Part shown: positions 1 through 64,000 of the stretch, one piece after another
How the letters are laid out: each line of letters begins with the position of its first letter
Numbering within the stretch: position 1 is the first letter of the stretch
Assembly: GCF_000348785.1 (NCBI RefSeq)
Contig: NC_020520.1
Coordinates: 3,472,001 to 3,536,000 of the forward strand
Direction of reading: 5' to 3'
Origin: Ilumatobacter coccineus YM16-304
GTDB taxonomy: Bacteria > Actinomycetota > Acidimicrobiia > Acidimicrobiales > Ilumatobacteraceae
Length of the DNA: 64,000 nucleotides
Notes under the pieces: model-generated
Database searches by the model: none
What the model saw: only the letters and a program-made list of their open reading frames with translations
Told to the model about the DNA's origin: nothing
Made by a program: the position numbers and the translations under genes

Positions 1-918
1 CGGATCGCCGGCGAGCTCGCGTTGTGGCCGGCCGATCCGAGCCGCATCTCGAACCGAGTCGACACCTTGCTCGAGACGGTGAGTAGTGCGGTGGCACAGT
101 TGCGACCCAGCGACGAGGAGCGAGCGAGCGGTTCGCCGCTTTGGAAGCACCGGTCGCGGCATCGCCACCTCGAGTGGGTACGCGTGCCCGTCGCCGATCT
201 GAAAGCAGCGGCGGCAGTTGCCGGCGGCACGGTGAACGACGCGTTCATGGCCGGACTCGCCGAGGCCGCATCGCGGTATCACCTCGACCGCGGGGTCGAG
301 ATCGACCACGTGAACTCGAGCTTCGTCTTGAGTACCCGTCACGATTCGAAGGCCGGCGGCAACGCCTTCACGCCGGTGCCGGTGAAGCTCCCGGCCGGAC
401 CGATGTCGATACAAGAGCGCATGTCCACCATCACCGAGACCCTCGCCGAGGCGAAGCAGACCGCGAGCAGGACCGGCGGCATGACCGCCATCTCGGGCGT
501 GGCGAACCTGCTTCCGATCTCGACCGTCACCCAGACGGCACGCGCCGCGGCGTCGCGAATCGACTTCTCGACGTCGAACCTGCGCGGCGCGCCCTTCGAG
601 GTGTACTGCTCCGGGGCGAAGGTGCTGGCGACGATTCCGATGGGCCCGGTAGCCGGCACGGGAGCGAACATCACCGCGCTGTCGCTCGACGGTCAACTCG
701 ACATCGGCATCTTCATCGACCCGGCGGCGATCACCGAGCCCGAGGCCTTCCGTACGGCGATCGAAGCGTCGTTCGCCGACATGTTCGCGGCAGCGGTGCC
801 CGCACCGCGACCGCGCAAGCAGCGTGCTGCCAAGAAGACCGCGACGAAGAAACGAGCGGCGAAGAAGGCCGCAACGAAGAAGACCGCGGCGAAGAAACGA
901 GCTGCCACCAAGAAGTGA
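1..918 (+). CDS. Wax ester synthase/diacylglycerol acyltransferase (WS/DGAT), C-terminal part, with Lys/Ala-rich tail
   Basis: This family esterifies fatty alcohols or diacylglycerol with acyl-CoA and makes storage wax esters or triacylglycerol at the membrane or lipid-droplet surface. The frame is open to base 1, so the N-terminal half with the HHxxxDG active site lies outside the window. The visible part has the typical C-terminal WS/DGAT features: NDAFMAGLAEA, SNLRGAPFEVYCSGAKV near nt 574-630, and GANITALSLDGQLDIG near 663-707. From about nt 805 the protein ends in some 36 residues rich in Lys and Ala (AAKKTATKK-type repeats), like the tail of actinobacterial HupB or histone H1. Such a tail is not normal for the family. 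The family call is firm; the role of the tail is unknown. Confidence 0.85.
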   Translation, partial: RIAGELALWPADPSRISNRVDTLLETVSSAVAQLRPSDEERASGSPLWKHRSRHRHLEWVRVPVADLKAAAAVAGGTVNDAFMAGLAEAASRYHLDRGVEIDHVNSSFVLSTRHDSKAGGNAFTPVPVKLPAGPMSIQERMSTITETLAEAKQTASRTGGMTAISGVANLLPISTVTQTARAAASRIDFSTSNLRGAPFEVYCSGAKVLATIPMGPVAGTGANITALSLDGQLDIGIFIDPAAITEPEAFRTAIEASFADMFAAAVPAPRPRKQRAAKKTATKKRAAKKAATKKTAAKKRAATKK

Positions 919-972
919 TCGGCGAAGCAGCGTGCTGCCGAGCAGGCCGACGCAGCGACGACGTAGCGCTCA

Positions 973-988
973 GCCGAGGTGACTCGGC
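973..988. terminator. GC hairpin between convergent genes
   Basis: The stem GCCGAG/CTCGGC encloses GTGA, a GNRA-type tetraloop. It lies between the stop at 918 and the opposing stop at 993, where a bidirectional terminator is expected. A second small hairpin (GCAGC-GT-GCTGC, 927-938) precedes it. Neither is followed by a U tract, which is common in high-GC actinobacteria. Confidence 0.45.
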
Positions 989-992
989 CCGA

Positions 993-1925
993 TCAGCGTT
1001 CGAGCAGATCGAACAACAGATGCGGATGCGTGAGCGCCACGTGATGGCCGGCGCCGTCGACGTCGACGATCGTCGCCCGGCGAGCGACGGCGGTGAGATG
1101 CGCTCGGTCCCCGATCGGATCGTCGGCGCCACGGAAGACGGTCACCGGCGTGTCGATCGCGAACAGCTCACGCCAGTCGGCGTCGAGCACCAGTTCGTGG
1201 AGCGAACCGTCGAAGGCTTCCCAGGTGTGCAGGCTCGCCCGTCTGCTCACGTCGGTCGGCCAGCGAGGTGAGGCCGCGGCCATCAGCCAGCCGGCGACGC
1301 GGCGGTGTTCACAGTTGAGCCGGCACAGGCGCCTCGACCACTCGTTGTCGGCGACGAGCAGCTTCGTCATGCCGCCCGCTTCGTCGGCGATCTGCTGCGC
1401 GGCGTCGGCCGACTCGTAGACGGGCGGCCCCCAGAGCACCACGCCGGTCGCCCGGTCGGGGTGCCGTTTCGCCCAGGCCAACGCGACCGCGGAGCCCATC
1501 GAGTGCGCTGCGATCAACACGCGCGATCGGCCGGCTCCGAGCGACTCGAGCACCCCGTCGATCGCGTCGACGTGCGCATCGAGGCCGAAGTCGGTGCGGA
1601 GTTCGTCGAGCGAGCGACCGAAGCCGAGCAGGTCGGGCATCACCAGTCGGTGGTCGATCGCTATGCCTTCGTAGATGTCGCCGAAGTAGTCGGCGGTGGC
1701 TCCCAGGCCGTGGAGCACGACGACGACTTCGGGGTCGTCGGGGTGGAGCCGATCGGACGGAGCGCCGCCCTCGAGCATGCCGAGTCCGCCGGTGACGCGA
1801 CCGGGGAACGACGACGGGTTCCACACCTTCACCAGCGGTGAGCGGCGCTGCATTATCTCCCACACGATGAGTGCCGTGATCGCCACGGTGAGCAGCACGA
1901 CGACGACGGTCAGGAACAGCTGCAT
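993..1925 (-). CDS. Membrane-anchored alpha/beta hydrolase
   Basis: This is a 310-residue serine hydrolase of the alpha/beta fold. Residues 3-23 form one hydrophobic helix (LFLTVVVVLLTVAITALIVW) followed by QRR, so the enzyme is probably anchored in the membrane. The core shows the oxyanion segment VVLHGLGA, the nucleophile elbow AHSMGSA with the catalytic Ser, an acid near RGADDPIGD, and the catalytic His in GAGHHVALTHP at the end. The substrate cannot be told from sequence; esterase or lipase activity is likely. It is transcribed alone, divergent from the M23 peptidase gene at 2144. Confidence 0.8.
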   Translation of the reverse strand: MQLFLTVVVVLLTVAITALIVWEIMQRRSPLVKVWNPSSFPGRVTGGLGMLEGGAPSDRLHPDDPEVVVVLHGLGATADYFGDIYEGIAIDHRLVMPDLLGFGRSLDELRTDFGLDAHVDAIDGVLESLGAGRSRVLIAAHSMGSAVALAWAKRHPDRATGVVLWGPPVYESADAAQQIADEAGGMTKLLVADNEWSRRLCRLNCEHRRVAGWLMAAASPRWPTDVSRRASLHTWEAFDGSLHELVLDADWRELFAIDTPVTVFRGADDPIGDRAHLTAVARRATIVDVDGAGHHVALTHPHLLFDLLER

Positions 1926-2143
1926 CGTGCTCGACCCGCCCTCGTCGTCATGGGTTCGATCATCGTTTCGACCCTAACAGCGAAGTACCACATGAGGGTT
2001 TCACGATTTCGTAACAATATGCGATCGACCAGGTGACAACCGCACTTCCGAGTCTTCGCAGCGCCGCGATGGCACCTCGGCGACGGTCGTGACCGGCGGG
2101 ATCGCCACCAATTCGTCATCAACGCGCACTAGCGTCCTGTCGA

Positions 2144-3379
2144 ATGCCTGGCCGGAACCTCACCTCGTCGCGCGCCCTCACGTCGTCGAGCGCGTCGACC
2201 GTTCGCTCGGGACAGCCTCGGCTCGTCGCTGCGCTCGCGCTGTTGGTCGCCGTCACGCTCATCGGCACCACCGCCAACGCCGACCATGGTGACGCCGCTG
2301 CAGCGCAGGCCGCCCGTGAGATCCAAGCCGCTCGCGACGCTGCGAACGCCGCCGCACAGGCGCTGTTCGACGCCGAATCCGAGATCGACACGCTCACCAT
2401 CGACATCGCCCAGGCCGAAGACGACCTCGCGGCCAAGGAGACGTTGCTCGGTGAGATGCAGGAGTCGCTCGAGTACGAGGCCGTCCGACGCTTCGTCGGT
2501 TCCGGCGCCGAGGACTTCCCGCTGATGATCGACATCAGTGGCGCCAACGACGAGCTGTACGTCGAGGTGCTCGCGTCCGTCTCGACCGAGACCGTCGTGG
2601 TCGATCTCGACGATCTCGACCTGGCGATCAAGGAGACGAACGAGGCTCGCGACGCGCTCGCCGCGCAGAAGGCGTCGGCCGAGGCCGCCAAGACGAACTA
2701 CGTCGCGCTCGAAGAGGCCGCCGAGGCTCGCATCGTCGAACTCCAGGAGATCGAAGCGCAACGCCTCGTCGACGAAGCGGTCGAGCACGAGCTCGAACGG
2801 CAGCGCCGTGAACGGGCGGCCCGTGAGGCTGCCGAGGCGGCGGCCGCAGCCGAAGCCGCGGAGCGGCAGGCCGCAGCCGCGGCCTCGTCGAGCAGCGGCT
2901 CGTCGAGCTCGTCGGGCAGTGGTTCATCGAGTGGTTCGTCGGGCGGTGGCTCCTCGACCGGTGCGTCGCCGGCCCCCAGCCAACCCGTCGCACGCAACAA
3001 CATGGTGTGCCCGATGCGCGGCTCCTACGCGTTCGCCGACACCTGGGGAGCAGCACGCTCCGGCGGGCGCAGCCACCAGGGCGTCGACATGATCTCGCCG
3101 ACCGGCACGCCGATCATCGCCGTCGAGTCCGGCTCGGTTCGCTTCTCCCAGAACCGACTGGGCGGAAACGCCGCGTGGGTCACCGGCAACAGCGGCACGA
3201 AGTACTACTACGCCCACATGAGCAGCTACGAGGGGTCGAGTCGCAGCGTGTCACAAGGCGAAGTGATCGGCTACAACGGTCAGACCGGCAACGCCGGCAC
3301 GCCGCACCTGCACTTCGAAGTGCACCCGGGCGGGGGCCGAGCGGTCAACCCGTACCCGTACGTCGCCGCCGTCTGCTGA
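2144..3379 (+). CDS. Secreted M23-family peptidoglycan hydrolase with coiled coil
   Basis: The protein (411 aa) is predicted to cut peptide bonds in peptidoglycan outside the cell. Residues about 28-46 form a signal peptide core ([20 protein letters not shown]) followed by DHG. Residues 50-240 are charged and Ala-rich with heptad character, a coiled coil like those in EnvC/NlpD and RipA-type proteins. A Ser/Gly linker follows at about 248-270. The C-terminal LytM domain keeps the zinc ligands and catalytic His: SHQGVD near residue 311, YYAHMS, and HLHFEVH near 388. All metal ligands are present, so it should be active rather than an activator. It probably acts in cell separation. Confidence 0.88.
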
Positions 3380-3425
3380 CCCCGACGTGTCGCACCCCAT
3401 GTCCGAGACCGGTCATGATGGCACG

Positions 3426-5039
3426 ATGCCCGACAACGTCGTCGTCGTTCTGCTCGACTCGCTCAACCGGCACATGGTGGGCGCGTACGGTGGCACCGAG
3501 TTCGCCACGCCGAACCTCGACCGGTTCGCCGCACGATCGCAGCGCTTCACGAACCACGTGACCGGGTCGCTTCCGTGCATGCCGGCGCGCCACGACATTC
3601 TCTGCGGGGCCCTCGACTTCCTGTGGAAGCCGTGGGGATCGATCGAACTGTGGGAGGAGTCGATCACCGCGGCGCTCCGACGGTCCGGGGTGACGACGAT
3701 GCTCGTCTCCGACCATCCTCACCTCTTCGAGACCGGCGGCGAGAACTACCACACCGATTTCGGTGGTTGGGACTACGTCCGCGGCCACGAAGGAGACCCA
3801 TGGCGGACGACGATCGATCCGTCGGCGATCGGGAGTCCGTCGCTGCCGGCCGCCCGTGACGGCGGTTGGTTCCTCCGCGAACGGTTCGGCGTCGACGGTG
3901 ATCGCTTCGGCCGGCGCCACTATGACGACGCCCGCACCTGGTTTCGCAGCGAAGACGACCTTCCCGGTCCGGCCACGATGCGATCGGCGACCGACTGGAT
4001 CCGGCGCGAGGCGCCGGCGCACGAACGATGGATGCTGTTCGTCGACGAGTTCGACCCGCACGAACCCTTCGACACTACGGAGCCGTGGGCGTCGATGTAC
4101 GACGACCCCGACGACCCATGGGGCGACGACCCACGGCTGATCTGGCCGCCGTACACGGTCGGCGGGGTCACCACCGGTGCGCTGACGCCACGCCAGGCTC
4201 GCCACATCCGAGCGAACTACGGCGCCAAGCTGTCGATGATCGACCACCACTTCGGACGGTTGCTCGACCAACTCGACACCGACGATCTGTGGGACACGAC
4301 CGCGGTGATCGTGTGCACCGACCACGGTCACTATCTCGGCGACGAGCGCACCGCCGGCCGAGCCGGGGAAGAACAGCGCCACGACATCTGGGGCAAACCG
4401 ATGGTCCCCCAGTTCGAGCCGCTCGGCCACACACCGCTGATGATCCACTGGCCCGGAGCCGACGCCGGCACGTGCGACGCGCTCACCACCAACGTCGACC
4501 TCAACGCAACGATCGCCGACGCATTCGGGGTGACGATGCAACATCGCACCCACGGACGATCGATGGCGCCGCTGCTCGACGGCACCGCGACCTCCATCCG
4601 CGAGTGGGCGATCGGCGGCGTGTTCGGCAACTGGGTGCAGGTCACCGACGGACGCCACAAGTACGCGCGGGCGCCGGTCGACGAGAACTTCCCGATGTCG
4701 ATGTGGTCGAACCGCTGGTCGACCATGCCGGTCAGTGGCGTCGGCGTCGCGGACTTCGCCTCGTTCCCCAAACCCGACCGGCGGGCGCAACTCGACTTCA
4801 TGCCGGGCTCCGAGGTTCCGGTCATCCGCCAGCCGTTCGAACCGGGCGACACGATCCCGTTCTGGGCCGGCGGGGCGAACGCCATCGGCCAACACCATCT
4901 CTACGACGTCGTCGACGACCCCGACGAGGCCGAGAACCGGTGCGGCGAGCGAACCGAATCCGAGATGATCGATCTCCTGCGAACCGCACTCGCCGACGTC
5001 GAAGCCCCGAGCGACCAGTTGGCACGCCTGGGGCTCTGA
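3426..5039 (+). CDS. Type I (Cys-type) sulfatase 1
   Basis: This is a formylglycine-dependent sulfatase (537 aa) that hydrolyses sulfate esters or sulfamates. The N-terminal strand DNVVVVLLDSLN gives the first metal Asp. The maturation motif CMPAR starts at Cys51, which a formylglycine-generating enzyme would oxidise; none is encoded in this window. CTDHGHYLGD supplies the C-terminal metal and catalytic residues. No signal peptide is seen, so it is probably cytoplasmic. ATG 3426 was chosen because the fold starts directly after it; in-frame starts at 3387 (GTG) and 3399 (ATG) add only polar residues. The substrate is unknown; length and layout resemble heparan or sulfoglucosamine-type sulfatases. 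Confidence 0.85.
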   Translation: MPDNVVVVLLDSLNRHMVGAYGGTEFATPNLDRFAARSQRFTNHVTGSLPCMPARHDILCGALDFLWKPWGSIELWEESITAALRRSGVTTMLVSDHPHLFETGGENYHTDFGGWDYVRGHEGDPWRTTIDPSAIGSPSLPAARDGGWFLRERFGVDGDRFGRRHYDDARTWFRSEDDLPGPATMRSATDWIRREAPAHERWMLFVDEFDPHEPFDTTEPWASMYDDPDDPWGDDPRLIWPPYTVGGVTTGALTPRQARHIRANYGAKLSMIDHHFGRLLDQLDTDDLWDTTAVIVCTDHGHYLGDERTAGRAGEEQRHDIWGKPMVPQFEPLGHTPLMIHWPGADAGTCDALTTNVDLNATIADAFGVTMQHRTHGRSMAPLLDGTATSIREWAIGGVFGNWVQVTDGRHKYARAPVDENFPMSMWSNRWSTMPVSGVGVADFASFPKPDRRAQLDFMPGSEVPVIRQPFEPGDTIPFWAGGANAIGQHHLYDVVDDPDEAENRCGERTESEMIDLLRTALADVEAPSDQLARLGL

Positions 5040-5143
5040 CCGTCGCGTCGCTGATCAGCCTGCTCGCGCGATCTGGCGTCACGGGTTCGTGAACAACGCG
5101 ATCGGAAGCGAGAATCGACGCGTCGGTTTGGCACGATGTACGA

Positions 5144-6106
5144 ATGCAGGAACGCACATTGCCGATCGTTGCCGAAGGATTGCAGCGGCACTTCGGCTCG
5201 GGGGACGACATCGTCAAGGCGGTCGACGGCGTCGACCTCAAGATCGAACCCGGAGAGATCTTCGGGTTCCTCGGCCCGAACGGTGCCGGCAAGTCGACCA
5301 CGGTGAGGATGCTCACCACGCTGCTGCGTCCGACAGGAGGCGTCGGTCGGGTCGCCGGTTTCGACGTCGTGACCGAGGCCGACAGCGTGCGCCGCAACAT
5401 CGGCGTCGCCCTCCAGGACGCGGCGATCGACCCGCTGATGACGGGCACCGAACTCCTCCGCCTGCAAGCCGTGCTGTACGGCCTCCCGAAGGCGCAACAC
5501 CACACCAAGGCGGGTGAACTGCTCGAACGGGTCGGACTCACCGCGGCGGGCGACCGGCGCGTCGGCACGTACTCGGGCGGCATGCGCCGACGCCTCGACC
5601 TGGCGCTGTCGCTCATCCACGAACCGTCGGTGCTGTTCCTCGACGAGCCGACGACGGGGCTCGATCCGATGAGCCGGATCTCCCTCTGGGAGGAGATCCG
5701 CCGCCTCAACAACGACGGCACCACCGTGCTGCTCACCACGCAGTACCTCGAAGAAGCCGACCAGTTGGCCGAGCGGATCGCCATCATCGATCACGGCGTG
5801 ATCGTGCGCAAGGGTCGACCCGCCGAGTTGAAGGCCGAAGTCGGCTCACCCACCCTGTTCGTGACCGTCGACGAGAGTTCGAAGGAGGTGGCGACCGAAC
5901 GCCTCGCCACGTTCGGCGAGCTCCGGCCGAGCGCCGAGGGCAAACTCGGCGTGGGACTCACCGACGGTCCGAGTGGCGTGTCGAGCGTGGTCCGCGATCT
6001 CGACGACCGTGGCATCACGGTGCGCAACCTCGAACTCCACGAGCCGAGCCTCGACGACGTGTTCGCCGAAGCGACCGGGTACCGCCTCGAAGGCGCCGAG
6101 GGCTGA
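5144..6106 (+). CDS. ABC transporter ATP-binding protein, DrrA type
   Basis: This 320-residue ATPase energises the exporter formed with the two permeases that follow. Walker A is GPNGAGKST (about residues 45-53), the signature is YSGGMRRRLDLA, Walker B is VLFLDEPTTGLD, and the switch region reads TTQYLEEADQLA. The Gln-Tyr in place of His-Asp at the H-loop and the C-terminal extension of about 90 residues are typical of the daunorubicin-resistance (DrrA) group. The next gene starts 4 bases after the stop. The cargo is unknown; relatives move drugs, lipids or antibiotics. Confidence 0.9.
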   Translation: MQERTLPIVAEGLQRHFGSGDDIVKAVDGVDLKIEPGEIFGFLGPNGAGKSTTVRMLTTLLRPTGGVGRVAGFDVVTEADSVRRNIGVALQDAAIDPLMTGTELLRLQAVLYGLPKAQHHTKAGELLERVGLTAAGDRRVGTYSGGMRRRLDLALSLIHEPSVLFLDEPTTGLDPMSRISLWEEIRRLNNDGTTVLLTTQYLEEADQLAERIAIIDHGVIVRKGRPAELKAEVGSPTLFVTVDESSKEVATERLATFGELRPSAEGKLGVGLTDGPSGVSSVVRDLDDRGITVRNLELHEPSLDDVFAEATGYRLEGAEG

Positions 6107-6110
6107 TCGC

Positions 6111-6929
6111 ATGACGACCACCCTCGCCCCGACCACCGGGCGCCGAGCGATGTCGACGTCGACCGTCGCACAGACCTGGGCGATGTCGGTTCGCTCGATG
6201 CAGTCGCTGGTCCGGCAGCCGGCGCTCGTCGTGCCGTCGCTGATCTTCCCGCTGTTCTTCGCCGCCCTCGGCACCTCGTCGTTCTCGCGGGCCACTGACC
6301 TCCCTGGCTTCCCCGCCGTCGACTCGTACCTCGACTTCGCCCTCGCCGGCGCGATCGTCCAGGGCATTCTCTTCGGCTCGACGACCGGTGCGACGGCACT
6401 CGCCACCGACATCGAGAACGGGTTCTTCGATCGGCTGCTCGCCTCGCCGTCGACCCGCACCGGCATCATCGTCGGGCGTATGGCCGGCGGCATGGCCTAC
6501 GGCGCGTTCCAATCGCTCTTCTTCGTGCTCGTGCTGCTGCCGTTCGGGTTGAGCGTGAAGGGCGGCATCGGGGGCGTGCTCGGCCTGATGGTCGCCGGGA
6601 CCGTGCTCGCGCTCGCCGTCGGTGCGCTGATGGCCGCCATGGCGCTGCTCACCGGATCGTCGGAAGCGGTGCAGGGCGCGTTCCCACTGCTCTTCATCGG
6701 ATTGTTCTTCTCGTCGGCGTTCTTCCCGCGAGAGACGATGAGCGGCGTCTACGGCCGGATGGCCGACTTCAATCCGATCTCGTATCTCGTCGAAGGGATG
6801 CGTGACCTCGTGATCGAGGGCGTCTCCGCCTCGGCGCTCGCCCGGGCGATTCTCGTCCCGGCTGCGCTCTCGGTGTTCACGATCATGCTGTCGCTGCGAG
6901 CGCTCAAGCGTCGGCTGGGGGCGTCATGA
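6111..6929 (+). CDS. ABC-2 type transporter permease
   Basis: This is the first membrane subunit of the DrrAB-like exporter (272 aa). It has about six hydrophobic segments, among them ALVVPSLIFPLFFAALG, LFFVLVLLPFGL and LLFIGLFFSSAFF. The stretch GFFDRLLASPSTR and the ending FNPISYLVEGMRDL are characteristic of the ABC-2/DrrB family. ATG 6111 lies 4 bases after the ATPase stop. The gene ends in a 4-base ATGA overlap with the next permease, so the three genes form one operon. Confidence 0.88.
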   Translation: MTTTLAPTTGRRAMSTSTVAQTWAMSVRSMQSLVRQPALVVPSLIFPLFFAALGTSSFSRATDLPGFPAVDSYLDFALAGAIVQGILFGSTTGATALATDIENGFFDRLLASPSTRTGIIVGRMAGGMAYGAFQSLFFVLVLLPFGLSVKGGIGGVLGLMVAGTVLALAVGALMAAMALLTGSSEAVQGAFPLLFIGLFFSSAFFPRETMSGVYGRMADFNPISYLVEGMRDLVIEGVSASALARAILVPAALSVFTIMLSLRALKRRLGAS

Positions 6930-7747
6930 CCACCACCGAGACCGCCCGGTCGGCTCGCCCGCTCAACACCCGACGGACTCCGGCGTTCGCGGCTGCGGTC
7001 GGCCTCGCCCGGCGCAGCATCGTCAACATCACGCGGCTGCCGTCTGCCTTCCTGCCGTCGATCCTGATGCCGGTCTTCCAGTCGATCGCGTTCGCCGGCA
7101 CCTTCTTCGCCATCATCCAGATTCCCGGCTTCCCCACCGATCGCTCGATCAACTGGTTCCTCCCGCTCGGCACGCTGATGGGTTCGGGGTTCGCCGGCAT
7201 CGGCATCGGTTTCGCGACGATCCGCGACCTCGAGACCGGCTTCTACGACCGAATCCGGCTCACCCCGGCACCGCGCTCGTCGCTGATCACCGGTCCGCTG
7301 ATGGCCGCACTGGCTCGCTCCGCGATCGTCACCACCATCGTGGTCATCGTCGGCGTGTGCTTCGGTGCCCGTCCGACGCACGGCTTGTACGGATTGCTGT
7401 TCCTCTACATCGCCGGGCTCGGTATCGCTGCGCTCGGCACCGGGTGGGGACTCGCGTTGGCGTTCCGCTTCGGCGACATGCGCGCTGCCGCGATCATGCA
7501 GCTCACGTTCTTCCTGATGATCTTCCTGACCGACGCGCAGACGCCGCTCTTCATCATGGACGGCTGGCTCGAGGCGGTGGCCCGAGTCAACCCGTTCACC
7601 AACATCATCCGCCTCGCCCGACTCGGCTGGCTCGATGCACCGATCACCTGGGATCGCATCTGGGGCGGACTGGTCGCGCTGGCGGCGATCACCGGACTCA
7701 CCCTGCTCTTCGCTCGCCGCTCGCTCGACCGGCTGAGCGACAACTGA
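6926..7747 (+). CDS. ABC-2 type transporter permease
   Basis: This is the second membrane subunit (273 aa) of the same exporter and a paralogue of the preceding permease. It has the corresponding cytosolic motif GFYDRIRLTPAPRSSL and the late motif ARVNPFTNIIRLARLGWL, with six hydrophobic segments between them. Start and upstream stop overlap by four bases. The operon probably ends at the palindrome at 7751-7779. Confidence 0.88.
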   Translation: MTTTETARSARPLNTRRTPAFAAAVGLARRSIVNITRLPSAFLPSILMPVFQSIAFAGTFFAIIQIPGFPTDRSINWFLPLGTLMGSGFAGIGIGFATIRDLETGFYDRIRLTPAPRSSLITGPLMAALARSAIVTTIVVIVGVCFGARPTHGLYGLLFLYIAGLGIAALGTGWGLALAFRFGDMRAAAIMQLTFFLMIFLTDAQTPLFIMDGWLEAVARVNPFTNIIRLARLGWLDAPITWDRIWGGLVALAAITGLTLLFARRSLDRLSDN

Positions 7748-7750
7748 CCC

Positions 7751-7779
7751 GGACGGTTTGTCTCAGAGACAAACCGTCC
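7751..7779. terminator. Perfect 14-bp palindrome after the ABC exporter operon
   Basis: The arms GGACGGTTTGTCTC and GAGACAAACCGTCC are exact reverse complements around a single A at 7765. They sit 3 bases after the permease stop and 45 bases before the LLM oxidoreductase start. As RNA the apical bases would open and leave a stem of about 12 bp. A terminator is most likely; with a nearly seamless dyad it could also be an operator for the gene at 7824. Confidence 0.6.
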
Positions 7780-7823
7780 GCTTCGTGTACGAGACGGCGA
7801 CCGGCATGTGATCTGCTGGGGGC

Positions 7824-9068
7824 ATGAGATTCGGGATCTTCTACGAGCACCAGTTGCCCAAACCGTGGACCGACGACGCCGAGTACCGGTTGCTGCAGGA
7901 AGCCCTCGACCAGGTCGAACTCGCCGACCGGCTCGGCTTCGACTACGCGTGGGAGGTCGAACACCACTTCCTCGACGAGTACTCCCACTCGTCGGCACCC
8001 GAGGTCTTCCTCGCTGCGGCCGCGGCCAGAACGAAGCACATCCGACTCGGGCACGGCATCCGCCAGGTGATCCCGAACTACAACCACCCGGCCCGCACCG
8101 CCGAAGGGTTGGCGACGCTCGACCTGATCTCCGACGGCCGCGTCGACTTCGGCATCGGTGAAGGCGCCACCCGTATGGAGTTGCACGGATTCGACATCCC
8201 GGCCAAGCACAAGCGGGCGATGTCGCTCGAGGCCGCCGAGCAGGTCGCGAACATGATGGTGCTCGACCCGTACCCAGGGTTCGAGTCGGAGTTCTTTTCG
8301 ATGCCGTGCCGCAACGTGCTCCCCAAGCCGCGCCAGAAGCCGCACCCACCGATGTGGATGGCATGCACCAACCGCGACACGATCAAGGTCGCAGCGCGCA
8401 ACGGCATCGGAGCACTCGCCTTCAGCTTCATCGACCCCGACGAAGCCAAGGCTTGGTCGGAGATCTACTACGGCATCATCGCGTCCGACGAGTGCGTGCC
8501 GCTCGGCCATTCGGTCAACGCCAACCTCGCGATGGTGACCGGGTTCTCGATGCACGAGGACCGCGAGACCGCGATTCGCAACGGTCGCGAAGGCTTCGAG
8601 TTCTTCGGCTACGCGATGCGGTCGCTGGTCGCCACCGACCAGGTACCGGGTCGAACCACGCTGTGGGACGACTTCCAGGCTGGCCGTGACCCGGCCACCG
8701 AAGCCGCTCGTGTAGCGGCAGCGATCGAGGCAGGCGACGACTACGCGAGCTGCATCGGCACGCCCGACGATGCTCGTCGCTACCTGCGCGAACTCGCCGA
8801 GGTCGGTGTCGACCAGGTGATCTTCATTCAGCAGGCCGGGCGCAACCAGCACGACGACATCTGCGCCTCACTCGAGATGTTCGCCGTCGAGGTCCTCCCC
8901 GAGTTCACGGCCGGCCGAGCCGACCGCGAGGCCGCGAAGCAGGAACGTCTCGCTCCGCACATCGCGGCTGCCCTCGCTCGTAAGCAGTGGATGCAGCCGT
9001 TGGCCGATGCCGACATCCCGGTCGTCGAGGCCTCCCGTAAGAACTTCACGCCGCGCCCTGTCGGCTGA
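7824..9068 (+). CDS. LLM class flavin-dependent monooxygenase/oxidoreductase
   Basis: The 414-residue protein belongs to the bacterial luciferase-like TIM-barrel family that uses FMNH2 or F420 supplied by a separate reductase. Family marks are the start MRFGIFYEHQLP, ADRLGFDYAWEVEHHF, the strand KHIRLGHGI followed by a turn, and the segment LDLISDGRVDFGIGEG. The length suits the alkanal monooxygenase-like branch, with a C-terminal extension of about 60 residues. The substrate is unknown. It is monocistronic, convergent with the gene at 9120. Confidence 0.85.
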   Translation: MRFGIFYEHQLPKPWTDDAEYRLLQEALDQVELADRLGFDYAWEVEHHFLDEYSHSSAPEVFLAAAAARTKHIRLGHGIRQVIPNYNHPARTAEGLATLDLISDGRVDFGIGEGATRMELHGFDIPAKHKRAMSLEAAEQVANMMVLDPYPGFESEFFSMPCRNVLPKPRQKPHPPMWMACTNRDTIKVAARNGIGALAFSFIDPDEAKAWSEIYYGIIASDECVPLGHSVNANLAMVTGFSMHEDRETAIRNGREGFEFFGYAMRSLVATDQVPGRTTLWDDFQAGRDPATEAARVAAAIEAGDDYASCIGTPDDARRYLRELAEVGVDQVIFIQQAGRNQHDDICASLEMFAVEVLPEFTAGRADREAAKQERLAPHIAAALARKQWMQPLADADIPVVEASRKNFTPRPVG

Positions 9069-9119
9069 TGCCGCACCGAGCGTCGGCACGGTAGGTGGCG
9101 TTCGAGTTTGGGGGCTGGG

Positions 9120-9500
9120 TCAGCCGGCGAGGGCCGCCATCATCTCGTTGACCGGCCCCATGTCGAAGTAGTCGCGCCAGAGCGAGATCTTGCCGTCGTC
9201 GGTCACTTCGAACACGCCGACCACCGCGAGGTCGAACACCTGCTCACCGCGAACGAACCGATCGATGCGCTCGTTCATCACGATGTTTCCGGTGGCTGCT
9301 TCGCGTTCGACGATGAACTCGACGGAGTCGAAGCCGCCCGTCATGCCGCCGGCGAATGCCTTGATTCCCTCGGGGCCGAAGTTCTTTCCCATCGGCACGT
9401 TGTCGTACTCGACATCGTCGGTGACCAGCTCACATGCGTGATCGAGATCGCCCGAACAGAACCGCTTCATGAAGTCGTTGACCGTTTCGAGTGGCGTCAT
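9120..9500 (-). CDS. Limonene-1,2-epoxide hydrolase-like protein (NTF2 fold)
   Basis: The protein (126 aa) has the compact cone fold of limonene-epoxide hydrolases, which add water to epoxides without a covalent intermediate. The residues that position the water and protonate the epoxide in the Rhodococcus enzyme appear to be kept: Tyr and Asn in VEYDNVPMG, Arg and Asp in NERIDRF, and the final Asp in WRDYFD. ATG 9500 (MTPLETVNDF) fits the domain start better than the GTG at 9527. It may detoxify or degrade an epoxide made by a monooxygenase such as the LLM protein that faces it, though the two genes are convergent. Confidence 0.75.
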   Translation of the reverse strand: MTPLETVNDFMKRFCSGDLDHACELVTDDVEYDNVPMGKNFGPEGIKAFAGGMTGGFDSVEFIVEREAATGNIVMNERIDRFVRGEQVFDLAVVGVFEVTDDGKISLWRDYFDMGPVNEMMAALAG

Positions 9501-9560
9501 GCGGCCACCGTACTCGGGCCGATTCACGCCGGGTTGACGGTGCGCGTCGACGATGGAGAC

Positions 9561-9764
9561 ATGCCGAATCTCTCATTGAACGTCAGCACCGACAAGTACC
9601 AGTCGGGCACCACCACCTCGACCTGCCCCAAGTGCCAACACAACGGCGAGATGGAGCGGTGGACCAAGACCAAGAGCTACCGATTCTTCGGAATCCCGCT
9701 CCCACTCAATCGGTCGAACGAGTCGCTGAAGTGCACTGCTTGCGGCAAGTCGCACAAGGTCTGA
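9561..9764 (+). CDS. Small zinc-ribbon protein
   Basis: This 67-residue protein has two CxxC knuckles, TCPKCQ near residue 22 and CTACGK near residue 60, spaced as in a zinc ribbon. The segment between is basic and aromatic (KTKSYRFFGIPLPLN). It starts 60 bases from the divergent gene at 9500. The function is unknown; such proteins often bind zinc structurally. It lies just before the zinc-type ABC ATPase, which may or may not be meaningful. Confidence 0.6.
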   Translation: MPNLSLNVSTDKYQSGTTTSTCPKCQHNGEMERWTKTKSYRFFGIPLPLNRSNESLKCTACGKSHKV

Positions 9765-9834
9765 TCTGTTCGAACGCACGGTGGCGCCCCGCCTGACCGA
9801 CTCGCCACCCCCTCGCCACCGCATCGACCGCAAG

Positions 9835-9849
9835 TGAGAATGTTTCTCA
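9835..9849. promoter_or_regulatory. Zur-like operator
   Basis: The 15-base dyad TGAGAATGTTTCTCA closely resembles the actinobacterial Zur box (known consensus about TGAAAATGATTTTCA). It ends 22 bases before the GTG start of the zinc-type ABC ATPase, a position where a zinc-loaded repressor would block transcription. The match is by eye; no zur gene is in the window. Confidence 0.55.
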
Positions 9850-9871
9850 GTGTCGGGATAGCCTGCTCGAC

Positions 9872-10663
9872 GTGAGCGACGCGGTGATCGAATTCTCTGG
9901 GGTGTCGGTCGCTCGCGGACATCAACGGGTGCTCGATGTCGACCACCTCGAACTCCGACCCGGTGTCACTGCGCTCGTCGGCCCGAACGGGTCGGGCAAG
10001 TCGACGCTGCTGCACGCCGTCGCCGGTCTCCTGCCGGCGTCCGGCACGATCACGGTGCACGGACGCAAGCCTCGCGATGCTCGGTCCGACGTCGCGTACG
10101 TGATGCAGTCACAGCACGCGTCCGAACACCTGCTCGTCACGGCGCACGACGTCGTCACGCTCGGGCGCGCCGCCACACGTGGTGCGTTCGCTCGTCTCCG
10201 CGCCGCCGATCGTGCCGCCATCGACCGATCGATGGAACGCCTCGACGTGTCGGACCTCGCCAAACGACACCTCGCCGAGATGTCGGGCGGACAGCGCCAG
10301 CGCGTGTTCGTCGCCCAGGGTCTGTGCCAGGAAGCAGGCGTACTGCTGCTCGACGAACCGGTCGCCGGTCTCGACATCACGTCGATCCAGACGATTCGAC
10401 GCGTCATCGCCGAGGAGCGCGACGCTGGGCGCACCGTGGTCGTGGCGACCCACGATCTCGCCGACGCTGCCAAGGCCGACCACGTCGTGTTGCTCGACAA
10501 GCGGGTCATCGCGGCCGGTCCACCCGCCGACGCACTGAGCCCCGAACACCTACGCATCGCTTACGGCGGTCGAGTGCTCGACCTGGGCGACGGGCTCGTG
10601 GCGATCGACGACGGCGTCCATCACGACGACCACGAACATCACCACCACGACCACCACCACTGA
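9872..10663 (+). CDS. Zinc/manganese-type ABC transporter ATP-binding protein with His-rich tail
   Basis: The 263-residue ATPase resembles ZnuC/AztA-type subunits of metal importers. Walker A is GPNGSGKST, the signature is LAEMSGGQRQRVFVAQG, Walker B is VLLLDEPVAGLD and the H-loop is VVVATHDLADAAK. The last 15 or so residues are almost all His and Asp (ending HHHHDHHH), a likely metal-binding tail. No permease or binding-protein gene lies next to it, so partners must be encoded elsewhere. The Zur-like box upstream and the tail both argue for zinc. GTG at 9872 is the only good start. Confidence 0.8.
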   Translation: MSDAVIEFSGVSVARGHQRVLDVDHLELRPGVTALVGPNGSGKSTLLHAVAGLLPASGTITVHGRKPRDARSDVAYVMQSQHASEHLLVTAHDVVTLGRAATRGAFARLRAADRAAIDRSMERLDVSDLAKRHLAEMSGGQRQRVFVAQGLCQEAGVLLLDEPVAGLDITSIQTIRRVIAEERDAGRTVVVATHDLADAAKADHVVLLDKRVIAAGPPADALSPEHLRIAYGGRVLDLGDGLVAIDDGVHHDDHEHHHHDHHH

Positions 10664-10671
10664 CCCAGCCG

Positions 10672-10698
10672 GTCATTCGGTGTCTGACACCGGATGAC
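10672..10698. terminator. Hairpin terminator, copy 1 of a motif also seen at 34038-34064
   Basis: The arms GTCATTCGGTGTC and GACACCGGATGAC pair over 13 positions with one G-U pair around a central T. The element fills the gap between two convergent stops (10663 and 10703), so it probably ends transcription from both sides. Its core TGTCTGACACCGGATGA recurs with one change at 34047-34063. Confidence 0.65.
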
Positions 10699-10702
10699 GG
10701 GG

Positions 10703-12457
10703 TCAGCTTCTCACGAGGCGGCCGGGGCGGGCGCCGGTGTCGGCGTCGTTCTCGCGGGTGACCACGCCGTTGCAGAGCGTTGCGACGTAGCCGCTGACGG
10801 GCTGCATCAGACGCGTGCCTCCGGCCGGAAGGTCGTGGTGAGCGACCGGCGCATCGACGGTGAGGTTCGCGTGGTCGATCACGTTGACGTCGGCGCGCTT
10901 GCCGACCTCGAGCGTGCCGCGATCGTCGAAGCCGTACAGCGCCGCGTTGCGCGCCGACTGCTTGTTGACGATGAACTCGAGCGGGAGTTGCTCACCCGCG
11001 CGATCTCGTGTCCAGTAGGTGAGTTGCGTGGTCGGCATCGTGCCGTCGCAGATGAGCGTGACGTGAGCACCCGCATCGCTGAGGCCGGTGACCGTGTTGT
11101 CGTCGAGCAGCATCTCGCGCAGCACGTTCATCCGGTCGGGGACGTCGACGGTACTCAGCGACGCGAACCGCGTGCCGCCGTCTTCGAGCATGAAGTCGTA
11201 GAGGTACTCGAGCGGCTCGCGACCCTGAGCTGCGGCCTGGGCGCCGAGCGTGTCGGCCATCGTGGGTTCGAGGTCGACCGGGTTCGACAGTGGGTACATC
11301 ACCGCGGCGGCACGGTTGAAGAGTCCGTACACGTTCTCCATCGAGCCGGGAGCCTCGGGCTTCACATCGGGTTCGGCGAGGAGCTGTTCCTTCATCTCCG
11401 GAGCGCGCATCGCGGCCACTCGCTCTGCCAGCGGGCGGCCCGCCAACTTCTCGATGTAGGTCGGCTTGCGCATGAATGCGTGATAGGCGCTGAGGCCGGT
11501 GAGGAACCCGATCGGCCGTGACGACACCTGCGGGTACATCTGCGCGCCCGCCGCGTTCGCTTCGGCCGTCATGTCGAGGATCTCGCGCCACAGCGACGGG
11601 TCGTAGTCGGGTGACTGGACGAGGGTGAAGGTCACCGGTCGTCCGCTGGCGAGCGAGAAGCGGCGCATCAGATCGTGTTCGAGTTGCTGCGTGGTCTTCT
11701 CGCCGCCGAGTGCGTCGAGCTTGCCGACCGTGCCCGCCGGGATCATCTCGAACACGCCCTTGCCGACCTTCGCCATCTCGGCGGCGATCGCCAACAGCTC
11801 CTCGTCGGCGGCGAACGTGCCGGGCACCGGTTCGCCCCACAGCGCTCGATGGCCGATCGTGCGCGACGTGCTGAAGCCGACGGCTCCGGCCTCGATGGCT
11901 TCGGCGACGATGCGCCCCATCGCGGCGACGTCGTCGGCCGTGGCGTCTTCGTTGACGCGGCCACGCTCGCCCATCGCGTAGTACCGCACAGCACCGTGTG
12001 CGATCTGTGCGCCCACGTCGAGCGCGTACTCGCGGCCGGCCATGTAGTCGAGGTAGTCGGGGAAGGTCTCCCACGAACCCCAGTCCATCCCTTCGTGGAG
12101 TGCGGCACCGGGGATGTCTTCGACGCCTTCCATCAGCTCGATCAGCTCCTTCTCGGAGCCTGGCGAGACCGGTGCGAATCCGACGCCGCAGTTGCCCATG
12201 ACCACGGTGGTCACTCCGTTGTGCGACGACGGCGCCATCTCGGAATCCCAGCTGACCTGACCGTCGTAGTGCGTGTGCACGTCGACCCAACCCGGCGTGA
12301 CGATTGCACCGTCGGCATCGATCGTGCGCTTGGCCGCACCGTCGATCGTGCCGCCGACCTCGACGATCCTGCCGTCGGTGATGGCGAGATCGCCGCCGAC
12401 CGGGGCGGATCCCGTGCCGTCGACGAGCGTTCCGTTCTTGATGAGGATGTCGTACAT
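10703..12457 (-). CDS. D-aminoacylase-like amidohydrolase
   Basis: This 584-residue metal-dependent hydrolase belongs to the amidohydrolase superfamily, near N-acyl-D-amino-acid deacylases. It starts with the small beta-sandwich domain ([13 protein letters not shown]), then the metal motif [10 protein letters not shown] after the first strand, and the C-terminal [15 protein letters not shown] with the conserved catalytic Asp. The end returns to the sandwich ([13 protein letters not shown]). The true substrate may be an N-acyl amino acid, a hydantoin-like ring or an amide. It lies 64 bases after the acyl-CoA synthetase gene and is probably the last gene of the P450 operon. Confidence 0.8.
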
Positions 12458-12521
12458 GTCGTGCTCTTTCCGTGGAAGGAATGTGATGTCGGTGTTCGTG
12501 TTCGAGACGTGGCCGTGGAGA

Positions 12522-14153
12522 TCAGTCGGCGAGGGCGGCGACCGCGGTGTCGCGTGCCCAGCGGTAGTCGGCCTTGCCGTTCGGAGCGCGGTAGATCTCG
12601 TCGACGAAGACGACCTGACGCGGTGCCTTGTAGTCGGCGATCTGTTCCTTGATCGAGCCGATCAGCTCGTCGGGGTCGGTGGGCTCGCGGACCGAACAGA
12701 CGAGCGTGACGGTTTCACCGAAGCGTTCGTGCGGTGTGCCGACGACGTTGGCGTCGAGCACGTTCGGGTGGAGCCGGGCGGCGACCTCGACCTCTTCGGG
12801 ATAGATCTTCTCGCCGCCGGAGTTGATGCAGACCGATCCGCGGCCGAGCAGCGTGACCCTGCCGTCCTCGGCGATGAGGGCGTAGTCGCCGGGCGCCGTG
12901 TACTGCACGCCGTTGACGTTGGGGAACGTCGCCGCCGTCTTCTCCGGGTCCTTCCAGTACCCGCGAGGCTGCGGGCCCGACGCCGCCAACCGGCCGGGGA
13001 TGTCGCTGCCGATCGGCAACGGTTCGCCGGTCTCGTCGCTGAGCGTGACGACGTTGGGCAACGCGGTGAAGACGGCCGTCTCGAGCGGCTCGGTACCGGG
13101 AGGCGTGACGGCGAGCGCGTACGGGCCTCCCTCGGAGGCGCCGATCATGTCCATGATGGTCACCTGCGGCGCCACCGCCTGGAAGAGTCGCTTCTGATCG
13201 GCTGACAACGTGGCACCCGTCGAGACGATCCGCTGCAACGACGAGATGTCGCGGCCCGCGCTCGAACCGTCACCCGTGACCGCTGCGGTGAGCGGCCGGG
13301 CGAAGGCGTCACCCACCAGCGAGATCTGCGTCACCTTGTGACGTTCGACGAGTTTCCAGAGTTCGTCGGGGTCGAACGAGCGTCCACCGAGCAGCACGAC
13401 GCTGCCGCCCATGACGAACGCACCGATCGCGAGGAACAGCGCCGTGCCGTGCATGAGCGGCGGAGCGCACATGAGCACCGGGCTGACGCCGTCGGCCTGT
13501 AGCCGGGCGGCGACGGCACCGACCTCGGCCGGCGTCGTGGGGAGTTCGATTCCGGCGGTGCGGTAGTTGGTGTTGCCGAGCGCGCCCCAGAGGTCGACGT
13601 GTCGCCACATCACACCCTTCGGGTTGCCGGTCGTGCCGCCGGTGTAGAGCAGCAGCATGTCGTCGCCCGACCGTTCGATGCGCTCGGCGGGAGCCGCGGC
13701 GTCGCGGACCTCGTGGTACCACTCGGCGCCGTCGAGCAGCGGCGAGCCGTCGTCGACCTGGAGCAGAACGCGGACCGTCGGCATCGACGCTCGGGCACCG
13801 TCGACTCGGTCGGCGAGGGAGCCGTGGAAGATCAGCACCTCGGCGCCGGCGTTGTCGCAGATGTAGGCGATCTCGGGTGACTTGTAGCGATAGTTGACGT
13901 TGACCGGAGAGGCGCGCACCTTGAAGGCCGCGTAGGCCGACTCGATGTACTCCGGGCAGTTGAACATCAACTGGGCGATGCGTGTGTCGGGGCCGACGCC
14001 GCGCTCGGTGAGCGCCGTGGCGACGCGTGCCGCGCCCTGGTCGAGTTCGCGCCAGGTGGTTTCGTGGTCGCCGACGGCCACCGCCATCTGATCGGGTTGT
14101 GCATCGGCGAAGGCTTCCCAGAGGGTCGCCCAGTTCTCGTTGAGGCCAGTCAT
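12522..14153 (-). CDS. Acyl-CoA synthetase (AMP-binding, FadD-like)
   Basis: The protein (543 aa) activates a carboxylic acid to an acyl-adenylate and then to acyl-CoA. The AMP-binding P-loop is LLYTGGTTGNPKGVM (about residue 180), followed by GASEGG and the hinge and C-terminal motifs GRGSVCINSGGEKIYPEEVE and a catalytic Lys in PNGKADYR. ATG 14153 overlaps the stop of the P450 gene by four bases (ATGA), so the two are translationally coupled. A P450 followed by a synthetase suggests that the hydroxylated or oxidised product enters CoA-dependent breakdown. Confidence 0.88.
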   Translation of the reverse strand: MTGLNENWATLWEAFADAQPDQMAVAVGDHETTWRELDQGAARVATALTERGVGPDTRIAQLMFNCPEYIESAYAAFKVRASPVNVNYRYKSPEIAYICDNAGAEVLIFHGSLADRVDGARASMPTVRVLLQVDDGSPLLDGAEWYHEVRDAAAPAERIERSGDDMLLLYTGGTTGNPKGVMWRHVDLWGALGNTNYRTAGIELPTTPAEVGAVAARLQADGVSPVLMCAPPLMHGTALFLAIGAFVMGGSVVLLGGRSFDPDELWKLVERHKVTQISLVGDAFARPLTAAVTGDGSSAGRDISSLQRIVSTGATLSADQKRLFQAVAPQVTIMDMIGASEGGPYALAVTPPGTEPLETAVFTALPNVVTLSDETGEPLPIGSDIPGRLAASGPQPRGYWKDPEKTAATFPNVNGVQYTAPGDYALIAEDGRVTLLGRGSVCINSGGEKIYPEEVEVAARLHPNVLDANVVGTPHERFGETVTLVCSVREPTDPDELIGSIKEQIADYKAPRQVVFVDEIYRAPNGKADYRWARDTAVAALAD

Positions 14154-15445
14154 GTCTCGGCTCCATTGGTCGGGGGTCGGGGGTCGTTGATCGCAGACGG
14201 CGTGAACGAGATCGGGAGTTCTTTCAGCGGTCGGAGCATGAAGCTGAACTCGTGGGGGATCTCGTCGAGGGGTCGGGCCAACTCGATGTCGTCGAGGCGA
14301 TCGAGCAGCGCGTTGAACGCACAGCGCAGTTCGGCGCGCGCCAGCCACATGCCGACGCAGAGGTGGTTGCCCCAGCCGAAGGCGATGTGCTCGTTCGCGT
14401 TCTCGCGTTCGATGTCGAACACGTTCGGGTCGTCGAACTTGGCGTGGTCGCGGTTTGCCGCGCCGTACCGCACCATGACCGATGCGTCGGGCTCGATCTC
14501 GACGCCGGCGACCTCGACGGGGCACGTCGCGCGCCGCCACAGCCCGGCGACCGGGCTGTCGAACCGAAGGCTCTCGTCGATGAAGTTGTCGAGCAGGTCA
14601 CGATTGGCGCGGAGCTTGGCCATCTGATCGGGGTGACGCAGCAGGAGCCAGAGGCCGGTGCCGAGCGCACTGGTCGTGGTTTCGAAGCCGCCGGTGATGA
14701 GCTGGTGCATGAGGTCTTGCAGCTCCTCCATCGTGAGCGGTTCCTCGTCGGCACCGTGCGCGTGGACGAGCGCCGAGATCAGGTCGTCGGTGGGCTCCTC
14801 CCGCCGCTTCTCGAACTCGGCTGCGAGGTGGTGCTGCGCTTCGAGTTCGATCTCGGCCTGCTCGATCGCTTCGTCGACGGTCATGACCCGTTGTGCCGAC
14901 GCGAGCATCGCATCGGCCCACCGCTTGAACGTCGGGTACTGCGTGGCGTCGAGACCGAGTTGCTCGCAGATGACGATGCCGGGGAGCGGGAGCGCGAAGT
15001 CGCGAACGAACTCGCACTCGCCCTGCTCGATGAAGCCGTCGATGAGTTCGTCGCACAGTTCGGCGATGCGCGGCGTGAGTTCGTTGATCCGGCGGACGGT
15101 GAACACGCGGCCGAGCATCCGCCGATAGTGCGTGTGGACCGGCGGGTCGGTTCGTTGCAGCGTCTGCGCGCGCTTCCACCCCTTCTCGGCCATGGTCGCC
15201 GCCGCAGCCTTGCCCGATTCCGACTGTCGGAATCCGGCGCCGACCGGGTTGCTCGAGAAGTGTTCTCGATCGGTGAGCACCGACTTGACGTCGTCGTATC
15301 GCGTCACCATGTACAGCCCGTTCTCGGGCAGTCGATGCACCGGGCACTGCTCGCGCATCGTCTCGTACGCGTCGAACGGATCGTCTTGCACGGCTGGATC
15401 GAAGAAGCTCGGTATCTCCGCATTCCGCGGCGTCGTGTCGGTCAT
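14150..15445 (-). CDS. Cytochrome P450
   Basis: This is a soluble 431-residue class I bacterial P450. The I-helix oxygen-binding motif is GGFETTTSA, the ExxR motif is ESLR, and the haem loop is FGWGNHLCVGMW with the Cys thiolate at about residue 360. It needs a ferredoxin and reductase that are not encoded here. ATG 15445 follows a G-rich ribosome-binding site and was preferred to longer in-frame extensions. Its sequence style is like actinobacterial P450s acting on fatty acids, terpenes or steroids, but I cannot assign a CYP family. Confidence 0.88.
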   Translation of the reverse strand: MTDTTPRNAEIPSFFDPAVQDDPFDAYETMREQCPVHRLPENGLYMVTRYDDVKSVLTDREHFSSNPVGAGFRQSESGKAAAATMAEKGWKRAQTLQRTDPPVHTHYRRMLGRVFTVRRINELTPRIAELCDELIDGFIEQGECEFVRDFALPLPGIVICEQLGLDATQYPTFKRWADAMLASAQRVMTVDEAIEQAEIELEAQHHLAAEFEKRREEPTDDLISALVHAHGADEEPLTMEELQDLMHQLITGGFETTTSALGTGLWLLLRHPDQMAKLRANRDLLDNFIDESLRFDSPVAGLWRRATCPVEVAGVEIEPDASVMVRYGAANRDHAKFDDPNVFDIERENANEHIAFGWGNHLCVGMWLARAELRCAFNALLDRLDDIELARPLDEIPHEFSFMLRPLKELPISFTPSAINDPRPPTNGAET

Positions 15446-15567
15446 CGGACCCCCCCTGGTCTCTGCCCGACAGTCTTGTCGAGTGGTCGCCGCAGAATGA
15501 TGTCGGAGGTCACACCAGGCCGGTGTCGGCGCTCTCGGAACGGCCGGCGCGTCGGCCATGATGGTGC

Positions 15568-15581
15568 GGTGTCCGGACACC
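15568..15581. promoter_or_regulatory. 14-bp perfect palindrome upstream of HDAC-like gene
   Basis: GGTGTCCGGACACC is an exact dyad that ends 28 bases before the ATG at 15610 and lies in the divergent promoter region shared with the P450 operon. Its position suggests a repressor or activator site. The likely regulator is not known. Confidence 0.35.
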
Positions 15582-15609
15582 TCGCTCTGCTCGAACCCAC
15601 GGCCCGCTG

Positions 15610-16623
15610 ATGTTGGTCGTCGCCTCCGATGCGCACCGCGCTCACGTGAGCCTCGAGATCCACAACGGCATCATGAGCGAGTCGCACGAGAGCCCTGAAC
15701 GAGCCGACGGCATCGCTGCGGCGTTGGCGGTGGCGGGGCACGAGATGGTGGTGCCCGAAGCCGTCGACCTCGACCTGGTTCGGAGCGTCCACACCACCGA
15801 ATACGTCGACTTCCTGTCGACGGCGTGGGAGAGGTGGAGCGAGCGCGAGACGGGGCCGGCCGCCATGTCGTTCATGTGGCCCGCTCGCGGGTTCGGCGAT
15901 GCGCGTCCCGACGACCTGATCGGTCAGCTCGGCTATCACTCGTTCGCGGCCGACACCACGATCGTGCCGGGCACGTGGGAAGCGATCACGGCTGCTGCGG
16001 CCATCGCCACCACGGCAGCCGACCGATTGCTCGACACGCGCGCCACCACCTACGGCCTGTGCCGGCCGCCCGGTCACCACGCCTCGACCGATCAGTTCGG
16101 CGGCTACTGCTATCTCAACAATGCCGGCATCGCGGCGCAACGACTGCTCGATCGCGGTGCGCAGCGCGTCGCGATCATCGATGTCGACTATCACCACGGC
16201 AACGGCACGCAGTCGATCTTCTACGACCGGTCGGATGTCGTGTTCGTGTCGATCCATGCCGACCCTCGTGAGGAGTTCCCCTGGTTCGCCGGCCACGCCG
16301 ACGAGGTGGGCGTGGGTCCCGGCGAGGGCTGGAACCTCAACGTGCCACTCCCCCGCGGTGCCGACCGCGCCCGCTGGTTCGACGCGCTCGACACCGCCGC
16401 CGGGTATCTCGACCGGTCCGAGGTCGACGCGATCGTCGTGTCGCTCGGCGTCGATGCCTACGTCGGCGACCCGCTCGGCACGTTCGAGCTCACGACCGAC
16501 GACTTCACCGTCGTCGCCCAGCGCATCGCTGCCCTCGACCGACCAACCGTGGTGATTCAAGAAGGCGGCTACGCCGGCGAGGCGCTCGGCGTGAACGTCG
16601 CCGCGTTCCTGGCGGGCTGCTGA
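15610..16623 (+). CDS. Histone deacetylase family protein (acetylpolyamine/AcuC-like amidohydrolase)
   Basis: This zinc hydrolase (337 aa) of the arginase/deacetylase fold removes acyl groups from polyamines, lysine side chains or small amides. Active-site marks are RPPGHHAS with the paired His, the zinc ligands in IDVDYHHGNGTQ, VFVSIHADP, and the late SLGVDAYVGDPLG. It ends with VVIQEGGYAGEALG. The sequence is closest in style to acetylpolyamine amidohydrolases; the substrate is not determinable. It stops 8 bases before the opposing lipoprotein gene. Confidence 0.85.
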   Translation: MLVVASDAHRAHVSLEIHNGIMSESHESPERADGIAAALAVAGHEMVVPEAVDLDLVRSVHTTEYVDFLSTAWERWSERETGPAAMSFMWPARGFGDARPDDLIGQLGYHSFAADTTIVPGTWEAITAAAAIATTAADRLLDTRATTYGLCRPPGHHASTDQFGGYCYLNNAGIAAQRLLDRGAQRVAIIDVDYHHGNGTQSIFYDRSDVVFVSIHADPREEFPWFAGHADEVGVGPGEGWNLNVPLPRGADRARWFDALDTAAGYLDRSEVDAIVVSLGVDAYVGDPLGTFELTTDDFTVVAQRIAALDRPTVVIQEGGYAGEALGVNVAAFLAGC

Positions 16624-16631
16624 AGCGAGCG

Positions 16632-17471
16632 TCAGCCGACGACCGTGCGAAGCAGCACGGTGTTGTCGACCTCGAGATCCGACCCCCAGATCAGCTGCGC
16701 AGCTGGCTCCCACGAGATCTCGTCGTACCCGTCCTTCGGGCTGACCGCCGATTCCGACCACACGGTCGCGGCGCTCCATGCGCTGTCGTCGAAGCTCACC
16801 CCGGCCCAGTCGGCGGGGGCCTCGGTGATCTCGAACTCACACGTCGCGTCCGGATCGCTGTCGCGTTCGCACTCGGTGTCGAGCGGTGCCCGGTGGATCA
16901 CGAGCGACGACCAGGCGTCGTCGGTGGCTCCGACGACGTCACCGGTGGCATCGTCGGTGATCTGGAGGATGAATCCGCCGTCGCCCATCTGCTGGTTCGA
17001 CAGCCCGATGTACTCGATGCCCGAGTCGGTCTCCTTGAAGTCCTTCGCTTCGACGGCGACCGTGAACGGCAGCGTCGCCTCGAACGTGATCGTCTCGGCG
17101 TTGAACGAACGCTCGGTGGTGATGGGGACCGAGTCCTCGCCGACGAGTTCGCCGTCGATGTAGAGCGCGAACCAGTTGTCGGCCCACACCTCGGCGGTGA
17201 ACGTCGAGGTCGTGGCGGCCTCGGTCGGCTCGACACCGGCGCTCACATCGGTCTCCGTCTCGTCCGCCGGCTCCGGCTCAGGGATCGCGACGGTTCCCGT
17301 GTCGGCAGGCTCCGCCTCGGCGGGTTCGGTCTCGGCGGGTTCGGCCGTGATGGACTCGTCGAGGGTCGACGCATCGTTGCTCGACTCTTGGGACGAGCCG
17401 CATGCCGCGGCGACGAGAACGAGGCTGGTGATGAGCAGGGGGCCGGTTCGGCGGCCGAGGCGTGCGGTCAT
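16632..17471 (-). CDS. Hypothetical lipoprotein
   Basis: I do not recognise this 279-residue protein. The N-terminus (basic, then PLLITSLVLVAAAC) is a lipoprotein signal with lipobox AAAC, so it should be tethered outside the cell. Residues about 30-85 are an acidic, low-complexity linker rich in Glu, Thr, Pro and Ala. The C-terminal 190 residues are Trp-rich (AEVWADNWFALYIDGE, DDSAWSAATVW) and look like two beta-sandwich (galactose-binding-like) halves, a form used for binding sugars or ligands. A pair of Cys near residues 213 and 221 may form a disulfide. Confidence 0.6.
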   Translation of the reverse strand: MTARLGRRTGPLLITSLVLVAAACGSSQESSNDASTLDESITAEPAETEPAEAEPADTGTVAIPEPEPADETETDVSAGVEPTEAATTSTFTAEVWADNWFALYIDGELVGEDSVPITTERSFNAETITFEATLPFTVAVEAKDFKETDSGIEYIGLSNQQMGDGGFILQITDDATGDVVGATDDAWSSLVIHRAPLDTECERDSDPDATCEFEITEAPADWAGVSFDDSAWSAATVWSESAVSPKDGYDEISWEPAAQLIWGSDLEVDNTVLLRTVVG

Positions 17472-17613
17472 GCAGCACAGTGTGCGACCCGATCCGAAAG
17501 ACTTCGACAAGACGGGGCGAGAACCATCACCAGATGCAGCCGCAGGGTCGGGTGGGCTGGGGCGGAGGAATTGTTCCGCCGGTCGCCTCGACACCAGGCG
17601 CTGGTACGGTCGG

Positions 17614-18210
17614 ATGGTGGACGCCCCCCGCCCCAAGACCCTGTCGGCACGCCTCTCGCGACTCGGACTCCGAGTCATGGGCTGGGAGTTCGAGGGAACC
17701 TTCCCGCCCGAGCAGCAGTCGGTCATGCTCGCCGGGCCCCACACCACCAACCTCGACGGACTGCTCCTCGTGCTCGTCACCCGGTCGATCGGGTTGCGCT
17801 CGAGCTGGATGGTCAAAGACGTGTGGACGAAGGCCCCGATGGGGTGGATCACCAAGCGCGTCGGTGCGGTGGGTGTCAACCGCAGCAAGGCGACGGGCAT
17901 GGTCGATCAGATGGTGGCGCAGTTCGCAGCGCGCCCCGACTTCCACCTCATGATCCCGCCCGAGGGCACGCGGTCGCGCGCCGAGCACTGGCGGTCGGGG
18001 TTCTACCAGATCGCTCTCGACGCCGATGTTCCGGTCACCGCGAGCTACCTCGACTACAAGCGCAAGCGCGCCGGCATCGGGCCGGGCTATCACCTGACCG
18101 GAGACAAGCGCGTCGACATGGACCACTTTCGGCGCGAGTACGAGAACGGCGTCGAGATGGCGAAGCACCCGGAGAAGTTCGGCCCGATTCGTCTACGCGA
18201 CGAAGACTGA
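17614..18210 (+). CDS. 1-acyl-sn-glycerol-3-phosphate acyltransferase (PlsC family)
   Basis: The protein (198 aa) transfers an acyl group to a lysophospholipid or a related acceptor. It has the catalytic HX4D motif in GPHTTNLDG, the substrate-binding block VNRSKATG, and the motif PPEGTRSRAEHW. It is short and lacks a strong N-terminal membrane helix, like the small bacterial PlsC paralogues of unclear acceptor. The start ATG 17614 was chosen since the upstream frame overlaps the divergent lipoprotein gene. Confidence 0.8.
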   Translation: MVDAPRPKTLSARLSRLGLRVMGWEFEGTFPPEQQSVMLAGPHTTNLDGLLLVLVTRSIGLRSSWMVKDVWTKAPMGWITKRVGAVGVNRSKATGMVDQMVAQFAARPDFHLMIPPEGTRSRAEHWRSGFYQIALDADVPVTASYLDYKRKRAGIGPGYHLTGDKRVDMDHFRREYENGVEMAKHPEKFGPIRLRDED

Positions 18211-18229
18211 ACCGGCGGGTCCGATCGAC

Positions 18230-19318
18230 TCAGGTGGGTGACGGCACGCCGATCGGCCAGCCGTCGACCACCTGGTCGAGGAACTCGCTCATGCCGATGC
18301 CCTCGTGGCCGTCGCACTCGAAGCGGGTCATCGCCTCGGTGATCCGCGTGTGCAGTTGCTCGCCGTCGGGTGTGGTTCGACGGTTGCGCAGCGGAATCAT
18401 CGACATGACCTCGCCGGTCACGTCGTACTCCCGCTCGGCGGTGCGAACGTGGCAGCGCATCGCGGTCTGCTCGCCGGCGTCGTTCCAGTCGGCGTCGATC
18501 GTGCAGTCGAGCACCTTGTGGTACTCGTCGCCGACGAGCACCATGCCGCTGGCCGACGGCGGCTGATCGCTCCCCCGGTCGATGACCGACAGCATCATGG
18601 CGAACTCGTCGGTGAACACCATCGGCAGCCACCGGTACCAGGTGAGCGCCTGCCAGTAGCGGGGTCCCCACGACTTGTCGCGCAGGCCGAGGCCGTCGAT
18701 GTCCATGACCTCGTCGCCGACCGTGATGTGGCCGGTGACCGCACAGTGCTGTTCGTAGTGCGCCTTGGCGAAACTCTTGCCCGCCTCGACCTCGATCTCG
18801 CGTCCATCGGCGTACACCGGACGGCCGCCGTACATCGGTGACACGCCCCGGTAGTCGAGGCGCACGCTGCACTCGACCATCGGGTTGTTCTTGAACGCTT
18901 CACGCGGGTTGGCCATCTGCGACGGGTCGTCGAGCAGACAGACCTTGCCGTCGAACTCGACGCGCAGATGCTCGAACGGTTCGACCACGGTGATCTTCAA
19001 GCCGCCGGCGTTCATCTCGTCGTTGTTCGAGATCTTCGGCCGGTCGTAGATGAACCCGACCCGACCGTCGGGCAGGTAGATGCACACGGTCATCTCGGCG
19101 TAGCCCTCGTTGACGCGGTTGCCGATACGGAACCAGCCGCCCCCGCCGAGTCCGAGGTCGAACGCGTTGAGGTACATCGACTCGTTGTAGTTCTCGGCCT
19201 CGTCGGGCGTGTGCGTGTACTCGTCGTCGGGTTCGAGCACGATGACGATCCGGTCGGGATCGTCGGCTCTCGACCCCGACGTGTCGGTGGTGTCGGATGC
19301 GTCGGGGTCGAGTGCCAT
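18230..19318 (-). CDS. Unknown protein, DUF7064/7065-like
   Basis: This 362-residue protein has no catalytic motif I can name. Its beta-rich sequence (YNESMYLNAFDLGLGGGGW, RVGFIYDRPKI, GLGLRDKSWGPRYWQ) resembles the paired beta-barrel proteins grouped as DUF7064/DUF7065, which recall hydroxyneurosporene-synthase-like lipocalin folds and usually sit beside oxygenases. It follows the Rieske oxygenase gene with an 8-base gap and is surely co-transcribed, so a role in the same pathway, such as binding a hydrophobic substrate, is a fair inference. Confidence 0.55.
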   Translation of the reverse strand: MALDPDASDTTDTSGSRADDPDRIVIVLEPDDEYTHTPDEAENYNESMYLNAFDLGLGGGGWFRIGNRVNEGYAEMTVCIYLPDGRVGFIYDRPKISNNDEMNAGGLKITVVEPFEHLRVEFDGKVCLLDDPSQMANPREAFKNNPMVECSVRLDYRGVSPMYGGRPVYADGREIEVEAGKSFAKAHYEQHCAVTGHITVGDEVMDIDGLGLRDKSWGPRYWQALTWYRWLPMVFTDEFAMMLSVIDRGSDQPPSASGMVLVGDEYHKVLDCTIDADWNDAGEQTAMRCHVRTAEREYDVTGEVMSMIPLRNRRTTPDGEQLHTRITEAMTRFECDGHEGIGMSEFLDQVVDGWPIGVPSPT

Positions 19319-19326
19319 GGTGTGCC

Positions 19327-20472
19327 TCAGTCGTTCCGGATCTTGCGGTCCATGTTGTCGTGGTAGTGCGCCAGCTTGCACTCGCGGTTGTTGAGCGTGT
19401 GCGTCTTGTAGGCGCTCGACCGCTTGGTGCGGGCGAGTTGATCGTAGATCTCGACGTCCTCGCCGACGACCTTCTTGAGCCCGTCCCAGTGCTTCATCGT
19501 GTACTCGTAGTACTTGGCGTACTCGGGGTCGTCGAGGTCGCCGGGGTAGATCAACTGCCAGCACAGGAACTTGGTGCGGTCGACGTCGATCGGGATCGGG
19601 TTGAAGACCTGGACGTGTTCGGGGTTGCAGTTGAAGACCGTGTTGGGGAACACGACGTAGTGACAGATCGCGTACTTGTGGTGATCGGGATCGTCGGCGA
19701 TCTCGTCGAAGTGATCGGCGCGAGGCACGAAGCACATGTAGTTGTCGCCGGTGATGTAGAACGCGGTGTGGCGAGCCGCCTTCGTCCACTCGGGGCCCAC
19801 ACCGTGGAGTTGCTTGGCGTGGTAGATCTCGTTGAAGCCGTCGACGATCGCCTTGTAGCTGACCGGCACGTCCCACTCGACGACCTCGTGCAGGATCATG
19901 CCTTCCATCGCGTAGCGACCGAGGTCGGCGGCGATCTCTTCACCGATGGCTTCCGACAGCGGCTCGGCCTCGTCGGGTCCGGCGAGGTTGATCCAGACCC
20001 ATCCGGCCCATTCGTCGACCGCCACGGCCGGCGAGCGGATGCCGTCGAGGTGTTCGGGGTCGAAGTCCTCGCGGTCGGGAACGCCGACGACCACACCGGT
20101 CGTGTCGTACACCCAGCCGTGGTACGGGCAGGTGAATCGGCGGGCGCCGCAGCCGGCGAGTTCTCCGACGATGGCGGGTCCGCGGTGCTGGCAGACGTTG
20201 TGGAACGCAGCGAGCGAACCGTCGGGCTGGCGGGTGACGACGACGGTCTCGCCGTGGCCTTCGAACGTCAGCCAGTCACCGGTCTCGGCGACCTGTTCGC
20301 TGCGCCCGGCCAGGATCCAGTGCTTGCCCAACACCCGCTCGCGTTCGAGTTCGAAGCGAACGGGGTCGTTGTAGACGTCGGCACTCATCTGACTCGGGCC
20401 GTGGTCGGGAAGGAGGTCGACGCTCGGGCCGATACGAACCGGAACGTCTCCGCGGGTTGGAATGTGCACCAT
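19327..20472 (-). CDS. Rieske non-haem iron oxygenase, alpha subunit
   Basis: The 381-residue protein hydroxylates a ring or a methyl group using electrons from an external reductase. The Rieske centre is CQHRGPA followed by CPYHGWVYD (about residues 88-112). The catalytic iron site is FNEIYHAKQLH with both His ligands, and a later Asp would complete the triad. No reductase or ferredoxin gene is adjacent. ATG 20472 leaves 23 bases to the divergent gene at 20496, so a longer start at 20505 would run into it. It is followed at once by a DUF7064/7065-like gene. Confidence 0.87.
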   Translation of the reverse strand: MVHIPTRGDVPVRIGPSVDLLPDHGPSQMSADVYNDPVRFELERERVLGKHWILAGRSEQVAETGDWLTFEGHGETVVVTRQPDGSLAAFHNVCQHRGPAIVGELAGCGARRFTCPYHGWVYDTTGVVVGVPDREDFDPEHLDGIRSPAVAVDEWAGWVWINLAGPDEAEPLSEAIGEEIAADLGRYAMEGMILHEVVEWDVPVSYKAIVDGFNEIYHAKQLHGVGPEWTKAARHTAFYITGDNYMCFVPRADHFDEIADDPDHHKYAICHYVVFPNTVFNCNPEHVQVFNPIPIDVDRTKFLCWQLIYPGDLDDPEYAKYYEYTMKHWDGLKKVVGEDVEIYDQLARTKRSSAYKTHTLNNRECKLAHYHDNMDRKIRND

Positions 20473-20495
20473 GAGCCGAGAGTAACGTCGCCGCC

Positions 20496-21344
20496 ATGAC
20501 GACATCGGCTCGGAAGCTCACTGGCGACGATCTGGTGCTCAGCCACTTCACGCTCGCCCTCGACCATCCGCTCGACGACCGCATCAGCGCGGCGGGTGCG
20601 GCGGGCTTCGCCGGGATCGGACTCTTCGCCGGGCAGTACGGCCGGCTTCGCAGCGAGGGCCTCGACGTCGAACAGGTCCGCGAGTGGCTCGACGAGGCAT
20701 CGATCTGCATCGCCGAAGTCGAGGCGCTGTCGGGCTGGGCGGCGCACGCTCCGACCGACGACTACTTCGCGTTCGAGCACCTCGTGTGGGAGGTGGTCGA
20801 CACGTTCGAGAGTCGCTACGTGCAGGCCATCGCTCCGTACGAGGGCACGCTCCACGACGCCGCGACGCGGTTCGGTGAACTGTGCGATCGAGCCGCCGAA
20901 CACGGCGCCGTCGTCGGGCTCGAGTTCCTGCCGTTCACGAACCTGGTGTCGGCGGCCGACACGTTGCAGATCGTGCAGGAAGCCGACCGGCCGAACGGTG
21001 GCGTGTGCGTCGACATCTGGCACCACGCTCGCGGCGTCGACGACCTCGACATGATCCGGGCGATTCCGGGCGAGCTGATCACGGGCATCCAGATGAGCGA
21101 CGGGCCGCGTGCCCCGCAACTCGACGACTACAAGGACGACTGCCTCCGCAACCGCCTGCCGCCGGGCACCGGTGAGTTCGGCGCCGTGGAGTTCGTGTCG
21201 ACGTTGCTCGACGCCGGCGTCGACCTGCCGTGGTCGCTCGAGGTGTGCAACGACGACAACTGGGGAAGACCGGCCGCCGAGCCGGCTCAGCGCGCCGCCG
21301 ACGGGATGCGCCACGTGCTCAGCGAAGCACGTTCCCCCCGCTGA
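20496..21344 (+). CDS. Sugar phosphate isomerase/epimerase-like TIM-barrel protein
   Basis: This 282-residue protein belongs to the xylose-isomerase-like/AP endonuclease 2 barrel family. The expected metal ligands lie at strand ends: Glu in VGLEFLPF, Asp and His in VCVDIWHHA, Gln in TGIQMSD and Glu in WSLEVCND. Members epimerise or dehydrate sugars, inositols or hydroxy-acids. It is divergent from the Rieske oxygenase gene with only 23 bases between start codons, which suggests shared control. Confidence 0.7.
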   Translation: MTTSARKLTGDDLVLSHFTLALDHPLDDRISAAGAAGFAGIGLFAGQYGRLRSEGLDVEQVREWLDEASICIAEVEALSGWAAHAPTDDYFAFEHLVWEVVDTFESRYVQAIAPYEGTLHDAATRFGELCDRAAEHGAVVGLEFLPFTNLVSAADTLQIVQEADRPNGGVCVDIWHHARGVDDLDMIRAIPGELITGIQMSDGPRAPQLDDYKDDCLRNRLPPGTGEFGAVEFVSTLLDAGVDLPWSLEVCNDDNWGRPAAEPAQRAADGMRHVLSEARSPR

Positions 21345-21350
21345 CCCGCA

Positions 21351-21370
21351 CGCTGGATCACCTCCCAGCG
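21351..21370. terminator. Weak hairpin between convergent genes
   Basis: CGCTGG and CCAGCG pair over 6 bp around an 8-base loop in the 39-base gap between two convergent stop codons. It is a plausible weak bidirectional terminator and nothing more can be said. Confidence 0.35.
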
Positions 21371-21383
21371 CTCACGGTGCCGC

Positions 21384-22460
21384 TCAGCGGTCGCCGAAGT
21401 ACGAGCCGGTCGGCGTGGCGAGGAAGGCATCGAACGGGATGTCCTCCTGCTTCAGGAACCCGCTCGCCGGCAACCTGCCGGCGTTGACCATCTCGATGAC
21501 CGCGACGACCGACGACGCCGTCGTCCAGGCGATGGCCGTCGCCCGCACACCCGCCACGTCTCGCGGCAGGAAGCTGCGGACGTACTCGACGCGCCGCATC
21601 TGCCCGTCGATCTCGCCTTCGGACGCGACGTGGACGTAGACGACGTCTTCATCGACCGGTGGCTTGGCATTGGTGAGGATCTGTCCGGCGAGCTCGCGTT
21701 GGTCACGCATGAGCAGCTCGTGGAAGAAGAAGTTCATCTGCTGCATGTGGCCCGGGTAGCGCATGGTCTTGTAGTCGAGGTTCTCGACCACGCCGTGATA
21801 GGTCTCGCACATCGTGCCGAGCCCGCCGGACGTGGTGAACGCTTCGAGGCGGGTGCCCGCCACGTAGACGATCTCGTGCCACTCCATCGGCGACACCCAC
21901 TTGCGCTGCCCGCCTTCGATCACCTCGCAGTCGTTGAGGTACTCGTTGACGACGCCCTCGGGTGACCAGTTGAAGGCGTAGCCGAGGAGCCCGGTCGGGT
22001 GCTGCGGGAGCGCACCGACGCGCATGCGGATCGAGCGGCACCGATCGAACGATGCCGCCTGATTCGCTGCGACGATGCCGACGAACCCCGGCGCCAGGCC
22101 GCACTGCGGTGCCATCAGGCTCGTCGACGACTCGGCGAGCGTGCGGATGCGCTCGGTGGTGGGGACGTCTTCGGTGAGGTCGAAGTAGTGCACACCGAGG
22201 CCGTGCGCCATCTCGGCGACGCCGATGTTGAGCGCGTACGGGAGACACGACAGCACTGCGTCGACACCGGCCAGGTGCTCACGCAGTTCCTCGGAGCCGA
22301 CGTCGACACCCGAGACCGTGCGGAAGTCGACCGCCGAGCGGACCTCGCGCTGGTCGATGCCGACGACCTCGAAGCCCCCGGCGTGCAGCAGGCGAGCCGC
22401 CAGCAGCCCGACCTTGCCGAGTCCGAGCACGGCAACTCGTTCGATTGGTGGCGTCGACAT
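21384..22460 (-). CDS. Saccharopine dehydrogenase-like NAD(P)-binding oxidoreductase
   Basis: The protein (358 aa) has an N-terminal Rossmann fold (VAVLGLGKVGLLAARLL) and a C-terminal domain as in saccharopine dehydrogenases and related carboxynorspermidine or opine enzymes. The segment LMAPQCGLAPGFVGIVA matches the domain joint of that family. The exact reaction is unknown. ATG 22460 has AGGAG five bases upstream on the minus strand, which decides it over the GTG at 22472. Confidence 0.7.
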   Translation of the reverse strand: MSTPPIERVAVLGLGKVGLLAARLLHAGGFEVVGIDQREVRSAVDFRTVSGVDVGSEELREHLAGVDAVLSCLPYALNIGVAEMAHGLGVHYFDLTEDVPTTERIRTLAESSTSLMAPQCGLAPGFVGIVAANQAASFDRCRSIRMRVGALPQHPTGLLGYAFNWSPEGVVNEYLNDCEVIEGGQRKWVSPMEWHEIVYVAGTRLEAFTTSGGLGTMCETYHGVVENLDYKTMRYPGHMQQMNFFFHELLMRDQRELAGQILTNAKPPVDEDVVYVHVASEGEIDGQMRRVEYVRSFLPRDVAGVRATAIAWTTASSVVAVIEMVNAGRLPASGFLKQEDIPFDAFLATPTGSYFGDR

Positions 22461-22486
22461 CTCGCTCCTCACATGACGATTTCAGA

Positions 22487-22520
22487 CGTTGTCCGCTCGA
22501 CTCGGGCCGAGCGGACAACG
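22487..22520. terminator. Strong hairpin after SDR gene
   Basis: The arms CGTTGTCCGCTCG and CGAGCGGACAACG match perfectly over 13 bp around an 8-base loop. Flanking CATGA/TCATG could extend the stem. It lies directly after the stop of the minus-strand SDR gene (22556) and before the next gene on that strand, so it most likely ends SDR transcription. Confidence 0.6.
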
Positions 22521-22555
22521 CATCATGTCAGATGCTCGCGAGGGAGCCGGCGCGT

Positions 22556-23479
22556 TCAGCCGTCGAGGCCCTCGGGCATCGGGTAGTGGATGCCCGGGAT
22601 GCCGTTCTCGAGCGCCTGGTACCAGTCGGGGCGCGGCTGGACCGGCTCGTAGCTGCTCGGCACCATCGGCGTGTCCTTGTTCCACTCGTGATGGATCGGC
22701 GGGATCTGGAACGTGCCGTTGCTGGCGTTGGTGCCACCGTCGACGAGCAGGTCGACGCCGGTGATGTAGCTGGCGAGATCGGAGCTGAGGAAGAGCACGG
22801 CGTTGGTGACCTCTTGGACTTCACCCACACGGCGCATCGGCGTGCGGCTGGCGAGCCACTTGTCCATGCCGAGCGCTTCGAGCGCCGGGCGGGTCATCTC
22901 GGTGACGATGAAGCCCGGCGACACGGCGTTGACGCGCACGCCGCGATCGGCCCACTCGCAGCCGAGTTGGTAGGTCATGTTGAGCAGGCCGCCCTTGGCC
23001 GCCGTGTACGCGATGACGTTCGCCTCGTTGCCGCCACTGGCCATGATCGAGCAGATGTTGACGATCGAGCCGCTGCCGTTCTCGAGCATGTGGCGACCGC
23101 ATTCGCGGGCGTAGTAGAACGCGCCGACCAGGTCGACCGACAGGATCTGGTTGAAGGTCTCGGCGTCGAAGTGCTCGGCGGCGACGCCGCGCATGTCGGC
23201 GATGCCAGCGTTGTTGACGAGGATGTCGATCTTGCCGTGCTCGGCCACGCCGGCGGCGATGACGCGCTTGACGTCGTCTTCGATCGACACGTCGCCGGTG
23301 GCGACCGTGACCTTGCTGCCCTTGGCGCGACACGTTTCGGCGACCGCCTCCAGGAGGTCACCGCTGCGCGCGGTGAGCACCAGGTCGGCGCCGGCCTCCG
23401 CGTACGACTGGGCGAAGTGCTCTCCCAGGCCGTAGCTCGCTCCGGTGATGAGCACCGTCTTTCCCGTGAAGTCGAACAT
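22556..23479 (-). CDS. Short-chain dehydrogenase/reductase
   Basis: This NAD(P)-dependent oxidoreductase (307 aa) has GASYGLG for cofactor binding, NNAG, and the catalytic Tyr/Lys in YTAAKGG with the Ser in CSIMASGG. It ends in a tail of about 45 residues (IHHEWNKDTPM onward) beyond the usual 250-260 residues. ATG 23479 is preceded by an AGGA ribosome site. It is divergent from the MaoC pair at 23630, whose products may act in the same acyl-CoA or ketone pathway. Confidence 0.82.
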   Translation of the reverse strand: MFDFTGKTVLITGASYGLGEHFAQSYAEAGADLVLTARSGDLLEAVAETCRAKGSKVTVATGDVSIEDDVKRVIAAGVAEHGKIDILVNNAGIADMRGVAAEHFDAETFNQILSVDLVGAFYYARECGRHMLENGSGSIVNICSIMASGGNEANVIAYTAAKGGLLNMTYQLGCEWADRGVRVNAVSPGFIVTEMTRPALEALGMDKWLASRTPMRRVGEVQEVTNAVLFLSSDLASYITGVDLLVDGGTNASNGTFQIPPIHHEWNKDTPMVPSSYEPVQPRPDWYQALENGIPGIHYPMPEGLDG

Positions 23480-23629
23480 CGTGTCCTGTCCCCTTGTTCG
23501 TTCCGTCCTGTCGGACCCGTGGCGCGATCTGCGCTCGACGCGACCGTAGAACACGGCGCCGCCCGACGGACAGGCGGGGCACGGCGCTTCGAGTCGACCA
23601 CCGGATCGCACGCCGAATACGGTCGCCAC

Positions 23630-24073
23630 ATGACCGAGACCGAGCTGGAGAACCTGATCGGGTATCGATTTCCCGGCGGCACTCGCACCATCGAGCACTG
23701 GGAGAACTGGTTGCTGACCGATTGCACGGGACGCGAGCAACTCCCCGACCACCTGGTTCATCCGGTCGCTCTGTTCCACGTGCCGATCCAGGGTGTGGGC
23801 ACGTCGATCGCCGAACTGTTCGCGCTCGGCCAGGTCGAGGGCGCCGGGTCGGTCGGACTCGACGGCTACGACTGGGAGTACTTCCAGCCGCTTCGCGAAG
23901 ACGTCGAGTACCGCTTCGACGGCGGGGTGATCGAGACCGAACGAGTCACCGGCACCGACAAGCGCACCGGGGCACCGGCGGTGTACGACCGCTTCGTGTT
24001 CTCGGTCGAACTCACGACGCCCGACGGACAGCCCGCTGCTCGGATCACCAACCACTGGAGGTTGCGGCGATGA
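23630..24073 (+). CDS. MaoC/FAS1-like dehydratase subunit A
   Basis: The 147-residue protein has the single hot-dog fold of small MaoC-type hydratases (start ELENLIGYRFPGG, end ARITNHWRLRR). Its stop overlaps the next start by four bases (ATGA), and the next gene encodes a second hot-dog protein. Such pairs form heterodimeric enoyl-CoA hydratases, as in HadAB or the ChsH-type steroid enzymes. I see no clear catalytic Asp-His pair in this subunit, so it may be the structural partner. Confidence 0.65.
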   Translation: MTETELENLIGYRFPGGTRTIEHWENWLLTDCTGREQLPDHLVHPVALFHVPIQGVGTSIAELFALGQVEGAGSVGLDGYDWEYFQPLREDVEYRFDGGVIETERVTGTDKRTGAPAVYDRFVFSVELTTPDGQPAARITNHWRLRR

Positions 24074-24492
24074 GCATCGAACCCGGCACCACCATCCCGC
24101 CGTGGGAGATGCCCGACGTCAGCCCCGATCGGATGAAGACGATGGCCGCGATCCTGCGCGACCCGTACCCCGTGCACTGGGACCGCGAGGCGGTCGATGC
24201 GATCGGGTTCGGACCGCGGGTGATCAATCAGGGTCCACTCAACCTGTCGTACATCACCAACATGCTCATGGCCTGGCAGGGCCCCACCTGTGTCCGCCGC
24301 TTGCGGGTTTCGTTCGGTCACCCGGTCCTCGACCACGATCACGTCACGGCGACCGGCACCGTCACCTCGATCGAGACGGTCGACGGTGAACGACGCGCAC
24401 ACTGCGACGTGTTCCTCGAACGCGATGGCGCTCCGGTCGTCACCGGAACCGCGGTAGTAGCGTTGGCGGAGGCGACACCGGACGATCACTGA
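24070..24492 (+). CDS. MaoC-like dehydratase subunit B
   Basis: This 140-residue hot-dog protein is translationally coupled to the preceding subunit. The sequence around NQGPLNLSYITNMLMAW and RVSFGHPVLDHDHVTATGTV matches the second half of two-domain MaoC dehydratases. Together the two subunits probably hydrate an enoyl-CoA or dehydrate a 3-hydroxyacyl-CoA. Confidence 0.65.
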   Translation: MSIEPGTTIPPWEMPDVSPDRMKTMAAILRDPYPVHWDREAVDAIGFGPRVINQGPLNLSYITNMLMAWQGPTCVRRLRVSFGHPVLDHDHVTATGTVTSIETVDGERRAHCDVFLERDGAPVVTGTAVVALAEATPDDH

Positions 24493-24500
24493 TGGCACGT

Positions 24501-24534
24501 ACTCACTCACTCCGGCAACGCCTCACGAGTGAGT
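24501..24534. terminator. Hairpin after the MaoC pair
   Basis: ACTCACTC (24501-24508) pairs with GAGTGAGT (24527-24534) around an 18-base loop, starting 8 bases after the MaoC stop. It overlaps the possible GTG start at 24529 of the next gene, which favours the ATG at 24565 for that gene. Confidence 0.4.
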
Positions 24535-24564
24535 GACCTCGGCGCCGCACGAGCCGAGCGAGTC

Positions 24565-25236
24565 ATGCGACTGCTGTGCCTCGGTCTCGCGACCGCGCTG
24601 CTCGTCGGAACGGGTTGTTCGTCCGGGAGCGATGCCGCGGCCGATTCGGCGGGGCTCGCCCGATCGGGTGTCGGCATCGTCGCCGAAGGGTGCGGACCCA
24701 ACCCGACGTTCGGGAGCGGCGTCGTCGTGGGCGCCTCGGGCCAGGTCGTCACCGTCGCGCACACGCTGCGCGGCACCACCGACGTGGTGGTCGTCGACGT
24801 CGACGGCAACGAGCACGCGGCCGACGTGGTGGCGTTCGACAAGGACGCCGACCTCGCTGTCGTGAGTGCGAGCACACTCGAGGCGCCGATGCTCGACCTC
24901 GGCGATGTCGGCACCGGGCCGGGCCGGGCACTCGTGTGGTCGCGCGATCTCGGGGTTCGCGAGGTGCCGGTCGACGTCGCCAAGCGACTCGTGGTCACGA
25001 TCGAAGACATCTACGGCGAGGGACGGGTGCGACGAGCGGCCGTCGAGGTGGTCGCCGACATCGAGGTCGGTCACTCCGGTGGCCCGATCCTCGACGAGGA
25101 TGGCGGCGTGATCGGCATCATCTACGCGGCATCCACCCAGCGCGACCGAGTCGGCTTCGCCGTCGATGCCACCGAAGTCGAGCGCGTGTTGCGCGCCGTC
25201 GACGCGTCCGGTGTCGAGACCGGACCGTGCCCATGA
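24565..25236 (+). CDS. Trypsin-like serine protease lipoprotein (HtrA-like protease domain)
   Basis: The 223-residue protein starts with MRLLCLGLATALLVGTGC, a lipoprotein signal, so it should be outside the membrane. The chymotrypsin-fold triad is complete: His in VTVAHTL, Asp in DKDADLAVV, Ser in VGHSGGPI. There is no PDZ domain, unlike DegP/HtrA. An in-frame GTG at 24529 would add twelve residues. Its stop overlaps the start of the FAD monooxygenase gene by four bases, an odd partnership between an exported protease and a cytosolic enzyme. Confidence 0.78.
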   Translation: MRLLCLGLATALLVGTGCSSGSDAAADSAGLARSGVGIVAEGCGPNPTFGSGVVVGASGQVVTVAHTLRGTTDVVVVDVDGNEHAADVVAFDKDADLAVVSASTLEAPMLDLGDVGTGPGRALVWSRDLGVREVPVDVAKRLVVTIEDIYGEGRVRRAAVEVVADIEVGHSGGPILDEDGGVIGIIYAASTQRDRVGFAVDATEVERVLRAVDASGVETGPCP

Positions 25237-26519
25237 CGACGCCGACCGCTCCCGTGCTCGTCGCCGGTGGCGGCATCGCCGGGCTCACGATGGCGCTCAC
25301 CTGCCACCAGATCGGGGTTCCCGTGGTGGTGCTCGAGTCGGTGCGCACCCTTGCCCCATTGGGCGTGGGCATCAACCTGCAGCCCAACGCGATCCGCGAG
25401 CTGATCGATCTCGGCTTCGGCGAGCAGTTGGACGACATCGGCATCGAGGCGACCGAATGGGCGCTCGTGGGGCGCGGCGGCAACGACGTGTGGTCAGAAC
25501 CGCGAGGGCGAGCGGCTGGATACCGCTGGCCGCAGTATGCGGTTCACCGTGGCGAGTTGCAGATGATGTTGTATCGGGCCGTGATCGAGCGGCTGGGGCC
25601 CGACGCCGTTCGCACCGGGCACCGAGTGGTCGGCTACCGGAACACGAGCGGTGGCGTCGTCGCCGTGGTCGATCGACGCGACGGCACGACCACCGAGTTG
25701 CACGGTTCACTGTTGATCGCCGCCGACGGTCTGCATTCCGCAGTGCGGGCGCAGATGCACCCAAGCCAGCCCGAGCCGCACTGGGGCGGCCAGATCCTGT
25801 GGCGTGGCGCCACACCCGGTCCGCCGGTGCGGTCGGGCGCGGCGTTCACCCTCGTCGGCACGATCGATCAGCGGTTCGTGCACTACCCGATCTCGCGGGT
25901 CGATCCCGACTCCGGGCTGCAGTTGCAGAACTGGATCGCCGAGCTCACCGTCGACACCGACGGCGGGTTGGCCGGAAGCGACTGGAACCGGCGCGTCGAC
26001 ATCGAGTCGTTCCTCCCGGCGTTCGACGACTGGACGTTCGACTGGCTCGACATTCCGGGGCTCGTTCGCGGTGCACCGGCCGTGTGGGAGTTTCCGATGG
26101 TCGATCGCGATCCCGTCGATCGGTGGGTCGACGGCCGTGTGTGTCTCGTCGGCGATGCCGCGCACGTGATGTATCCCGTCGGTTCGAACGGTGCGAGTCA
26201 GGCGATCGTCGACGCCCGCGTGCTGGGCGCGAAGTTCGTCGAGTTCGGGATCGACGTCGATGCGCTCGCCGCGTTCGAGGCGCAACTGATCGAACCGATC
26301 TCGGCGCTGGTGCTCCGCAACCGGGGGCACGGGCCGATCGGCATCCTGCGACTCGTCGACGAGCGATGCGGCGGCTACTTCGACGACATCGACGACGTGA
26401 TCCCTCGGGCGGAGGTCGAAGCGTTCATGGCCGACTACAAGGCAGCAGCCGGTTTCGCGATGGCCGAACTGAACGAAGCACCGCCCACGATCCCGCCCGG
26501 ATCGGGCGTGACGCGATAG
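25233..26519 (+). CDS. FAD-dependent monooxygenase (PHBH-like)
   Basis: This 428-residue group A flavoprotein uses NAD(P)H and O2 to hydroxylate an aromatic or related substrate. It has the N-terminal dinucleotide motif VAGGGIAGLTMAL, the middle DG motif LLIAADGLHSAVR, and the FAD ribityl-binding motif VCLVGDAAHVMYPVGSNGASQAI. The order and length fit salicylate or 6-hydroxynicotinate hydroxylase-like enzymes. The start overlaps the protease stop (ATGA). Confidence 0.87.
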   Translation: MTTPTAPVLVAGGGIAGLTMALTCHQIGVPVVVLESVRTLAPLGVGINLQPNAIRELIDLGFGEQLDDIGIEATEWALVGRGGNDVWSEPRGRAAGYRWPQYAVHRGELQMMLYRAVIERLGPDAVRTGHRVVGYRNTSGGVVAVVDRRDGTTTELHGSLLIAADGLHSAVRAQMHPSQPEPHWGGQILWRGATPGPPVRSGAAFTLVGTIDQRFVHYPISRVDPDSGLQLQNWIAELTVDTDGGLAGSDWNRRVDIESFLPAFDDWTFDWLDIPGLVRGAPAVWEFPMVDRDPVDRWVDGRVCLVGDAAHVMYPVGSNGASQAIVDARVLGAKFVEFGIDVDALAAFEAQLIEPISALVLRNRGHGPIGILRLVDERCGGYFDDIDDVIPRAEVEAFMADYKAAAGFAMAELNEAPPTIPPGSGVTR

Positions 26520-26538
26520 CTCCGCCCGGTCGAGACGC

Positions 26539-26582
26539 GGCCGGGGCACGGCCGGGGCACGGTCGGGGCGCGGTCGGGGCGC
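26539..26582. repeat. Four 11-bp tandem repeats
   Basis: Two copies of GGCCGGGGCAC are followed by two of GGTCGGGGCGC and then a degenerate fifth. They lie in the 125-base gap between the FAD monooxygenase stop and the phosphatase start. The 11-base period is one helical turn, so the repeat could be a stacked binding site or simple slippage. Confidence 0.7.
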
Positions 26583-26644
26583 GGTCGCGCATCGATTGCG
26601 CGGTGGACGATACGCCGACACGTGGATGCTTCTACAGTGACGTG

Positions 26645-28750
26645 ATGCGCCAGCACCCGACGGACCCCGACGAACTCGCGGCGCTGATCGAGGCCAGACT
26701 CACCGACCCGGTACGCGTCGAGGCGGTGCACACCACGGGCCTGATGGATCTTCCGGTCGGCCGCGGTTTCGACCGGATCTCCAACCTCGCTCAGGCGTTG
26801 CTCGGCGCCTCGTACGGGTTCATCTCGATCATCGACGAGGAGAACGCCGGCTGGTTGGCCACCGTCGGCACCAAGGTCGAGAAGCCGTCCGATCGAACCA
26901 TTCCGGCCTCCGAGTCGATGGCACAGTACGTGGTCGCCTACGACGACGCGTTCCTGGTGTCGGATGTCGAGCACGACGAGCGCGTCGAACTCAGTGACAC
27001 GCTGCAGGGCTATGGGGTGCGCTCGTGGGCGGGGGTGCCGCTCCGAGACCAGTTCGGCAACGCACTGGGCGCACTCGGCGTGTCGGAGACGGCGACGCGC
27101 GACTGGACTGAGACCGATGTGGCCTTGCTGAAGGACCTCGCACAGATTGCAACCGACGAGATCACCGCGGGGAAGACGGCGCGCGATGCCGCTCGTTCGG
27201 AGGCGGTGCTGAACGCCGTGTTGGCGCGTGCTCCGATCGGCATCGCGCTCGTCGATTCCGACTTCCGCTACGAGATCGTCAACGAGACGTTGGCGGAGAT
27301 CAACGGCATGCCGGTCGACGACCACATCGGTCGGACGATGAGCGAGATCGTGCCCGACGTCGCCGACGCGGTGATGGCGTTGCTTCGACCGGTGTTCGAG
27401 ACCGGTGAAGCTGCGACCGGCGTCGAGGTCTCCGGACACACGGCGGCGGCGCCCGACGTCGAACGAACCTGGTCTGGCAGCTACTACCGGATCGAACTCG
27501 CCGATGGCCCTCGGGTCGGCATCATGATCGAAGACATCACCGATCGAGCGGCTGCGCGCCGACGAGCGCTGAGCCTCGCTCGCATCGCCGAAGCGCTGGC
27601 CAAAGCGGATTCGTTCGACGACATCGCCGAGGTGGTCAACGCCGATGTGGCGGCGTACTTCGACGCGATGATCGCCATCGTCGGACTGTGGGATGCCGGC
27701 TCGAAGTCGGCGAGATTCATCGCCGCCGACGGCATCGCCGAACGCGTCGAGCAGGCCACCTACGACATCGACGACGATGCGCCGTACGCGTTGGCCGCCC
27801 GCACCCGCCAGATCGTCACGGTCGGCAGCCCCGCCGAACGGGCTGAGCGGTTCACCTCCGACGTGGGCGCCGCACTGGTCGCCGAAGCGGTCGTGCCCTG
27901 CCTGACCAGCGACGGGAGCCTCGTCGGCTCGATGACGATCGGCTGGAACCATCCGATGGCGGCCGACGACTTTCCGATCCCACAACTGCAGACCGTCGGC
28001 GGGCTGATCGGGAGCGTGGTGGAGCGGACGCGGCTGCATCGCCAGCGCCGCGAACTCATCACAGAACTGCAGAACACGCTGCTGTCGCCACCGTGCGAGC
28101 AGCCCAACATCACCACGGCCGTGCGCTACGAACCGGCCGAGGACGCCACCGGACTCGGGGGCGACTGGTTCGACGTCGTCGCTATCGACGAACACCGGAC
28201 CGGGCTCGTCGTGGGCGACGTGGTCGGCCACGGTCCGTCGGCTGCCGCACGCATGTCGCAGATCGGATCGACCATCGCACAGTTGCTGATCCTCGACACC
28301 CCGCTCGATCGCGTGTTCTCCGAAGCCGAACGGGTGCTCAGCGCCCGCTCGATCGACACGATGGCGACGGTCGCCGTGATCGTCGCCGACACGCAGAACC
28401 GCACGCTGACCTCGATCTCGGCCGGGCACCTGCCGGCCATCCTCGTGCATCCTGGCGGGGAGACCGAGACGCTCGAACCGGCACTCCGGCCACCGCTGTG
28501 CACCTACGATCGCCCGGTCGCGCCGACAGCGGTCGCATACGAACCCGGCACGAAGGTCGTACTGTTCACCGACGGCTTGATCGAGACGAAGGACGGCGAC
28601 ATCGACACCGACATGGCTCGGCTGCTCGGCCTCACGAACGCCGTGGCCGGACTCGACATCGAGCAGCTGCTCGATCGGCTCGTGAGCGATGTGACCCGTG
28701 GTCGAACCCAGTTCGACGATCTGGCTGCGCTCGCCGCCGAGCTCTACTGA
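26645..28750 (+). CDS. GAF-PAS-GAF-PP2C (SpoIIE-type) phosphatase
   Basis: This 701-residue cytoplasmic sensor phosphatase should dephosphorylate an anti-sigma factor antagonist. A GAF domain spans about residues 40-180, a PAS domain 185-305 (ARAPIGIALVDSDFRYEIVNETLAEING), a second GAF 310-475, and the PPM phosphatase 485-701. The phosphatase keeps the metal Asp residues in GGDWFDV, GDVVGHGPSAAARM and LFTDGLIE, plus SAGHLPAI. The likely target, a STAS protein, is the next gene. ATG 26645 is chosen; a GTG lies 3 bases earlier. Confidence 0.87.
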   Translation: MRQHPTDPDELAALIEARLTDPVRVEAVHTTGLMDLPVGRGFDRISNLAQALLGASYGFISIIDEENAGWLATVGTKVEKPSDRTIPASESMAQYVVAYDDAFLVSDVEHDERVELSDTLQGYGVRSWAGVPLRDQFGNALGALGVSETATRDWTETDVALLKDLAQIATDEITAGKTARDAARSEAVLNAVLARAPIGIALVDSDFRYEIVNETLAEINGMPVDDHIGRTMSEIVPDVADAVMALLRPVFETGEAATGVEVSGHTAAAPDVERTWSGSYYRIELADGPRVGIMIEDITDRAAARRRALSLARIAEALAKADSFDDIAEVVNADVAAYFDAMIAIVGLWDAGSKSARFIAADGIAERVEQATYDIDDDAPYALAARTRQIVTVGSPAERAERFTSDVGAALVAEAVVPCLTSDGSLVGSMTIGWNHPMAADDFPIPQLQTVGGLIGSVVERTRLHRQRRELITELQNTLLSPPCEQPNITTAVRYEPAEDATGLGGDWFDVVAIDEHRTGLVVGDVVGHGPSAAARMSQIGSTIAQLLILDTPLDRVFSEAERVLSARSIDTMATVAVIVADTQNRTLTSISAGHLPAILVHPGGETETLEPALRPPLCTYDRPVAPTAVAYEPGTKVVLFTDGLIETKDGDIDTDMARLLGLTNAVAGLDIEQLLDRLVSDVTRGRTQFDDLAALAAELY

Positions 28751-28809
28751 CAGTGTCTATGCGACCACCGGTCGTTGCGGCGGACCGGCCGGGCTGCGAT
28801 ACTCCCGCA

Positions 28810-29106
28810 GTGAGTTCTTTTCGGATCGAGCGTGACGGCGGGACGCTCGTCGTGTTCGGCGACCTCGACGCTTCGACGGCACCGATGGTGAACGACGCGG
28901 TGGCCGACACCACCGGCGACATCCGACTCGATCTCCGCAACTGCACGTTCGTCGATTCGTCCGGGCTCAATGCGATCATCGCTGCGAACAACACGGCCAT
29001 CGAACGCGAGGCGGTGCTCACGCTCGTCGAGCCGAGCAAGGCCGTGCTCCAGCTGCTGCGCGTCTGCGGCATGAGCGACGTGTTCGCCATCGACACCGAC
29101 GACTGA
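28810..29106 (+). CDS. STAS-domain anti-sigma factor antagonist
   Basis: The 98-residue protein is a single STAS domain like SpoIIAA or RsbV. The phosphorylatable Ser is in FVDSSGLNAI, at the expected strand-helix junction. GTG 28810 starts the fold directly (SSFRIERDGG); an ATG at 28759 would add 17 residues that look untranslated. It is the probable substrate of the upstream PP2C phosphatase. No partner kinase (RsbW type) or sigma factor is in the window. Confidence 0.8.
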   Translation: MSSFRIERDGGTLVVFGDLDASTAPMVNDAVADTTGDIRLDLRNCTFVDSSGLNAIIAANNTAIEREAVLTLVEPSKAVLQLLRVCGMSDVFAIDTDD

Positions 29107-29130
29107 CGCCCCGGCTCGCTCACCGCCCGG

Positions 29131-31704
29131 TCAGCCGGTCGTCGCTGCTCGCCGTTCGACGATCGTCATCATCTCGCGAGCGACCATCGGGCCGGCGTTC
29201 TGGTTCTGACCGGTGACCAGGTTGCCGTCGACGACCCAGTGGTTCGCGAGCGGATCACGCACTCGGGTCGCGCTCTCGAAGTTGGCCCCGGCACGCCGCA
29301 GCTCACGCTCGGGGTGGTGTGGAGTTGCTTCGATGCCGAGTTCGCGGACCTGTTTGTCGGTGACCGCCGAGACCTTGCGCCCCGCCACGAGCGGCGTGCC
29401 GTCGGTGGCCTTCGCGTTGACGAGGCCGAGCGGGCCGTGGCACACGCCGCCGAGGACGACATCGGCGGCGTTCGCCTCGGTCATCTTCCGGGCGAGCGAG
29501 TCGGAGAAACCGAAGTCGAAGGCGGCGCCCCATCCGCCGGCCAGGAAGACGATGTCGTAGTCGGACATGTCGAGATCGGCGATGGGTTTCGAGTCGGCGA
29601 CCTTCGCCTTGAAGTCGTCGTCGGCGAGGAATCGATCGTCGTCGGCCGATCGGATGACGGGCCTGAGCGACTTGGGGTCGACCGCCACCATGCCGCCCGA
29701 CGGGCTTGCGACGTCGACCTCCATACCTGCGTCGGCGAACGCGTAATAGGGCACGGTCATCTCGCTGGCGAAGACGCCGGTGGGCTTCGCCACGTCGAGC
29801 CACGCCACGTTCGTGGCCACGACCAGCGCCCGCTTGCCGGTGAGGTCGAAGGCACGTGCGTCGGGATCGTCGGGGTGCATCCCGGCGCGACGAAGCGCGG
29901 CGCGGAGCAGTCGTGCGGGAGGAGGCGGTCGCTTCGCCGGTGGAGGTGCCGTGGGTTGGCGTGATGCGTATGGCCAGGGCTGGTTGCGCCGTGGCACCGC
30001 TCGCGTGCGCTCGCGCTCGAGGTCGAGGCAGAGGCGGTCGAACACGTCGGCGACGCTTGGGTCGATGCCGACGTCGTGCCAACGGTTGTGCGCCTCCGCC
30101 GGGTCGTGGTCGAGGTCGTACAACTCCCACTGGTCGGGCAGCGGCTCGGTGCGGTACTGATCGGGTCCGGGCGTGCCGCTCGATGCGAGGTGGCGCACTC
30201 CCGGTTCGGTCCAGGTGTCGGGGTCGTCGTACACGCGGACGATTTTCCAGAGCGTGCCGTCGACGCGGTGGACGAGCGCTTCGAAGTTCGACGCGACGTG
30301 GGCCGGCGTCTTGATGCGCAGGGGCAGCGGCGGGGGTTCGGTTCGCCCGAGCCTGCGGGCGAGGCCCGATGCTCCGCTGTCTCCTTCGAGCATGTTGTCG
30401 TTGGTCATGAGGTACACGGCGCGATCGGGGTCGGCGAGCGTCGGGTCGTCGACGATCGGCATGAGGTCGTTGCCGGGGAGTGGGTGGACTTCGGTGAACT
30501 CGGCGCGGAGCACATCGGTCGTCGCCGTCGTGTCGATGCCCGCCGCGGCGACGAGCGTCGGCACGATGTCGACGTGGGAGGTGGGCGCGCCGTCGATGAC
30601 TGCGGGTCGAGACGGTGATGGGCCGACGCGGACGAGCGAGAACGGGACGCGGGTGGCTTCGTCGTACAGGTTGAACCACTTCTGGTGGAGGCCGCCGTGC
30701 GCGCCGAGCAGATCGCCGTGGTCGGAGGTCTTGGCGATGACGGCGTGCGAACCGCTGTCGGTGACCGCTCGGCGCACGCGGTCGAGCGGAGTGTCGACCT
30801 CGGCGTGCAGGCGGTGATAGAGGTCGCGGTACTCCTGTGCCTTGCCCTCGTAGGCGTTGTGCACGACTCGCGCCGGGCCGTAACTCGAGGGGTAGGTGTC
30901 GCGGTAGGCGATCTGCGCAGCCGGTTTGGTGGCGAGGTCCTCGTGCTGCGTCGGGGCCTCTGGGACGGGGGGCGGATCGAGCGGCGACGGGGTGATCGGG
31001 TTGTTGCGTCGGGCCCACACGGGGAAGAGCACGATGTCGTGCGGGTTGACGAAGCTCGCGACGAGCAGGAACGGACGCTGCGCATCTGCATCGCCGGCGG
31101 CGCGGCGGGCGTAGCGGTCGTCGAGCCAGGCGACGACTCGGTCGGCGATCAGCGGGTCGCGCCGCACGCCGCTGTTGCGGAGTTCGCCGCCGTGTGGTTC
31201 GGGGCCGATCCAGCCGGAGAACCCGAACGGGGCGAGCGGGTCGGCATCGCGATAGCGCTCGACGCCGTCGGGAAGGACGTTGCCGTCGTCGTCGTTCGAG
31301 TCGATGCGCCGGCCGTCGGCGTCGTGGAGGTCGGCGTGCGAGAGGTGCCACTTGCCGTCGTAGTGCGTGTCGTAGCCCGCGGCGCGGAACCAGTGGCCGA
31401 GCGTTGGGACCTCTCCGGCGCGCAGCCAGCGCATGCGGGAATCGTCGGCCATCTTGCCGAGCCCGTCGGTCTGGGTGACGCCGTGGACCGCCGGGTACTG
31501 CCCGGTGAAGATCGTCGGCCGGCTCGGCACACAGGCGAGCGAGCCGGTGTAGTGGCGACGAAAGTTGACAGCATGGTCCTCGAACCATCGGGCGCCCGGG
31601 AGGCTGGCGCGGCGCCAGGCGGCGACCTCGGCCGACTCGTAGGGCGGTGCGGCACGTTCCTCGTCGGTCATGATGAGGATGACATCGGGACGGTCGTTGC
31701 TCAC
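29131..31704 (-). CDS. Sulfatase fused to a DJ-1/PfpI domain
   Basis: The 857-residue protein joins two enzymes in one frame. Residues 1 to about 560 are a Cys-type sulfatase: DVILIMTDEE at the first metal site, the formylglycine motif CVPSR at Cys58, GKWHLS, and KTSDHGDLLGAHG. A Pro/Arg-rich linker (about 575-615) leads to a DJ-1/PfpI domain at 619-850 that begins FDLTGKRALVV, has the conserved Glu in GVFASEMTVP, and the nucleophile elbow GGVCHGPLG with Cys755 followed by His. Both active sites look intact. The GTG start overlaps the SRPBCC stop by four bases. I know of no described enzyme with this architecture. Confidence 0.85.
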   Translation of the reverse strand: MSNDRPDVILIMTDEERAAPPYESAEVAAWRRASLPGARWFEDHAVNFRRHYTGSLACVPSRPTIFTGQYPAVHGVTQTDGLGKMADDSRMRWLRAGEVPTLGHWFRAAGYDTHYDGKWHLSHADLHDADGRRIDSNDDDGNVLPDGVERYRDADPLAPFGFSGWIGPEPHGGELRNSGVRRDPLIADRVVAWLDDRYARRAAGDADAQRPFLLVASFVNPHDIVLFPVWARRNNPITPSPLDPPPVPEAPTQHEDLATKPAAQIAYRDTYPSSYGPARVVHNAYEGKAQEYRDLYHRLHAEVDTPLDRVRRAVTDSGSHAVIAKTSDHGDLLGAHGGLHQKWFNLYDEATRVPFSLVRVGPSPSRPAVIDGAPTSHVDIVPTLVAAAGIDTTATTDVLRAEFTEVHPLPGNDLMPIVDDPTLADPDRAVYLMTNDNMLEGDSGASGLARRLGRTEPPPLPLRIKTPAHVASNFEALVHRVDGTLWKIVRVYDDPDTWTEPGVRHLASSGTPGPDQYRTEPLPDQWELYDLDHDPAEAHNRWHDVGIDPSVADVFDRLCLDLERERTRAVPRRNQPWPYASRQPTAPPPAKRPPPPARLLRAALRRAGMHPDDPDARAFDLTGKRALVVATNVAWLDVAKPTGVFASEMTVPYYAFADAGMEVDVASPSGGMVAVDPKSLRPVIRSADDDRFLADDDFKAKVADSKPIADLDMSDYDIVFLAGGWGAAFDFGFSDSLARKMTEANAADVVLGGVCHGPLGLVNAKATDGTPLVAGRKVSAVTDKQVRELGIEATPHHPERELRRAGANFESATRVRDPLANHWVVDGNLVTGQNQNAGPMVAREMMTIVERRAATTG

Positions 31705-32153
31705 GAGGCGACTCCGTTCGTGGTGGCGAGGTGTCGGGCGAGGCCATCGATCATGCGTTCCGAGGCGGCCGCGAACCGCTTCGCGGCGAGTCGTGCGATG
31801 AGCTGTTGTGGAGGGCGCGGTCCGGCGTCGATGGAGGTGACGAGGCTGACCGTGGTCGAGTCGCCGGACGGGGTGAGCCGCCACGTGTTGGTCACGTCAC
31901 GGAGCACCGGTGGCAGTCCGGTGATCCGGTACGCCAGCGTGCCCGGCGGGTCCCAGGTGGTGACGGTTTCGACGATGGTCGCCCGCGCGGTCTGGATCCG
32001 CCGCGTCGCGCCGACGCCGTCGGGTTGCGTGGTCATCAGACAGGAGTGGTCGACGTCGGGTGCCCAGGCGCTGATCGCCTCGAACTCGGCGAGCGCCGCC
32101 CAGACCAGGTCTCGGGGCGCGTCGATCACGCCCGTTCGCTCCACGGAGGTCAT
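31701..32153 (-). CDS. SRPBCC (polyketide cyclase/START-like) protein
   Basis: This 150-residue protein has the helix-grip fold that binds hydrophobic ligands. It opens with ERTGVIDAPRDLVWAALAEFEAI, ends with a long helix (RLAAKRFAAASERMIDGLARHL) and has TNTWRLTP in the middle. It lies between the haloalkane dehalogenase and the sulfatase-DJ-1 fusion in one operon and overlaps the latter by four bases, so it may carry or modify a lipophilic substrate of that pathway. Confidence 0.78.
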   Translation of the reverse strand: MTSVERTGVIDAPRDLVWAALAEFEAISAWAPDVDHSCLMTTQPDGVGATRRIQTARATIVETVTTWDPPGTLAYRITGLPPVLRDVTNTWRLTPSGDSTTVSLVTSIDAGPRPPQQLIARLAAKRFAAASERMIDGLARHLATTNGVAS

Positions 32154-32189
32154 GTCGCGTCGCCCACTCCCCGAGTCGTCACGCCCGCC

Positions 32190-33098
32190 TCAGCCCCGTG
32201 CGATCGCGTCGAGGATGACCTCGGCGATCTGCGGTGCGCCGTCTTCCTGGAAGAAGTGGTGAGCGTTCGTGATGGTCGTGTGCGGCTGGCCCTCGGTGCC
32301 AGGCACCAGCTTCAGGAAGATCTTGTCGCCACCCCCGGTGATCGGGTCGCTGTCGCTGAAGCAGCAGACGAAGGGTTTGGTCCAGGCTCTGAAGACCTCC
32401 CACGCCGCTCGGTTGGCGTCGGCCGCCGGGTCGTCGGTCGAGGTGGGGACGAGCGACGGGAAGATCCGGGCGCCCTCCTTGTAGGTCTCGTCGGGGAACG
32501 GTGCGTCGTAGGCGGCGATCTCGGCGTCGGTGAGTTCGGTGATCGTGGCGCCGTTCAGGATCTGGCCGATCGGGAAGACCGGTGATTCCTGGCTGAACTT
32601 CTGCCAGTCGAGGAAGGCCTGGCTGGGTGATCCTTCGCCGGTCGGCAGGCCGGTGTTGCCGATCACGACGCGGGCGAACCGGTCGGGGTTCTCGGCGACG
32701 AGGCGCAGCCCCACGAGGCCTCCCCAGTCCTGTCCGAAGAAGGTGGCGTCGGTCAGGTCGAGGTGGTCGATGATCGCCGCCTGCATCCAGGCGACGTGTC
32801 GCTCGTAGGTGTAGTCGGACTTCTCGGTCGGCTTGTCGCTCTTGCCGAATCCGACGAGGTCGGGGGCGATGACGCGGGCGCCGCCTGCGACGAGGAGCGG
32901 GATGATCTTGCGGTACAGGTAGCTCCACGATGGTTCGCCGTGCATCGCGAGGACGACCGGGCCGTCGGCTGGGCCTTCGTCGAGGTAGTGGACGCGGAGG
33001 CTGCCGCCGTCTTGGTCGTCGACGTCGACGTAGTTCGGAGCGAACGGGTAGTCGGGCAGGTCCGCGAAGCGTTCGTCGGGGGTGCGCAGTGTGTGCAT
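32190..33098 (-). CDS. Haloalkane dehalogenase (HLD-I, DhlA/DhmA type)
   Basis: The enzyme (302 aa) replaces a carbon-bound halogen with hydroxyl. It resembles Xanthobacter DhlA along most of its length: RTPDERFADLPDYPFAPNY at the start, HGEPSWSYLYRK, and the nucleophile in GQDWGGLVG, where Asp124 and Trp125 fall at the DhlA numbers for the nucleophile and the first halide-binding Trp. FLDWQKF (Trp165) is the likely second halide-binding Trp. An Asp in FSDSDPITGG and the His in NAHHFFQEDG complete the triad. An epoxide hydrolase is less likely because Trp follows the nucleophile and the cap Trp is kept. Confidence 0.85.
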   Translation of the reverse strand: MHTLRTPDERFADLPDYPFAPNYVDVDDQDGGSLRVHYLDEGPADGPVVLAMHGEPSWSYLYRKIIPLLVAGGARVIAPDLVGFGKSDKPTEKSDYTYERHVAWMQAAIIDHLDLTDATFFGQDWGGLVGLRLVAENPDRFARVVIGNTGLPTGEGSPSQAFLDWQKFSQESPVFPIGQILNGATITELTDAEIAAYDAPFPDETYKEGARIFPSLVPTSTDDPAADANRAAWEVFRAWTKPFVCCFSDSDPITGGGDKIFLKLVPGTEGQPHTTITNAHHFFQEDGAPQIAEVILDAIARG

Positions 33099-33150
33099 GT
33101 CGGTGCTCTCAGTCGGTGGCGGGCTGGGTGGTGGATGGGTTGCGCCGCGT

Positions 33151-34014
33151 TCAGCGCGGTGTGATCTCGACGCGATGGAGGTCGTCGCCGACTTCGATCG
33201 TGCCATCGAATTCGGTGGCGGCGAGTGCGCGCCAGTCGTCGGCGGTGCCGCTCTGTGGGATCGGCGGGACGTAGTGCGTGAGGATCAGCGTGTCGACCTC
33301 GGCGCGAGCGGCGGTGGCGCCGGCCTCTTCGGGAGAGGAGTGGTAGTCGAGCGTGTCGACCATGCGCTGGAACGGCACGTTGGCAATGATGTCTTTGCGG
33401 ATCGTCGTGTGCACGAGTGCGTTCGCCCCGGTGCACAGGGCGTCGAGGCCGGTGCATGGCACGGTGTCGCCGGCGACGACGACGCTCGCTCCGTCGTGGT
33501 CGAAGCGGTAGCCGACGCTCGGGTCGACCGGTTTGTGGTCGGTCTGCTCGCACGTGATCGTGACGGCGCCGCCCTGCCCGTCGGGCAGGTGCACCTCGCC
33601 GCGCTCGACTTCGATCACGGTGACCGGCGGCCGATGATCGAGGTCGTCGTGGTGGGCGAGGCGGTAGCCGACGTCGGGGTCGAGCGAGGCCAGGATGTGG
33701 TCGACGACCTGCCGTGTGCCGACCGGGCCGACGATGGTGAGCGGTGTCTCGGTGAAGGTCATGACCCAGCGGGTGGTGATCACGTCGTTGAGGTCGGTGA
33801 TGTGGTCGCTGTGCAGGTGGGTGATCCACACCGCCGTGAGGTTCGGGGCACCGAGTCCGAGGGCGGCGAGGCGCATCAGCACACCGCGACCGGCGTCGAC
33901 GAGGTGGTGCTCGGCGTCGGCTCCTTCGCCGGCCGAGATCAGCGTGGCGGGCCCGGCACGATCGGGCGCCGGCAGCGGCGACCCCGTCCCGAGCAGCGTG
34001 ACAGCGAGCGTCAT
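33151..34014 (-). CDS. MBL-fold metallo-hydrolase (RNase Z-like)
   Basis: The protein (287 aa) has the binuclear zinc motif THLHSDH (His66, His68, Asp70, His71) and later ligands in VVAGDTVPC and ILTHYVPP. The start [13 protein letters not shown] is typical of the RNase Z/arylsulfatase-like group, which includes tRNA 3' processing enzymes and small-molecule esterases. The place in a sulfatase and dehalogenase operon favours a small-molecule hydrolase. It is not like SdsA-type alkylsulfatases, which are more than twice as long. Confidence 0.75.
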
Positions 34015-34037
34015 GCCCCCACCCTCACGCCACGTCG

Positions 34038-34064
34038 GTCATTTCGTGTCAGACACCGGATGAT
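34038..34064. terminator. Hairpin, copy 2 of the motif at 10672-10698
   Basis: The element repeats the core TGTCAGACACCGGATGA with one central change against copy 1, but the left arm has drifted, so pairing includes three wobble pairs and one mismatch. It lies directly after the stop of the arylsulfatase gene (34076) on the minus strand and before the metallo-hydrolase start. It may partly end transcription between the two halves of the cluster. Confidence 0.5.
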
Positions 34065-34075
34065 GGGTTGGTGGG

Positions 34076-36352
34076 TCATTGGCGGCTCATTTCTGCTGCG
34101 GCCTCGGCGTCTCTCGCTTCGGCGTCTTGTCGGCTCAGGAGTTGGATCTCGACCTCGTGGAGTCGGCCTTCGAACGGGAAGGGCGCCTCGTAGCGCTGCG
34201 ACACCGCCGATCCGTGGTCGTAGGCGACGCTCGGCCCGACCGACGACATCATCCGCATGAAGAGCGGGAGGTCGGCGGTTCCGGCAGCGTGGCCGTCGAT
34301 CAGGAGCGACATCTCACCGGCCATGCCCGCTCGGCGCCGCAACTGGACGACGAGCGTGGCATCGCCGGTCGGGATCTCGCGGTCGGATTCGAGGATGGTG
34401 TGTTCGTCGAACGCGTTGTAGTCGACGACGAGGCGGTTGTGCTGGACGAACACCGACATGCCGGAGTTCTCGGTGCCGGTCGCGTAGATCACTCCCCCGC
34501 TGTCGGCGTCGCGTGTGATGCGCGCGGTGAGGTCGAACGACTTGCCGGCGATCGCCGCAGCCGCTTGCCCCGGCATCGGCGACATCGGCGGTCGGTAGAC
34601 GTAGCGCATGTCGGCCGGGTGCGGGGAGTTGTCGCGGAAGCGGGCACCGAAGAGTTCGATCATGCGGTCGTCGAGCGGGAGCACGCCATGTCGCTCGGCT
34701 TCGCGCCACCACAGGTCGATCAGTTCGGCGAGTTTGTCGGGCTGGTCGGCGGCCACGTCGTTGCACTCCGACCAGTCGTCGCTCAGCCGGTAGAGCTCCC
34801 AGGGTTCGGTGTCGTAGTCGCCTCCGGCGGTGTGTTTGCACACCGCCTTCCACGAGACGCCGTCGTCGTCGAGTTGGACGAGCGCTCGACTCCCGGCCAT
34901 CTCGAAGTACTGCACGCGATTGGTGGCTGGCGCAGCAGCATCGGCGAGAGCTTGGGCGAAGGAGTGTCCGGTCACGGGGAGTTGGTCGATGCCGCGGTAC
35001 GTGTCGGGCGGGGTGATGCCCACGAGTTCGTAGATGGTCGGAACGATGTCGGCGACGTTGACGAACTGGTCGCGGAGCCCGTGCGCCTCGGGGTCGACGT
35101 GGCGCGGCGCGTGGACGATCATCGGCACGTGCACGCCGCCTTCGTGCGTGTTCTGCTTGTACCACTTGAAGGGCGAGTTGCCGCACTGCGCCCAGCCCCA
35201 CGGGTAGTTGGTGTGGCTGTGCGGACCGCCGATGTCGTCGATCTGATCGATCATGGCGTCACCGTCTTCGAAGATGCCGTTGAAGAACTTCATCTCGTGC
35301 ATCACGCCGAACGGCCCGCCCTCCTGGGAGGCACCGTTGTCGGCAAGGACGACGAAGATCGTGTTGTCGAGTTCGCCGATGCTGCGCAGCGACTCGACCA
35401 GCCGCCCGATCTGGGCGTCGGTGTGATCGAGGAATGCGGCAAAGGCTTCCTGCAGGCGTGCCGCGACTCGCTGCTGGTTGACCGGCAGGTCGTCCCACGC
35501 CTCGACCCCCGGATTCCGAGGCGCGAGTTGCGTGCCATCGGGGATGACACCGAGTTCGAGTTGGCGTTCGTACCACCGCTGGCGGATGACGTCCCATCCC
35601 TCGTCGTACCGGCCCCGATACTTGTCGAGGTACGCCTGGGGCGCCTGGTGTGGCGCGTGGGTGGCACCGAACGGGAGGTAGGCGAAGAACGGTCGGTCGG
35701 GTCGCACGCCCTTGCTGTCGCTGATCATCCTCGTCAACTGGTCGACGAGGTCTTCGCTGACGTGATAGCCGTCGGCGGGCCCTGCTGGTGGCTCGATCGG
35801 ATGGTTGTCGCAGACGAGGTCGGGGTGGAACTGATCGGTCTCGCCTTCGAGGAACCCGTAGAACCGGTCGAACCCGCGGGCGAGCGGCCACTGGTCGAAG
35901 GGCCCGGCAGCTGAGCACTGCTCCATCGGGGCGAGGTGCCATTTGCCGACGCAGAAGGTGGCGTATCCCTCGTGCTTGAGCACTTCGGCGATCGTGGCCG
36001 CGTGGTTGCTGATGTGGCCGAGTTGGTTGGGGAACCCGGTGCGGAAGTTCGACACCGTGCGCATTCCGACGGCGTGCTGCGACCGGCCCGTGAGCAACGA
36101 GGCGCGCGTAGGCGAGCACAGCGGCGTGACGTGGAAGTTGGTGAACTGGAGCCCGCCGGCGGCCAGCGCGTCGATGTTGGGCGTGTCGATGTCGGAGCCG
36201 TAGCACCCGAACTGGGCGAAGCCGGTGTCGTCGAGCAGCACGACGACGACGTTGGGGGCATCGGCACCCGGATGGGGCGGCTCGTCGTGCCACGCCTCCG
36301 AGTCGGCCAGGGTGCGACCGATCGTTCCTTCGAATCGGGATGGATGCGTCAT
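34076..36352 (-). CDS. Arylsulfatase (AtsA-like, Cys type)
   Basis: This 758-residue enzyme matches the large actinobacterial arylsulfatases such as AtsA. NVVVVLLDDTGFAQFGCYG gives the paired metal Asp residues, LCSPTRASLLTGR the formylglycine motif at Cys79, CVGKWHLAP the sulfate-binding Lys and His, and VLADNGAS the C-terminal metal site. A C-terminal extension of about 200 residues (from about 560) ends in a beta-rich domain that includes MSLLIDGHAAG. No signal peptide is visible. ATG 36352 overlaps the stop of the TetR gene by four bases. It was placed first in the operon after its likely regulator. Confidence 0.9.
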   Translation of the reverse strand: MTHPSRFEGTIGRTLADSEAWHDEPPHPGADAPNVVVVLLDDTGFAQFGCYGSDIDTPNIDALAAGGLQFTNFHVTPLCSPTRASLLTGRSQHAVGMRTVSNFRTGFPNQLGHISNHAATIAEVLKHEGYATFCVGKWHLAPMEQCSAAGPFDQWPLARGFDRFYGFLEGETDQFHPDLVCDNHPIEPPAGPADGYHVSEDLVDQLTRMISDSKGVRPDRPFFAYLPFGATHAPHQAPQAYLDKYRGRYDEGWDVIRQRWYERQLELGVIPDGTQLAPRNPGVEAWDDLPVNQQRVAARLQEAFAAFLDHTDAQIGRLVESLRSIGELDNTIFVVLADNGASQEGGPFGVMHEMKFFNGIFEDGDAMIDQIDDIGGPHSHTNYPWGWAQCGNSPFKWYKQNTHEGGVHVPMIVHAPRHVDPEAHGLRDQFVNVADIVPTIYELVGITPPDTYRGIDQLPVTGHSFAQALADAAAPATNRVQYFEMAGSRALVQLDDDGVSWKAVCKHTAGGDYDTEPWELYRLSDDWSECNDVAADQPDKLAELIDLWWREAERHGVLPLDDRMIELFGARFRDNSPHPADMRYVYRPPMSPMPGQAAAAIAGKSFDLTARITRDADSGGVIYATGTENSGMSVFVQHNRLVVDYNAFDEHTILESDREIPTGDATLVVQLRRRAGMAGEMSLLIDGHAAGTADLPLFMRMMSSVGPSVAYDHGSAVSQRYEAPFPFEGRLHEVEIQLLSRQDAEARDAEAAAEMSRQ

Positions 36353-36981
36353 GCCGGGTCTCCCTGGTTGCCGTCGCTCCATGCAGCGACGAGTGCCGTG
36401 ACCGCTCGACGCCACGTGCGTTCGATCTGACGACGGGTGCGGCCGTGCGACGCCCGCAAGACCTCGAAGGCCTCGGGCGACGTGGCGGCGTCGACGAGCG
36501 CGACGAGGTTGGCCGCCTCGGTCGGCGTGAGCCGGCTCGTCTCGGCACGCAGACACTGCTGCGTCTGCTCGGCGAGGAGCATCCGCTGGTTACTCACGCG
36601 GTCGGCCATCGGCTCGTGATCGAGCGACCGCTGACGAGCGAGGGCCATGAGCGAACCGGCTGCCGCGAACAGGTCGATGCGGGACCGCACGAGTCGATCG
36701 ATGCGGTCGTCGACCGCCGCCGCCTCGTCGAAGTCGACGGCCAACAGGTGCCCGTAGCGAGCTTCGAACTCGACGAACGCCTGGCTCCGCATGTCGTCGA
36801 GGCCGTCGAACATGCGGAAGATCGACGAGACGGAGACGCCGGAACGCTCGGCGATCTGGTCGACCGCAGGAGGCACCTTGCCGTCATCGATCAGCGCGAA
36901 CACCGCGTCGATCACCGCTGCGCGACTGCGTTCGCGGCGCGCTCGCCGGCCGTCGACGGGCGTCGCTGGATCGTGCGGCAT
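36349..36981 (-). CDS. TetR-family regulator of the sulfatase cluster
   Basis: The 210-residue regulator has an N-terminal helix-turn-helix (IDAVFALIDDG, VDQIAERSGVSVSSIFRMFDGLDDM) and a helical ligand domain. It is translationally coupled to the arylsulfatase gene, so it probably senses a substrate or product of that pathway. The dyad at 37010-37030, 29 bases upstream of its start, is a good candidate for its own operator, and the regulator would then control the whole minus-strand block. Confidence 0.82.
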   Translation of the reverse strand: MPHDPATPVDGRRARRERSRAAVIDAVFALIDDGKVPPAVDQIAERSGVSVSSIFRMFDGLDDMRSQAFVEFEARYGHLLAVDFDEAAAVDDRIDRLVRSRIDLFAAAGSLMALARQRSLDHEPMADRVSNQRMLLAEQTQQCLRAETSRLTPTEAANLVALVDAATSPEAFEVLRASHGRTRRQIERTWRRAVTALVAAWSDGNQGDPA

Positions 36982-37009
36982 GTCGCCACCATAGATCGAT
37001 CCACTCGAA

Positions 37010-37030
37010 ATTGCGAGTCGAATTCGCAAT
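37010..37030. promoter_or_regulatory. Candidate TetR operator
   Basis: ATTGCGA and TCGCAAT form a perfect 7-bp inverted repeat with 7-base spacing. The site is AT-rich against its surroundings and lies 29 bases upstream of the TetR start in the promoter region shared with the metal operon. The size suits a TetR dimer. Confidence 0.55.
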
Positions 37031-37095
37031 AGTCGGTGGGGCGAGGCCGGCGCGACAAGCCGCTGACTACTGATACAGACTGCTGATCTCCGTTC

Positions 37096-37120
37096 GATGA
37101 TGTCATCAGCGTTCGCTGAT
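37096..37120. promoter_or_regulatory. Candidate CmtR/ArsR operator
   Basis: Two overlapping dyads lie 11 bases before the ATG of the metal sensor: GATGA-TG-TCATC at 37096-37107 and the perfect 16-bp palindrome ATCAGCGTTCGCTGAT at 37105-37120. Further CTGAT half-sites occur at about 37070 and 37083. ArsR-family sensors typically bind such repeats over their own promoter. Confidence 0.6.
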
Positions 37121-37131
37121 ATCGTTCGAGT

Positions 37132-37518
37132 ATGGACGCAACGCTGCACCGCACGGCTCCCGACACGGATCTGGACGTGATGGATCTCGACGTGGCCGCC
37201 CGGCTGTTCCACGGGCTGAGCGACCGCACCCGCCTGTCGATCCTCTCGGCGCTGCTCGACGGAGAGCTTCGGGTCACCGACATCGTCGCCGCGGTCGGCA
37301 CGTCTCAGTCGAACGTGTCGAACCACCTGGCATGCCTACGTGGGTGCGGCCTGGTCACCGACCGCCCCGGTGACCGCCGACAGGTGTTCTATTCGATCGC
37401 TCGCCCCGAGGTCCGCTCGCTGCTCGCCGCCGCCGAGGCACTGCTCGTCGCCACCGGAACCGACGTCGAGTTCTGCGACAACCCACTCATGACCCCAGCG
37501 CGGGGAGCCGATCGCTGA
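37132..37518 (+). CDS. cmtR: CmtR-like Cd(II)/Pb(II) sensor, ArsR family
   Basis: The 128-residue winged-helix repressor should leave DNA when it binds cadmium or lead. The recognition region reads SQSNVSNHLACLRGCGLV. Cys68 and Cys72 in this helix and Cys115 near the C-terminus match in kind and spacing the metal ligands of M. tuberculosis CmtR (Cys57, Cys61, Cys102). The stop codon overlaps the ATG of the P-type ATPase gene (TGATG), as in an operon it controls. Other ArsR sensors use different ligand positions, so the CmtR assignment is fairly sure. Confidence 0.85.
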   Translation: MDATLHRTAPDTDLDVMDLDVAARLFHGLSDRTRLSILSALLDGELRVTDIVAAVGTSQSNVSNHLACLRGCGLVTDRPGDRRQVFYSIARPEVRSLLAAAEALLVATGTDVEFCDNPLMTPARGADR

Positions 37519-39497
37519 TGGCCGATGCGTGCTGCGGCGGCGAGCCGGCCTCCATCGACGACGAGGTGGCGGGACTCGCCGACCGCTGGAAGATGATCGC
37601 CGCGGCCGTTGCCGCGGTGGCCTGGGTGGTCGGCATGTTCGCCGAACACGGTGGCGCGTTCGGCGACGGGTCGGCGGTCGCCGACGTGGCGTTCGTCGTC
37701 GCGGTCGTCGCCGGCGGGTCGACGTTTGCGCCGGGGGCCGTGACGGGCCTGCTGCGCGGGCGCTTGGGCGTCGCGCTGCTCATGACGATCGCTGGTGTCG
37801 GAGCGATCCTGCTCGGTCAACTCGGCGAAGCGGCGGCGCTCGCGTTCCTGTTCTCGGTGTCCGAGGCGCTCGAGGAGTGGGCGATCACCAAGTCGCGTCG
37901 CGGTCTGCGAGCGGTGCTGCAACTCGTACCCGACACCGCCACGATCCGCCGGGGCGACGACCAGATCGAGGTGCCGACCGACGAGGTCGGGATCGGCGAC
38001 GTGCTGGTGGTGCGCGCCGGCGAGCGCATCGCCACCGACGGGACGATCCGATCCGGTCGCACGACACTCGACGTGTCGGCGGTGACCGGCGAGTCGATCC
38101 CGGTCGATGCCGAGCCGGGCGATGCGGTGTTGGCCGGCAGCGTCAACGGCGGCGGCCTCGTCGACGTGGAGGTCACGGCCCCGTCGTCCGACAGCACTCT
38201 GGCCCGCATCGTCCGCGCGGTCGAGGAGGCACAGGATCGCAAGGGGCGCTCGCAGCGACTCGCCGACCGGATCGCCAAGCCGCTCGTGCCCGGCATCCTC
38301 GTGGTCGCCGCAGCGATCGCCATCATCGGCTCACTGCTCGGCGACCCCGGGCTCTGGGTGCAGCGAGCACTGGTCGTTCTGGTCGCGGCGTCGCCGTGTG
38401 CGTTCGCCATCGCCGTTCCCGTCACCGTCTTCGCTTCGATCGGTGCGGCCACCCGGGCCGGACTCGTCGTCAAGGGCGGCGCCGCGCTCGAGGCACTCGC
38501 GCTGGTCGACACCGTGGCCCTCGACAAGACAGGCACGCTCACCCGCAACCAGCCGACCGTGATCGACACGATCGCCGCGCCGGGCGCCGACGAGCGTGAC
38601 GTGCGCACGCTCGCAGCGGCTGTCGAGTCGAACAGCGATCACCCGCTGGCCGCGGCGATCGTCGCTGCGGCCGGCGGCTCGATCCCGTCCGCTGCCGACG
38701 TCCAGACGATCGCCGGTCACGGCATCACTGGCGTCGTCGAGGGCTCACTCGTTCGAGTCGGCAAGCCGGGCTTCGTCGACACCGACCACCTCGGCGACGC
38801 CGTCGAACGACTCCAGCGCGACGGAGCGACGGTCGTCGTGGTCGAGCGCGACGGCCACACGATCGGCGCGATCGCGATCCGCGACGAGCTCCGCCCCGAG
38901 GCTGCCGCCGTCGTGCAGCAGTTGCGGTCGGACCTCGACGTGCGGGTCGTGATGCTCAGCGGCGACAACACGGCGACGGCGGCCGCGATCGGTCGCGACG
39001 CCGGCATCGACGACGTTCGCGGTGGCCTCCTCCCTGCCGACAAGACCGCGGCGGTGGTCGCACTCCAGACGACGGGCACGGTCGCCATGGTCGGCGACGG
39101 CATCAACGACGCTCCGGGGCTCGCGACCGCCGATGCCGGCATCGCGATGGGCGTCGGAGGCACCGACGTGGCGGTCGAGGCGGCCGACATCGCCATCATG
39201 GGCGATCGCCTCACCCACCTCCCCGACCTGCTTCGGCACGCTCGGCGGACACGTTCGATCATGTTGCAGAACCTGGCGATGTCGGGGCTGATCATCGCCG
39301 TCTTGATCCCGGTGGCGGCGACCGGTCTTCTCGGGCTCGGCGCGGTGGTCGCCACGCACGAGATCGCCGAGATCGTCGTGATCCTCAACGCCCTCCGAGC
39401 ACGAGGGAGCATCGCCGTCGGCCACTCCGCCGGGCATGCTCTCACGCCGACACCAGCCGACCACGCCGCCGGCGACAAGCGAGCCGTTCATGCCTGA
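37518..39497 (+). CDS. ctpG: Heavy-metal P-type ATPase (CtpG-like)
   Basis: This 659-residue ATPase exports a soft metal across the membrane. It shows TGES, the transmembrane metal site SPC in VAASPCAFAIAVPV (about residue 293), the phosphorylated Asp336 in DKTGTLT, the HP motif in SDHPLAAAIV, and GDGINDAPGL. No N-terminal HMA domain is present; instead the first residues carry CC (MADACCGG), which may bind metal. Linkage to a CmtR-type sensor mirrors M. tuberculosis cmtR-ctpG, so Cd, Pb or Zn are the likely ions. Confidence 0.9.
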   Translation: MADACCGGEPASIDDEVAGLADRWKMIAAAVAAVAWVVGMFAEHGGAFGDGSAVADVAFVVAVVAGGSTFAPGAVTGLLRGRLGVALLMTIAGVGAILLGQLGEAAALAFLFSVSEALEEWAITKSRRGLRAVLQLVPDTATIRRGDDQIEVPTDEVGIGDVLVVRAGERIATDGTIRSGRTTLDVSAVTGESIPVDAEPGDAVLAGSVNGGGLVDVEVTAPSSDSTLARIVRAVEEAQDRKGRSQRLADRIAKPLVPGILVVAAAIAIIGSLLGDPGLWVQRALVVLVAASPCAFAIAVPVTVFASIGAATRAGLVVKGGAALEALALVDTVALDKTGTLTRNQPTVIDTIAAPGADERDVRTLAAAVESNSDHPLAAAIVAAAGGSIPSAADVQTIAGHGITGVVEGSLVRVGKPGFVDTDHLGDAVERLQRDGATVVVVERDGHTIGAIAIRDELRPEAAAVVQQLRSDLDVRVVMLSGDNTATAAAIGRDAGIDDVRGGLLPADKTAAVVALQTTGTVAMVGDGINDAPGLATADAGIAMGVGGTDVAVEAADIAIMGDRLTHLPDLLRHARRTRSIMLQNLAMSGLIIAVLIPVAATGLLGLGAVVATHEIAEIVVILNALRARGSIAVGHSAGHALTPTPADHAAGDKRAVHA

Positions 39498-39843
39498 CCT
39501 CCGCCGACTCACGACGCCGCAACTCGTTCGCGACGTCATCGCCGCCGAACTCGACGCCGCACGAGAGGCCGACGATCCGTGGCCGCATCTCGAGCGAGCG
39601 CACATCGCATCACAGCCGTGGGCGTGGCCGCACACGAGGGTGCATGCCGCCATGTTCGCCACGGCGATCCGCCAACGCGACCGACGTGAGGCCGTCGGCC
39701 AGGTCGTCCGCATCGTCGTCGCCGGCCCGGGTTCACTCGCCGGCCGCTACCCGTCGGGCAACACCGGCCGATCCGACGTTCCCCTCACCCAGGTCGCCCC
39801 GGTCCCCGACGACCTCCGCGCCCTCCTCGACCAAACCACCTGA
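39490..39843 (+). CDS. DUF3703 protein
   Basis: The 117-residue protein carries the DUF3703 signature: LERAHIASQPWAWPHTRVH, then DRREAVGQVVRI and GRYPSGNTGRSDV. It is all-helical with several His residues and no signal or membrane segment. It overlaps the ATPase gene by 8 bases, so it belongs to the metal operon. The function of the family is not known; the His-rich helix and the context suggest metal handling. Confidence 0.8.
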   Translation: MPDLRRLTTPQLVRDVIAAELDAAREADDPWPHLERAHIASQPWAWPHTRVHAAMFATAIRQRDRREAVGQVVRIVVAGPGSLAGRYPSGNTGRSDVPLTQVAPVPDDLRALLDQTT

Positions 39844-39908
39844 CCGCCCGGACGGCAGAACCGGCTGACGCTTTCGGTCTGATCGGGTGGCTCACGTACT
39901 GTCGCGGC

Positions 39909-40577
39909 ATGACGACGCCCACGCTCTCCCGCAACGACGATGTGTTCGTGCTCGACTTCGGCGACGATGAGAACGTCACCAGTGAGGCCTGGGTCGCCTC
40001 GATCCACGAACTCCTCGATCAGGTCGCGGCTGCCGAAGGGCCGCGAGCCCTCGTCACCACCGGGTCGGCGAAGCACTACTCCAACGGACTCGACGTGCCG
40101 TACATGGCCACGCTCAGCCCCGGCGATGTCGCCGACTACGTCGAGCGAGTCCTCGAGATTCCGCGCCGGATCATGCTCCTCGGCGTCCCGACCGCGGCCG
40201 CGGTCAACGGCCACGCCTTCGGTATGGGAGCGTTCCTCGTCATCGCGCACGACCACGCCGTCATGCGCGCCGACCGCGGCTTCGTCTGCTTCCCCGAAGT
40301 CCACCTCGGCATGCCGTTCACCGAATCGCTGCTCGACGTGGCGAGCGCAGCACTCGCGCCACGCACACTTCGTCAGGCCCTCTCGACCGGCCATCGATAC
40401 GGCGGAGCCGACGCCGTCGCCGCCGGCATCGTCGACTCGACGGCCCCGCTCGACGAGCTGACGTCGACCGCGTCGGCACTCGCGAGCAGCCTCGCATCGA
40501 CCGCAGGCCCGAACCTGGCGTTGATCAAGCGTCAACTCCTCCCCACCATCGCTGCGCGCAGCACCACCCCGGCCTGA
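39909..40577 (+). CDS. Enoyl-CoA hydratase/isomerase family protein
   Basis: The 222-residue crotonase-fold protein is short for the family (about 260). The oxyanion-hole segments are HYSNGLDVPYM and NGHAFGMGAFLVIAHD. The single Glu in FPEVHLGMPF and the NGLD form resemble delta3,delta2-enoyl-CoA isomerases more than hydratases, which need two Glu residues. It probably helps break down unsaturated fatty acids. Confidence 0.75.
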   Translation: MTTPTLSRNDDVFVLDFGDDENVTSEAWVASIHELLDQVAAAEGPRALVTTGSAKHYSNGLDVPYMATLSPGDVADYVERVLEIPRRIMLLGVPTAAAVNGHAFGMGAFLVIAHDHAVMRADRGFVCFPEVHLGMPFTESLLDVASAALAPRTLRQALSTGHRYGGADAVAAGIVDSTAPLDELTSTASALASSLASTAGPNLALIKRQLLPTIAARSTTPA

Positions 40578-40591
40578 CGCGCAACGACCGC

Positions 40592-41137
40592 ATGGAGATC
40601 GACCGACACATCCCGTTCGACCTCGTGCGACCCACCACGCGGCTGCACGCAGCGTGGCTCGATGCGCGACGAGAATGGGGGCCCGGCTTCCACGAAGACG
40701 GATTCGGACTCCAACCCACCGACGACGTCGAGTCGCCGGCAGGCTTCGCAGCGCTGGTCGAGCGACTGAGCGACGACCCGGAACCCACCGACGCAGCATC
40801 GTCGCCAGGAATCCGCTGCCGGTACCGATGGATCGTCGAGGACGATCGCGTGCTCGGCGGGATCATGCTGCGCTACGGGGTCGGCGAGATGCTCGACCGC
40901 AGCGGCAACATCGGATACGGCATCCGGCCGTCCGCCCGCGGACGCGGGGTCGCCACGTGGGCGCTCGGCGAGATGGTCGACGAGGCGAGGGCGATCGGCC
41001 TCGAACGCGTGCTGGTCGTGTGCGAGCGCGACAACCTGGCGTCGGCGAGGACGATCGAAGCCAGCGGCGGCGTGCTCGAACCCGGAGCCGAGGAGACCGG
41101 CGGCGTACGCCGCTACTGGATCGACACGACTCGCTGA
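40592..41137 (+). CDS. GNAT-family N-acetyltransferase
   Basis: The protein (181 aa) has the acetyl-CoA pyrophosphate loop in IRPSARGRGVATWALGEM and the following motif VLVVCERDNLASARTIEASGG. The acceptor is unknown; the sequence is of the RimJ/RimL-like small-molecule group. It follows the enoyl-CoA gene by 14 bases and may be co-transcribed. Confidence 0.8.
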   Translation: MEIDRHIPFDLVRPTTRLHAAWLDARREWGPGFHEDGFGLQPTDDVESPAGFAALVERLSDDPEPTDAASSPGIRCRYRWIVEDDRVLGGIMLRYGVGEMLDRSGNIGYGIRPSARGRGVATWALGEMVDEARAIGLERVLVVCERDNLASARTIEASGGVLEPGAEETGGVRRYWIDTTR

Positions 41138-41139
41138 CC

Positions 41140-41160
41140 GAAGATTCTTCCGAGAATTTC
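41140..41160. terminator. Hairpin after GNAT gene
   Basis: GAAGATTCT pairs with AGAATTTC, with one bulged G, around the tetraloop TCCG, starting 2 bases after the stop. It is the likely terminator of the plus-strand pair before the HNH gene. Confidence 0.45.
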
Positions 41161-41334
41161 GTGCCGCTCAGGAGCCCGAAGACGGGCCCAGAGCGCGCTT
41201 CGTCGAGCAAACGCTCGCCGCTCCCCCGCCCCCGACCAGCTCGCGCGAACGCCACGCCCAGGCCACCCCAGTGCCGGCTCGCACCAGCCCACCGGCACCC
41301 GTCGAAGTCGCTGGCACGCACCGCATGACACCGG

Positions 41335-41377
41335 TTGCCCGCCAGGTGAGTTGGTGTAGAATCGTACACATGTTCTA
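41335..41377 (+). promoter_or_regulatory. Promoter with degenerate SOS (LexA) box
   Basis: TTGCCC (41335) and TAGAAT (41357) are spaced by 16 bases and make a good -35/-10 pair. They would place the transcript start close to the ATG at 41370. TCGTACACATGTTCTA (41362-41377) differs from the actinobacterial SOS box TCGAAC-N4-GTTCGA at one base in each half. 13E12-family genes of M. tuberculosis are known LexA targets, which supports the reading. Confidence 0.5.
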
Positions 41378-41378
41378 G

Positions 41379-42815
41379 TTGTTGATCGAGGAGCTGGCCG
41401 AGTGTTCGCCACGGCAACTCGATGCCGCACTCGCCGAGGCCGAACTCGATCGCCGGCGCGCCGAAGCCCGCATCTCTGCCGTCACCGCCCTCATCTCCGC
41501 TCGGGGCGGCTACCGCGACCACGGCTACCGCTCGATGCGCACCTACCTCAAGGGTCAGCTCAACTGCTCCGGGTCGGCCGCCAACAAGATCCGCAGGCGC
41601 GCCGATGCCATGAACCTCCACCCCACCGTCGGCGAGGCGCTCCTCGCCGGTCGCGTCGGGAGCGAGCAGGTCGACCTCCTCGCCAAGGCGGCCTCCCACC
41701 CCGTCGCTGGCGATCGTTTCGCCGAATTCGAACCGCAGTTGCTCGATCACGCCGAGCACCTCGAGTACCGAGACTTCGACACCGTCATCGGCCACTTCAT
41801 CACCCAGGCCGACCCCGACGGATCGTTCGACTCCCAACGCTTCCACGAAGACGAACGCACCGCCTGGGTGGCCGACATCAACGGATCCGTCGACGTCCAC
41901 GCCTCCGGCGGCTCCCCACTCGCCGCTGCCGAGATGAAAGCGATCTTCGATGCCGCGGTGGAGGCCGAGTTCCATGCCGACTGCGCCGCCCGGCGCGCCG
42001 AACACGGCGACAACGCGCACGCCATGCCGTTGCCGCGCACACTGCAGCAGCGCAAGTTCGACGCCCTCCACAACATCTTTCTCGCCTCGGTCACCGCGCC
42101 CGTCGACGGAAAGGCTCCCGAGCCGCTCGTCAACATCGTCATCGACCACGTCACCGCCGGTCGAGTACTCGCAGCGCACGGTCTCACCGACACACCGAAC
42201 CTGCTCGGCCTCGACGACACGACATTCGACGAAGCACACGAGAACCTGCTCGACCGACACTGCACCATCGGCGACACCCCGATCCACCCCGACGATGCAC
42301 TCACCGCCATGATCACCGGGCGCGTCCGCCGAGCGATCGTCGACGCCGACCGCGTCACGATCGACCTCGGCCGCAGCCAACGACTCTTCACCGGCAAAGC
42401 CCGCGACGCCGCACAACTCCTCGCCACCACGTGCACCCACCGCGGCTGCGACATCCCCGCCAAACTGTGCGACATCGACCACCGCGCTGAATGGGCCAGC
42501 GACGGCGGTCCCACCGACCAACGCAACGCGATGCCGCTCTGCGGCGCTCACGACCGCTGGAAACACACCAATCACATCCGCACTCGACGCGCCGCCAACG
42601 GACGCATCTATCTCATCAGACCCGACGGCAGCACCATCAAACCCGTCGGCGAGACCGAACCCGACTGGGCCGAACCGCACCCTCACGCGCCGAGCGACCC
42701 ATTCGCCCGCTTCGGTCGTCCGCTCACCCTCTCCGAGCTCACCGGCCGACCCGTGCCACCGACCCACGAGTGGACGATCCATCGCATCGATTTCAACGAA
42801 CTCCGCACTCGCTGA
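41379..42815 (+). CDS. DUF222 (13E12 repeat family) HNH endonuclease
   Basis: The 478-residue protein has an N-terminal helical DUF222 domain (about residues 5-300) and a C-terminal HNH nuclease motif with zinc-binding Cys residues: CTHRGCDIPAKLCDIDH, a conserved Asn in QRNAMPLC, and GAHDRWKH. The family is abundant and often repeated in actinobacterial genomes. No ATG stands at the proper place; the frame is opened by TTG at 41379 or 41382. An ATG at 41370 in the same frame is cut off by TAG after two codons, so the gene may be weakly expressed or a new pseudogene. Confidence 0.75.
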   Translation: MLIEELAECSPRQLDAALAEAELDRRRAEARISAVTALISARGGYRDHGYRSMRTYLKGQLNCSGSAANKIRRRADAMNLHPTVGEALLAGRVGSEQVDLLAKAASHPVAGDRFAEFEPQLLDHAEHLEYRDFDTVIGHFITQADPDGSFDSQRFHEDERTAWVADINGSVDVHASGGSPLAAAEMKAIFDAAVEAEFHADCAARRAEHGDNAHAMPLPRTLQQRKFDALHNIFLASVTAPVDGKAPEPLVNIVIDHVTAGRVLAAHGLTDTPNLLGLDDTTFDEAHENLLDRHCTIGDTPIHPDDALTAMITGRVRRAIVDADRVTIDLGRSQRLFTGKARDAAQLLATTCTHRGCDIPAKLCDIDHRAEWASDGGPTDQRNAMPLCGAHDRWKHTNHIRTRRAANGRIYLIRPDGSTIKPVGETEPDWAEPHPHAPSDPFARFGRPLTLSELTGRPVPPTHEWTIHRIDFNELRTR

Positions 42816-42865
42816 CTCGTCGAGAGTTCGGCGACCGTCGGTCGGAATGGAACAATCGGCGTGTC

Positions 42866-43891
42866 ATGACACCTCCGCTCGTTCTCGCTGGCCAGTACGG
42901 ATCGCCGTACACCCTCAAGATGCGCGGCGTGCTGCGCTACCGACGCATCCCGTTCCAGTGGATGCTGCGCAACTCCAAGTGGGACGACCTGCCGGCTCCC
43001 CCGGTCCCGATCATCCCGGTCATCGCCTATCGCACCGCCGATGGCGGCTACGGCGATGTCACCGTCGACTCGTCGCCGCAGATCATGCGTCTCGAGCGCG
43101 AGTACGCCGACCGCAGCATCGTGCCGACCGACCCGGCGCTCGCGTTCATCGACATGCTGATCGAGGACTACGCCGACGAGTGGGTCACCAAGATGATGTA
43201 CCACTACCGCTGGGCCTACGCTCCCGACATCGACAAGGCGGGCAAGCTGCTCCCGATCTCGCGCGATCTGCAGATGGGGTCCGACGAACTCCGCGAGAGC
43301 TACGAGTTCATCACACAGCGTCAGATCGAACGCCGAGGCCTGGTCGGGTCGACCGAGTGGAACGCACCGATCATCGAAGGCTCGTACGAGCGCCTCCTCG
43401 ACATCATGACGGCACGGTTCCAGCACGGCGACTTCGTCCTGGGTGACCGCCCAGGGCGCGGCGACTTCGGGCTCTACGGCCAACTGACGCAACTCGTCGG
43501 CTGGGAGCCCACGTCGTCGGCCGTCGCCGTCGACCGGGCGCCGAAGGTCGTGCACTGGATGCACCGCATGGACGATCTCGCGTGGTTGCCCGTCGACGGA
43601 GACCATGGCTGGGCGACGATCGACGATCTGCCGACTTCCACGACTGACCTGCTCCACGAGATCGGTCGGACCTACGCTCCCTTCATGATCGCCAACGCCG
43701 ACGCGCTGATGTCGGGAGCCGACGAGGTGGTGTGCGAAGCCGGCGGGCGCGAGTACCGCCAGCGCGCGTTCGGCTACCAGGGCAAGTGTCTGAGGTGGCT
43801 CCGCGAAGCCCATGCGGCGCTCGGCGCCGCCGACCGGGAGCGAGTGGCCGCGGTGCTCGACGGAACCGGCTGCGAACCTCTCGTCGCCTGA
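42866..43891 (+). CDS. Glutathione S-transferase-like protein
   Basis: The 341-residue protein opens with a thioredoxin-like GST domain (LAGQYGSPYTLKMRGVLRYRRIPF), with VTVDSSPQIMRLERE as the equivalent of the cis-Pro and gamma-glutamyl site, and continues into a helical domain with FVLGDRPGRGDFGLYGQL. A further C-terminal region of about 100 residues is unusual for a GST. Actinobacteria mostly lack glutathione, so the thiol partner may differ or the protein may bind another ligand. Confidence 0.7.
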   Translation: MTPPLVLAGQYGSPYTLKMRGVLRYRRIPFQWMLRNSKWDDLPAPPVPIIPVIAYRTADGGYGDVTVDSSPQIMRLEREYADRSIVPTDPALAFIDMLIEDYADEWVTKMMYHYRWAYAPDIDKAGKLLPISRDLQMGSDELRESYEFITQRQIERRGLVGSTEWNAPIIEGSYERLLDIMTARFQHGDFVLGDRPGRGDFGLYGQLTQLVGWEPTSSAVAVDRAPKVVHWMHRMDDLAWLPVDGDHGWATIDDLPTSTTDLLHEIGRTYAPFMIANADALMSGADEVVCEAGGREYRQRAFGYQGKCLRWLREAHAALGAADRERVAAVLDGTGCEPLVA

Positions 43892-43909
43892 CCGCGATCT
43901 CACCGACTC

Positions 43910-45112
43910 ATGGGCCACTCACACGCACACGGCGATCTCGACGCCGAACTCTCGATCGACCCGACCGTGCACCGGCGCATGTGGACCGCCGTCATCGCCT
44001 GTCTGGTGTTGGTCGTGATCGGCCTCGTCGCCTTGTGGCCGGGTTCGACCGACGGTGGCGACGACCCGCTCGGCCTGGCCGGTGAGCCGGTCGCCGCCAA
44101 GGTCAACTCCGCCGACGTCGAGCCGTGCAGCTACGACCCGCTCCTCGGCTGCCGCAACATCGAGGTGATTCCACGATCGGGCGAGTTCGCCGACCAGCGC
44201 CTCGAGTTCGAACAGGCCATCGACAGCCCGATCCGCGACGGCGACTCCATCCTCGTCGACATCTTCGTCAATCCCGACGGGACGGTGCAGGTCTACTTCT
44301 ACGACTTCGAGCGGTCGACGTCGATGTTGCTCCTGCTCCTCGTATTCGTCGCCGCCATCGTCGTGCTCGGTCGCTGGCGCGGTGTCGGGGCCCTGGCCGG
44401 GCTCGCCGCCAGCCTCGTCGTGATCCTCGCGTTCGTCCTCCCCGCGCTCCTGGAGGGCACCAACGCCGTCGCCGTCGCGGTCGTGGCGGCCGGCGCGATC
44501 GCGTTCATCGCGCTGTTCCTCGCGCACGGCATCAACCTCGCCACCGCCGCAGCGCTGCTCAGCTCGATCGCCAGCCTCGCGATCACCGCGTTGTTGGCCT
44601 GGGTGTTCGTCGTGGCGTGCAAGCTCACCGGCCTCGCCGACGAGAGCATCGGGTTCCTGGGAGCGCTCGGCGGCGACATCGACCCGCGTGGTCTCCTGCT
44701 CGCCGGCATCGTGATCGGCTCACTCGGCGTGCTCGACGACGTCACGGTCACGCAGGTGTCGGCGGTGTGGGAACTCAAGCATGCTCGACCCGAGGCCGAG
44801 TTCACCGAACTGTACGGACGGGCCGTTCGCATCGGCCGAGATCACATCTCGTCCACCGTCAACACGCTGTTCCTCGCCTACGCGGGCGCGTCGCTGCCGC
44901 TGCTCCTGCTGTTCAGCGAGGCCGGACAATCGATCTCGTCGGTCGCCACCCGCGAGATCGTGGCCGTCGAGATCGTCCGGGCGCTGGTCGGGTCGATCGG
45001 CCTCGTCGCGTCGGTGCCGATCAGCACGGCGCTCGCCGCCGCGGTGGTCGCCTCCGGCACGGCCCCCACCGACGCCGATGCCGACGATCCAGAACGGGAC
45101 GCAACGGCCTGA
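43910..45112 (+). CDS. YibE/F-family membrane protein
   Basis: The 400-residue protein has a first membrane helix at about residues 26-44, an extracytoplasmic beta-rich domain at 60-135, and then about seven hydrophobic segments (for example SMLLLLLVFVAAIVVLG, AVAVAVVAAGAIAFIALFLA). The block GVLDDVTVTQVSAVWEL is the YibE/F hallmark. The N-terminus begins GHSHAHGD, a possible metal-binding motif. The function of the family is not established; transport is likely. Confidence 0.82.
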   Translation: MGHSHAHGDLDAELSIDPTVHRRMWTAVIACLVLVVIGLVALWPGSTDGGDDPLGLAGEPVAAKVNSADVEPCSYDPLLGCRNIEVIPRSGEFADQRLEFEQAIDSPIRDGDSILVDIFVNPDGTVQVYFYDFERSTSMLLLLLVFVAAIVVLGRWRGVGALAGLAASLVVILAFVLPALLEGTNAVAVAVVAAGAIAFIALFLAHGINLATAAALLSSIASLAITALLAWVFVVACKLTGLADESIGFLGALGGDIDPRGLLLAGIVIGSLGVLDDVTVTQVSAVWELKHARPEAEFTELYGRAVRIGRDHISSTVNTLFLAYAGASLPLLLLFSEAGQSISSVATREIVAVEIVRALVGSIGLVASVPISTALAAAVVASGTAPTDADADDPERDATA

Positions 45113-45158
45113 GTTGCGCGACACTCGTGCTGGTCCGAGACGACGAAGGAGACGAAAC

Positions 45159-46253
45159 ATGCAGGTACGAGCAGCGGTGATGCGAGCAGGCGACGGCCCG
45201 TTCACACTCGAACAACTCGAGCTCGAGGAGCCTCGCGGCGACGAGGTGCTGGTGCGGATGGTGGCGACCGGCATGTGCCACACCGACCTGTTGTCACGCG
45301 AGCTCCCGCCGGAGTTCTTCGGCGGACCGCAGGTGTACGGGCACGAGGGCTCGGGCGTCGTCGAGGCCGTCGGCGACAGCGTCACGAAGGTCGCACCCGG
45401 CGATCACGTGGTGCTCTCGTTCAACCACTGCGGCTCGTGCAAGGCGTGCGACCAGGGCAAGCTTCCGTACTGCCTTCGCTTCGGAGAATTCAACATGAGC
45501 GGCGGTCGGCCCGATGGCTCGAAGGCCTTCGTCGACGACAGCGGCGACGCCGTCGGCTCGCACTTCTTCGGCCAGTCGTCGTTCGCCTCGCACTCCGTCG
45601 TCGCCGAGACGTCGGTCGTCAAGATCGACCCCTCGTACGACCTCGCACGGATGGGGCCGCTCGGCTGCGGCATCCAGACCGGCGCCGGAGCGATCCTCAA
45701 CACGCTCGACGTGCAGGCCGGATCGTCGGTCGTCATCACCGGTGCCGGAGCGCTCGGCCTCAGCGCCGTCATGGCAGCCAAGGTCGCCGGTGCCGAGATC
45801 ATCATCGCCGTCGACCGACACGCCAACCGGTTGGAGCTCGCATCGAAGTACGGGGCGACACACACGATCAGCGGCGCACCTGCCGAGATCACCGCCGGCA
45901 TCCACGAAGCAACCGGCGGCGGTGCCGACTACGCCTTCGACACGACCGGCAACGCCGCCGTCGTGCGGGCCTCGTTCGAAGGGCTCAACAACCTCGGCAC
46001 GATCGGCCTCGCCGGCGTCGGGTTCGGCGACGCGACGTTCGACTTCATCTCGCTCATCGGTGGACGCACCATCACCGGCGTGATGGAAGGCGACTCGACA
46101 CCCGACGAGTTCATTCCGCGGTTGGCGAAGCTGAACGCCGACGGGGAGTTCCCGTTCGACGAACTCATCACGACCTTTCCGCTCGACCAGATCAACGACG
46201 CCGAAGCCGCCAGCGCGGACGGCTCCGTCATCAAACCCGTCCTGCTGTTCTGA
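45159..46253 (+). CDS. Zinc-dependent alcohol dehydrogenase
   Basis: The 364-residue enzyme oxidises alcohols with NAD. Catalytic zinc ligands are Cys40 (CHTD), His62 with Glu63 (GHEG) and the Cys in GPLGCGIQTG. Structural zinc is bound by Cys91, 94, 97 and 105 (CGSCKACDQGKLPYC). The cofactor loop is GAGALGLSAVMAAK. The sequence style fits aryl- or mycothiol-independent alcohol dehydrogenases. GAAGGAG seven bases before the ATG is a strong ribosome site. Confidence 0.88.
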   Translation: MQVRAAVMRAGDGPFTLEQLELEEPRGDEVLVRMVATGMCHTDLLSRELPPEFFGGPQVYGHEGSGVVEAVGDSVTKVAPGDHVVLSFNHCGSCKACDQGKLPYCLRFGEFNMSGGRPDGSKAFVDDSGDAVGSHFFGQSSFASHSVVAETSVVKIDPSYDLARMGPLGCGIQTGAGAILNTLDVQAGSSVVITGAGALGLSAVMAAKVAGAEIIIAVDRHANRLELASKYGATHTISGAPAEITAGIHEATGGGADYAFDTTGNAAVVRASFEGLNNLGTIGLAGVGFGDATFDFISLIGGRTITGVMEGDSTPDEFIPRLAKLNADGEFPFDELITTFPLDQINDAEAASADGSVIKPVLLF

Positions 46254-46277
46254 TCCGAGGAGTCCGCGCCGGGTCGT

Positions 46278-47048
46278 TCAGGCGGTGGAGCCGCCGTCGA
46301 TGACGAGCACCTGTCCCGACACGAACTCGGCCAGATCGGAGGCCAGGAACAGCGCGCCGCGGGCGATGTGGTCGGGCAGGCCGCGCAACCCGACCGGGTT
46401 GGCCGCGATCCGCGCGTCGATGTCGAGGCCACCGGCCTTGAGCGGGGCCATCTGGTCTTGCACGCCTGGCGTGTCGATGATGCCCGGAGCGATCGCATTG
46501 ACGCGGATGCCCTGACGACCCAGCTCGTGCGCCGAGGCCCGCGTCAGGGCGATGACGCCGGCCTTCGACGCCGAGTAGGCAGAGATGTTCGCGCCTCCAC
46601 CGAGCGCGGCGATCGACGCGAGGTTGACGATCGCTCCCCCGCCGGTCATCCGGGCCGCGGCCTCACGTGTCGCGCTGAACTGCGCCCGGACGTTGATGTC
46701 GAGCATCCGGTGGACGAACTCGTCCGACACGTCGGCGATCGGTCCGGTCGTCGGGAAGATCCCGGCGTTGTTGACGAGGATGTCGAGCCCGTCGTCCCCC
46801 GACGCGGCGTCGAATGCCGCAGCGAGCTGGTCGGCCTCAGCGATGTCGCACACCGCGAACGACGCACCGAGTTGCTCGGCGAAGCGGGCGGCATCGGGGT
46901 CGAGATCGGCGATCGTCACGAGGGCACCGGCCTCGGCGAGCCGAGTCGCGATCGCCGCACCGATGCCCTTGCCGCCGCCGGTCACCAGCGCTCGACGGCC
47001 GGTCAGGTCGATCAGGTCGTGCAGTGAATTCGTCGTCTCGGAGCTCAT
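46278..47048 (-). CDS. Short-chain dehydrogenase/reductase
   Basis: This 256-residue SDR has TGGGKGIGAAIA, NNAG, the catalytic Ser in NLASIAALGG and YSASKAG. It is of the classical FabG-like length and ends VLVIDGGSTA. The substrate is unknown. It is convergent with the alcohol dehydrogenase and divergent from the PNPOx-like gene. Confidence 0.85.
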   Translation of the reverse strand: MSSETTNSLHDLIDLTGRRALVTGGGKGIGAAIATRLAEAGALVTIADLDPDAARFAEQLGASFAVCDIAEADQLAAAFDAASGDDGLDILVNNAGIFPTTGPIADVSDEFVHRMLDINVRAQFSATREAAARMTGGGAIVNLASIAALGGGANISAYSASKAGVIALTRASAHELGRQGIRVNAIAPGIIDTPGVQDQMAPLKAGGLDIDARIAANPVGLRGLPDHIARGALFLASDLAEFVSGQVLVIDGGSTA

Positions 47049-47182
47049 GTCGCCGAAGCTAACCCACCGGCCCGTCCGTCGAGATGGCGGCCGTTCTGCA
47101 ATTGTCGGGAGTGACCGACCAGTTCGACGATCGGCCCCGACGACCGGCGCCGGCGACCGATCTCGAAGAAGGAGACACCGAC

Positions 47183-47689
47183 ATGAGCAACAGCGCGCAC
47201 GACAACTACGAGGATCTCACCGACTGCGGCCTGAGCCCCGAGTTCGAGCAGGAACTGCTCGAACTCCAACGAGAGTGCACCTTCATGTGGACCAACAAGC
47301 AGGGCGAGGCGTTCGGCGTGATCATGTCGTACATGGAGCACGACGGCGTCTTCTGGCTCACGGCAGCCGAGCGGCGCGCTCGCATCTCCGCGATTCGTCG
47401 CTTCCCGCGAGCGTCGCTGTGCATCACCAGCGTCGGCACCGAGATGGGCACCGGCAAGACCATCACCTACAAGGGTGACTGCACGGTCCATTCGTCACGG
47501 GAGATCAAGGACTGGTTCTACCCGCGCTTCGCGAAGCGCATCCGCCCCGACGACGAGCTCGCGGCGTCGACGTTCCAGAAGTTCCTCGATTCCCCCGACC
47601 GTGTGATCATCGAGCTGCGCCCCGACTACAAGCTCGGTTTCGACAGCGCCCTCATGTGGGCTCGCTCCCCCGAAGCCGCCAACAAGTAG
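47183..47689 (+). CDS. Pyridoxamine 5'-phosphate oxidase-like flavin/F420-binding protein
   Basis: The 168-residue protein has the split-barrel fold: CTFMWTNKQGEAFGVIMSYM at the start, VFWLTAAERRARISAIRRFPRASLCI for the cofactor phosphate, and YKGDCTVHSS. Actinobacterial members of this type bind FMN, F420 or haem. The reaction is unknown. GAAGGAG eight bases before ATG 47183 fixes the start. Confidence 0.75.
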   Translation: MSNSAHDNYEDLTDCGLSPEFEQELLELQRECTFMWTNKQGEAFGVIMSYMEHDGVFWLTAAERRARISAIRRFPRASLCITSVGTEMGTGKTITYKGDCTVHSSREIKDWFYPRFAKRIRPDDELAASTFQKFLDSPDRVIIELRPDYKLGFDSALMWARSPEAANK

Positions 47690-47708
47690 CCGCGAGGCCC
47701 GGTACCGG

Positions 47709-48752
47709 TCAGCCCTCGTCGTCGGCGACCGACGCTGCGGTGTCGCCGATCAGGTCTTCGCGTAGGAGTCGTGCGGCGAAGTTGCGACCGGAGCGCCCCA
47801 CCTCCTCCAACGTCGCGTCGACGACGTGGGCGTAGCGGCGCGCTGCGTCGATCGCATCGGCCGGTGTGATCGCCTCGAAGCGGATCGTGTCGCTCGGCCG
47901 ATGCTGCACCAGCCGATCGAGATCGCTCGACACGACCGTGGCGATCTTCGGGTAGCCGCCGGTCGTCTGGTGGTCGGCCAGCAGCACGGTCGGGATGCCG
48001 TCGCCGGCCACCTGGATCGAGCCGCGCACGATGGGTTCGGACGGGATCGACAACGCATCGCGGTGCAGCAGCGCGGCCCCATCGAGGCGCATTCCCATCC
48101 GGTCGTAGGCATCGGTGAGGGTGTAGCGAGACGCGAGCAACGCCTCGCCGGCCTCGGCGACGAAGCGATGCTCCTGGGGTCCGAGCACCACGCGTATCGG
48201 CGCCGACCGGAGCGCCGAACCGGACACGACGTCGAGCGCCGAGGCGAGCGAGCCGTCACGATCGGCGTCGACGCGCGGCTCGATGATCGGCACCACCTGA
48301 CCGCTTCGCAGCGCGCCACCGCCGAGACCGGCGATCGAGTGCGTCGAGGCAGAGCCGAGCCATCGAGCCGCATCCAGAGTTCCGGCGATCGCGAGGTACG
48401 TCCAGCTCCCCCACGCTCCCGCCGTGATCGAGAGGCGGTCGCCGGGCGTCATCGTCACGACCGACCAGCTGTCGAGTCGATCACCGGCGCATTCGACGAC
48501 CGCTCCGCCGCCGCACACGCTCACCGTGACCGGCCGAGCACCGCACTCGAACGTCGCCCCGGCGCGTGACACCTCGATCGCGGTGGCCCGTCGATCGTTG
48601 CCGACCGCGGCGTTGGCCGCGGCGTGCGCGAGCCGGTCCATCGGTCCCGACCCGGCGATCCCGAAGCGCAGCCGACCGAACCGCCCTGCGTCTTGCATCG
48701 TCACGAGCGGACCGGCGTGCACCACCCGCAACGAAGCGTGGGCGGTGCTCAT
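47709..48752 (-). CDS. pxpC: 5-oxoprolinase subunit PxpC
   Basis: PxpC (347 aa) works with PxpB as the ATP-dependent kinase and hydrolase part of prokaryotic 5-oxoprolinase, which turns pyroglutamate into glutamate. Family marks are VVHAGPLVTMQDAGRFG, GSGPMDRLAHAAAN, and LLADHQTTGGYPKIATV. The ATG overlaps the PxpB stop by four bases. The whole set pxpA-pxpB-pxpC is coupled on the minus strand. Confidence 0.9.
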   Translation of the reverse strand: MSTAHASLRVVHAGPLVTMQDAGRFGRLRFGIAGSGPMDRLAHAAANAAVGNDRRATAIEVSRAGATFECGARPVTVSVCGGGAVVECAGDRLDSWSVVTMTPGDRLSITAGAWGSWTYLAIAGTLDAARWLGSASTHSIAGLGGGALRSGQVVPIIEPRVDADRDGSLASALDVVSGSALRSAPIRVVLGPQEHRFVAEAGEALLASRYTLTDAYDRMGMRLDGAALLHRDALSIPSEPIVRGSIQVAGDGIPTVLLADHQTTGGYPKIATVVSSDLDRLVQHRPSDTIRFEAITPADAIDAARRYAHVVDATLEEVGRSGRNFAARLLREDLIGDTAASVADDEG

Positions 48753-49492
48753 GCCTCGACCCCGCCGGGGTCAGGGAGTTCGTCGAGGCTGATTCGTTCG
48801 AACGCGACCCGGTCGCCCGGTTCGAAGAGAAACGGCTCGTCGGGATCGGCAGGGATGATCCGCGTCGGCGAGGCACCGATGACCGACCAACCGGTCGGCA
48901 TCGTCAACGTCGTGATGAGGCACTGCGGACCGGCGATGATCACGCTCCCCGCGGCGACCCCGCGAACCGGTGACGTCTTGCGCGGCACCTGGATCTCGGG
49001 ACGAACCCCACCGAGATAGGCGTACCCCGGCGCGAATCCGTACATCACGACGCGGTAGTCGCCGGCGAGATGCGCGTCGATCACCGCCTCGGTGCTCAGG
49101 CCACACGCGTCGGCCACCGCGCCGAGGTCGGGAGCGACCGCCTCGTCGTAACAGACGGGCACGCGATGGACGGCAGGCGTGCGCCGAACCGAGACGAGCC
49201 CGTCGAGCACGGAGCGCACCCCGGCCTCGACCGTGACGTGGTCGGTGACCAGCGGGTCGAAGGCGACGAGCAGATTGACGAGTGCCGGCACCACGTCGAC
49301 CACGCCCGGTATGGCTGCGGCAGCGATCGCCTGATCGAGCGCGACCACGGCATCGTTGGCCCGGCCTTCGGCGGCCTCGTCTCGATCGTGGTGCGCGTCG
49401 TCCCCGACGAACTCGACGAGCAGTCCGTGGTCGGCGACCGGTACGAATCGCGGCACATCGCCCGGATAGATCGGCGAACGGGCGTCGGTCAC
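48749..49492 (-). CDS. pxpB: 5-oxoprolinase subunit PxpB
   Basis: PxpB (247 aa) is the KipI-like partner of PxpC. It shows DHGLLVEFVGD, then VHRVPVCYDE, and the C-terminal cyclophilin-like part YGFAPGYAYLGG, RKTSPVRGVAAGSVIIAG and MPTGWSVIGASP. GTG 49492 overlaps the PxpA stop (GTGA). The first strand carries an extra 15 or so residues against E. coli PxpB. Confidence 0.9.
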   Translation of the reverse strand: MTDARSPIYPGDVPRFVPVADHGLLVEFVGDDAHHDRDEAAEGRANDAVVALDQAIAAAAIPGVVDVVPALVNLLVAFDPLVTDHVTVEAGVRSVLDGLVSVRRTPAVHRVPVCYDEAVAPDLGAVADACGLSTEAVIDAHLAGDYRVVMYGFAPGYAYLGGVRPEIQVPRKTSPVRGVAAGSVIIAGPQCLITTLTMPTGWSVIGASPTRIIPADPDEPFLFEPGDRVAFERISLDELPDPGGVEA

Positions 49493-50262
49493 GGTGCGGC
49501 CGGCACGAAACTCGCCAGCTCGACACCGGCGTCGGTCAAGCCCGCACGTACCGATCGCGCCATCGCCACCGCCGACGGGCTGTCGCCGTGAATGCAGATC
49601 GAGTCGGCCTCGAGCGGGATCGGCATTCCACCGACGACCGGCATGAGTCCGGTCTCGACGAACGCGAGCAGCCGCTCGGTCGCCTCGGCGGCGTCGTGGA
49701 TCATCGCCCCGGGCTCGCCTCGCGGCACGAGCTGTCCGTTCGGCTGGTACCCGCGGTCGGCGAAGATCTCGGAGAACACGGGCACGCCCTCGGCCCGGGC
49801 GATGCGCTCGACTTCGGTGCCCGAGATGGCCAACACGGCCAGTCGCGGATCGATCCGCTGCACCGTGTCGACGATCGCGTGTGCGACATCGGCGTCGCGA
49901 GCAGCCAGGTTCGCGAGCGCACCGTGCGTCTTCACGTAGGCGATCTTCACCGGCACGAGCGCGGCGACGGCCTGCAGCGCTCCGATCTGCGCCGCCACCA
50001 TGCGCCCGATCTCGTCGAGCTCCATCGGAATGACACGGCGGCCGAATCCCACTCGGTCGGCGTATCCGGGGTGAGCGCCCACGGCGATGCCGTTGCGCGC
50101 AGCGTTCGACAGCGTGCGGAACATGATGTCGGGATCGCCGGCGTGCCCACCGCATGCGACGTTCGCGCTCGACACGAGATCGAGCATGGCGTCGTCGGAG
50201 GCGTGATGCGCTGCTTCGGTGCCTTCGCCGAGGTCGGCGTTCAGGTCGATGCGGCGTGCCAT
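49489..50262 (-). CDS. pxpA: 5-oxoprolinase subunit PxpA (LamB/YcsF family)
   Basis: PxpA (257 aa) opens the 5-oxoproline ring on a TIM-barrel-like scaffold. The signature RIDLNADLGEG, then SANVACGGHAGDPDIM and GAHPGYADRVGFGRR, is unmistakable. It is the first gene of pxpABC. A TetR gene lies divergently 105 bases away with a dyad between them, so pyroglutamate or a related compound may control the set. Confidence 0.93.
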   Translation of the reverse strand: MARRIDLNADLGEGTEAAHHASDDAMLDLVSSANVACGGHAGDPDIMFRTLSNAARNGIAVGAHPGYADRVGFGRRVIPMELDEIGRMVAAQIGALQAVAALVPVKIAYVKTHGALANLAARDADVAHAIVDTVQRIDPRLAVLAISGTEVERIARAEGVPVFSEIFADRGYQPNGQLVPRGEPGAMIHDAAEATERLLAFVETGLMPVVGGMPIPLEADSICIHGDSPSAVAMARSVRAGLTDAGVELASFVPAAP

Positions 50263-50315
50263 GCCTTCATTGTTCCCGATCCCACACCAGATCGGCTACC
50301 CACCGCGAAACGCTT

Positions 50316-50330
50316 TCGTACATAGTACGA
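50316..50330. promoter_or_regulatory. Candidate TetR operator between pxpA and TetR gene
   Basis: TCGTAC and GTACGA form a perfect 6-bp inverted repeat around ATA. The site is 37 bases before the GTG of the TetR gene and 53 bases from the pxpA start, in the only space that can hold both promoters. Confidence 0.55.
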
Positions 50331-50367
50331 TTACGGACGCACCACTTATCCGACTCCGAGGAGAGGC

Positions 50368-51030
50368 GTGACCGCGCCGAAGACAACCGGGAAACGCATC
50401 CGACTCACCGCCGACCGGGTGTTGTCGGCGGCGCTCGAACTCGCCGACACGATCGGCATCGACGATCTCACGATCCGCCGCCTCGCCGAGGCGCTCGACG
50501 TGAAGCCGATGACGATCTATCACCACGTGCCCAACAAGGAGGCGATCATCGATGGCATGGTCGACCTCGTCTTCGCCGAGATCGAGCTCCCCGACCCGTC
50601 GCTCGACTGGAAGCCCGCCATGCGAGCGCGATGCGTCTCGGCTCGCGAAGCGCTCGCCCGCCACCCGTGGGCGGCGCCCTACATGGAGTCGCGTACCAAC
50701 CCGGGGCCGGCGACGCTCGCCCACCACGACGCAGTACTCGGCTGCCTCCGGGGAGCGATGGGCCTCGACATGACCGCCCACGCCTACGCCTTGCTCGATG
50801 CGTTCGTGTACGGCTTCGCGCTCCAGGAGTCGACGCTGCCGGCGACCGGTGGAGAGGAGATGGCCGACCTCGCCGAGCTGGTGGTCGCCCCGTTCCCCGA
50901 GGGCACCTACCCGCATCTCGTCGAGTTCACCACCGGGCACGTGCTCCAACCCGGCTACGACTTCACCCAGGAGTTCGACTTCGGACTCGACCTCGTCCTC
51001 GACGGTCTCGAACGAGCCCTCGGTCGCTGA
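50368..51030 (+). CDS. TetR-family regulator (TetR_C_1 type)
   Basis: The protein (220 aa) has the N-terminal DNA-binding domain RVLSAALELADTIGIDDLTIRRLAEAL with KPMTIYHHVPNKEAI and the C-terminal domain of TetR proper type (ending LDLVLDGLERAL). GAGGAG precedes the GTG start. By position it may repress itself and pxpABC; the link to pxp is an inference from the shared intergenic dyad. Confidence 0.82.
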   Translation: MTAPKTTGKRIRLTADRVLSAALELADTIGIDDLTIRRLAEALDVKPMTIYHHVPNKEAIIDGMVDLVFAEIELPDPSLDWKPAMRARCVSAREALARHPWAAPYMESRTNPGPATLAHHDAVLGCLRGAMGLDMTAHAYALLDAFVYGFALQESTLPATGGEEMADLAELVVAPFPEGTYPHLVEFTTGHVLQPGYDFTQEFDFGLDLVLDGLERALGR

Positions 51031-51045
51031 CGACGATCGCGCGGC

Positions 51046-51531
51046 TCAGCTGCCGAGGTCGGCGAGGCGGGCTTCCATCTTGTCGATCGCCATCGCCCAA
51101 CCCTGACCGCCAGGCGAATCCGCCGGCACACCCCGGTGCGTCATGACCATGCGGGTCTGCGCGCCGAGCTCTTCGAGTTCGACCACGACGGACGTCTCCA
51201 TCGGCGTGCCCGACGGCATCCCCATCTGTTCGGCGGTCATCTCGTTCCCGTCGGCGTCGGCCATCGACTCGGTGTAGACCAGGCGGGTCTTCGGCTCGAT
51301 CTCGAGATACTCGCCCACGAAGAACATCCGCATCGCGCCGTTGGGCGTCTCGACCTCCATGCCGATGTGACGGCGACCGCCGACGCTGACGTCCATCTCG
51401 GCGGTCGGGATCGAGGCACCCATCGGGCCATACCAGTTCGCGAAGTGATCGGCCTCGGTCCACATCGCCCAGATCAGGTCGATGGGAGCATCGAAGGTTC
51501 GCTCGATTCGCACGTCGTTGGTGTCAGTCAT
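51046..51531 (-). CDS. SRPBCC/AHSA1-like protein
   Basis: This 161-residue helix-grip protein starts RIERTFDAPIDLIWAMWTEADHFANWYGP, the typical AHSA1 N-terminus, and ends with QGWAMAIDKMEARLADL. It overlaps the ArsR gene by 8 bases. Pairs of an ArsR repressor and an AHSA1-type protein are common in actinobacteria; the ligand is unknown. Confidence 0.83.
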   Translation of the reverse strand: MTDTNDVRIERTFDAPIDLIWAMWTEADHFANWYGPMGASIPTAEMDVSVGGRRHIGMEVETPNGAMRMFFVGEYLEIEPKTRLVYTESMADADGNEMTAEQMGMPSGTPMETSVVVELEELGAQTRMVMTHRGVPADSPGGQGWAMAIDKMEARLADLGS

Positions 51532-51907
51532 TGGTCGTACCGTCTTTCGGGTCGTGGGTGTGTTCGTTGGTCTGGAGTCGCTGGACGTAGGCGTCCATGC
51601 GATCGAATCGGTCGTCCCAGATGTGCCGGTACTGCTCGGCCCAGTCGGCGATGCCGGCCAGAGGCGTGGCGTCGATCGTGCATGGCCGAAACTGTGCGCG
51701 ACGTCCGCGGGTGACGAGGCCGGCGTGCTCCAACACCTTGATGTGTTTCGAGATCGCAGGGAGCGACAGATCGAAGGGCTCGGCGAGATCGTTGACACTG
51801 GCCTCCCCTTCGGCGAGGCGAGCGAGGATGGCCCGACGCGTCGAGTTCGCCAGTGCCGCGAACGTCTCGTCGAGACGATCTTCTTCCATCACTGCGCTCA
51901 TCGTCAT
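51524..51907 (-). CDS. ArsR-family regulator
   Basis: The 127-residue winged-helix repressor (FAALANSTRRAILARLAEGEASVNDLAEPFDLSLPAISKHIKVLEHAGLV) lacks metal-site Cys residues: its only Cys is in RPCTIDA. It belongs to the ArsR group coupled to SRPBCC genes and probably senses a small molecule. The start at 51907 is preceded by GAAGGG; ATGs at 51901 and 51889 are possible. The palindrome at 51971-51984 is the likely operator. Confidence 0.85.
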   Translation of the reverse strand: MTMSAVMEEDRLDETFAALANSTRRAILARLAEGEASVNDLAEPFDLSLPAISKHIKVLEHAGLVTRGRRAQFRPCTIDATPLAGIADWAEQYRHIWDDRFDRMDAYVQRLQTNEHTHDPKDGTTND

Positions 51908-51970
51908 CTCGAACCCTTCATGTCGACACCGTCACTCGCCAGCGTTCGTCCATCACATTGCTTTCCCTCA

Positions 51971-51984
51971 TGGTTAATTAACCA
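51971..51984. promoter_or_regulatory. Candidate ArsR operator
   Basis: TGGTTAATTAACCA is a perfect 14-bp palindrome in an AT-rich island 64 bases upstream of the ArsR start. An ArsR homodimer site over its own promoter is the best explanation. Confidence 0.6.
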
Positions 51985-52147
51985 GTTCGGAAAATAGTGG
52001 CGTTCGCTGCCGGTGTCAAGCGCGACGTGTTCGACCTCGTCCACGATCACGATCCGACTTCCGCGTCCGACGGTGGCAGACTCGGCTCATCGAGCAACCC
52101 ACCGCGCAACGGCACGTTCGCGCTCGACGAACAACAGGGATCAGCAC

Positions 52148-53581
52148 ATGAACGCTTCCAACTCGACGACCACCGACGGCACGGCGGCATCGGGCACACG
52201 CCCGTTCGACGCATCGGCCATCGTCCGACATGCTCGCTACGGGTTCGAACGCGGCCTCACCCGCTCGATGACCTGGCGACAAGAACAGCTCTCGGCGATG
52301 GCCGACATGCTGCGCGACAACTCCGACCGCTTCATCGAAGCCCTCGCCCACGACCTCCACAAGCCGGCGACCGAGGCATGGGTGACCGAGATCGGATTCA
52401 CCCTGTCCGACATCGAGCACCAGAAGAAGCATCTCGAGAAGTGGGCCAAACCGCGCAAGGTGAAGGTGCCGCTGGCGTTCCAGCCCGCCAGCGCGCGCAT
52501 CGTGCCCGAACCGAAGGGCGTCGTGTTGATCATCGCCCCGTGGAACTACCCGCTGCAGCTGCTGCTCTCGCCGATGGCTGCCGCCATCGCTGCCGGCAAC
52601 GCCATCGTCGCCAAGCCCTCGGAGCTGGCACCCGCGACGTCCGCCGTTCTGACCGAACTGTGCGCGAAGTACCTCGACACGTCGACCATCACCGTCGTGG
52701 AGGGCGCCGCCGACGAGTCGAGTGCGCTGCTCGAAGAACGCTTCGACCACATCTTCTTCACCGGCGGAACCCGCGTCGGCAAGATCGTGATGCGGGCCGC
52801 GGCCGAGCACCTCACCCCGGTCACCCTCGAACTCGGTGGCAAGAGTCCCGCCATCGTCGCCGCCGATGCCGATGTGGAGGTCACCGCCCGCCGCATCGCG
52901 TGGGGCAAGTTCGTCAACTCCGGTCAGACCTGCATCGCCCCCGACTACGTGCTCGTGGCCCGCCCGCTGCGCGACCGTCTCGTTGCGGCGATCGAGGCAT
53001 CGGTGACCGACTTCTACGGCGACGACCCACGCGCCAGCGACGACTACGGGCGCATCGTCAGCGACGGCCACTTCCAGCGCATCGCCGGCTTGATCGACGG
53101 CGACGGCAGCGGCATCGTCGCGTTCGGTGGAACCACCGACGCGTCCGAGCGATTCATCGCCCCGACCGTGCTCGTCGACCCCGACGTGAACTCCGACATC
53201 ATGAGCGAGGAGATCTTCGGACCGGTACTGCCCGTGATCGCCGTCGACACGATCGACGAAGCGATCGACTTCGTCAACGATCGAGAGAAGCCGCTCGCGC
53301 TCTACGTCTTCACCGACGACGAGGCGACGGCCGAGCGAACGGTCGCTCGCACCTCGTCGGGCGGCGTCAGCGTCAACAGCACGCTGCTCCACATCGGACC
53401 CCCCGAGCTGCCGTTCGGCGGCGTCGGCCCGAGCGGCATGGGCGCCTATCACGGCATCGCCGGCTTCGAGACGTTCAGTCACCTCAAGTCGGTGTTCGAC
53501 AAGCGCACCAAGCCCGACCTCAAGGTGATGTACCCGCCGTACTCCGGCCTCAAGGAACGCCTGCTCAAACTCGTCCAATGA
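52148..53581 (+). CDS. Aldehyde dehydrogenase (ALDH3-like)
   Basis: The 477-residue enzyme oxidises aldehydes with NAD(P). It has APWNYPLQLLLSP, FTGGTRVGK, the general base Glu in LELGGKSP, the catalytic Cys (about 261) in NSGQTCIAPDY, and EEIFGPVLP. The short N-terminus and the KSVFDKRTKPDLKVMYPPYS end place it near class 3 ALDHs for fatty or aromatic aldehydes. ATG 52148 follows AGGGATC. Confidence 0.88.
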   Translation: MNASNSTTTDGTAASGTRPFDASAIVRHARYGFERGLTRSMTWRQEQLSAMADMLRDNSDRFIEALAHDLHKPATEAWVTEIGFTLSDIEHQKKHLEKWAKPRKVKVPLAFQPASARIVPEPKGVVLIIAPWNYPLQLLLSPMAAAIAAGNAIVAKPSELAPATSAVLTELCAKYLDTSTITVVEGAADESSALLEERFDHIFFTGGTRVGKIVMRAAAEHLTPVTLELGGKSPAIVAADADVEVTARRIAWGKFVNSGQTCIAPDYVLVARPLRDRLVAAIEASVTDFYGDDPRASDDYGRIVSDGHFQRIAGLIDGDGSGIVAFGGTTDASERFIAPTVLVDPDVNSDIMSEEIFGPVLPVIAVDTIDEAIDFVNDREKPLALYVFTDDEATAERTVARTSSGGVSVNSTLLHIGPPELPFGGVGPSGMGAYHGIAGFETFSHLKSVFDKRTKPDLKVMYPPYSGLKERLLKLVQ

Positions 53582-53585
53582 CGCG

Positions 53586-53623
53586 GAACGGCCCGCGACC
53601 ACCGAGGTGATCGCGGGCCGTTC
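53586..53623. terminator. Strong bidirectional terminator
   Basis: GAACGGCCCGCGA and TCGCGGGCCGTTC form a perfect 13-bp stem. The 12-base loop can itself pair as CACC-GA-GGTG. It lies between the convergent stops of the aldehyde dehydrogenase and MMPL genes. Confidence 0.8.
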
Positions 53624-53654
53624 GCCGATGCGGTGCCCGCCGAGCGGGCGAGGT

Positions 53655-55913
53655 TCAGACGGAGACGAGCTCCTGCTCGGCGTCGGGCTCGTCGGCGATG
53701 TCGCCATCGTCGCGGGCGTGGTCCTGCGCTTCGAGCACCGCCATGAGCTGTTCGCCTTCGATGTCGACGTTCGGGATGATCCGAGCGAGCGCCTTCGGGA
53801 ACCACCAGGCGGCCTTGTCGAGCAGCGTCATCGCCGCCGGGACGATGATCATGCGCACCACGGTGGCATCGAGGAACACCGCCACCGAGAGCCCGACACC
53901 GAACATCTTGATGATCGGGTCGTCGCCCAGGACGAAGGCAGCGAACACGCTGATCATGATCATCGCCGCAGCGGTGATGACTCGGGCTGAACTCGTCAGC
54001 CCGGAGACGACGCTCTCGACCGGCTCGCCGTCGCCCCGTTGCAGCGACTTCGAGTACTCCTCCTTGATGCGGCTCATGATGAAGACCTCGTAGTCCATCG
54101 ACAGACCGAAGAGGATCGCGAAGAGGAAGATCGGCATGAAGCTGATGATCGGCACGGTGGTCTCGAGGCCGATCACGTCCTTGAGCCAACCCCACTGGAA
54201 CACGGCGACGACCACGCCGAAGCTCGACACGATGCTGAGCAGGATCGCCAGCGACGCCTTGAGCGGCACCAGGATCGAGCGGAAGGCCACCATGAGCAAC
54301 AGGAACGTGAGGCCGAGCACGACGACCATGAACACGGGCAGTGCGCTCATCAGCTTCTCGCTGACGTCGATGTTCGATGCGGTGACGCCGGTGAGCGAGA
54401 TGCTCGTGTCGGTCGCGTCCTCGATGGTCGGGAACACGTCGGACCGCAGGTGGTGGACGAGATCGTCGGTGGCGGCCTCGGCCGGTCCGGACGTCGGGAT
54501 CGCCGACAGCACGGCGGTGTCGCCGGCTTCGTTGAAGTTGGCCGGGGTGACCGCGACGATGCCGGGATCGGCGGCGATCGCCTCGCTGTACTGGGCGACG
54601 ACGCTCGCCGGATCGTCCGACCCGGCGGCGTCGACCACGACGGTGAGCGGGCCGTTGAAACCGTCGCCGAAGCCTTCACCGAGCAGGTCGTAGGCACGCC
54701 GCTCGGTGTTCTCGATCGGTGCGGTACCCGCGTCGGTCATGCCGAGACGCATGTCGAGCATCGGAATGGCGAGAGCGCCCATGAGCGCCAGTCCACCGAC
54801 GAGCGCCACGACCGGGCGCTTGGTGACGGCGACGGCCCACTTGTGACCCATCGTCTCCTTGTCGACCTCGCTGGTCCGGGTCTTGGTGAACGGAGCCTTC
54901 CAACGGTCGATGTTGGTGCCGATCATGCCGAGCAACGCCGGCAACAGGGTGACCGCGATCAGCACGGCGATGAGCACGGTGAAGGCCGTCGCCAGTCCCA
55001 TGGCGGTGAGGAACGGGATACCGACGAGGGCGAGGCCCGAGATGGCGATGACCACGGTGCCACCGGCGAACACGACGGCCGAGCCGGCGGTCGCGTTGGC
55101 TCGAGCCACGGACTCTTCGACGTCCATGCCCTCGGCCAGGTTCGACCGGTGGCGGGTGACGATGAACAGCGCGTAGTCGATACCCACGGCGAGCCCGATC
55201 ATCGTCGCGAGCGTCGGAGCGGTCGACGAGAGGTCGATGAACGCAGAGGCGAGCGTGATGCTCGACAAGCCGATGGCGAGCCCCAGCACCGCGGTGAACA
55301 GGGGAAGGCCCATGGCGATCACGGAGCCGAAGGCGAAGAGCAAGACCACGACTGCCACGCCCATGCCGATCAGTTCGGACGTCGGCGGGTGCTGTTCGGG
55401 GTTGCCCGTGATGACCTCGCCGCCGAACTCGACCTGCACACCGGAGGCCTGAGCGATGGCGCCGGTCTCTTCGAGCAGTTCCTTGCCCTCGATGCCGACG
55501 TCAGCGGTCTCGAGGCCGTAGCGGACGTCGGCGTAGCCGATCGAGCCCGGATTGTCGCCGGTCTGGCTGATCGTGCCGGTGTCGAACGGGTTCGACACCA
55601 TGATCACGCCATCGAGTTCGGCGACCTCGGCGAGCGTCGCGTTGACCGCGTCGGCCGAGTCGATGAGCGGCGATCCGTCGTCGGTGGCGAACACGATCTG
55701 TGCCGACGTGCCCGACTGTGCGGGGAACCGATCGTCGAGGAGATCGAACGCGTCCTGCGACTCGGTACCGGGGATCGTGAACGCATCGCTGGTCTCGGTG
55801 TTGGCGACCTGCGACGCGACGGCGATCGCCAGGAACAGACCGACCCACGTAGCGAGCATCGCTCGGCGATGCCGGACGGCGAACCGTCCGAGCTTGTAGA
55901 AGAAGGTGGACAT
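53655..55913 (-). CDS. MMPL-family RND transporter
   Basis: The 752-residue protein exports a lipid or drug using the proton gradient. It has twelve expected membrane segments in two halves and two periplasmic domains (about residues 40-190 and 395-525). Proton-relay motifs are GLAVGIDYALFIV and LFGLSMDYEVFIMSRIKEEY. GAGGAG precedes ATG 55913. It is divergent from a two-component system, whose regulator probably controls it. Confidence 0.9.
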   Translation of the reverse strand: MSTFFYKLGRFAVRHRRAMLATWVGLFLAIAVASQVANTETSDAFTIPGTESQDAFDLLDDRFPAQSGTSAQIVFATDDGSPLIDSADAVNATLAEVAELDGVIMVSNPFDTGTISQTGDNPGSIGYADVRYGLETADVGIEGKELLEETGAIAQASGVQVEFGGEVITGNPEQHPPTSELIGMGVAVVVLLFAFGSVIAMGLPLFTAVLGLAIGLSSITLASAFIDLSSTAPTLATMIGLAVGIDYALFIVTRHRSNLAEGMDVEESVARANATAGSAVVFAGGTVVIAISGLALVGIPFLTAMGLATAFTVLIAVLIAVTLLPALLGMIGTNIDRWKAPFTKTRTSEVDKETMGHKWAVAVTKRPVVALVGGLALMGALAIPMLDMRLGMTDAGTAPIENTERRAYDLLGEGFGDGFNGPLTVVVDAAGSDDPASVVAQYSEAIAADPGIVAVTPANFNEAGDTAVLSAIPTSGPAEAATDDLVHHLRSDVFPTIEDATDTSISLTGVTASNIDVSEKLMSALPVFMVVVLGLTFLLLMVAFRSILVPLKASLAILLSIVSSFGVVVAVFQWGWLKDVIGLETTVPIISFMPIFLFAILFGLSMDYEVFIMSRIKEEYSKSLQRGDGEPVESVVSGLTSSARVITAAAMIMISVFAAFVLGDDPIIKMFGVGLSVAVFLDATVVRMIIVPAAMTLLDKAAWWFPKALARIIPNVDIEGEQLMAVLEAQDHARDDGDIADEPDAEQELVSV

Positions 55914-56009
55914 CAGTGGACTCCTCGGGGATGCTCGGGGGGGCGAGCGAGTGGGGTGACGCCCGGGCGGCGGCACGGGCAGACTCCAGTCAGCCGTCTC
56001 AACCTCAAC

Positions 56010-56088
56010 GTTTGCTGAGAAGCAGCCCGGAATCAGCCAAGAATCGCCCGACGCCCGTGTCCGGCATCGTTCTCAGCAAACTCTCAGC
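56010..56088. promoter_or_regulatory. Repeats in the MMPL/two-component divergent promoter
   Basis: GTTTGCTGAGAA (56010-56021) and TTCTCAGCAAAC (56070-56081) are perfect 12-bp inverted repeats 48 bases apart. Next to the right arm, TCTCAGC is repeated directly at 56071 and 56082, an 11-base step typical of OmpR-family binding sites. The pattern suggests that the response regulator at 56110 controls both directions. Confidence 0.55.
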
Positions 56089-56109
56089 TTCGTGTGATTG
56101 GATGCACCC

Positions 56110-56811
56110 ATGCCGGAGACCTCCGACCCGAAGCGCCGCGTGCTCGTCGTCGACGACGAGGAGTACATCACCGACCTGCTGTCGACGTCGCTGCGGTTCC
56201 AGGGATTCGAGGTCGAAACCGCCGGCGCCGGCTTCGACGCGCTGACGAGCGTCGCCTCGTTCGACCCCGACCTCGTGCTGATGGACGTGATGATGCCCGA
56301 CATCGACGGGTTCGAAGTGTGTCGCCGCATGCGCGCCGACGGCGACCTGCGTCCGGTCATCTTCCTCACCGCGCGCGACACGAAAGACGACATGCTCTCG
56401 GGGTTCACCAAGGGCGGCGACGACTACATCACCAAGCCGTTCAGCCTCGAAGAGGTGGTCGCTCGCATCAACGCCGTGTTGCGCCGGACCGGCGGAGCCG
56501 ATGCGACGGCCACGACCCACTCGTACGCCGACCTCGTCATGGACGACGACGCGCACCGAGCGACCCGATCGGGTGAACCGATCGAGCTCTCCCCCACGGA
56601 GTGGAAGCTCCTCCGCTACCTCCTCATGAACGCCGAGCGTGTGCTCTCGAAGACGCAGATCCTCGATCACGTGTGGCAGTACGACTTCGGCGGCGACGCC
56701 AGCTCGGTCGAGACCTACATCAGCTACCTCCGCAAGAAGGTCGATCACGTCGAGCCGAAGCTCATCCAGACCGTTCGCGGCGTCGGCTACACGATTCGCA
56801 TCGACGGCTGA
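56110..56811 (+). CDS. OmpR-family response regulator
   Basis: The 233-residue regulator has a receiver domain with acidic pair DD (15-16), phospho-acceptor Asp59 in LVLMDVMMPD, Thr in VIFLTARD and Lys in DDYITKPF, and a winged-helix DNA-binding domain from about residue 135 (LSPTEWKLLRYLLMN, VRGVGYTIR). It is two bases ahead of the kinase gene. An in-frame TTG at 56098 could add four residues. It resembles the MprA/TrcR-like regulators of actinobacteria. Confidence 0.9.
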   Translation: MPETSDPKRRVLVVDDEEYITDLLSTSLRFQGFEVETAGAGFDALTSVASFDPDLVLMDVMMPDIDGFEVCRRMRADGDLRPVIFLTARDTKDDMLSGFTKGGDDYITKPFSLEEVVARINAVLRRTGGADATATTHSYADLVMDDDAHRATRSGEPIELSPTEWKLLRYLLMNAERVLSKTQILDHVWQYDFGGDASSVETYISYLRKKVDHVEPKLIQTVRGVGYTIRIDG

Positions 56812-56813
56812 CC

Positions 56814-58226
56814 ATGACTCGTCGGCGTGCTCTCGCGCTCATTTTCGGAGCGCTCGCGATCGTGTTCGTGATCGGGTCGATCGTCACGATCACCGGCACC
56901 CGCGACCAACTGATCGACGGCATCGACGACGACCTCCACAGCGAGCTCGACCTGGCCCTCCAGTTCTACGACTCGTTCAGTCGCGAGTTCCTCGACGAGA
57001 TCGTCATCACACAGAACGCGCTCACGACCATCATCATCGACGACCTCGGGCAGGTCGAGTTCGAGAGCCTGGCGGGGCCGGTGCGCGACCCGCTGCCGCG
57101 GCCCGACCTCCCGTCGAGCCGGATCATCGATCGCGTCGGGCAGACCTTCACCGTCGACGGCACCGACGGCGGCCCCGACTTTCGTGTGACCGTCGGACAG
57201 CTCGACGACGGGCGGTACCTGGCGCTCGGTGCACCGCTCGACGACGTGCGCACGACGCTGCGCGCATTGGCGCGCACGCTCCTCATCACACTGTTCGCGA
57301 TGATGGCCGTGCTCGGCGCGATCTTCTGGATGTTGCTGCGCGCGACCCTTCGGCCCTACAACGATCTGGTCGACACCGCCGAAGGCATCGCTGCCGGCGA
57401 CATGGACCGGCGTGCGGAGCGCACGACGTCGAACGTCGAGATCACCCGCCTGACGCGATCGCTCAACACGATGCTCGACCGCCTGCAGGTGTCGTTGGAA
57501 GAACGCCAGGCTGCGGAGCAGCGCGTCAAGCAGTTCGCCGCCGACGCGTCGCACGAACTGCGTACGCCGATCACCACGATCGCCGGCTACTCCGAGCTCT
57601 ACCTGAGTGGTGCCGCGACCGACGACGAGTCGGTCACCAAGCAGATGACCCGGATCAACAGCGAGGCGGGCAGGATGGGTCGTCTCGTCCAGGCGCTCCT
57701 CACCCTCACCCGACTCGACCACGACGAAGGCCCCGAGCTGCAGCGAGTCGACGTCCGCACCGCGGTGTCCACCGCCGTCGCCGACCACCACGCAGCCGAT
57801 CCCGACATGGTGTTGGCCGGCCCGGACGACGGCCCCGGCGGTGACCGTCTCGAGGTGCTCGCCGACCCCGACGCGATCCAGCAGCTGATGGCGAACCTGC
57901 TCGGCAACGCCGCGCGCCACGCCCCCGGCGCCGCCGTCACGGTCGATGTGGCCGCTGACGACGATCGGACCGACGTGGTCGTGATCACCGTGAGCGACGA
58001 CGGTCCGGGCATGGCGCCCGAGGTGGTCGACAAGATCTTCGATCGCTTCTATCGCGCCGACACCACCCGGTCGTCGAGTTCCGACAGTTTCGGGCTCGGG
58101 CTCCCGATCGTCGCCGGCATCGCCGAGTCGATCGGCGGCTCCATCGACGTCGTGAGCGAACCCGGGCAGGGCAGCACGTTCACCGTCCGACTCCCGCTCG
58201 CCACACCGCCCGCAAGCGCCGGCTGA
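56814..58226 (+). CDS. Sensor histidine kinase
   Basis: The 470-residue kinase has a membrane helix at about residues 5-27, an extracytoplasmic sensor of about 125 residues, a second helix at about 155-178, a HAMP domain (LRPYNDLVDTAEGIAAGDM), and the phosphorylated His247 in ADASHELRTPI. The ATPase has the N box LMANLLGNAARHA, G1 VSDDGPGM and G2 FGLGLPI. It pairs with the regulator just upstream. The neighbouring MMPL gene suggests envelope or lipid stress as its cue. Confidence 0.9.
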   Translation: MTRRRALALIFGALAIVFVIGSIVTITGTRDQLIDGIDDDLHSELDLALQFYDSFSREFLDEIVITQNALTTIIIDDLGQVEFESLAGPVRDPLPRPDLPSSRIIDRVGQTFTVDGTDGGPDFRVTVGQLDDGRYLALGAPLDDVRTTLRALARTLLITLFAMMAVLGAIFWMLLRATLRPYNDLVDTAEGIAAGDMDRRAERTTSNVEITRLTRSLNTMLDRLQVSLEERQAAEQRVKQFAADASHELRTPITTIAGYSELYLSGAATDDESVTKQMTRINSEAGRMGRLVQALLTLTRLDHDEGPELQRVDVRTAVSTAVADHHAADPDMVLAGPDDGPGGDRLEVLADPDAIQQLMANLLGNAARHAPGAAVTVDVAADDDRTDVVVITVSDDGPGMAPEVVDKIFDRFYRADTTRSSSSDSFGLGLPIVAGIAESIGGSIDVVSEPGQGSTFTVRLPLATPPASAG

Positions 58227-58251
58227 GCCCCTCCCTGGGCGGAAGGGCCGG

Positions 58252-59463
58252 TCAGCCGACCGCCGACGCCGAAAGGCTCGGACGTTCGACGTCGGTGCCC
58301 GGCCGGAGTGCCGGTTGGAACATCTCGGCGAGCACGAGGCTCGCCGCACCCTGCGCCCATGCCTCGTCGTCCCACGGCTCGACCACGACCTCGAGGCCAT
58401 CGCTCAGACCGCTGAACACGTGGTGGCGAAGCGACTCGTGAAGCGTGTCGAGCATGAGGTCGGACGCATGCGATCCCTCGCCCGACAAGACGATCAGTTG
58501 CGGATTGAGGGTGTTGACGAGGTTGGCGATGGCACGGCCGAGATGAGCAGCCGCATCGGTGAAGACGCGTCGCATCGCGTCGTCACCGCCGCGCGCGAGA
58601 TCGGCGGCTTCCTCCGTGGTGGTGGGTCGCCCGGCGATCGCCGACACAGCTCGCTCGATGGCCGGGTCGGCGACCAGCGCTTCGAGACAGCCCTCGGCCC
58701 CACAGGCGCATGGTGTGGCATCGCCGTGGACCTTGACATGTCCGAACTCGCCGGCGCCGCCGAACGCACCGCGATAGAGACGACCGTCGAGTATCAGCCC
58801 CAGACCGATGCCTCGGCCGAGACTGACGACGAGCAGGTTCGGGATGTCTTTCCCGATACCGAACCAGTGCTCGTTGACGGCGAGCGCGTTGACGTCGTTC
58901 TCGATGATCGTCGGGAGACCCGTTCGCTGGTACAGCATGTCGCCGAACGGAGCGTCGCGCCAGTGCGCGTACGTGCCGTGATGCACGATGCCGTTGGCGC
59001 TGTCGACCACACCGGCGGTGCCGACGCCGAGGCCGTAGACACGCTCGCCTTCCACACGGCTTCGCAGGTCGGCGGTGACCTTGGCGATCAACGCGACCAC
59101 CTGATCGAGTGAGGTCCCCTGCAGTTTGCGGTGGCGGCGGTGGATGACGGTGGCGGCGAGGTCGGTCAACACCGCGATGACGGCGTTCTCGGTGACCTTG
59201 ACACCGATGACGTAGCCCGCCGACGCGTTGAGCGCGAGCATCACGGGGCGGCGCCCACCCGCCGACTGGCCGGTCGAGTGCTCGTACAGGAAGTCTCGCT
59301 CGATGAGGTCGGCGGTGATGCCCGACACCGTCGGTGCGCTCAGCCCCGTGTCGGCGGCGATCTCGGAACGTGATCGGAAACCGTGTGTGCGAACCGCATC
59401 GAGAACGATCGCCTCGTTGATCTCACGGATCAGATGCTTGCTGCCCGCCTTCACACTCTGCAT
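58252..59463 (-). CDS. ROK-family transcriptional regulator
   Basis: This 403-residue regulator has an N-terminal helix-turn-helix (RSEIAADTGLSAPTVSGITADLI) and a sugar-kinase-like ROK domain with GLGVGTAGVVDS, ENDVNALAVNEHW and the zinc motif CACGAEGCLEAL. It probably represses the minus-strand glucosidase and sugar-uptake genes upstream and is released by a sugar. The gene lies 15 bases after the GH31 stop and is the last in the operon. Confidence 0.87.
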   Translation of the reverse strand: MQSVKAGSKHLIREINEAIVLDAVRTHGFRSRSEIAADTGLSAPTVSGITADLIERDFLYEHSTGQSAGGRRPVMLALNASAGYVIGVKVTENAVIAVLTDLAATVIHRRHRKLQGTSLDQVVALIAKVTADLRSRVEGERVYGLGVGTAGVVDSANGIVHHGTYAHWRDAPFGDMLYQRTGLPTIIENDVNALAVNEHWFGIGKDIPNLLVVSLGRGIGLGLILDGRLYRGAFGGAGEFGHVKVHGDATPCACGAEGCLEALVADPAIERAVSAIAGRPTTTEEAADLARGGDDAMRRVFTDAAAHLGRAIANLVNTLNPQLIVLSGEGSHASDLMLDTLHESLRHHVFSGLSDGLEVVVEPWDDEAWAQGAASLVLAEMFQPALRPGTDVERPSLSASAVG

Positions 59464-59478
59464 AGCGCTCCCACGACT

Positions 59479-61743
59479 TCAATCACTGAACAAACTATCA
59501 GTGCCGCTGAATCGACTCGCGAGGTCGGCGTTGCGCGCTGCGCAGAAGACCGGGATCCGAGACCAGGGGGTCTCCACGGCGATCGACCGGTCGCCGGTCA
59601 CCACAGCGCCCGACCAGACGTCGATCCACTCACCCGCGGGCAGGTGGACGTCGAGCGTCTCGCTGCCCTCCCAGCAGACCGGAGCGACGAGCAGGTCGTC
59701 GCCCAGCAGGTACTGCGTCGGATGGTTCCAGATCTCGGCGCCGAGATGATCGAAGTACATCGGTCGCATCAGTGGCACGCCGGTGGCCACCGTTTTGTCG
59801 GCTTCGGTCGACAGGTACGGCAGCAGGCGCTCGCGCAGCCGTGCGAACCCTCGATAGATCGTGATCGCCCGCTCGTCACCGTGGCGTTCGGCGAGGTTCC
59901 ACGGCGTCCGATCGTTCGACGGCGAACGGCCGTGGTTGTACTCCGAGTGGTACTGCATGATCGGGCAGAAGGCCGCCATCGCCGTGGCTCGGACGAAGAG
60001 TTCGACGGACGGGATCTCGCCCGAGAACCCGGCGATGTCCCATCCCCAGAACGGCACACCACTTGCTCCGGCCGTGAGTCCGGCGACGATCGACGCACGA
60101 AACGCTTCCCAGGTCGAGTCCTCGTCGCCCGCCCAGTGGCACGGCACGGAGCCTGCGCCGGTGAACCCTGCTCGGCTGAACGTCACGCCGTCGACCCCGC
60201 AGTCGGTCAGCAACGCTTGATACGCAGCGGCGTAGTGATTGGGGAACCGGTTGTTGCTCACATCACCGCGGGTGCCGTCGGCGTAGCGCAGTTCGCTCCC
60301 CCACGCGTGCTCGCCACCGTCGGTCTTGAATCCGTCGATGCCGAGGTCGTCGAGCAGGTACCGACGCTTCGCGAGCCACCAGGCCCTGGCGTCGTCGTTG
60401 GTCCAGTCGGGCAGCAGCCCACCGGGGAACCACCAGCCGCGGTTGTGATACGGCGTTCCGTCGGCTTCGCGCACGCAGTAGCCCCGCTCGATCATCGTCG
60501 CCGCGTCGGCCTTGACCTGAGCAGCCGCGGTGGGCGACACGTCGCGGTCACGGTCGATCGGACAGATCGGGATCTGCCAGAGCAGGACCTTCACACCGAG
60601 TTCGTGGAGTCGGTCGACCATCGCCTTCGGATCGGGCCAGCGACCATCGGAAGGGAACGTGAAGTCGTCGAGACGTCGTGGGGCACCATCGGAAACGATG
60701 TCGTACTCGGCGTCGTTGAACGCGGTGAACGTCGCTTCGTCGCTCCACGCCTCGATCACGATGGCCCCCACCGGAATCCCGAGATCGACGCTGCGTTCGA
60801 CTTCGGCCAGCACCCGCTCCTGGGTGTTCCACTCGTTCCCCGACATCCACGGCCGGAAGATCCAGTCGGGCGGGCGCACCAGCGCCCCGACCGCCTCGAT
60901 GTGCGCGGCGATCACGTCACGGGGCGAGCCGTCGTACACGTCGAGGCGAACGATCGGCTCCGTCGGGTCGACGTCGACCTCGACGATCAGCCGATCGGCC
61001 TCAGTGGCACCGACGTCGAACGCAGTCGGCCTCGAGGTGACGACGTGAAATCCCCATCCGTCATCGGCGTCCGATTCGGCGACCACGGTCGCGAACGGCG
61101 ACGGGAGGTAGGTGCGCTTGCCCTGCTGCTTGTACTGCTCGAAGACGCGAGCGTCGAGCACCTCGCCGCGCTGGTCGACGACGTCGAATCGCTCACCGAA
61201 GCCGACGACGTGATCGCCGGAGCGCAGCGACAACGAGAACCGACATCGCACCGGCCCCTCCGACGCCATCAGCCACTCGACGTCGCCGAGGTGGCGATCG
61301 GTGCCATGGACGTCGAGCTGGCCGCCGTCGGACGTCCATCGGGCCCCGCTGGTCGCGACCCAGTCGGTGGTCGCCCCGGCATCGTCGGCGAATCGGTACT
61401 CGAAGGCTCCGGCGGGCGCCGTCAGTTCGAGTCGGTAGACGAGTCGGTCGCCGAGTTCGGGGCGTGCACCACTGGCAGCCGCGAGATGGCCCTCGCCGTG
61501 CGCGGCGTCGCCGTACAGTTCGTCGGCCTCGGCCAGGCTCATCAACCGGCGCGTGGTCGTGCCGTCGTGACGCAGTTCGCACGACACGGCGGTGACGGTC
61601 GGTGCTGCCACCACCCGCAACTCGAAGCGCTCGCCGGCGATCGGGTCGACCGGGTGTCGCTGATCGGGATCGACGCGATACGGGTGACCGCTTCCGAGCG
61701 GGTGGTGTTCGATCGAGCACGGCGTCTCGGGCAGGTCGGTCAT
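59479..61743 (-). CDS. Glycoside hydrolase family 31 (alpha-glucosidase/alpha-xylosidase-like)
   Basis: This 754-residue enzyme removes alpha-linked sugars. After an N-terminal beta-sandwich, the barrel carries the nucleophile Asp in GIDGFKTDGGEHAWG and the acid/base Asp in CHWAGDEDSTWEAF. YLLGDDLLVAPVCW begins the C-terminal beta domains. KTDGGE in place of the DMNE motif is seen in YicI-like and isomaltose-type branches. No signal peptide is present, so imported oligosaccharides are the likely substrate. ATG 61743 overlaps the GH15 stop by four bases. Confidence 0.88.
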   Translation of the reverse strand: MTDLPETPCSIEHHPLGSGHPYRVDPDQRHPVDPIAGERFELRVVAAPTVTAVSCELRHDGTTTRRLMSLAEADELYGDAAHGEGHLAAASGARPELGDRLVYRLELTAPAGAFEYRFADDAGATTDWVATSGARWTSDGGQLDVHGTDRHLGDVEWLMASEGPVRCRFSLSLRSGDHVVGFGERFDVVDQRGEVLDARVFEQYKQQGKRTYLPSPFATVVAESDADDGWGFHVVTSRPTAFDVGATEADRLIVEVDVDPTEPIVRLDVYDGSPRDVIAAHIEAVGALVRPPDWIFRPWMSGNEWNTQERVLAEVERSVDLGIPVGAIVIEAWSDEATFTAFNDAEYDIVSDGAPRRLDDFTFPSDGRWPDPKAMVDRLHELGVKVLLWQIPICPIDRDRDVSPTAAAQVKADAATMIERGYCVREADGTPYHNRGWWFPGGLLPDWTNDDARAWWLAKRRYLLDDLGIDGFKTDGGEHAWGSELRYADGTRGDVSNNRFPNHYAAAYQALLTDCGVDGVTFSRAGFTGAGSVPCHWAGDEDSTWEAFRASIVAGLTAGASGVPFWGWDIAGFSGEIPSVELFVRATAMAAFCPIMQYHSEYNHGRSPSNDRTPWNLAERHGDERAITIYRGFARLRERLLPYLSTEADKTVATGVPLMRPMYFDHLGAEIWNHPTQYLLGDDLLVAPVCWEGSETLDVHLPAGEWIDVWSGAVVTGDRSIAVETPWSRIPVFCAARNADLASRFSGTDSLFSD

Positions 61744-62867
61744 GGCAGGTCGGGTCCGATCTCGTCGACGAGGGTCAGGTACATCGCATGAGACCACAAG
61801 AGCGGCGTGGCGACGAATCCCCAGCGTTCAATCCACTCCTCCACGAAGCGGTCGTCGAGGACGTCGTCGATCGTCTGCTCGGGGAGCAATCCGTCGCCGG
61901 TCTGCTGGTCGCACATCCAGGTCAGGCGTCGGATCGCCTCGCTCGTGCGTCCCGTCACCGCTTCGAAGGCGCCGACGAACCCGGCGAGCACGACCCACCG
62001 GCCGCCACCGAAGTATGTGTCGCCGAGGTAGCGGTGCACGCCGTCGGGAGCGATGTCGCCGACGATCTTCTCGTACGTCCGCGTGGCCAGTTCTCCGCGG
62101 GGATCGAACGTGCCGAACGGGACGAATGCCGCGATCAGTGACGCGTCGACCCGGTCGCCGCGTCCCACGGTCTTGATCAGGTGGCCGTCGATCGTGCCGA
62201 ACTCGACGACGTGCTCCACGATCGACGCTGCCGTGGTCCGGCATCGGGCTCGCCGATCGGCGACGACGAGTCCTCCGGCAGCGACCGCGCGGAGCCCGGC
62301 TTCGATCGACACGAGGGTCGAGACGTGGACGCCGTCGACGTCCTCCTCCCACCAGTCGAAACACGGCTCGCTCCAGAACTCACACAGGTAGTCGGAGCAC
62401 AGGTCGATCGCCGAGCGCAACTCGGGCGAGCACGACTCGACGGAGCGCTGATGCCGTGTGAGGTGTTCGACGACCATGAACATCCAGGTGCCGTACCCGT
62501 CGAGTTGGAAGTCCCACCAGTCCTCTCCGGTGGGCGCACCGTCGAGGGTGTAGCGAGTGGGAAGGTGGTCGTCTCGACCGACCGGCTCTCCGGCGCGATG
62601 CCGCTCGATCAACGTCTCGATCTGCGAGCGTCGCTCGTTGATGATCCGCGCACACCAGTCGAAGAAGGCGTCGGCGCTCGACGGTTCGCCGGTCCGGCTC
62701 ATCGCGTCGGCGATGAAGGCGCCGTCTCGGAACCACGAGAACTGGTACACCGTGAACGTCGGCGAGGCCGGGTAGGCCCCGCCGACGTCCTGGTGTTCGG
62801 CGATGACCGCGACACTGCGTGCAGCGAGGGCTCGCAGAGCCGAGTGGGGGGAGGTCATCGCTGTCAT
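61740..62867 (-). CDS. GH15-like glucoamylase/glucodextranase catalytic domain protein
   Basis: The 375-residue protein has the (alpha/alpha)6-barrel of GH15. QFSWFRDGAFIADAM is the substrate-binding start, FDWWEEDVDGVHVSTL holds the general acid Glu, and GDGLLPEQ the catalytic base. It lacks the N-terminal beta-sandwich of bacterial glucoamylases, so it is much shorter than the usual 600 or more residues. No signal peptide is seen. Start may be 62867 or 62858. It begins 4 bases after the binding-protein gene. Confidence 0.8.
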   Translation of the reverse strand: MTAMTSPHSALRALAARSVAVIAEHQDVGGAYPASPTFTVYQFSWFRDGAFIADAMSRTGEPSSADAFFDWCARIINERRSQIETLIERHRAGEPVGRDDHLPTRYTLDGAPTGEDWWDFQLDGYGTWMFMVVEHLTRHQRSVESCSPELRSAIDLCSDYLCEFWSEPCFDWWEEDVDGVHVSTLVSIEAGLRAVAAGGLVVADRRARCRTTAASIVEHVVEFGTIDGHLIKTVGRGDRVDASLIAAFVPFGTFDPRGELATRTYEKIVGDIAPDGVHRYLGDTYFGGGRWVVLAGFVGAFEAVTGRTSEAIRRLTWMCDQQTGDGLLPEQTIDDVLDDRFVEEWIERWGFVATPLLWSHAMYLTLVDEIGPDLP

Positions 62868-62871
62868 CGGC

Positions 62872-64000
62872 TCAGCTCAGGTCGTCGACTTCGGCGACCG
62901 CTGCGTCGAGCGTTTCCTGGATGTCGGCACCGTCGAGCACGATCTTCTCGAGTGCCTGTCCCACGACGTCCTGCATCTCGGCCTGCCGTTCGATCACCGG
63001 CGGAAGGGCGATGTCGTCGAGCGCGTCGAGCACGGCCTGGCGGTTGGCCGGCGGCGTCACTTCGAGGTAGCTGGCGAACGCCGCTTCGTCGTTGACGGCG
63101 GGCAGTTCCCAGCTCGATGCGAGTCGGGTGTCGACCGTCGTCTGCGACGAGGTGAGGAACTCGATCCACTTGGCCGCAGCCTCGGGGTGGTCGGTGCCGC
63201 TGGATGCGACGACGCCGTTCATGAACACGGCGTTGGCCTTCTGCGCCATGCCGGGCTCGACGACGACGTCGTAGTCGACGCCGGATTCGTTGAGGCCGTT
63301 GAACTGCCAGATGCCGTTGTGCCACATGGCGAGCTTTCCGCTCTGGAACAGGTTGGTGTCGAAGTCGGGTGTTCCCCCGATGTCGGCCAGCGTCGGCATG
63401 ATCGTGCCAGGCTTGCTCGTCAACCATTCGGCGGCGGCGACGCCGGCCTCGGAGTTGAAGGTGGCGTTGCCGTCGGCATCGAAGAACTGGCCGCCCGCCT
63501 GTGCGAGAGCCTTGTAGAACTCGAAGAAGCTCACCGGCTGGAACGAGCCGTACACACCGGCGTCGGCGTCGGTCAGCGCTTCGGCAGCGGCCTGCTCGTC
63601 TTCCCAGGTCCACTCGGCGGTCGGGTAGTCGAGCCCGGCCTCGTCGAAGAGCGTCTTGTTGTAGATGAGGACGACGTCGGAGAACGTGGCGGGCAGTCCG
63701 TACTGCGTGCCGTCGTCCTGGAATCCTTCGAGGGCCAGCGGGTAGTAGCGGTCGGTGCTGATCCCGGAGCTTCCGAGGTCGAGCAGGGCGCCACTGCGTG
63801 CGTAGGTGACGAAGTTCTCGTAGTTCAGTTCGAACGTGTCGGGCGCGGTGCCTCCGGCGAGTTGTGTCTGCAGGCTGGTGAAGTAGTCGCCGTAGGCAGC
63901 CGTCGACACGTTGATGTCGATCGACGGGTTCTCCGCTTCGAAGGCGGCGATGATCGCATCGAGGTCCTCGACGTGGTCGGGAGCGGCCGAGAACGTGAAG
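62872..64000 (-). CDS. Extracellular sugar-binding protein of an ABC importer, C-terminal part
   Basis: The frame is open to the window end, so the lipoprotein signal and first residues are missing. The visible part (about 375 aa) starts FTFSAAPDHVEDLDAIIAAFEAENPSI and continues GGTAPDTFELNYENFVTYA, as in family 1 (MalE-like) solute-binding proteins; KLAMWHNGIWQFNGLN and the C-terminal helices agree. The genes that follow encode two glucosidases and a ROK regulator, so it probably binds alpha-gluco-oligosaccharides. Permease genes are not in the window. Confidence 0.85.
   Translation of the reverse strand, partial: FTFSAAPDHVEDLDAIIAAFEAENPSIDINVSTAAYGDYFTSLQTQLAGGTAPDTFELNYENFVTYARSGALLDLGSSGISTDRYYPLALEGFQDDGTQYGLPATFSDVVLIYNKTLFDEAGLDYPTAEWTWEDEQAAAEALTDADAGVYGSFQPVSFFEFYKALAQAGGQFFDADGNATFNSEAGVAAAEWLTSKPGTIMPTLADIGGTPDFDTNLFQSGKLAMWHNGIWQFNGLNESGVDYDVVVEPGMAQKANAVFMNGVVASSGTDHPEAAAKWIEFLTSSQTTVDTRLASSWELPAVNDEAAFASYLEVTPPANRQAVLDALDDIALPPVIERQAEMQDVVGQALEKIVLDGADIQETLDAAVAEVDDLS

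Follow-up and report, generated by a model that had tools for sequence, protein, structure and literature searches.

A predicted triacylglycerol (TAG)/wax-ester synthase of the wax ester synthase/DGAT (WS/DGAT) family, encoded at the start of the window (the whole 64,000-nucleotide stretch of Ilumatobacter coccineus YM16-304 DNA analyzed here), ends in a lysine- and alanine-rich tail, and comparison with its paralogues and relatives suggests that this fat-making enzyme may itself anchor new fat droplets to DNA. Separate KA-tailed or adaptor proteins are known to tie bacterial storage granules to the nucleoid; if the proposal is true, then with the tail as part of the synthase a droplet would arise and become attached to the chromosome in a single step, and the naturally tail-less paralogue and orthologues would be ready controls.

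Only the 3' part of the gene lies inside the window; its start codon is an ATG that has AGGAG immediately 5' (L005:5344), and its + frame is open as far as the TGA at 916-918 (Table 1). Pfam searches matched the catalytic domain PF03007 (E 3e-44; 152.1 bits against a curated cut-off of 23.6) and the C-terminal domain PF06974 (E 6e-19; 68.9 bits against a curated cut-off of 20.7). The HHxxxDG active site is intact (HHSVSDG at residue 144), and H144, H145, D149 and G150 are invariant among 29 aligned sequences. The AlphaFold model of the protein matches 6chj and 7nxg best, which have the WS/DGAT fold. By domains, motif and fold the window protein is thus a WS/DGAT, with TAG/wax-ester synthesis as its predicted activity. 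The match to NCBIfam TIGR02946 was full-length but scored 268 bits, below the curated cut-off of 309.95; the protein is therefore a divergent member of the wider WS/DGAT family. Directly 5' of the gene lies a HAD/acyltransferase fusion (PF12710 + PF01553, LPA-acyltransferase type), a copy of which is found on the same strand in 30 of the 36 orthologous loci; the gap is 85 nt or less at nearly all loci where it was measurable. This arrangement fits a putative glycerolipid/TAG operon.

Table 1. Features of the window gene and its surroundings, WS/DGAT paralogues, and other KA-repeat proteins of the genome. Positions without a prefix are window positions, except for the paralogues, which are named by genome position; the KA-repeat proteins named are among the matches listed.
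Feature	Position	Strand	Remarks
WS/DGAT gene, 3' part	1..918	+	524 aa in all; start 657 nt upstream of the window
PF06974, WS/DGAT C-terminal domain	358..783	+	residues 339-480, Pfam search
Terminal part of the last core helix, then a short Ala/Pro linker	784..807	+	residues 481-488; model confidence drops
Lys/Ala-rich tail	808..915	+	residues 489-524; pentapeptide units [AT]KK[TRA]A
Stop codon TGA	916..918	+	
In-frame remnant past the stop (SAKQRAAEQADAATT*)	919..966	+	open up to the next in-frame TAG
Alpha/beta hydrolase (possible lipase/esterase)	993..1925	-	convergent, downstream; outside the tail
WS/DGAT paralogue	315613		tailed: AASKKRSGTKRAAAKKKRSTS
WS/DGAT paralogue	3843506 (G000:3843506)		tailed: AKKAATKKTATKKTATKKAATKKTAAKKTVKKKSSKKS
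WS/DGAT paralogue	1734567		tail-less, ends at the core
TopA			KA repeats at C-terminus
Ku			KA repeats at C-terminus
IF2			KA repeats in N-terminal part
NYN/S1 RNA-binding protein			bears KA repeats
Protein with long KA N-terminus			DksA/TraR-like by eye
HC2-like 130-aa protein	L147:3960-4370, G000 about 1669.0-1669.4 kb	+	AAKKAPAKKK repeats nearly throughout; E 2e-6, under cut-off
Long-type catalase (PF00199, PF18011)	L289:789-3068, G000 about 4488.8-4491.1 kb	-	N-terminal KA repeat MPSNTTKNAAKKNAAKKNAAKKSAAKK...
Phasin-like coiled coil, KA tail	L145:3971-4534, G000:2764970-2765533	+	TIGR01837 E 7e-4, under cut-off
215-aa conserved protein	L288:2248-2901, G000 about 2861.2-2861.9 kb	-	helical-looking N-terminal part, Pro-rich linker, KA tail
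Small protein, about 116 aa	L228:19026-19631	+	phasin-/HBHA-like by eye, short KA tail; from the unbiased sample

The tail (RPRKQ-RAAKKTATKKRAAKKAATKKTAAKKRAATKK) holds 13 lysines, 5 arginines and no acidic residue among its 36 residues, giving a net charge of about +18. The preliminary description had claimed a histone-like Lys/Ala tail of about 36 C-terminal residues on a WS/DGAT, and this is confirmed by the reading frame, the composition and the Pfam matches; the likeness to HupB and histones also holds, the tail being of low-complexity K/A composition with KK-spaced repeats. In the AlphaFold model, pLDDT is about 50 over the tail, and a helix at residues 501-521 has low confidence. In a Pfam search the HC2 profile PF07382 had no match to the window protein at E 0.1; the same profile does match other KA proteins of the genome. 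At the DNA level, positions 832-896 form a degenerate 15-nt tandem repeat (4.3 copies, 75% match), and the Ala and Thr codons differ among the repeat units. Beyond the stop codon, positions 925-939 are an exact in-frame 15-nt duplicate of the tail start at 817-831 (AAGCAGCGTGCTGCC), and the alignment of a KA query runs across the stop. The duplicate argues that the end of the tail is still turning over, and suggests that repeat turnover has probably reshaped it. A frame or sequencing artefact was ruled out by the single-contig genome, the position of the tail after the end of a folded domain, the varying Ala/Thr codons and the occurrence of similar tails in other species.

The rarity of such a tail was assessed against the genome (4,830,181 bp, one contig), in whose proteome Lys makes up 1.74% and Arg 7.2% of residues. 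At that Lys frequency the binomial chance of at least 13 lysines in 36 residues is about 2e-14. As a base rate, 20-kb stretches were sampled at 40 evenly spaced sites in this genome, yielding 583 crude gene calls; none of these had 10 or more lysines within the last 40 residues, and 4 passed a looser threshold (6 or more K together with 9 or more K+R over that span). With the window gene left out, two of three DGATs were K-tailed versus 4 of the 583 sampled genes (Fisher p 2.6e-4). Two trivial explanations were ruled out in this way: an artefact of GC-rich base composition, since the proteome is just 1.7% Lys and the tail is rich in AAG, and a proteome-wide habit, since K-rich C-termini are rare among the sampled gene calls.

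PF03007 identified four WS/DGATs in the genome, and three of the four carry tails. A total of 74 relatives of the window protein were found, and the window type comprised 35 full-length sequences, the window protein included. The nearest orthologues, at 66-70% identity (L017, L068, L133, L134, L135 and L142), end at the core without a tail, and the near orthologue L138 ends in just ATKK; K-rich tails reappear in distant window-type relatives at 53-58% identity (L018, L026, L029, L031 and L039). By these comparisons the tail of the window gene is species-specific, with only scattered recurrence in distant orthologues, and that the nearest orthologues lack it argues for a recent or dispensable tail. 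The 3843506 paralogue has long K-rich tails in all seven of its genus orthologues, and family-wide 17 of 23 orthologues of this type are tailed and one more partially so. These tails run from about 30 to about 100 residues, diverge in sequence and lack a common register. For the 315613 type, whose membership by best match is loosely defined, 8 of 39 sequences were tailed and 5 partially tailed; for the 1734567 type, tails were found in none of 39 sequences. Outside the Ilumatobacteraceae, a family of actinobacteria from sea and soil, KA tails occurred at 2 of 22 class-level loci (L252 and L255) and on none of 28 WS/DGATs in the phylum sample. A general habit of WS/DGAT ends was ruled out by the 1734567 type and by this phylum sample, and the 1734567 counts likewise argue against a general drift at the ends of WS/DGATs. 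No tail domain that is shared and can be aligned was seen; the tails are alike in make-up only. At one locus (L124/L165, G005:C9), the KA tail of an orthologue passes into a frame reading EEEGCR shortly before its end; the cause is a genuine frameshift or else an error in the assembly.

The tail could have arisen as a nearly neutral side effect when AAG/GCN repeats expanded at the gene end, where they are tolerated after a finished domain. On a FastTree tree built from 106 sequences, tail presence switches 13 times or more, and this instability, together with the degenerate tandem repeat, the duplicate just beyond the stop and the tail-less nearest orthologues, speaks for neutral expansion. 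However, the tail type is rare in the proteome yet repeated on WS/DGATs, all genus orthologues of the 3843506 paralogue are K-rich, and Ala/Thr codons in the tails are mixed about as much as in the core, which argues that the tails are not fresh expansions; neutral expansion is accordingly considered improbable. In the 3843506 paralogue, the comparisons indicate that the tail is kept across the Ilumatobacteraceae by composition and not by sequence. The persistence of K-rich tails without a common register, where genomic Lys is rare, points to selection on charge, and a composition that is maintained argues that the tail does something. The preliminary description, whose interpretation is partly supported, had proposed a survey of WS/DGAT C-termini, and this bore out a tail that recurs on the WS/DGATs of Ilumatobacteraceae and is conserved within the lineage. 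It had also taken loss of the tail in all close homologues as evidence against a role; such loss holds for the window gene within the genus, but the 3843506 paralogue keeps its tail. The tail of the window gene, missing from its nearest orthologues, thus appears to be a recent or unstable copy of the device.

Other KA-repeat proteins of the genome were gathered by pattern and protein searches, which supplement the sampled base rate (Table 1). Among the matches listed, most KA repeats belong to nucleic-acid proteins, to WS/DGATs, or to proteins that appear to be of granules or droplets. A catalase also carries a KA repeat, so such tags extend beyond DNA and granule proteins; the repeat might place the catalase on DNA. 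The term 'phasin-like' rests on general appearance, as Pfam and NCBIfam gave sub-threshold matches only. The phasin-like protein at L145, present in 8 of 10 genus genomes, is a candidate counterpart of MLDS or PhaF, and the 215-aa protein at L288 is a candidate for another droplet or granule tether. The genus conserves both (G000:2764970 and about G000:2861247), and those orthologues whose full frames were read have KA tails. The proteins at L288 and L228 had no family match in the Pfam and NCBIfam searches.

Taken together, these data lead us to favor, tentatively, the reading that the tail acts as a DNA-binding tether, like MLDS, PhaF, AlgP and PhaM, but as part of a TAG synthase; this reading may quite possibly hold. 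The tail would be a disordered polycationic arm on the synthase, and its KK-containing pentapeptides would most likely bind DNA without sequence specificity; the enzyme, presumably sitting on a newly forming lipid droplet or the inner membrane face, would then hold the droplet against the nucleoid. This reading is favored by the tails on three of the genome's own four WS/DGATs, by the conservation of the 3843506 type set beside the tail-less 1734567 type, and by the placement of KA repeats mostly on nucleic-acid proteins and conserved phasin-like proteins. It is also favored by precedent: the Lys-rich C-terminus of MLDS binds DNA and ties droplets to it, and K-to-E mutation abolishes binding (PMC5504291), so that the preliminary description's appeal to MLDS was apt; the KPAA domains of AlgP and PhaF reportedly bind DNA and position granules of polyphosphate and PHA, respectively (PMC9239181); and PhaM binds both PHB synthase and DNA, leaving granules attached to the nucleoid (PMC3556143). 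However, the reading is weakened by the tail-less nearest orthologues of the window gene, by a tail of 36 aa that is shorter than the 154-aa domain of AlgP, by the KA-tailed phasin-like proteins that the genome already has and that would be able to do the job, by the catalase, which removes any exclusivity to DNA or granule proteins, and by the missing Pfam HC2 match. A wider proposal, held with more doubt, is that in the Ilumatobacteraceae the storage-fat enzyme is itself the chromosome tether, so that droplets would be born on DNA and shared out at division, the charged arm being free to vary in sequence and length.

The main rival to a DNA tether is acidic-lipid binding, which the preliminary description also named: the natural ligand would be not DNA but acidic phospholipids in the inner membrane or the droplet monolayer, and by binding them the tail would bring the enzyme to its substrate or seed droplets. 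WS/DGATs work at membrane and droplet surfaces, and the possible helix in the model would suit such a role. The precedent is equally direct: in HBHA, a TadA/MLDS homologue, the Lys-rich methylated C-terminus is needed for PI/PIP2 binding and for lipid inclusions; however, charge by itself is insufficient and methylation is required (PMC6176652). The same genome, moreover, puts KA repeats mainly on nucleic-acid proteins, and no tail is needed by the 1734567 paralogue or by any WS/DGAT that the phylum search sampled outside the family. Lipid binding is thus judged somewhat unlikely, and the sequence cannot decide between it and a DNA tether. Binding of another polyanion (polyphosphate, or RNA/ribosomes), or an effect on protein stability or interaction, is very unlikely; AlgP, which has repeats of this type, is located on polyphosphate granules (PMC9239181), and KA repeats also occur on IF2 and the S1/NYN protein, but a specific link of the tailed enzymes to polyphosphate or RNA is absent.

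No report of a lysine-rich tail on a WS/DGAT was found in the literature searched. The WS/DGATs of Marinobacter (6CHJ) and Acinetobacter (7NXG) share the catalytic fold and sequence family of the window protein; their solved chains, at 455 and 463 aa, are shorter than its 524 aa, a comparison of overall length. HupB, histone H1 and chlamydial HC2 share the amino-acid make-up and KK-spaced repeats of the tail; however, they are dedicated chromatin proteins, and the window protein lacks an HC2 model score. MLDS of Rhodococcus jostii RHA1 (ro02104), TadA and HBHA have, like the window tail, a Lys/Ala-rich C-terminal repeat (PAKKA motifs), which binds DNA or acidic lipid on a TAG droplet protein. 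MLDS coats droplets and has no catalytic role, whereas the window repeat is on a TAG/wax-ester synthase of a different family; with a WS/DGAT in place of the non-catalytic droplet-targeting region in its N-terminal part, the window protein is not a member of the MLDS/TadA/HBHA family and may only work alike. In Pseudomonas PhaF and AlgP, and in Ralstonia PhaM, KPAA/KA-type repeats or a DNA-binding adaptor join storage granules to the nucleoid; these are separate phasin-type or adaptor proteins acting on PHA or polyphosphate, whereas in the window case the granule would be TAG, and tether and synthase would be one chain.

Follow-up and report, generated by a model that had tools for sequence, protein, structure and literature searches.

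Why should a sulfatase carry a second domain related to DJ-1, the Parkinson's protein, and what could this domain contribute? The question is raised by one gene in a stretch of 64,000 nucleotides of Ilumatobacter coccineus YM16-304, referred to here as the window. The functions of the DJ-1 family are disputed, and as most of its members are standalone proteins their natural substrates are hard to guess. The literature we searched contained no paper describing a sulfatase-DJ-1 architecture, which does not prove that none exists.

The fused gene and its family

An unbroken frame of 857 codons had been noted from the letters, with the strand left unstated. It was found on the minus strand, running from 31704 to 29131, and the plus strand of this segment contains stops. 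The Pfam family Sulfatase matches residues 6-390 (E 7.5e-36, 124 bits, cut-off 25) and DJ-1_PfpI matches residues 646-846 (E 4.4e-12, 46.6 bits, cut-off 26.6), both exceeding the curated cut-offs. An AlphaFold2 model of the protein has two confident domains with a weak linker at about residues 580-590 (mean pLDDT 86, pTM 0.71). In model-to-structure matches the sulfatase half reaches Z ~29 with the solved choline sulfatase, and the DJ-1 half Z 30-32 with 1u9c/Hsp31 (Z 32 with 1u9c). The Cys-type sulfatase with Cys58 in CVPSR, as read from the sequence, is thus borne out by Pfam and by its conservation in all 80 fusions, and the complete DJ-1/PfpI domain in the same protein by Pfam and the fold match. 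No NCBIfam equivalog scored above its cut-off for the fusion protein; it reaches 82 bits for choline sulfatase (TIGR03417, cut-off 433) and 41 bits for HchA (NF003168, cut-off 365). No signal peptide was seen by eye, and a promoter and terminator scan found nothing. The features are collected in Table 1.

Table 1. Positions in the window of the fusion gene, its domains and key residues, and the genes upstream of it.
Feature	Position	Strand	Remarks
Sulfatase-DJ-1 fusion gene	29131..31704	-	857 codons, GTG start, stop 29131-29133; full-length relatives exist
Sulfatase domain PF00884, residues 6-390	30535..31689	-	Pfam match; C-terminal sulfatase subdomain runs on to about residue 580
Cys58, formylglycine precursor in CVPSR (ACVPSR)	31531..31533	-	80/80 fusions
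Pro/Arg-rich linker, residues ~584-622	29839..29955	-	Standalone orthologues end here; low pLDDT at 584-587; raised dN
DJ-1/PfpI domain, Hsp31 type, residues 623-853	29146..29838	-	Pfam and structure matches
Cys755, DJ-1 nucleophile, in GGVCHGP; His756 next	29440..29442	-	80/80 fusions
Val786, equivalent of yeast Hsp31 triad Glu170	29347..29349	-	Val 78/80, Ile 2/80
SRPBCC gene (Polyketide_cyc2, PF10604)	31701..32153	-	Stop overlaps fusion GTG start by 4 bases (GTGA)
Haloalkane dehalogenase-like alpha/beta hydrolase	32190..33206	-	NF002043 471 bits, cut-off 265; near fusion in 26/80 loci
MBL-fold (metallo-beta-lactamase) hydrolase, RNase Z type	33151..34014	-	Near fusion in 27/80 loci
Second Cys-type sulfatase (CSPTR), without DJ-1 domain	34076..36355	-	Recurs near fusion in ~18 loci

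That annotation or assembly created the fusion by joining two genes through a frameshift has a negligible probability, and nothing was seen that speaks for it. A scan of one genome collection gave 311 relatives, of which the 80 best, nearly all of them full-length fusions, were kept. These come from independent assemblies of Acidimicrobiia, Frankiales, Nocardioides and Streptomyces, are 58-81% identical over their full length, and include isolates such as Nocardioides sp. Root1257, Streptomyces sp. CB02009 and IMCC26207. The residue counts given here for the fusions refer to 80 distinct proteins. A restriction of the fusion to a single assembly, with split genes in the relatives, is excluded by about 80 distinct full-length proteins. 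The gene also sits in a finished genome: the window genome is a single contig of 4,830,181 bases, the size published for the finished genome of Ilumatobacter coccineum YM16-304 (PMC3910706).

The artefact is further rejected by the purifying selection on both halves, as dN/dS from synonymous and non-synonymous counts in close pairs is about 0.05-0.2 for the sulfatase half and the DJ-1 half alike, while the dN of the linker exceeds that of both domains in most of these pairs. The selection is therefore equally strong on the two halves. Unvarying in all 80 fusions are D14, C58, P60, R62, K118, H120, H222, D328, H329 and K342 of the sulfatase as well as E648, G723, G724, C755 and H756 of the DJ-1 domain. 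The low dN/dS together with these unvarying residues indicates that the DJ-1 half is retained for a reason. Within Actinomycetota the fusion forms a family that is old and well conserved. Among the Acidimicrobiia, 21 of the 246 genomes of at least 90% completeness bear it.

Among viral contigs no relatives were found. The plasmids yielded only sulfatases that lack DJ-1 and fall below 40% identity, as well as standalone DJ-1 proteins with identities of at most 40%. Two loci that had looked like further DJ-1 fusions (L160 and L161) were discarded because their upstream frames looked spurious, leaving ordinary standalone DJ-1 genes. At one other locus (L150) a DJ-1 gene adjoins an alpha/beta hydrolase.

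Active site of the DJ-1 half

The sequence-only reading placed Glu, Cys and His of the DJ-1 domain where they are expected. For Glu648, Cys755 and His756 this is correct; what is missing is the acid that completes a triad of the Hsp31 type. In yeast Hsp31 the triad consists of Cys138, His139 and Glu170 (PMC4021431), and Glu170 (in TDVGE) aligns without a gap with Val786 of the fusion (in TDKQV). The Cys-His-Glu triad is accordingly absent from the fusions, which carry Val (78 out of 80) or Ile (2 out of 80) at this position, compared to Glu in 27 out of 27 standalone relatives (24 out of 24 actinobacterial and 3 out of 3 plasmid-borne, the latter from other phyla). The residue before it is Gln in the fusions and Glu in the actinobacterial standalone proteins. 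In all fusions the motif GGHG has become GGWG (W725), and only the fused family has H797, Q835-N836 and a short insertion from R816-D817 to A820-N821 (the RDPxAN loop). Judged by these alignments, the DJ-1 half is a variant of its own within the Hsp31/glyoxalase III type, with a conserved, remodelled pocket.

This version appears to live only within the fusion. Among the DJ-1 genes of 296 Actinomycetota genomes no standalone one is closer than 38% identity to the fused domain, whereas the fused ones share at least 64%, and it is from this difference that we regard the subtype as fusion-only. Neither these 296 genomes nor the plasmids yielded a standalone copy of it. In one respect the fusion is therefore more interesting than had been stated from the letters, since its DJ-1 subtype is fusion-specific, lacks the triad acid and has a pocket whose remodelling is conserved.

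The loss of the acid need not mean a loss of chemistry. In E. coli HchA the alpha-oxoaldehyde hydratase activity is abolished when Glu77, Cys185 or one of the two glycines of the GlyGly motif is changed; proteins lacking His186 or the third acid still have about 55-64% of kcat/Km (PMC11301059). All residues essential for the hydratase activity are present in the fusion, and only the dispensable third acid is lost. It is for this reason that carbonyl hydration by the DJ-1 half would still be possible, in a pocket that is probably shaped differently.

One might then regard the DJ-1 half as a general glyoxalase or deglycase for methylglyoxal detoxification or glycation repair, fused merely for co-expression. 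Its nearest solved relatives are indeed glyoxalase III/Hsp31 proteins, and the hydratase residues are kept. We nevertheless consider this improbable: a housekeeping detoxifier has no need to be joined to a sulfatase, the fusions consistently differ from the standalone relatives in the pocket, and the subtype was never met as a standalone protein in the 296 Actinomycetota genomes or on plasmids.

Partner genes, orthologues without DJ-1 and formylglycine

Wherever the contig reaches far enough (77 out of 77 fusion loci), an SRPBCC gene lies directly upstream of the fusion on the same strand. In the window the overlap of its stop with the GTG start of the fusion reads CTCGTGAGC. SRPBCC proteins bind hydrophobic ligands, and a small hydrophobic organosulfate is therefore a reasonable guess for the substrate of the sulfatase, drawn by analogy. 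The dehalogenase-like, MBL-fold and second-sulfatase genes occur nearby in a quarter to a third of the fusion loci, which suggests organosulfate or xenobiotic-like metabolism. The genes downstream of the fusion vary by clade, and no common pathway can be read from them.

Some further observations concern this neighbourhood and the rest of the window. The MBL protein barely passes the NCBIfam cut-off for RNase Z (366.5 bits compared to 363), yet it travels with the sulfatase cluster; it may hydrolyse esters or act like a sulfatase, and not serve in tRNA processing. The second sulfatase has a long C-terminal part without a Pfam match. A sulfatase-family gene with the active-site motif CMPAR is found at 3387-5039 on the plus strand, following a peptidase M23-like gene. 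A plus-strand frame at 25166-29106 with GAF, PAS and SpoIIE phosphatase domains is followed by a STAS-domain gene, and the two are likely an anti-sigma regulatory pair.

The role of the DJ-1 half can be approached through orthologues that lack it. Complete Mycobacterium-like genomes of 5-6 Mb (loci L152-L155 and L164-L174) encode a sulfatase about 70% identical that ends in the linker, without DJ-1, and retains all sulfatase catalytic residues. In the four of these loci whose surroundings were read, SRPBCC is directly upstream of the sulfatase, and no DJ-1 gene lies closer than about 5 kb. Since SRPBCC is present with or without DJ-1, it is tied to the sulfatase and not to DJ-1. In one of the mycobacterial loci (L153, genome G131, 4484-8545) a fatty acyl ligase-like gene comes after the SRPBCC-sulfatase pair; it was not seen in the others checked. 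A paralogue without DJ-1 also occurs in two Acidimicrobiia genomes. The DJ-1 half appears dispensable for the sulfatase step, and its role as an essential partner of the sulfatase is weakened by these orthologues.

As to the direction of change, both standalone groups nest inside the fused ones in a careful tree, and the fused rows form one clade in 0 out of 200 bootstrap trees; an AU test did not reject the alternative of a single fused clade (p 0.21). Quicker trees gave little resolution, and the constrained tree even scored higher when a long-branch outgroup was used. One old fusion with later losses of DJ-1 is favoured by the careful tree over a later gain.

The aldehyde nature of formylglycine had led to the proposal that the DJ-1 half protects or regenerates this residue of the sulfatase, aldehydes being the targets of DJ-1 enzymes. 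Some fusion-bearing genomes, that of the window among them, are also without FGE. We regard the proposal as very unlikely, since orthologues about 70% identical would work without DJ-1, judging from their conserved active sites, and FGE is found in 15 out of 21 fusion-bearing compared to 36 out of 225 other genomes (246 Acidimicrobiia, Fisher p 1.8e-7, relatedness ignored). This co-occurrence fits an ordinary FGE-matured sulfatase and weakens a role of DJ-1 as maturase. Furthermore, formylglycine sulfatases other than the fusion are not known to have a DJ-1 domain, and the formylglycine of sulfatases rests as a hydrate, so that a hydratase would hydrate a group that already is one.

The genomes without FGE deserve a separate look. 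In the window genome we found no FGE, the only protein with an FGE domain being EgtB-like, and no anSME over the cut-off. It has eight sulfatase-family genes, at least five of them with the Cys-type CxPxR motif. The fusion without FGE is also found in a second complete genome (G571), which belongs to the same family as that of the window. It is a remote prospect that in genomes with Cys-type sulfatases and neither FGE nor anSME the fused DJ-1 domain makes, repairs or holds ready the active-site aldehyde; if true, this would be a self-contained sulfatase carrying its own maturation or repair module. A Cys sulfatase without the modification can retain low activity (PMC6189696), and the missing FGE and anSME are therefore no proof of another maturase.

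Proposed function and comparison with known systems

We tentatively propose, with a probability of roughly 0.4, that the fusion is a cytosolic bifunctional enzyme in which a sulfatase is combined with a DJ-1 half that hydrates a reactive carbonyl of the same organosulfate pathway. The cytosolic location would follow from the inspection for signal peptides. The N-terminal half would act as a formylglycine-type S1 sulfatase on a small, probably hydrophobic organosulfate, assisted by the SRPBCC protein from the overlapping upstream gene. The C-terminal Hsp31-type half would bring the carbonyl-hydration machinery of Glu648, Cys755 and the GlyGly motif, having lost the protease-like third acid and reshaped its pocket. 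Its substrate would probably be a carbonyl that arises in this degradation pathway as a product or by-product, and the two reactions may be coupled. Processing of an aldehyde product was among the ideas first put forward from the letters. Handling of such an aldehyde or of another carbonyl appears to be the best-supported version of them and is consistent with the conserved Glu-Cys-GlyGly residues.

Three points speak against the bifunctional enzyme, namely that the sulfatase step appears not to need DJ-1, that SRPBCC pairs with the sulfatase regardless of DJ-1, and that the downstream genes, which vary by clade, reveal no shared pathway. The pocket changes (W725, V786, H797 and the R816-D817 loop) could equally serve binding as catalysis. 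The DJ-1 half might instead be a non-enzymatic binding or oligomerisation module, providing a dimer interface, stability, a site for a regulatory ligand or a redox site at Cys755. Consistent with this somewhat unlikely explanation are the loss of the triad acid in all members, the existence of orthologues without DJ-1, and the family-specific invariant residues W725, H797, R816, N821, Q835 and N836, which lie outside the nucleophile site. Hsp31-type proteins, moreover, are known to form dimers (PMC11301059). A mere scaffold, however, would not need Glu648, Gly723, Gly724, Cys755 and His756, which are kept in 80 out of 80 fusions, and a redox or ligand site would account for this conservation only in part.

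The fusion offers an approach to DJ-1 function. Across many species it links a consistently altered DJ-1 domain to a single enzyme and a single partner gene. The substrate of the sulfatase, if found, should lead to that of the DJ-1 half and thereby assign a DJ-1 domain a defined task in metabolism. As orthologues that have the domain and orthologues that lack it both occur in nature, they can be compared directly.

Among known systems, the sulfatase half is nearest to the S1 formylglycine sulfatases, with the choline sulfatase of Ensifer meliloti (6fny, 7pth), the SpAS sulfatases and the phosphonate monoester hydrolases as closest solved structures. It shares with them the alkaline-phosphatase-type fold (Z ~29), the Cys of CxPxR and the catalytic Asp, His, Lys and Arg, but is only about 22% identical, and the fusion adds the C-terminal DJ-1 domain and the SRPBCC partner gene. 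With the Hsp31/glyoxalase III class II proteins (1u9c, 4p5p) the DJ-1 half has in common the fold, the Cys-His nucleophile elbow, the Glu near the Cys and the GlyGly oxyanion motif; it differs from them by Val in place of the triad Glu, Gln in place of the preceding Glu, GGWG in place of GGHG, the RDPxAN insertion and the attached sulfatase. The standalone Mycobacterium-like sulfatases share the sulfatase half at about 70% identity and, in the four loci read, the upstream SRPBCC gene, and differ in that they end in the linker, where the fusion continues into DJ-1.
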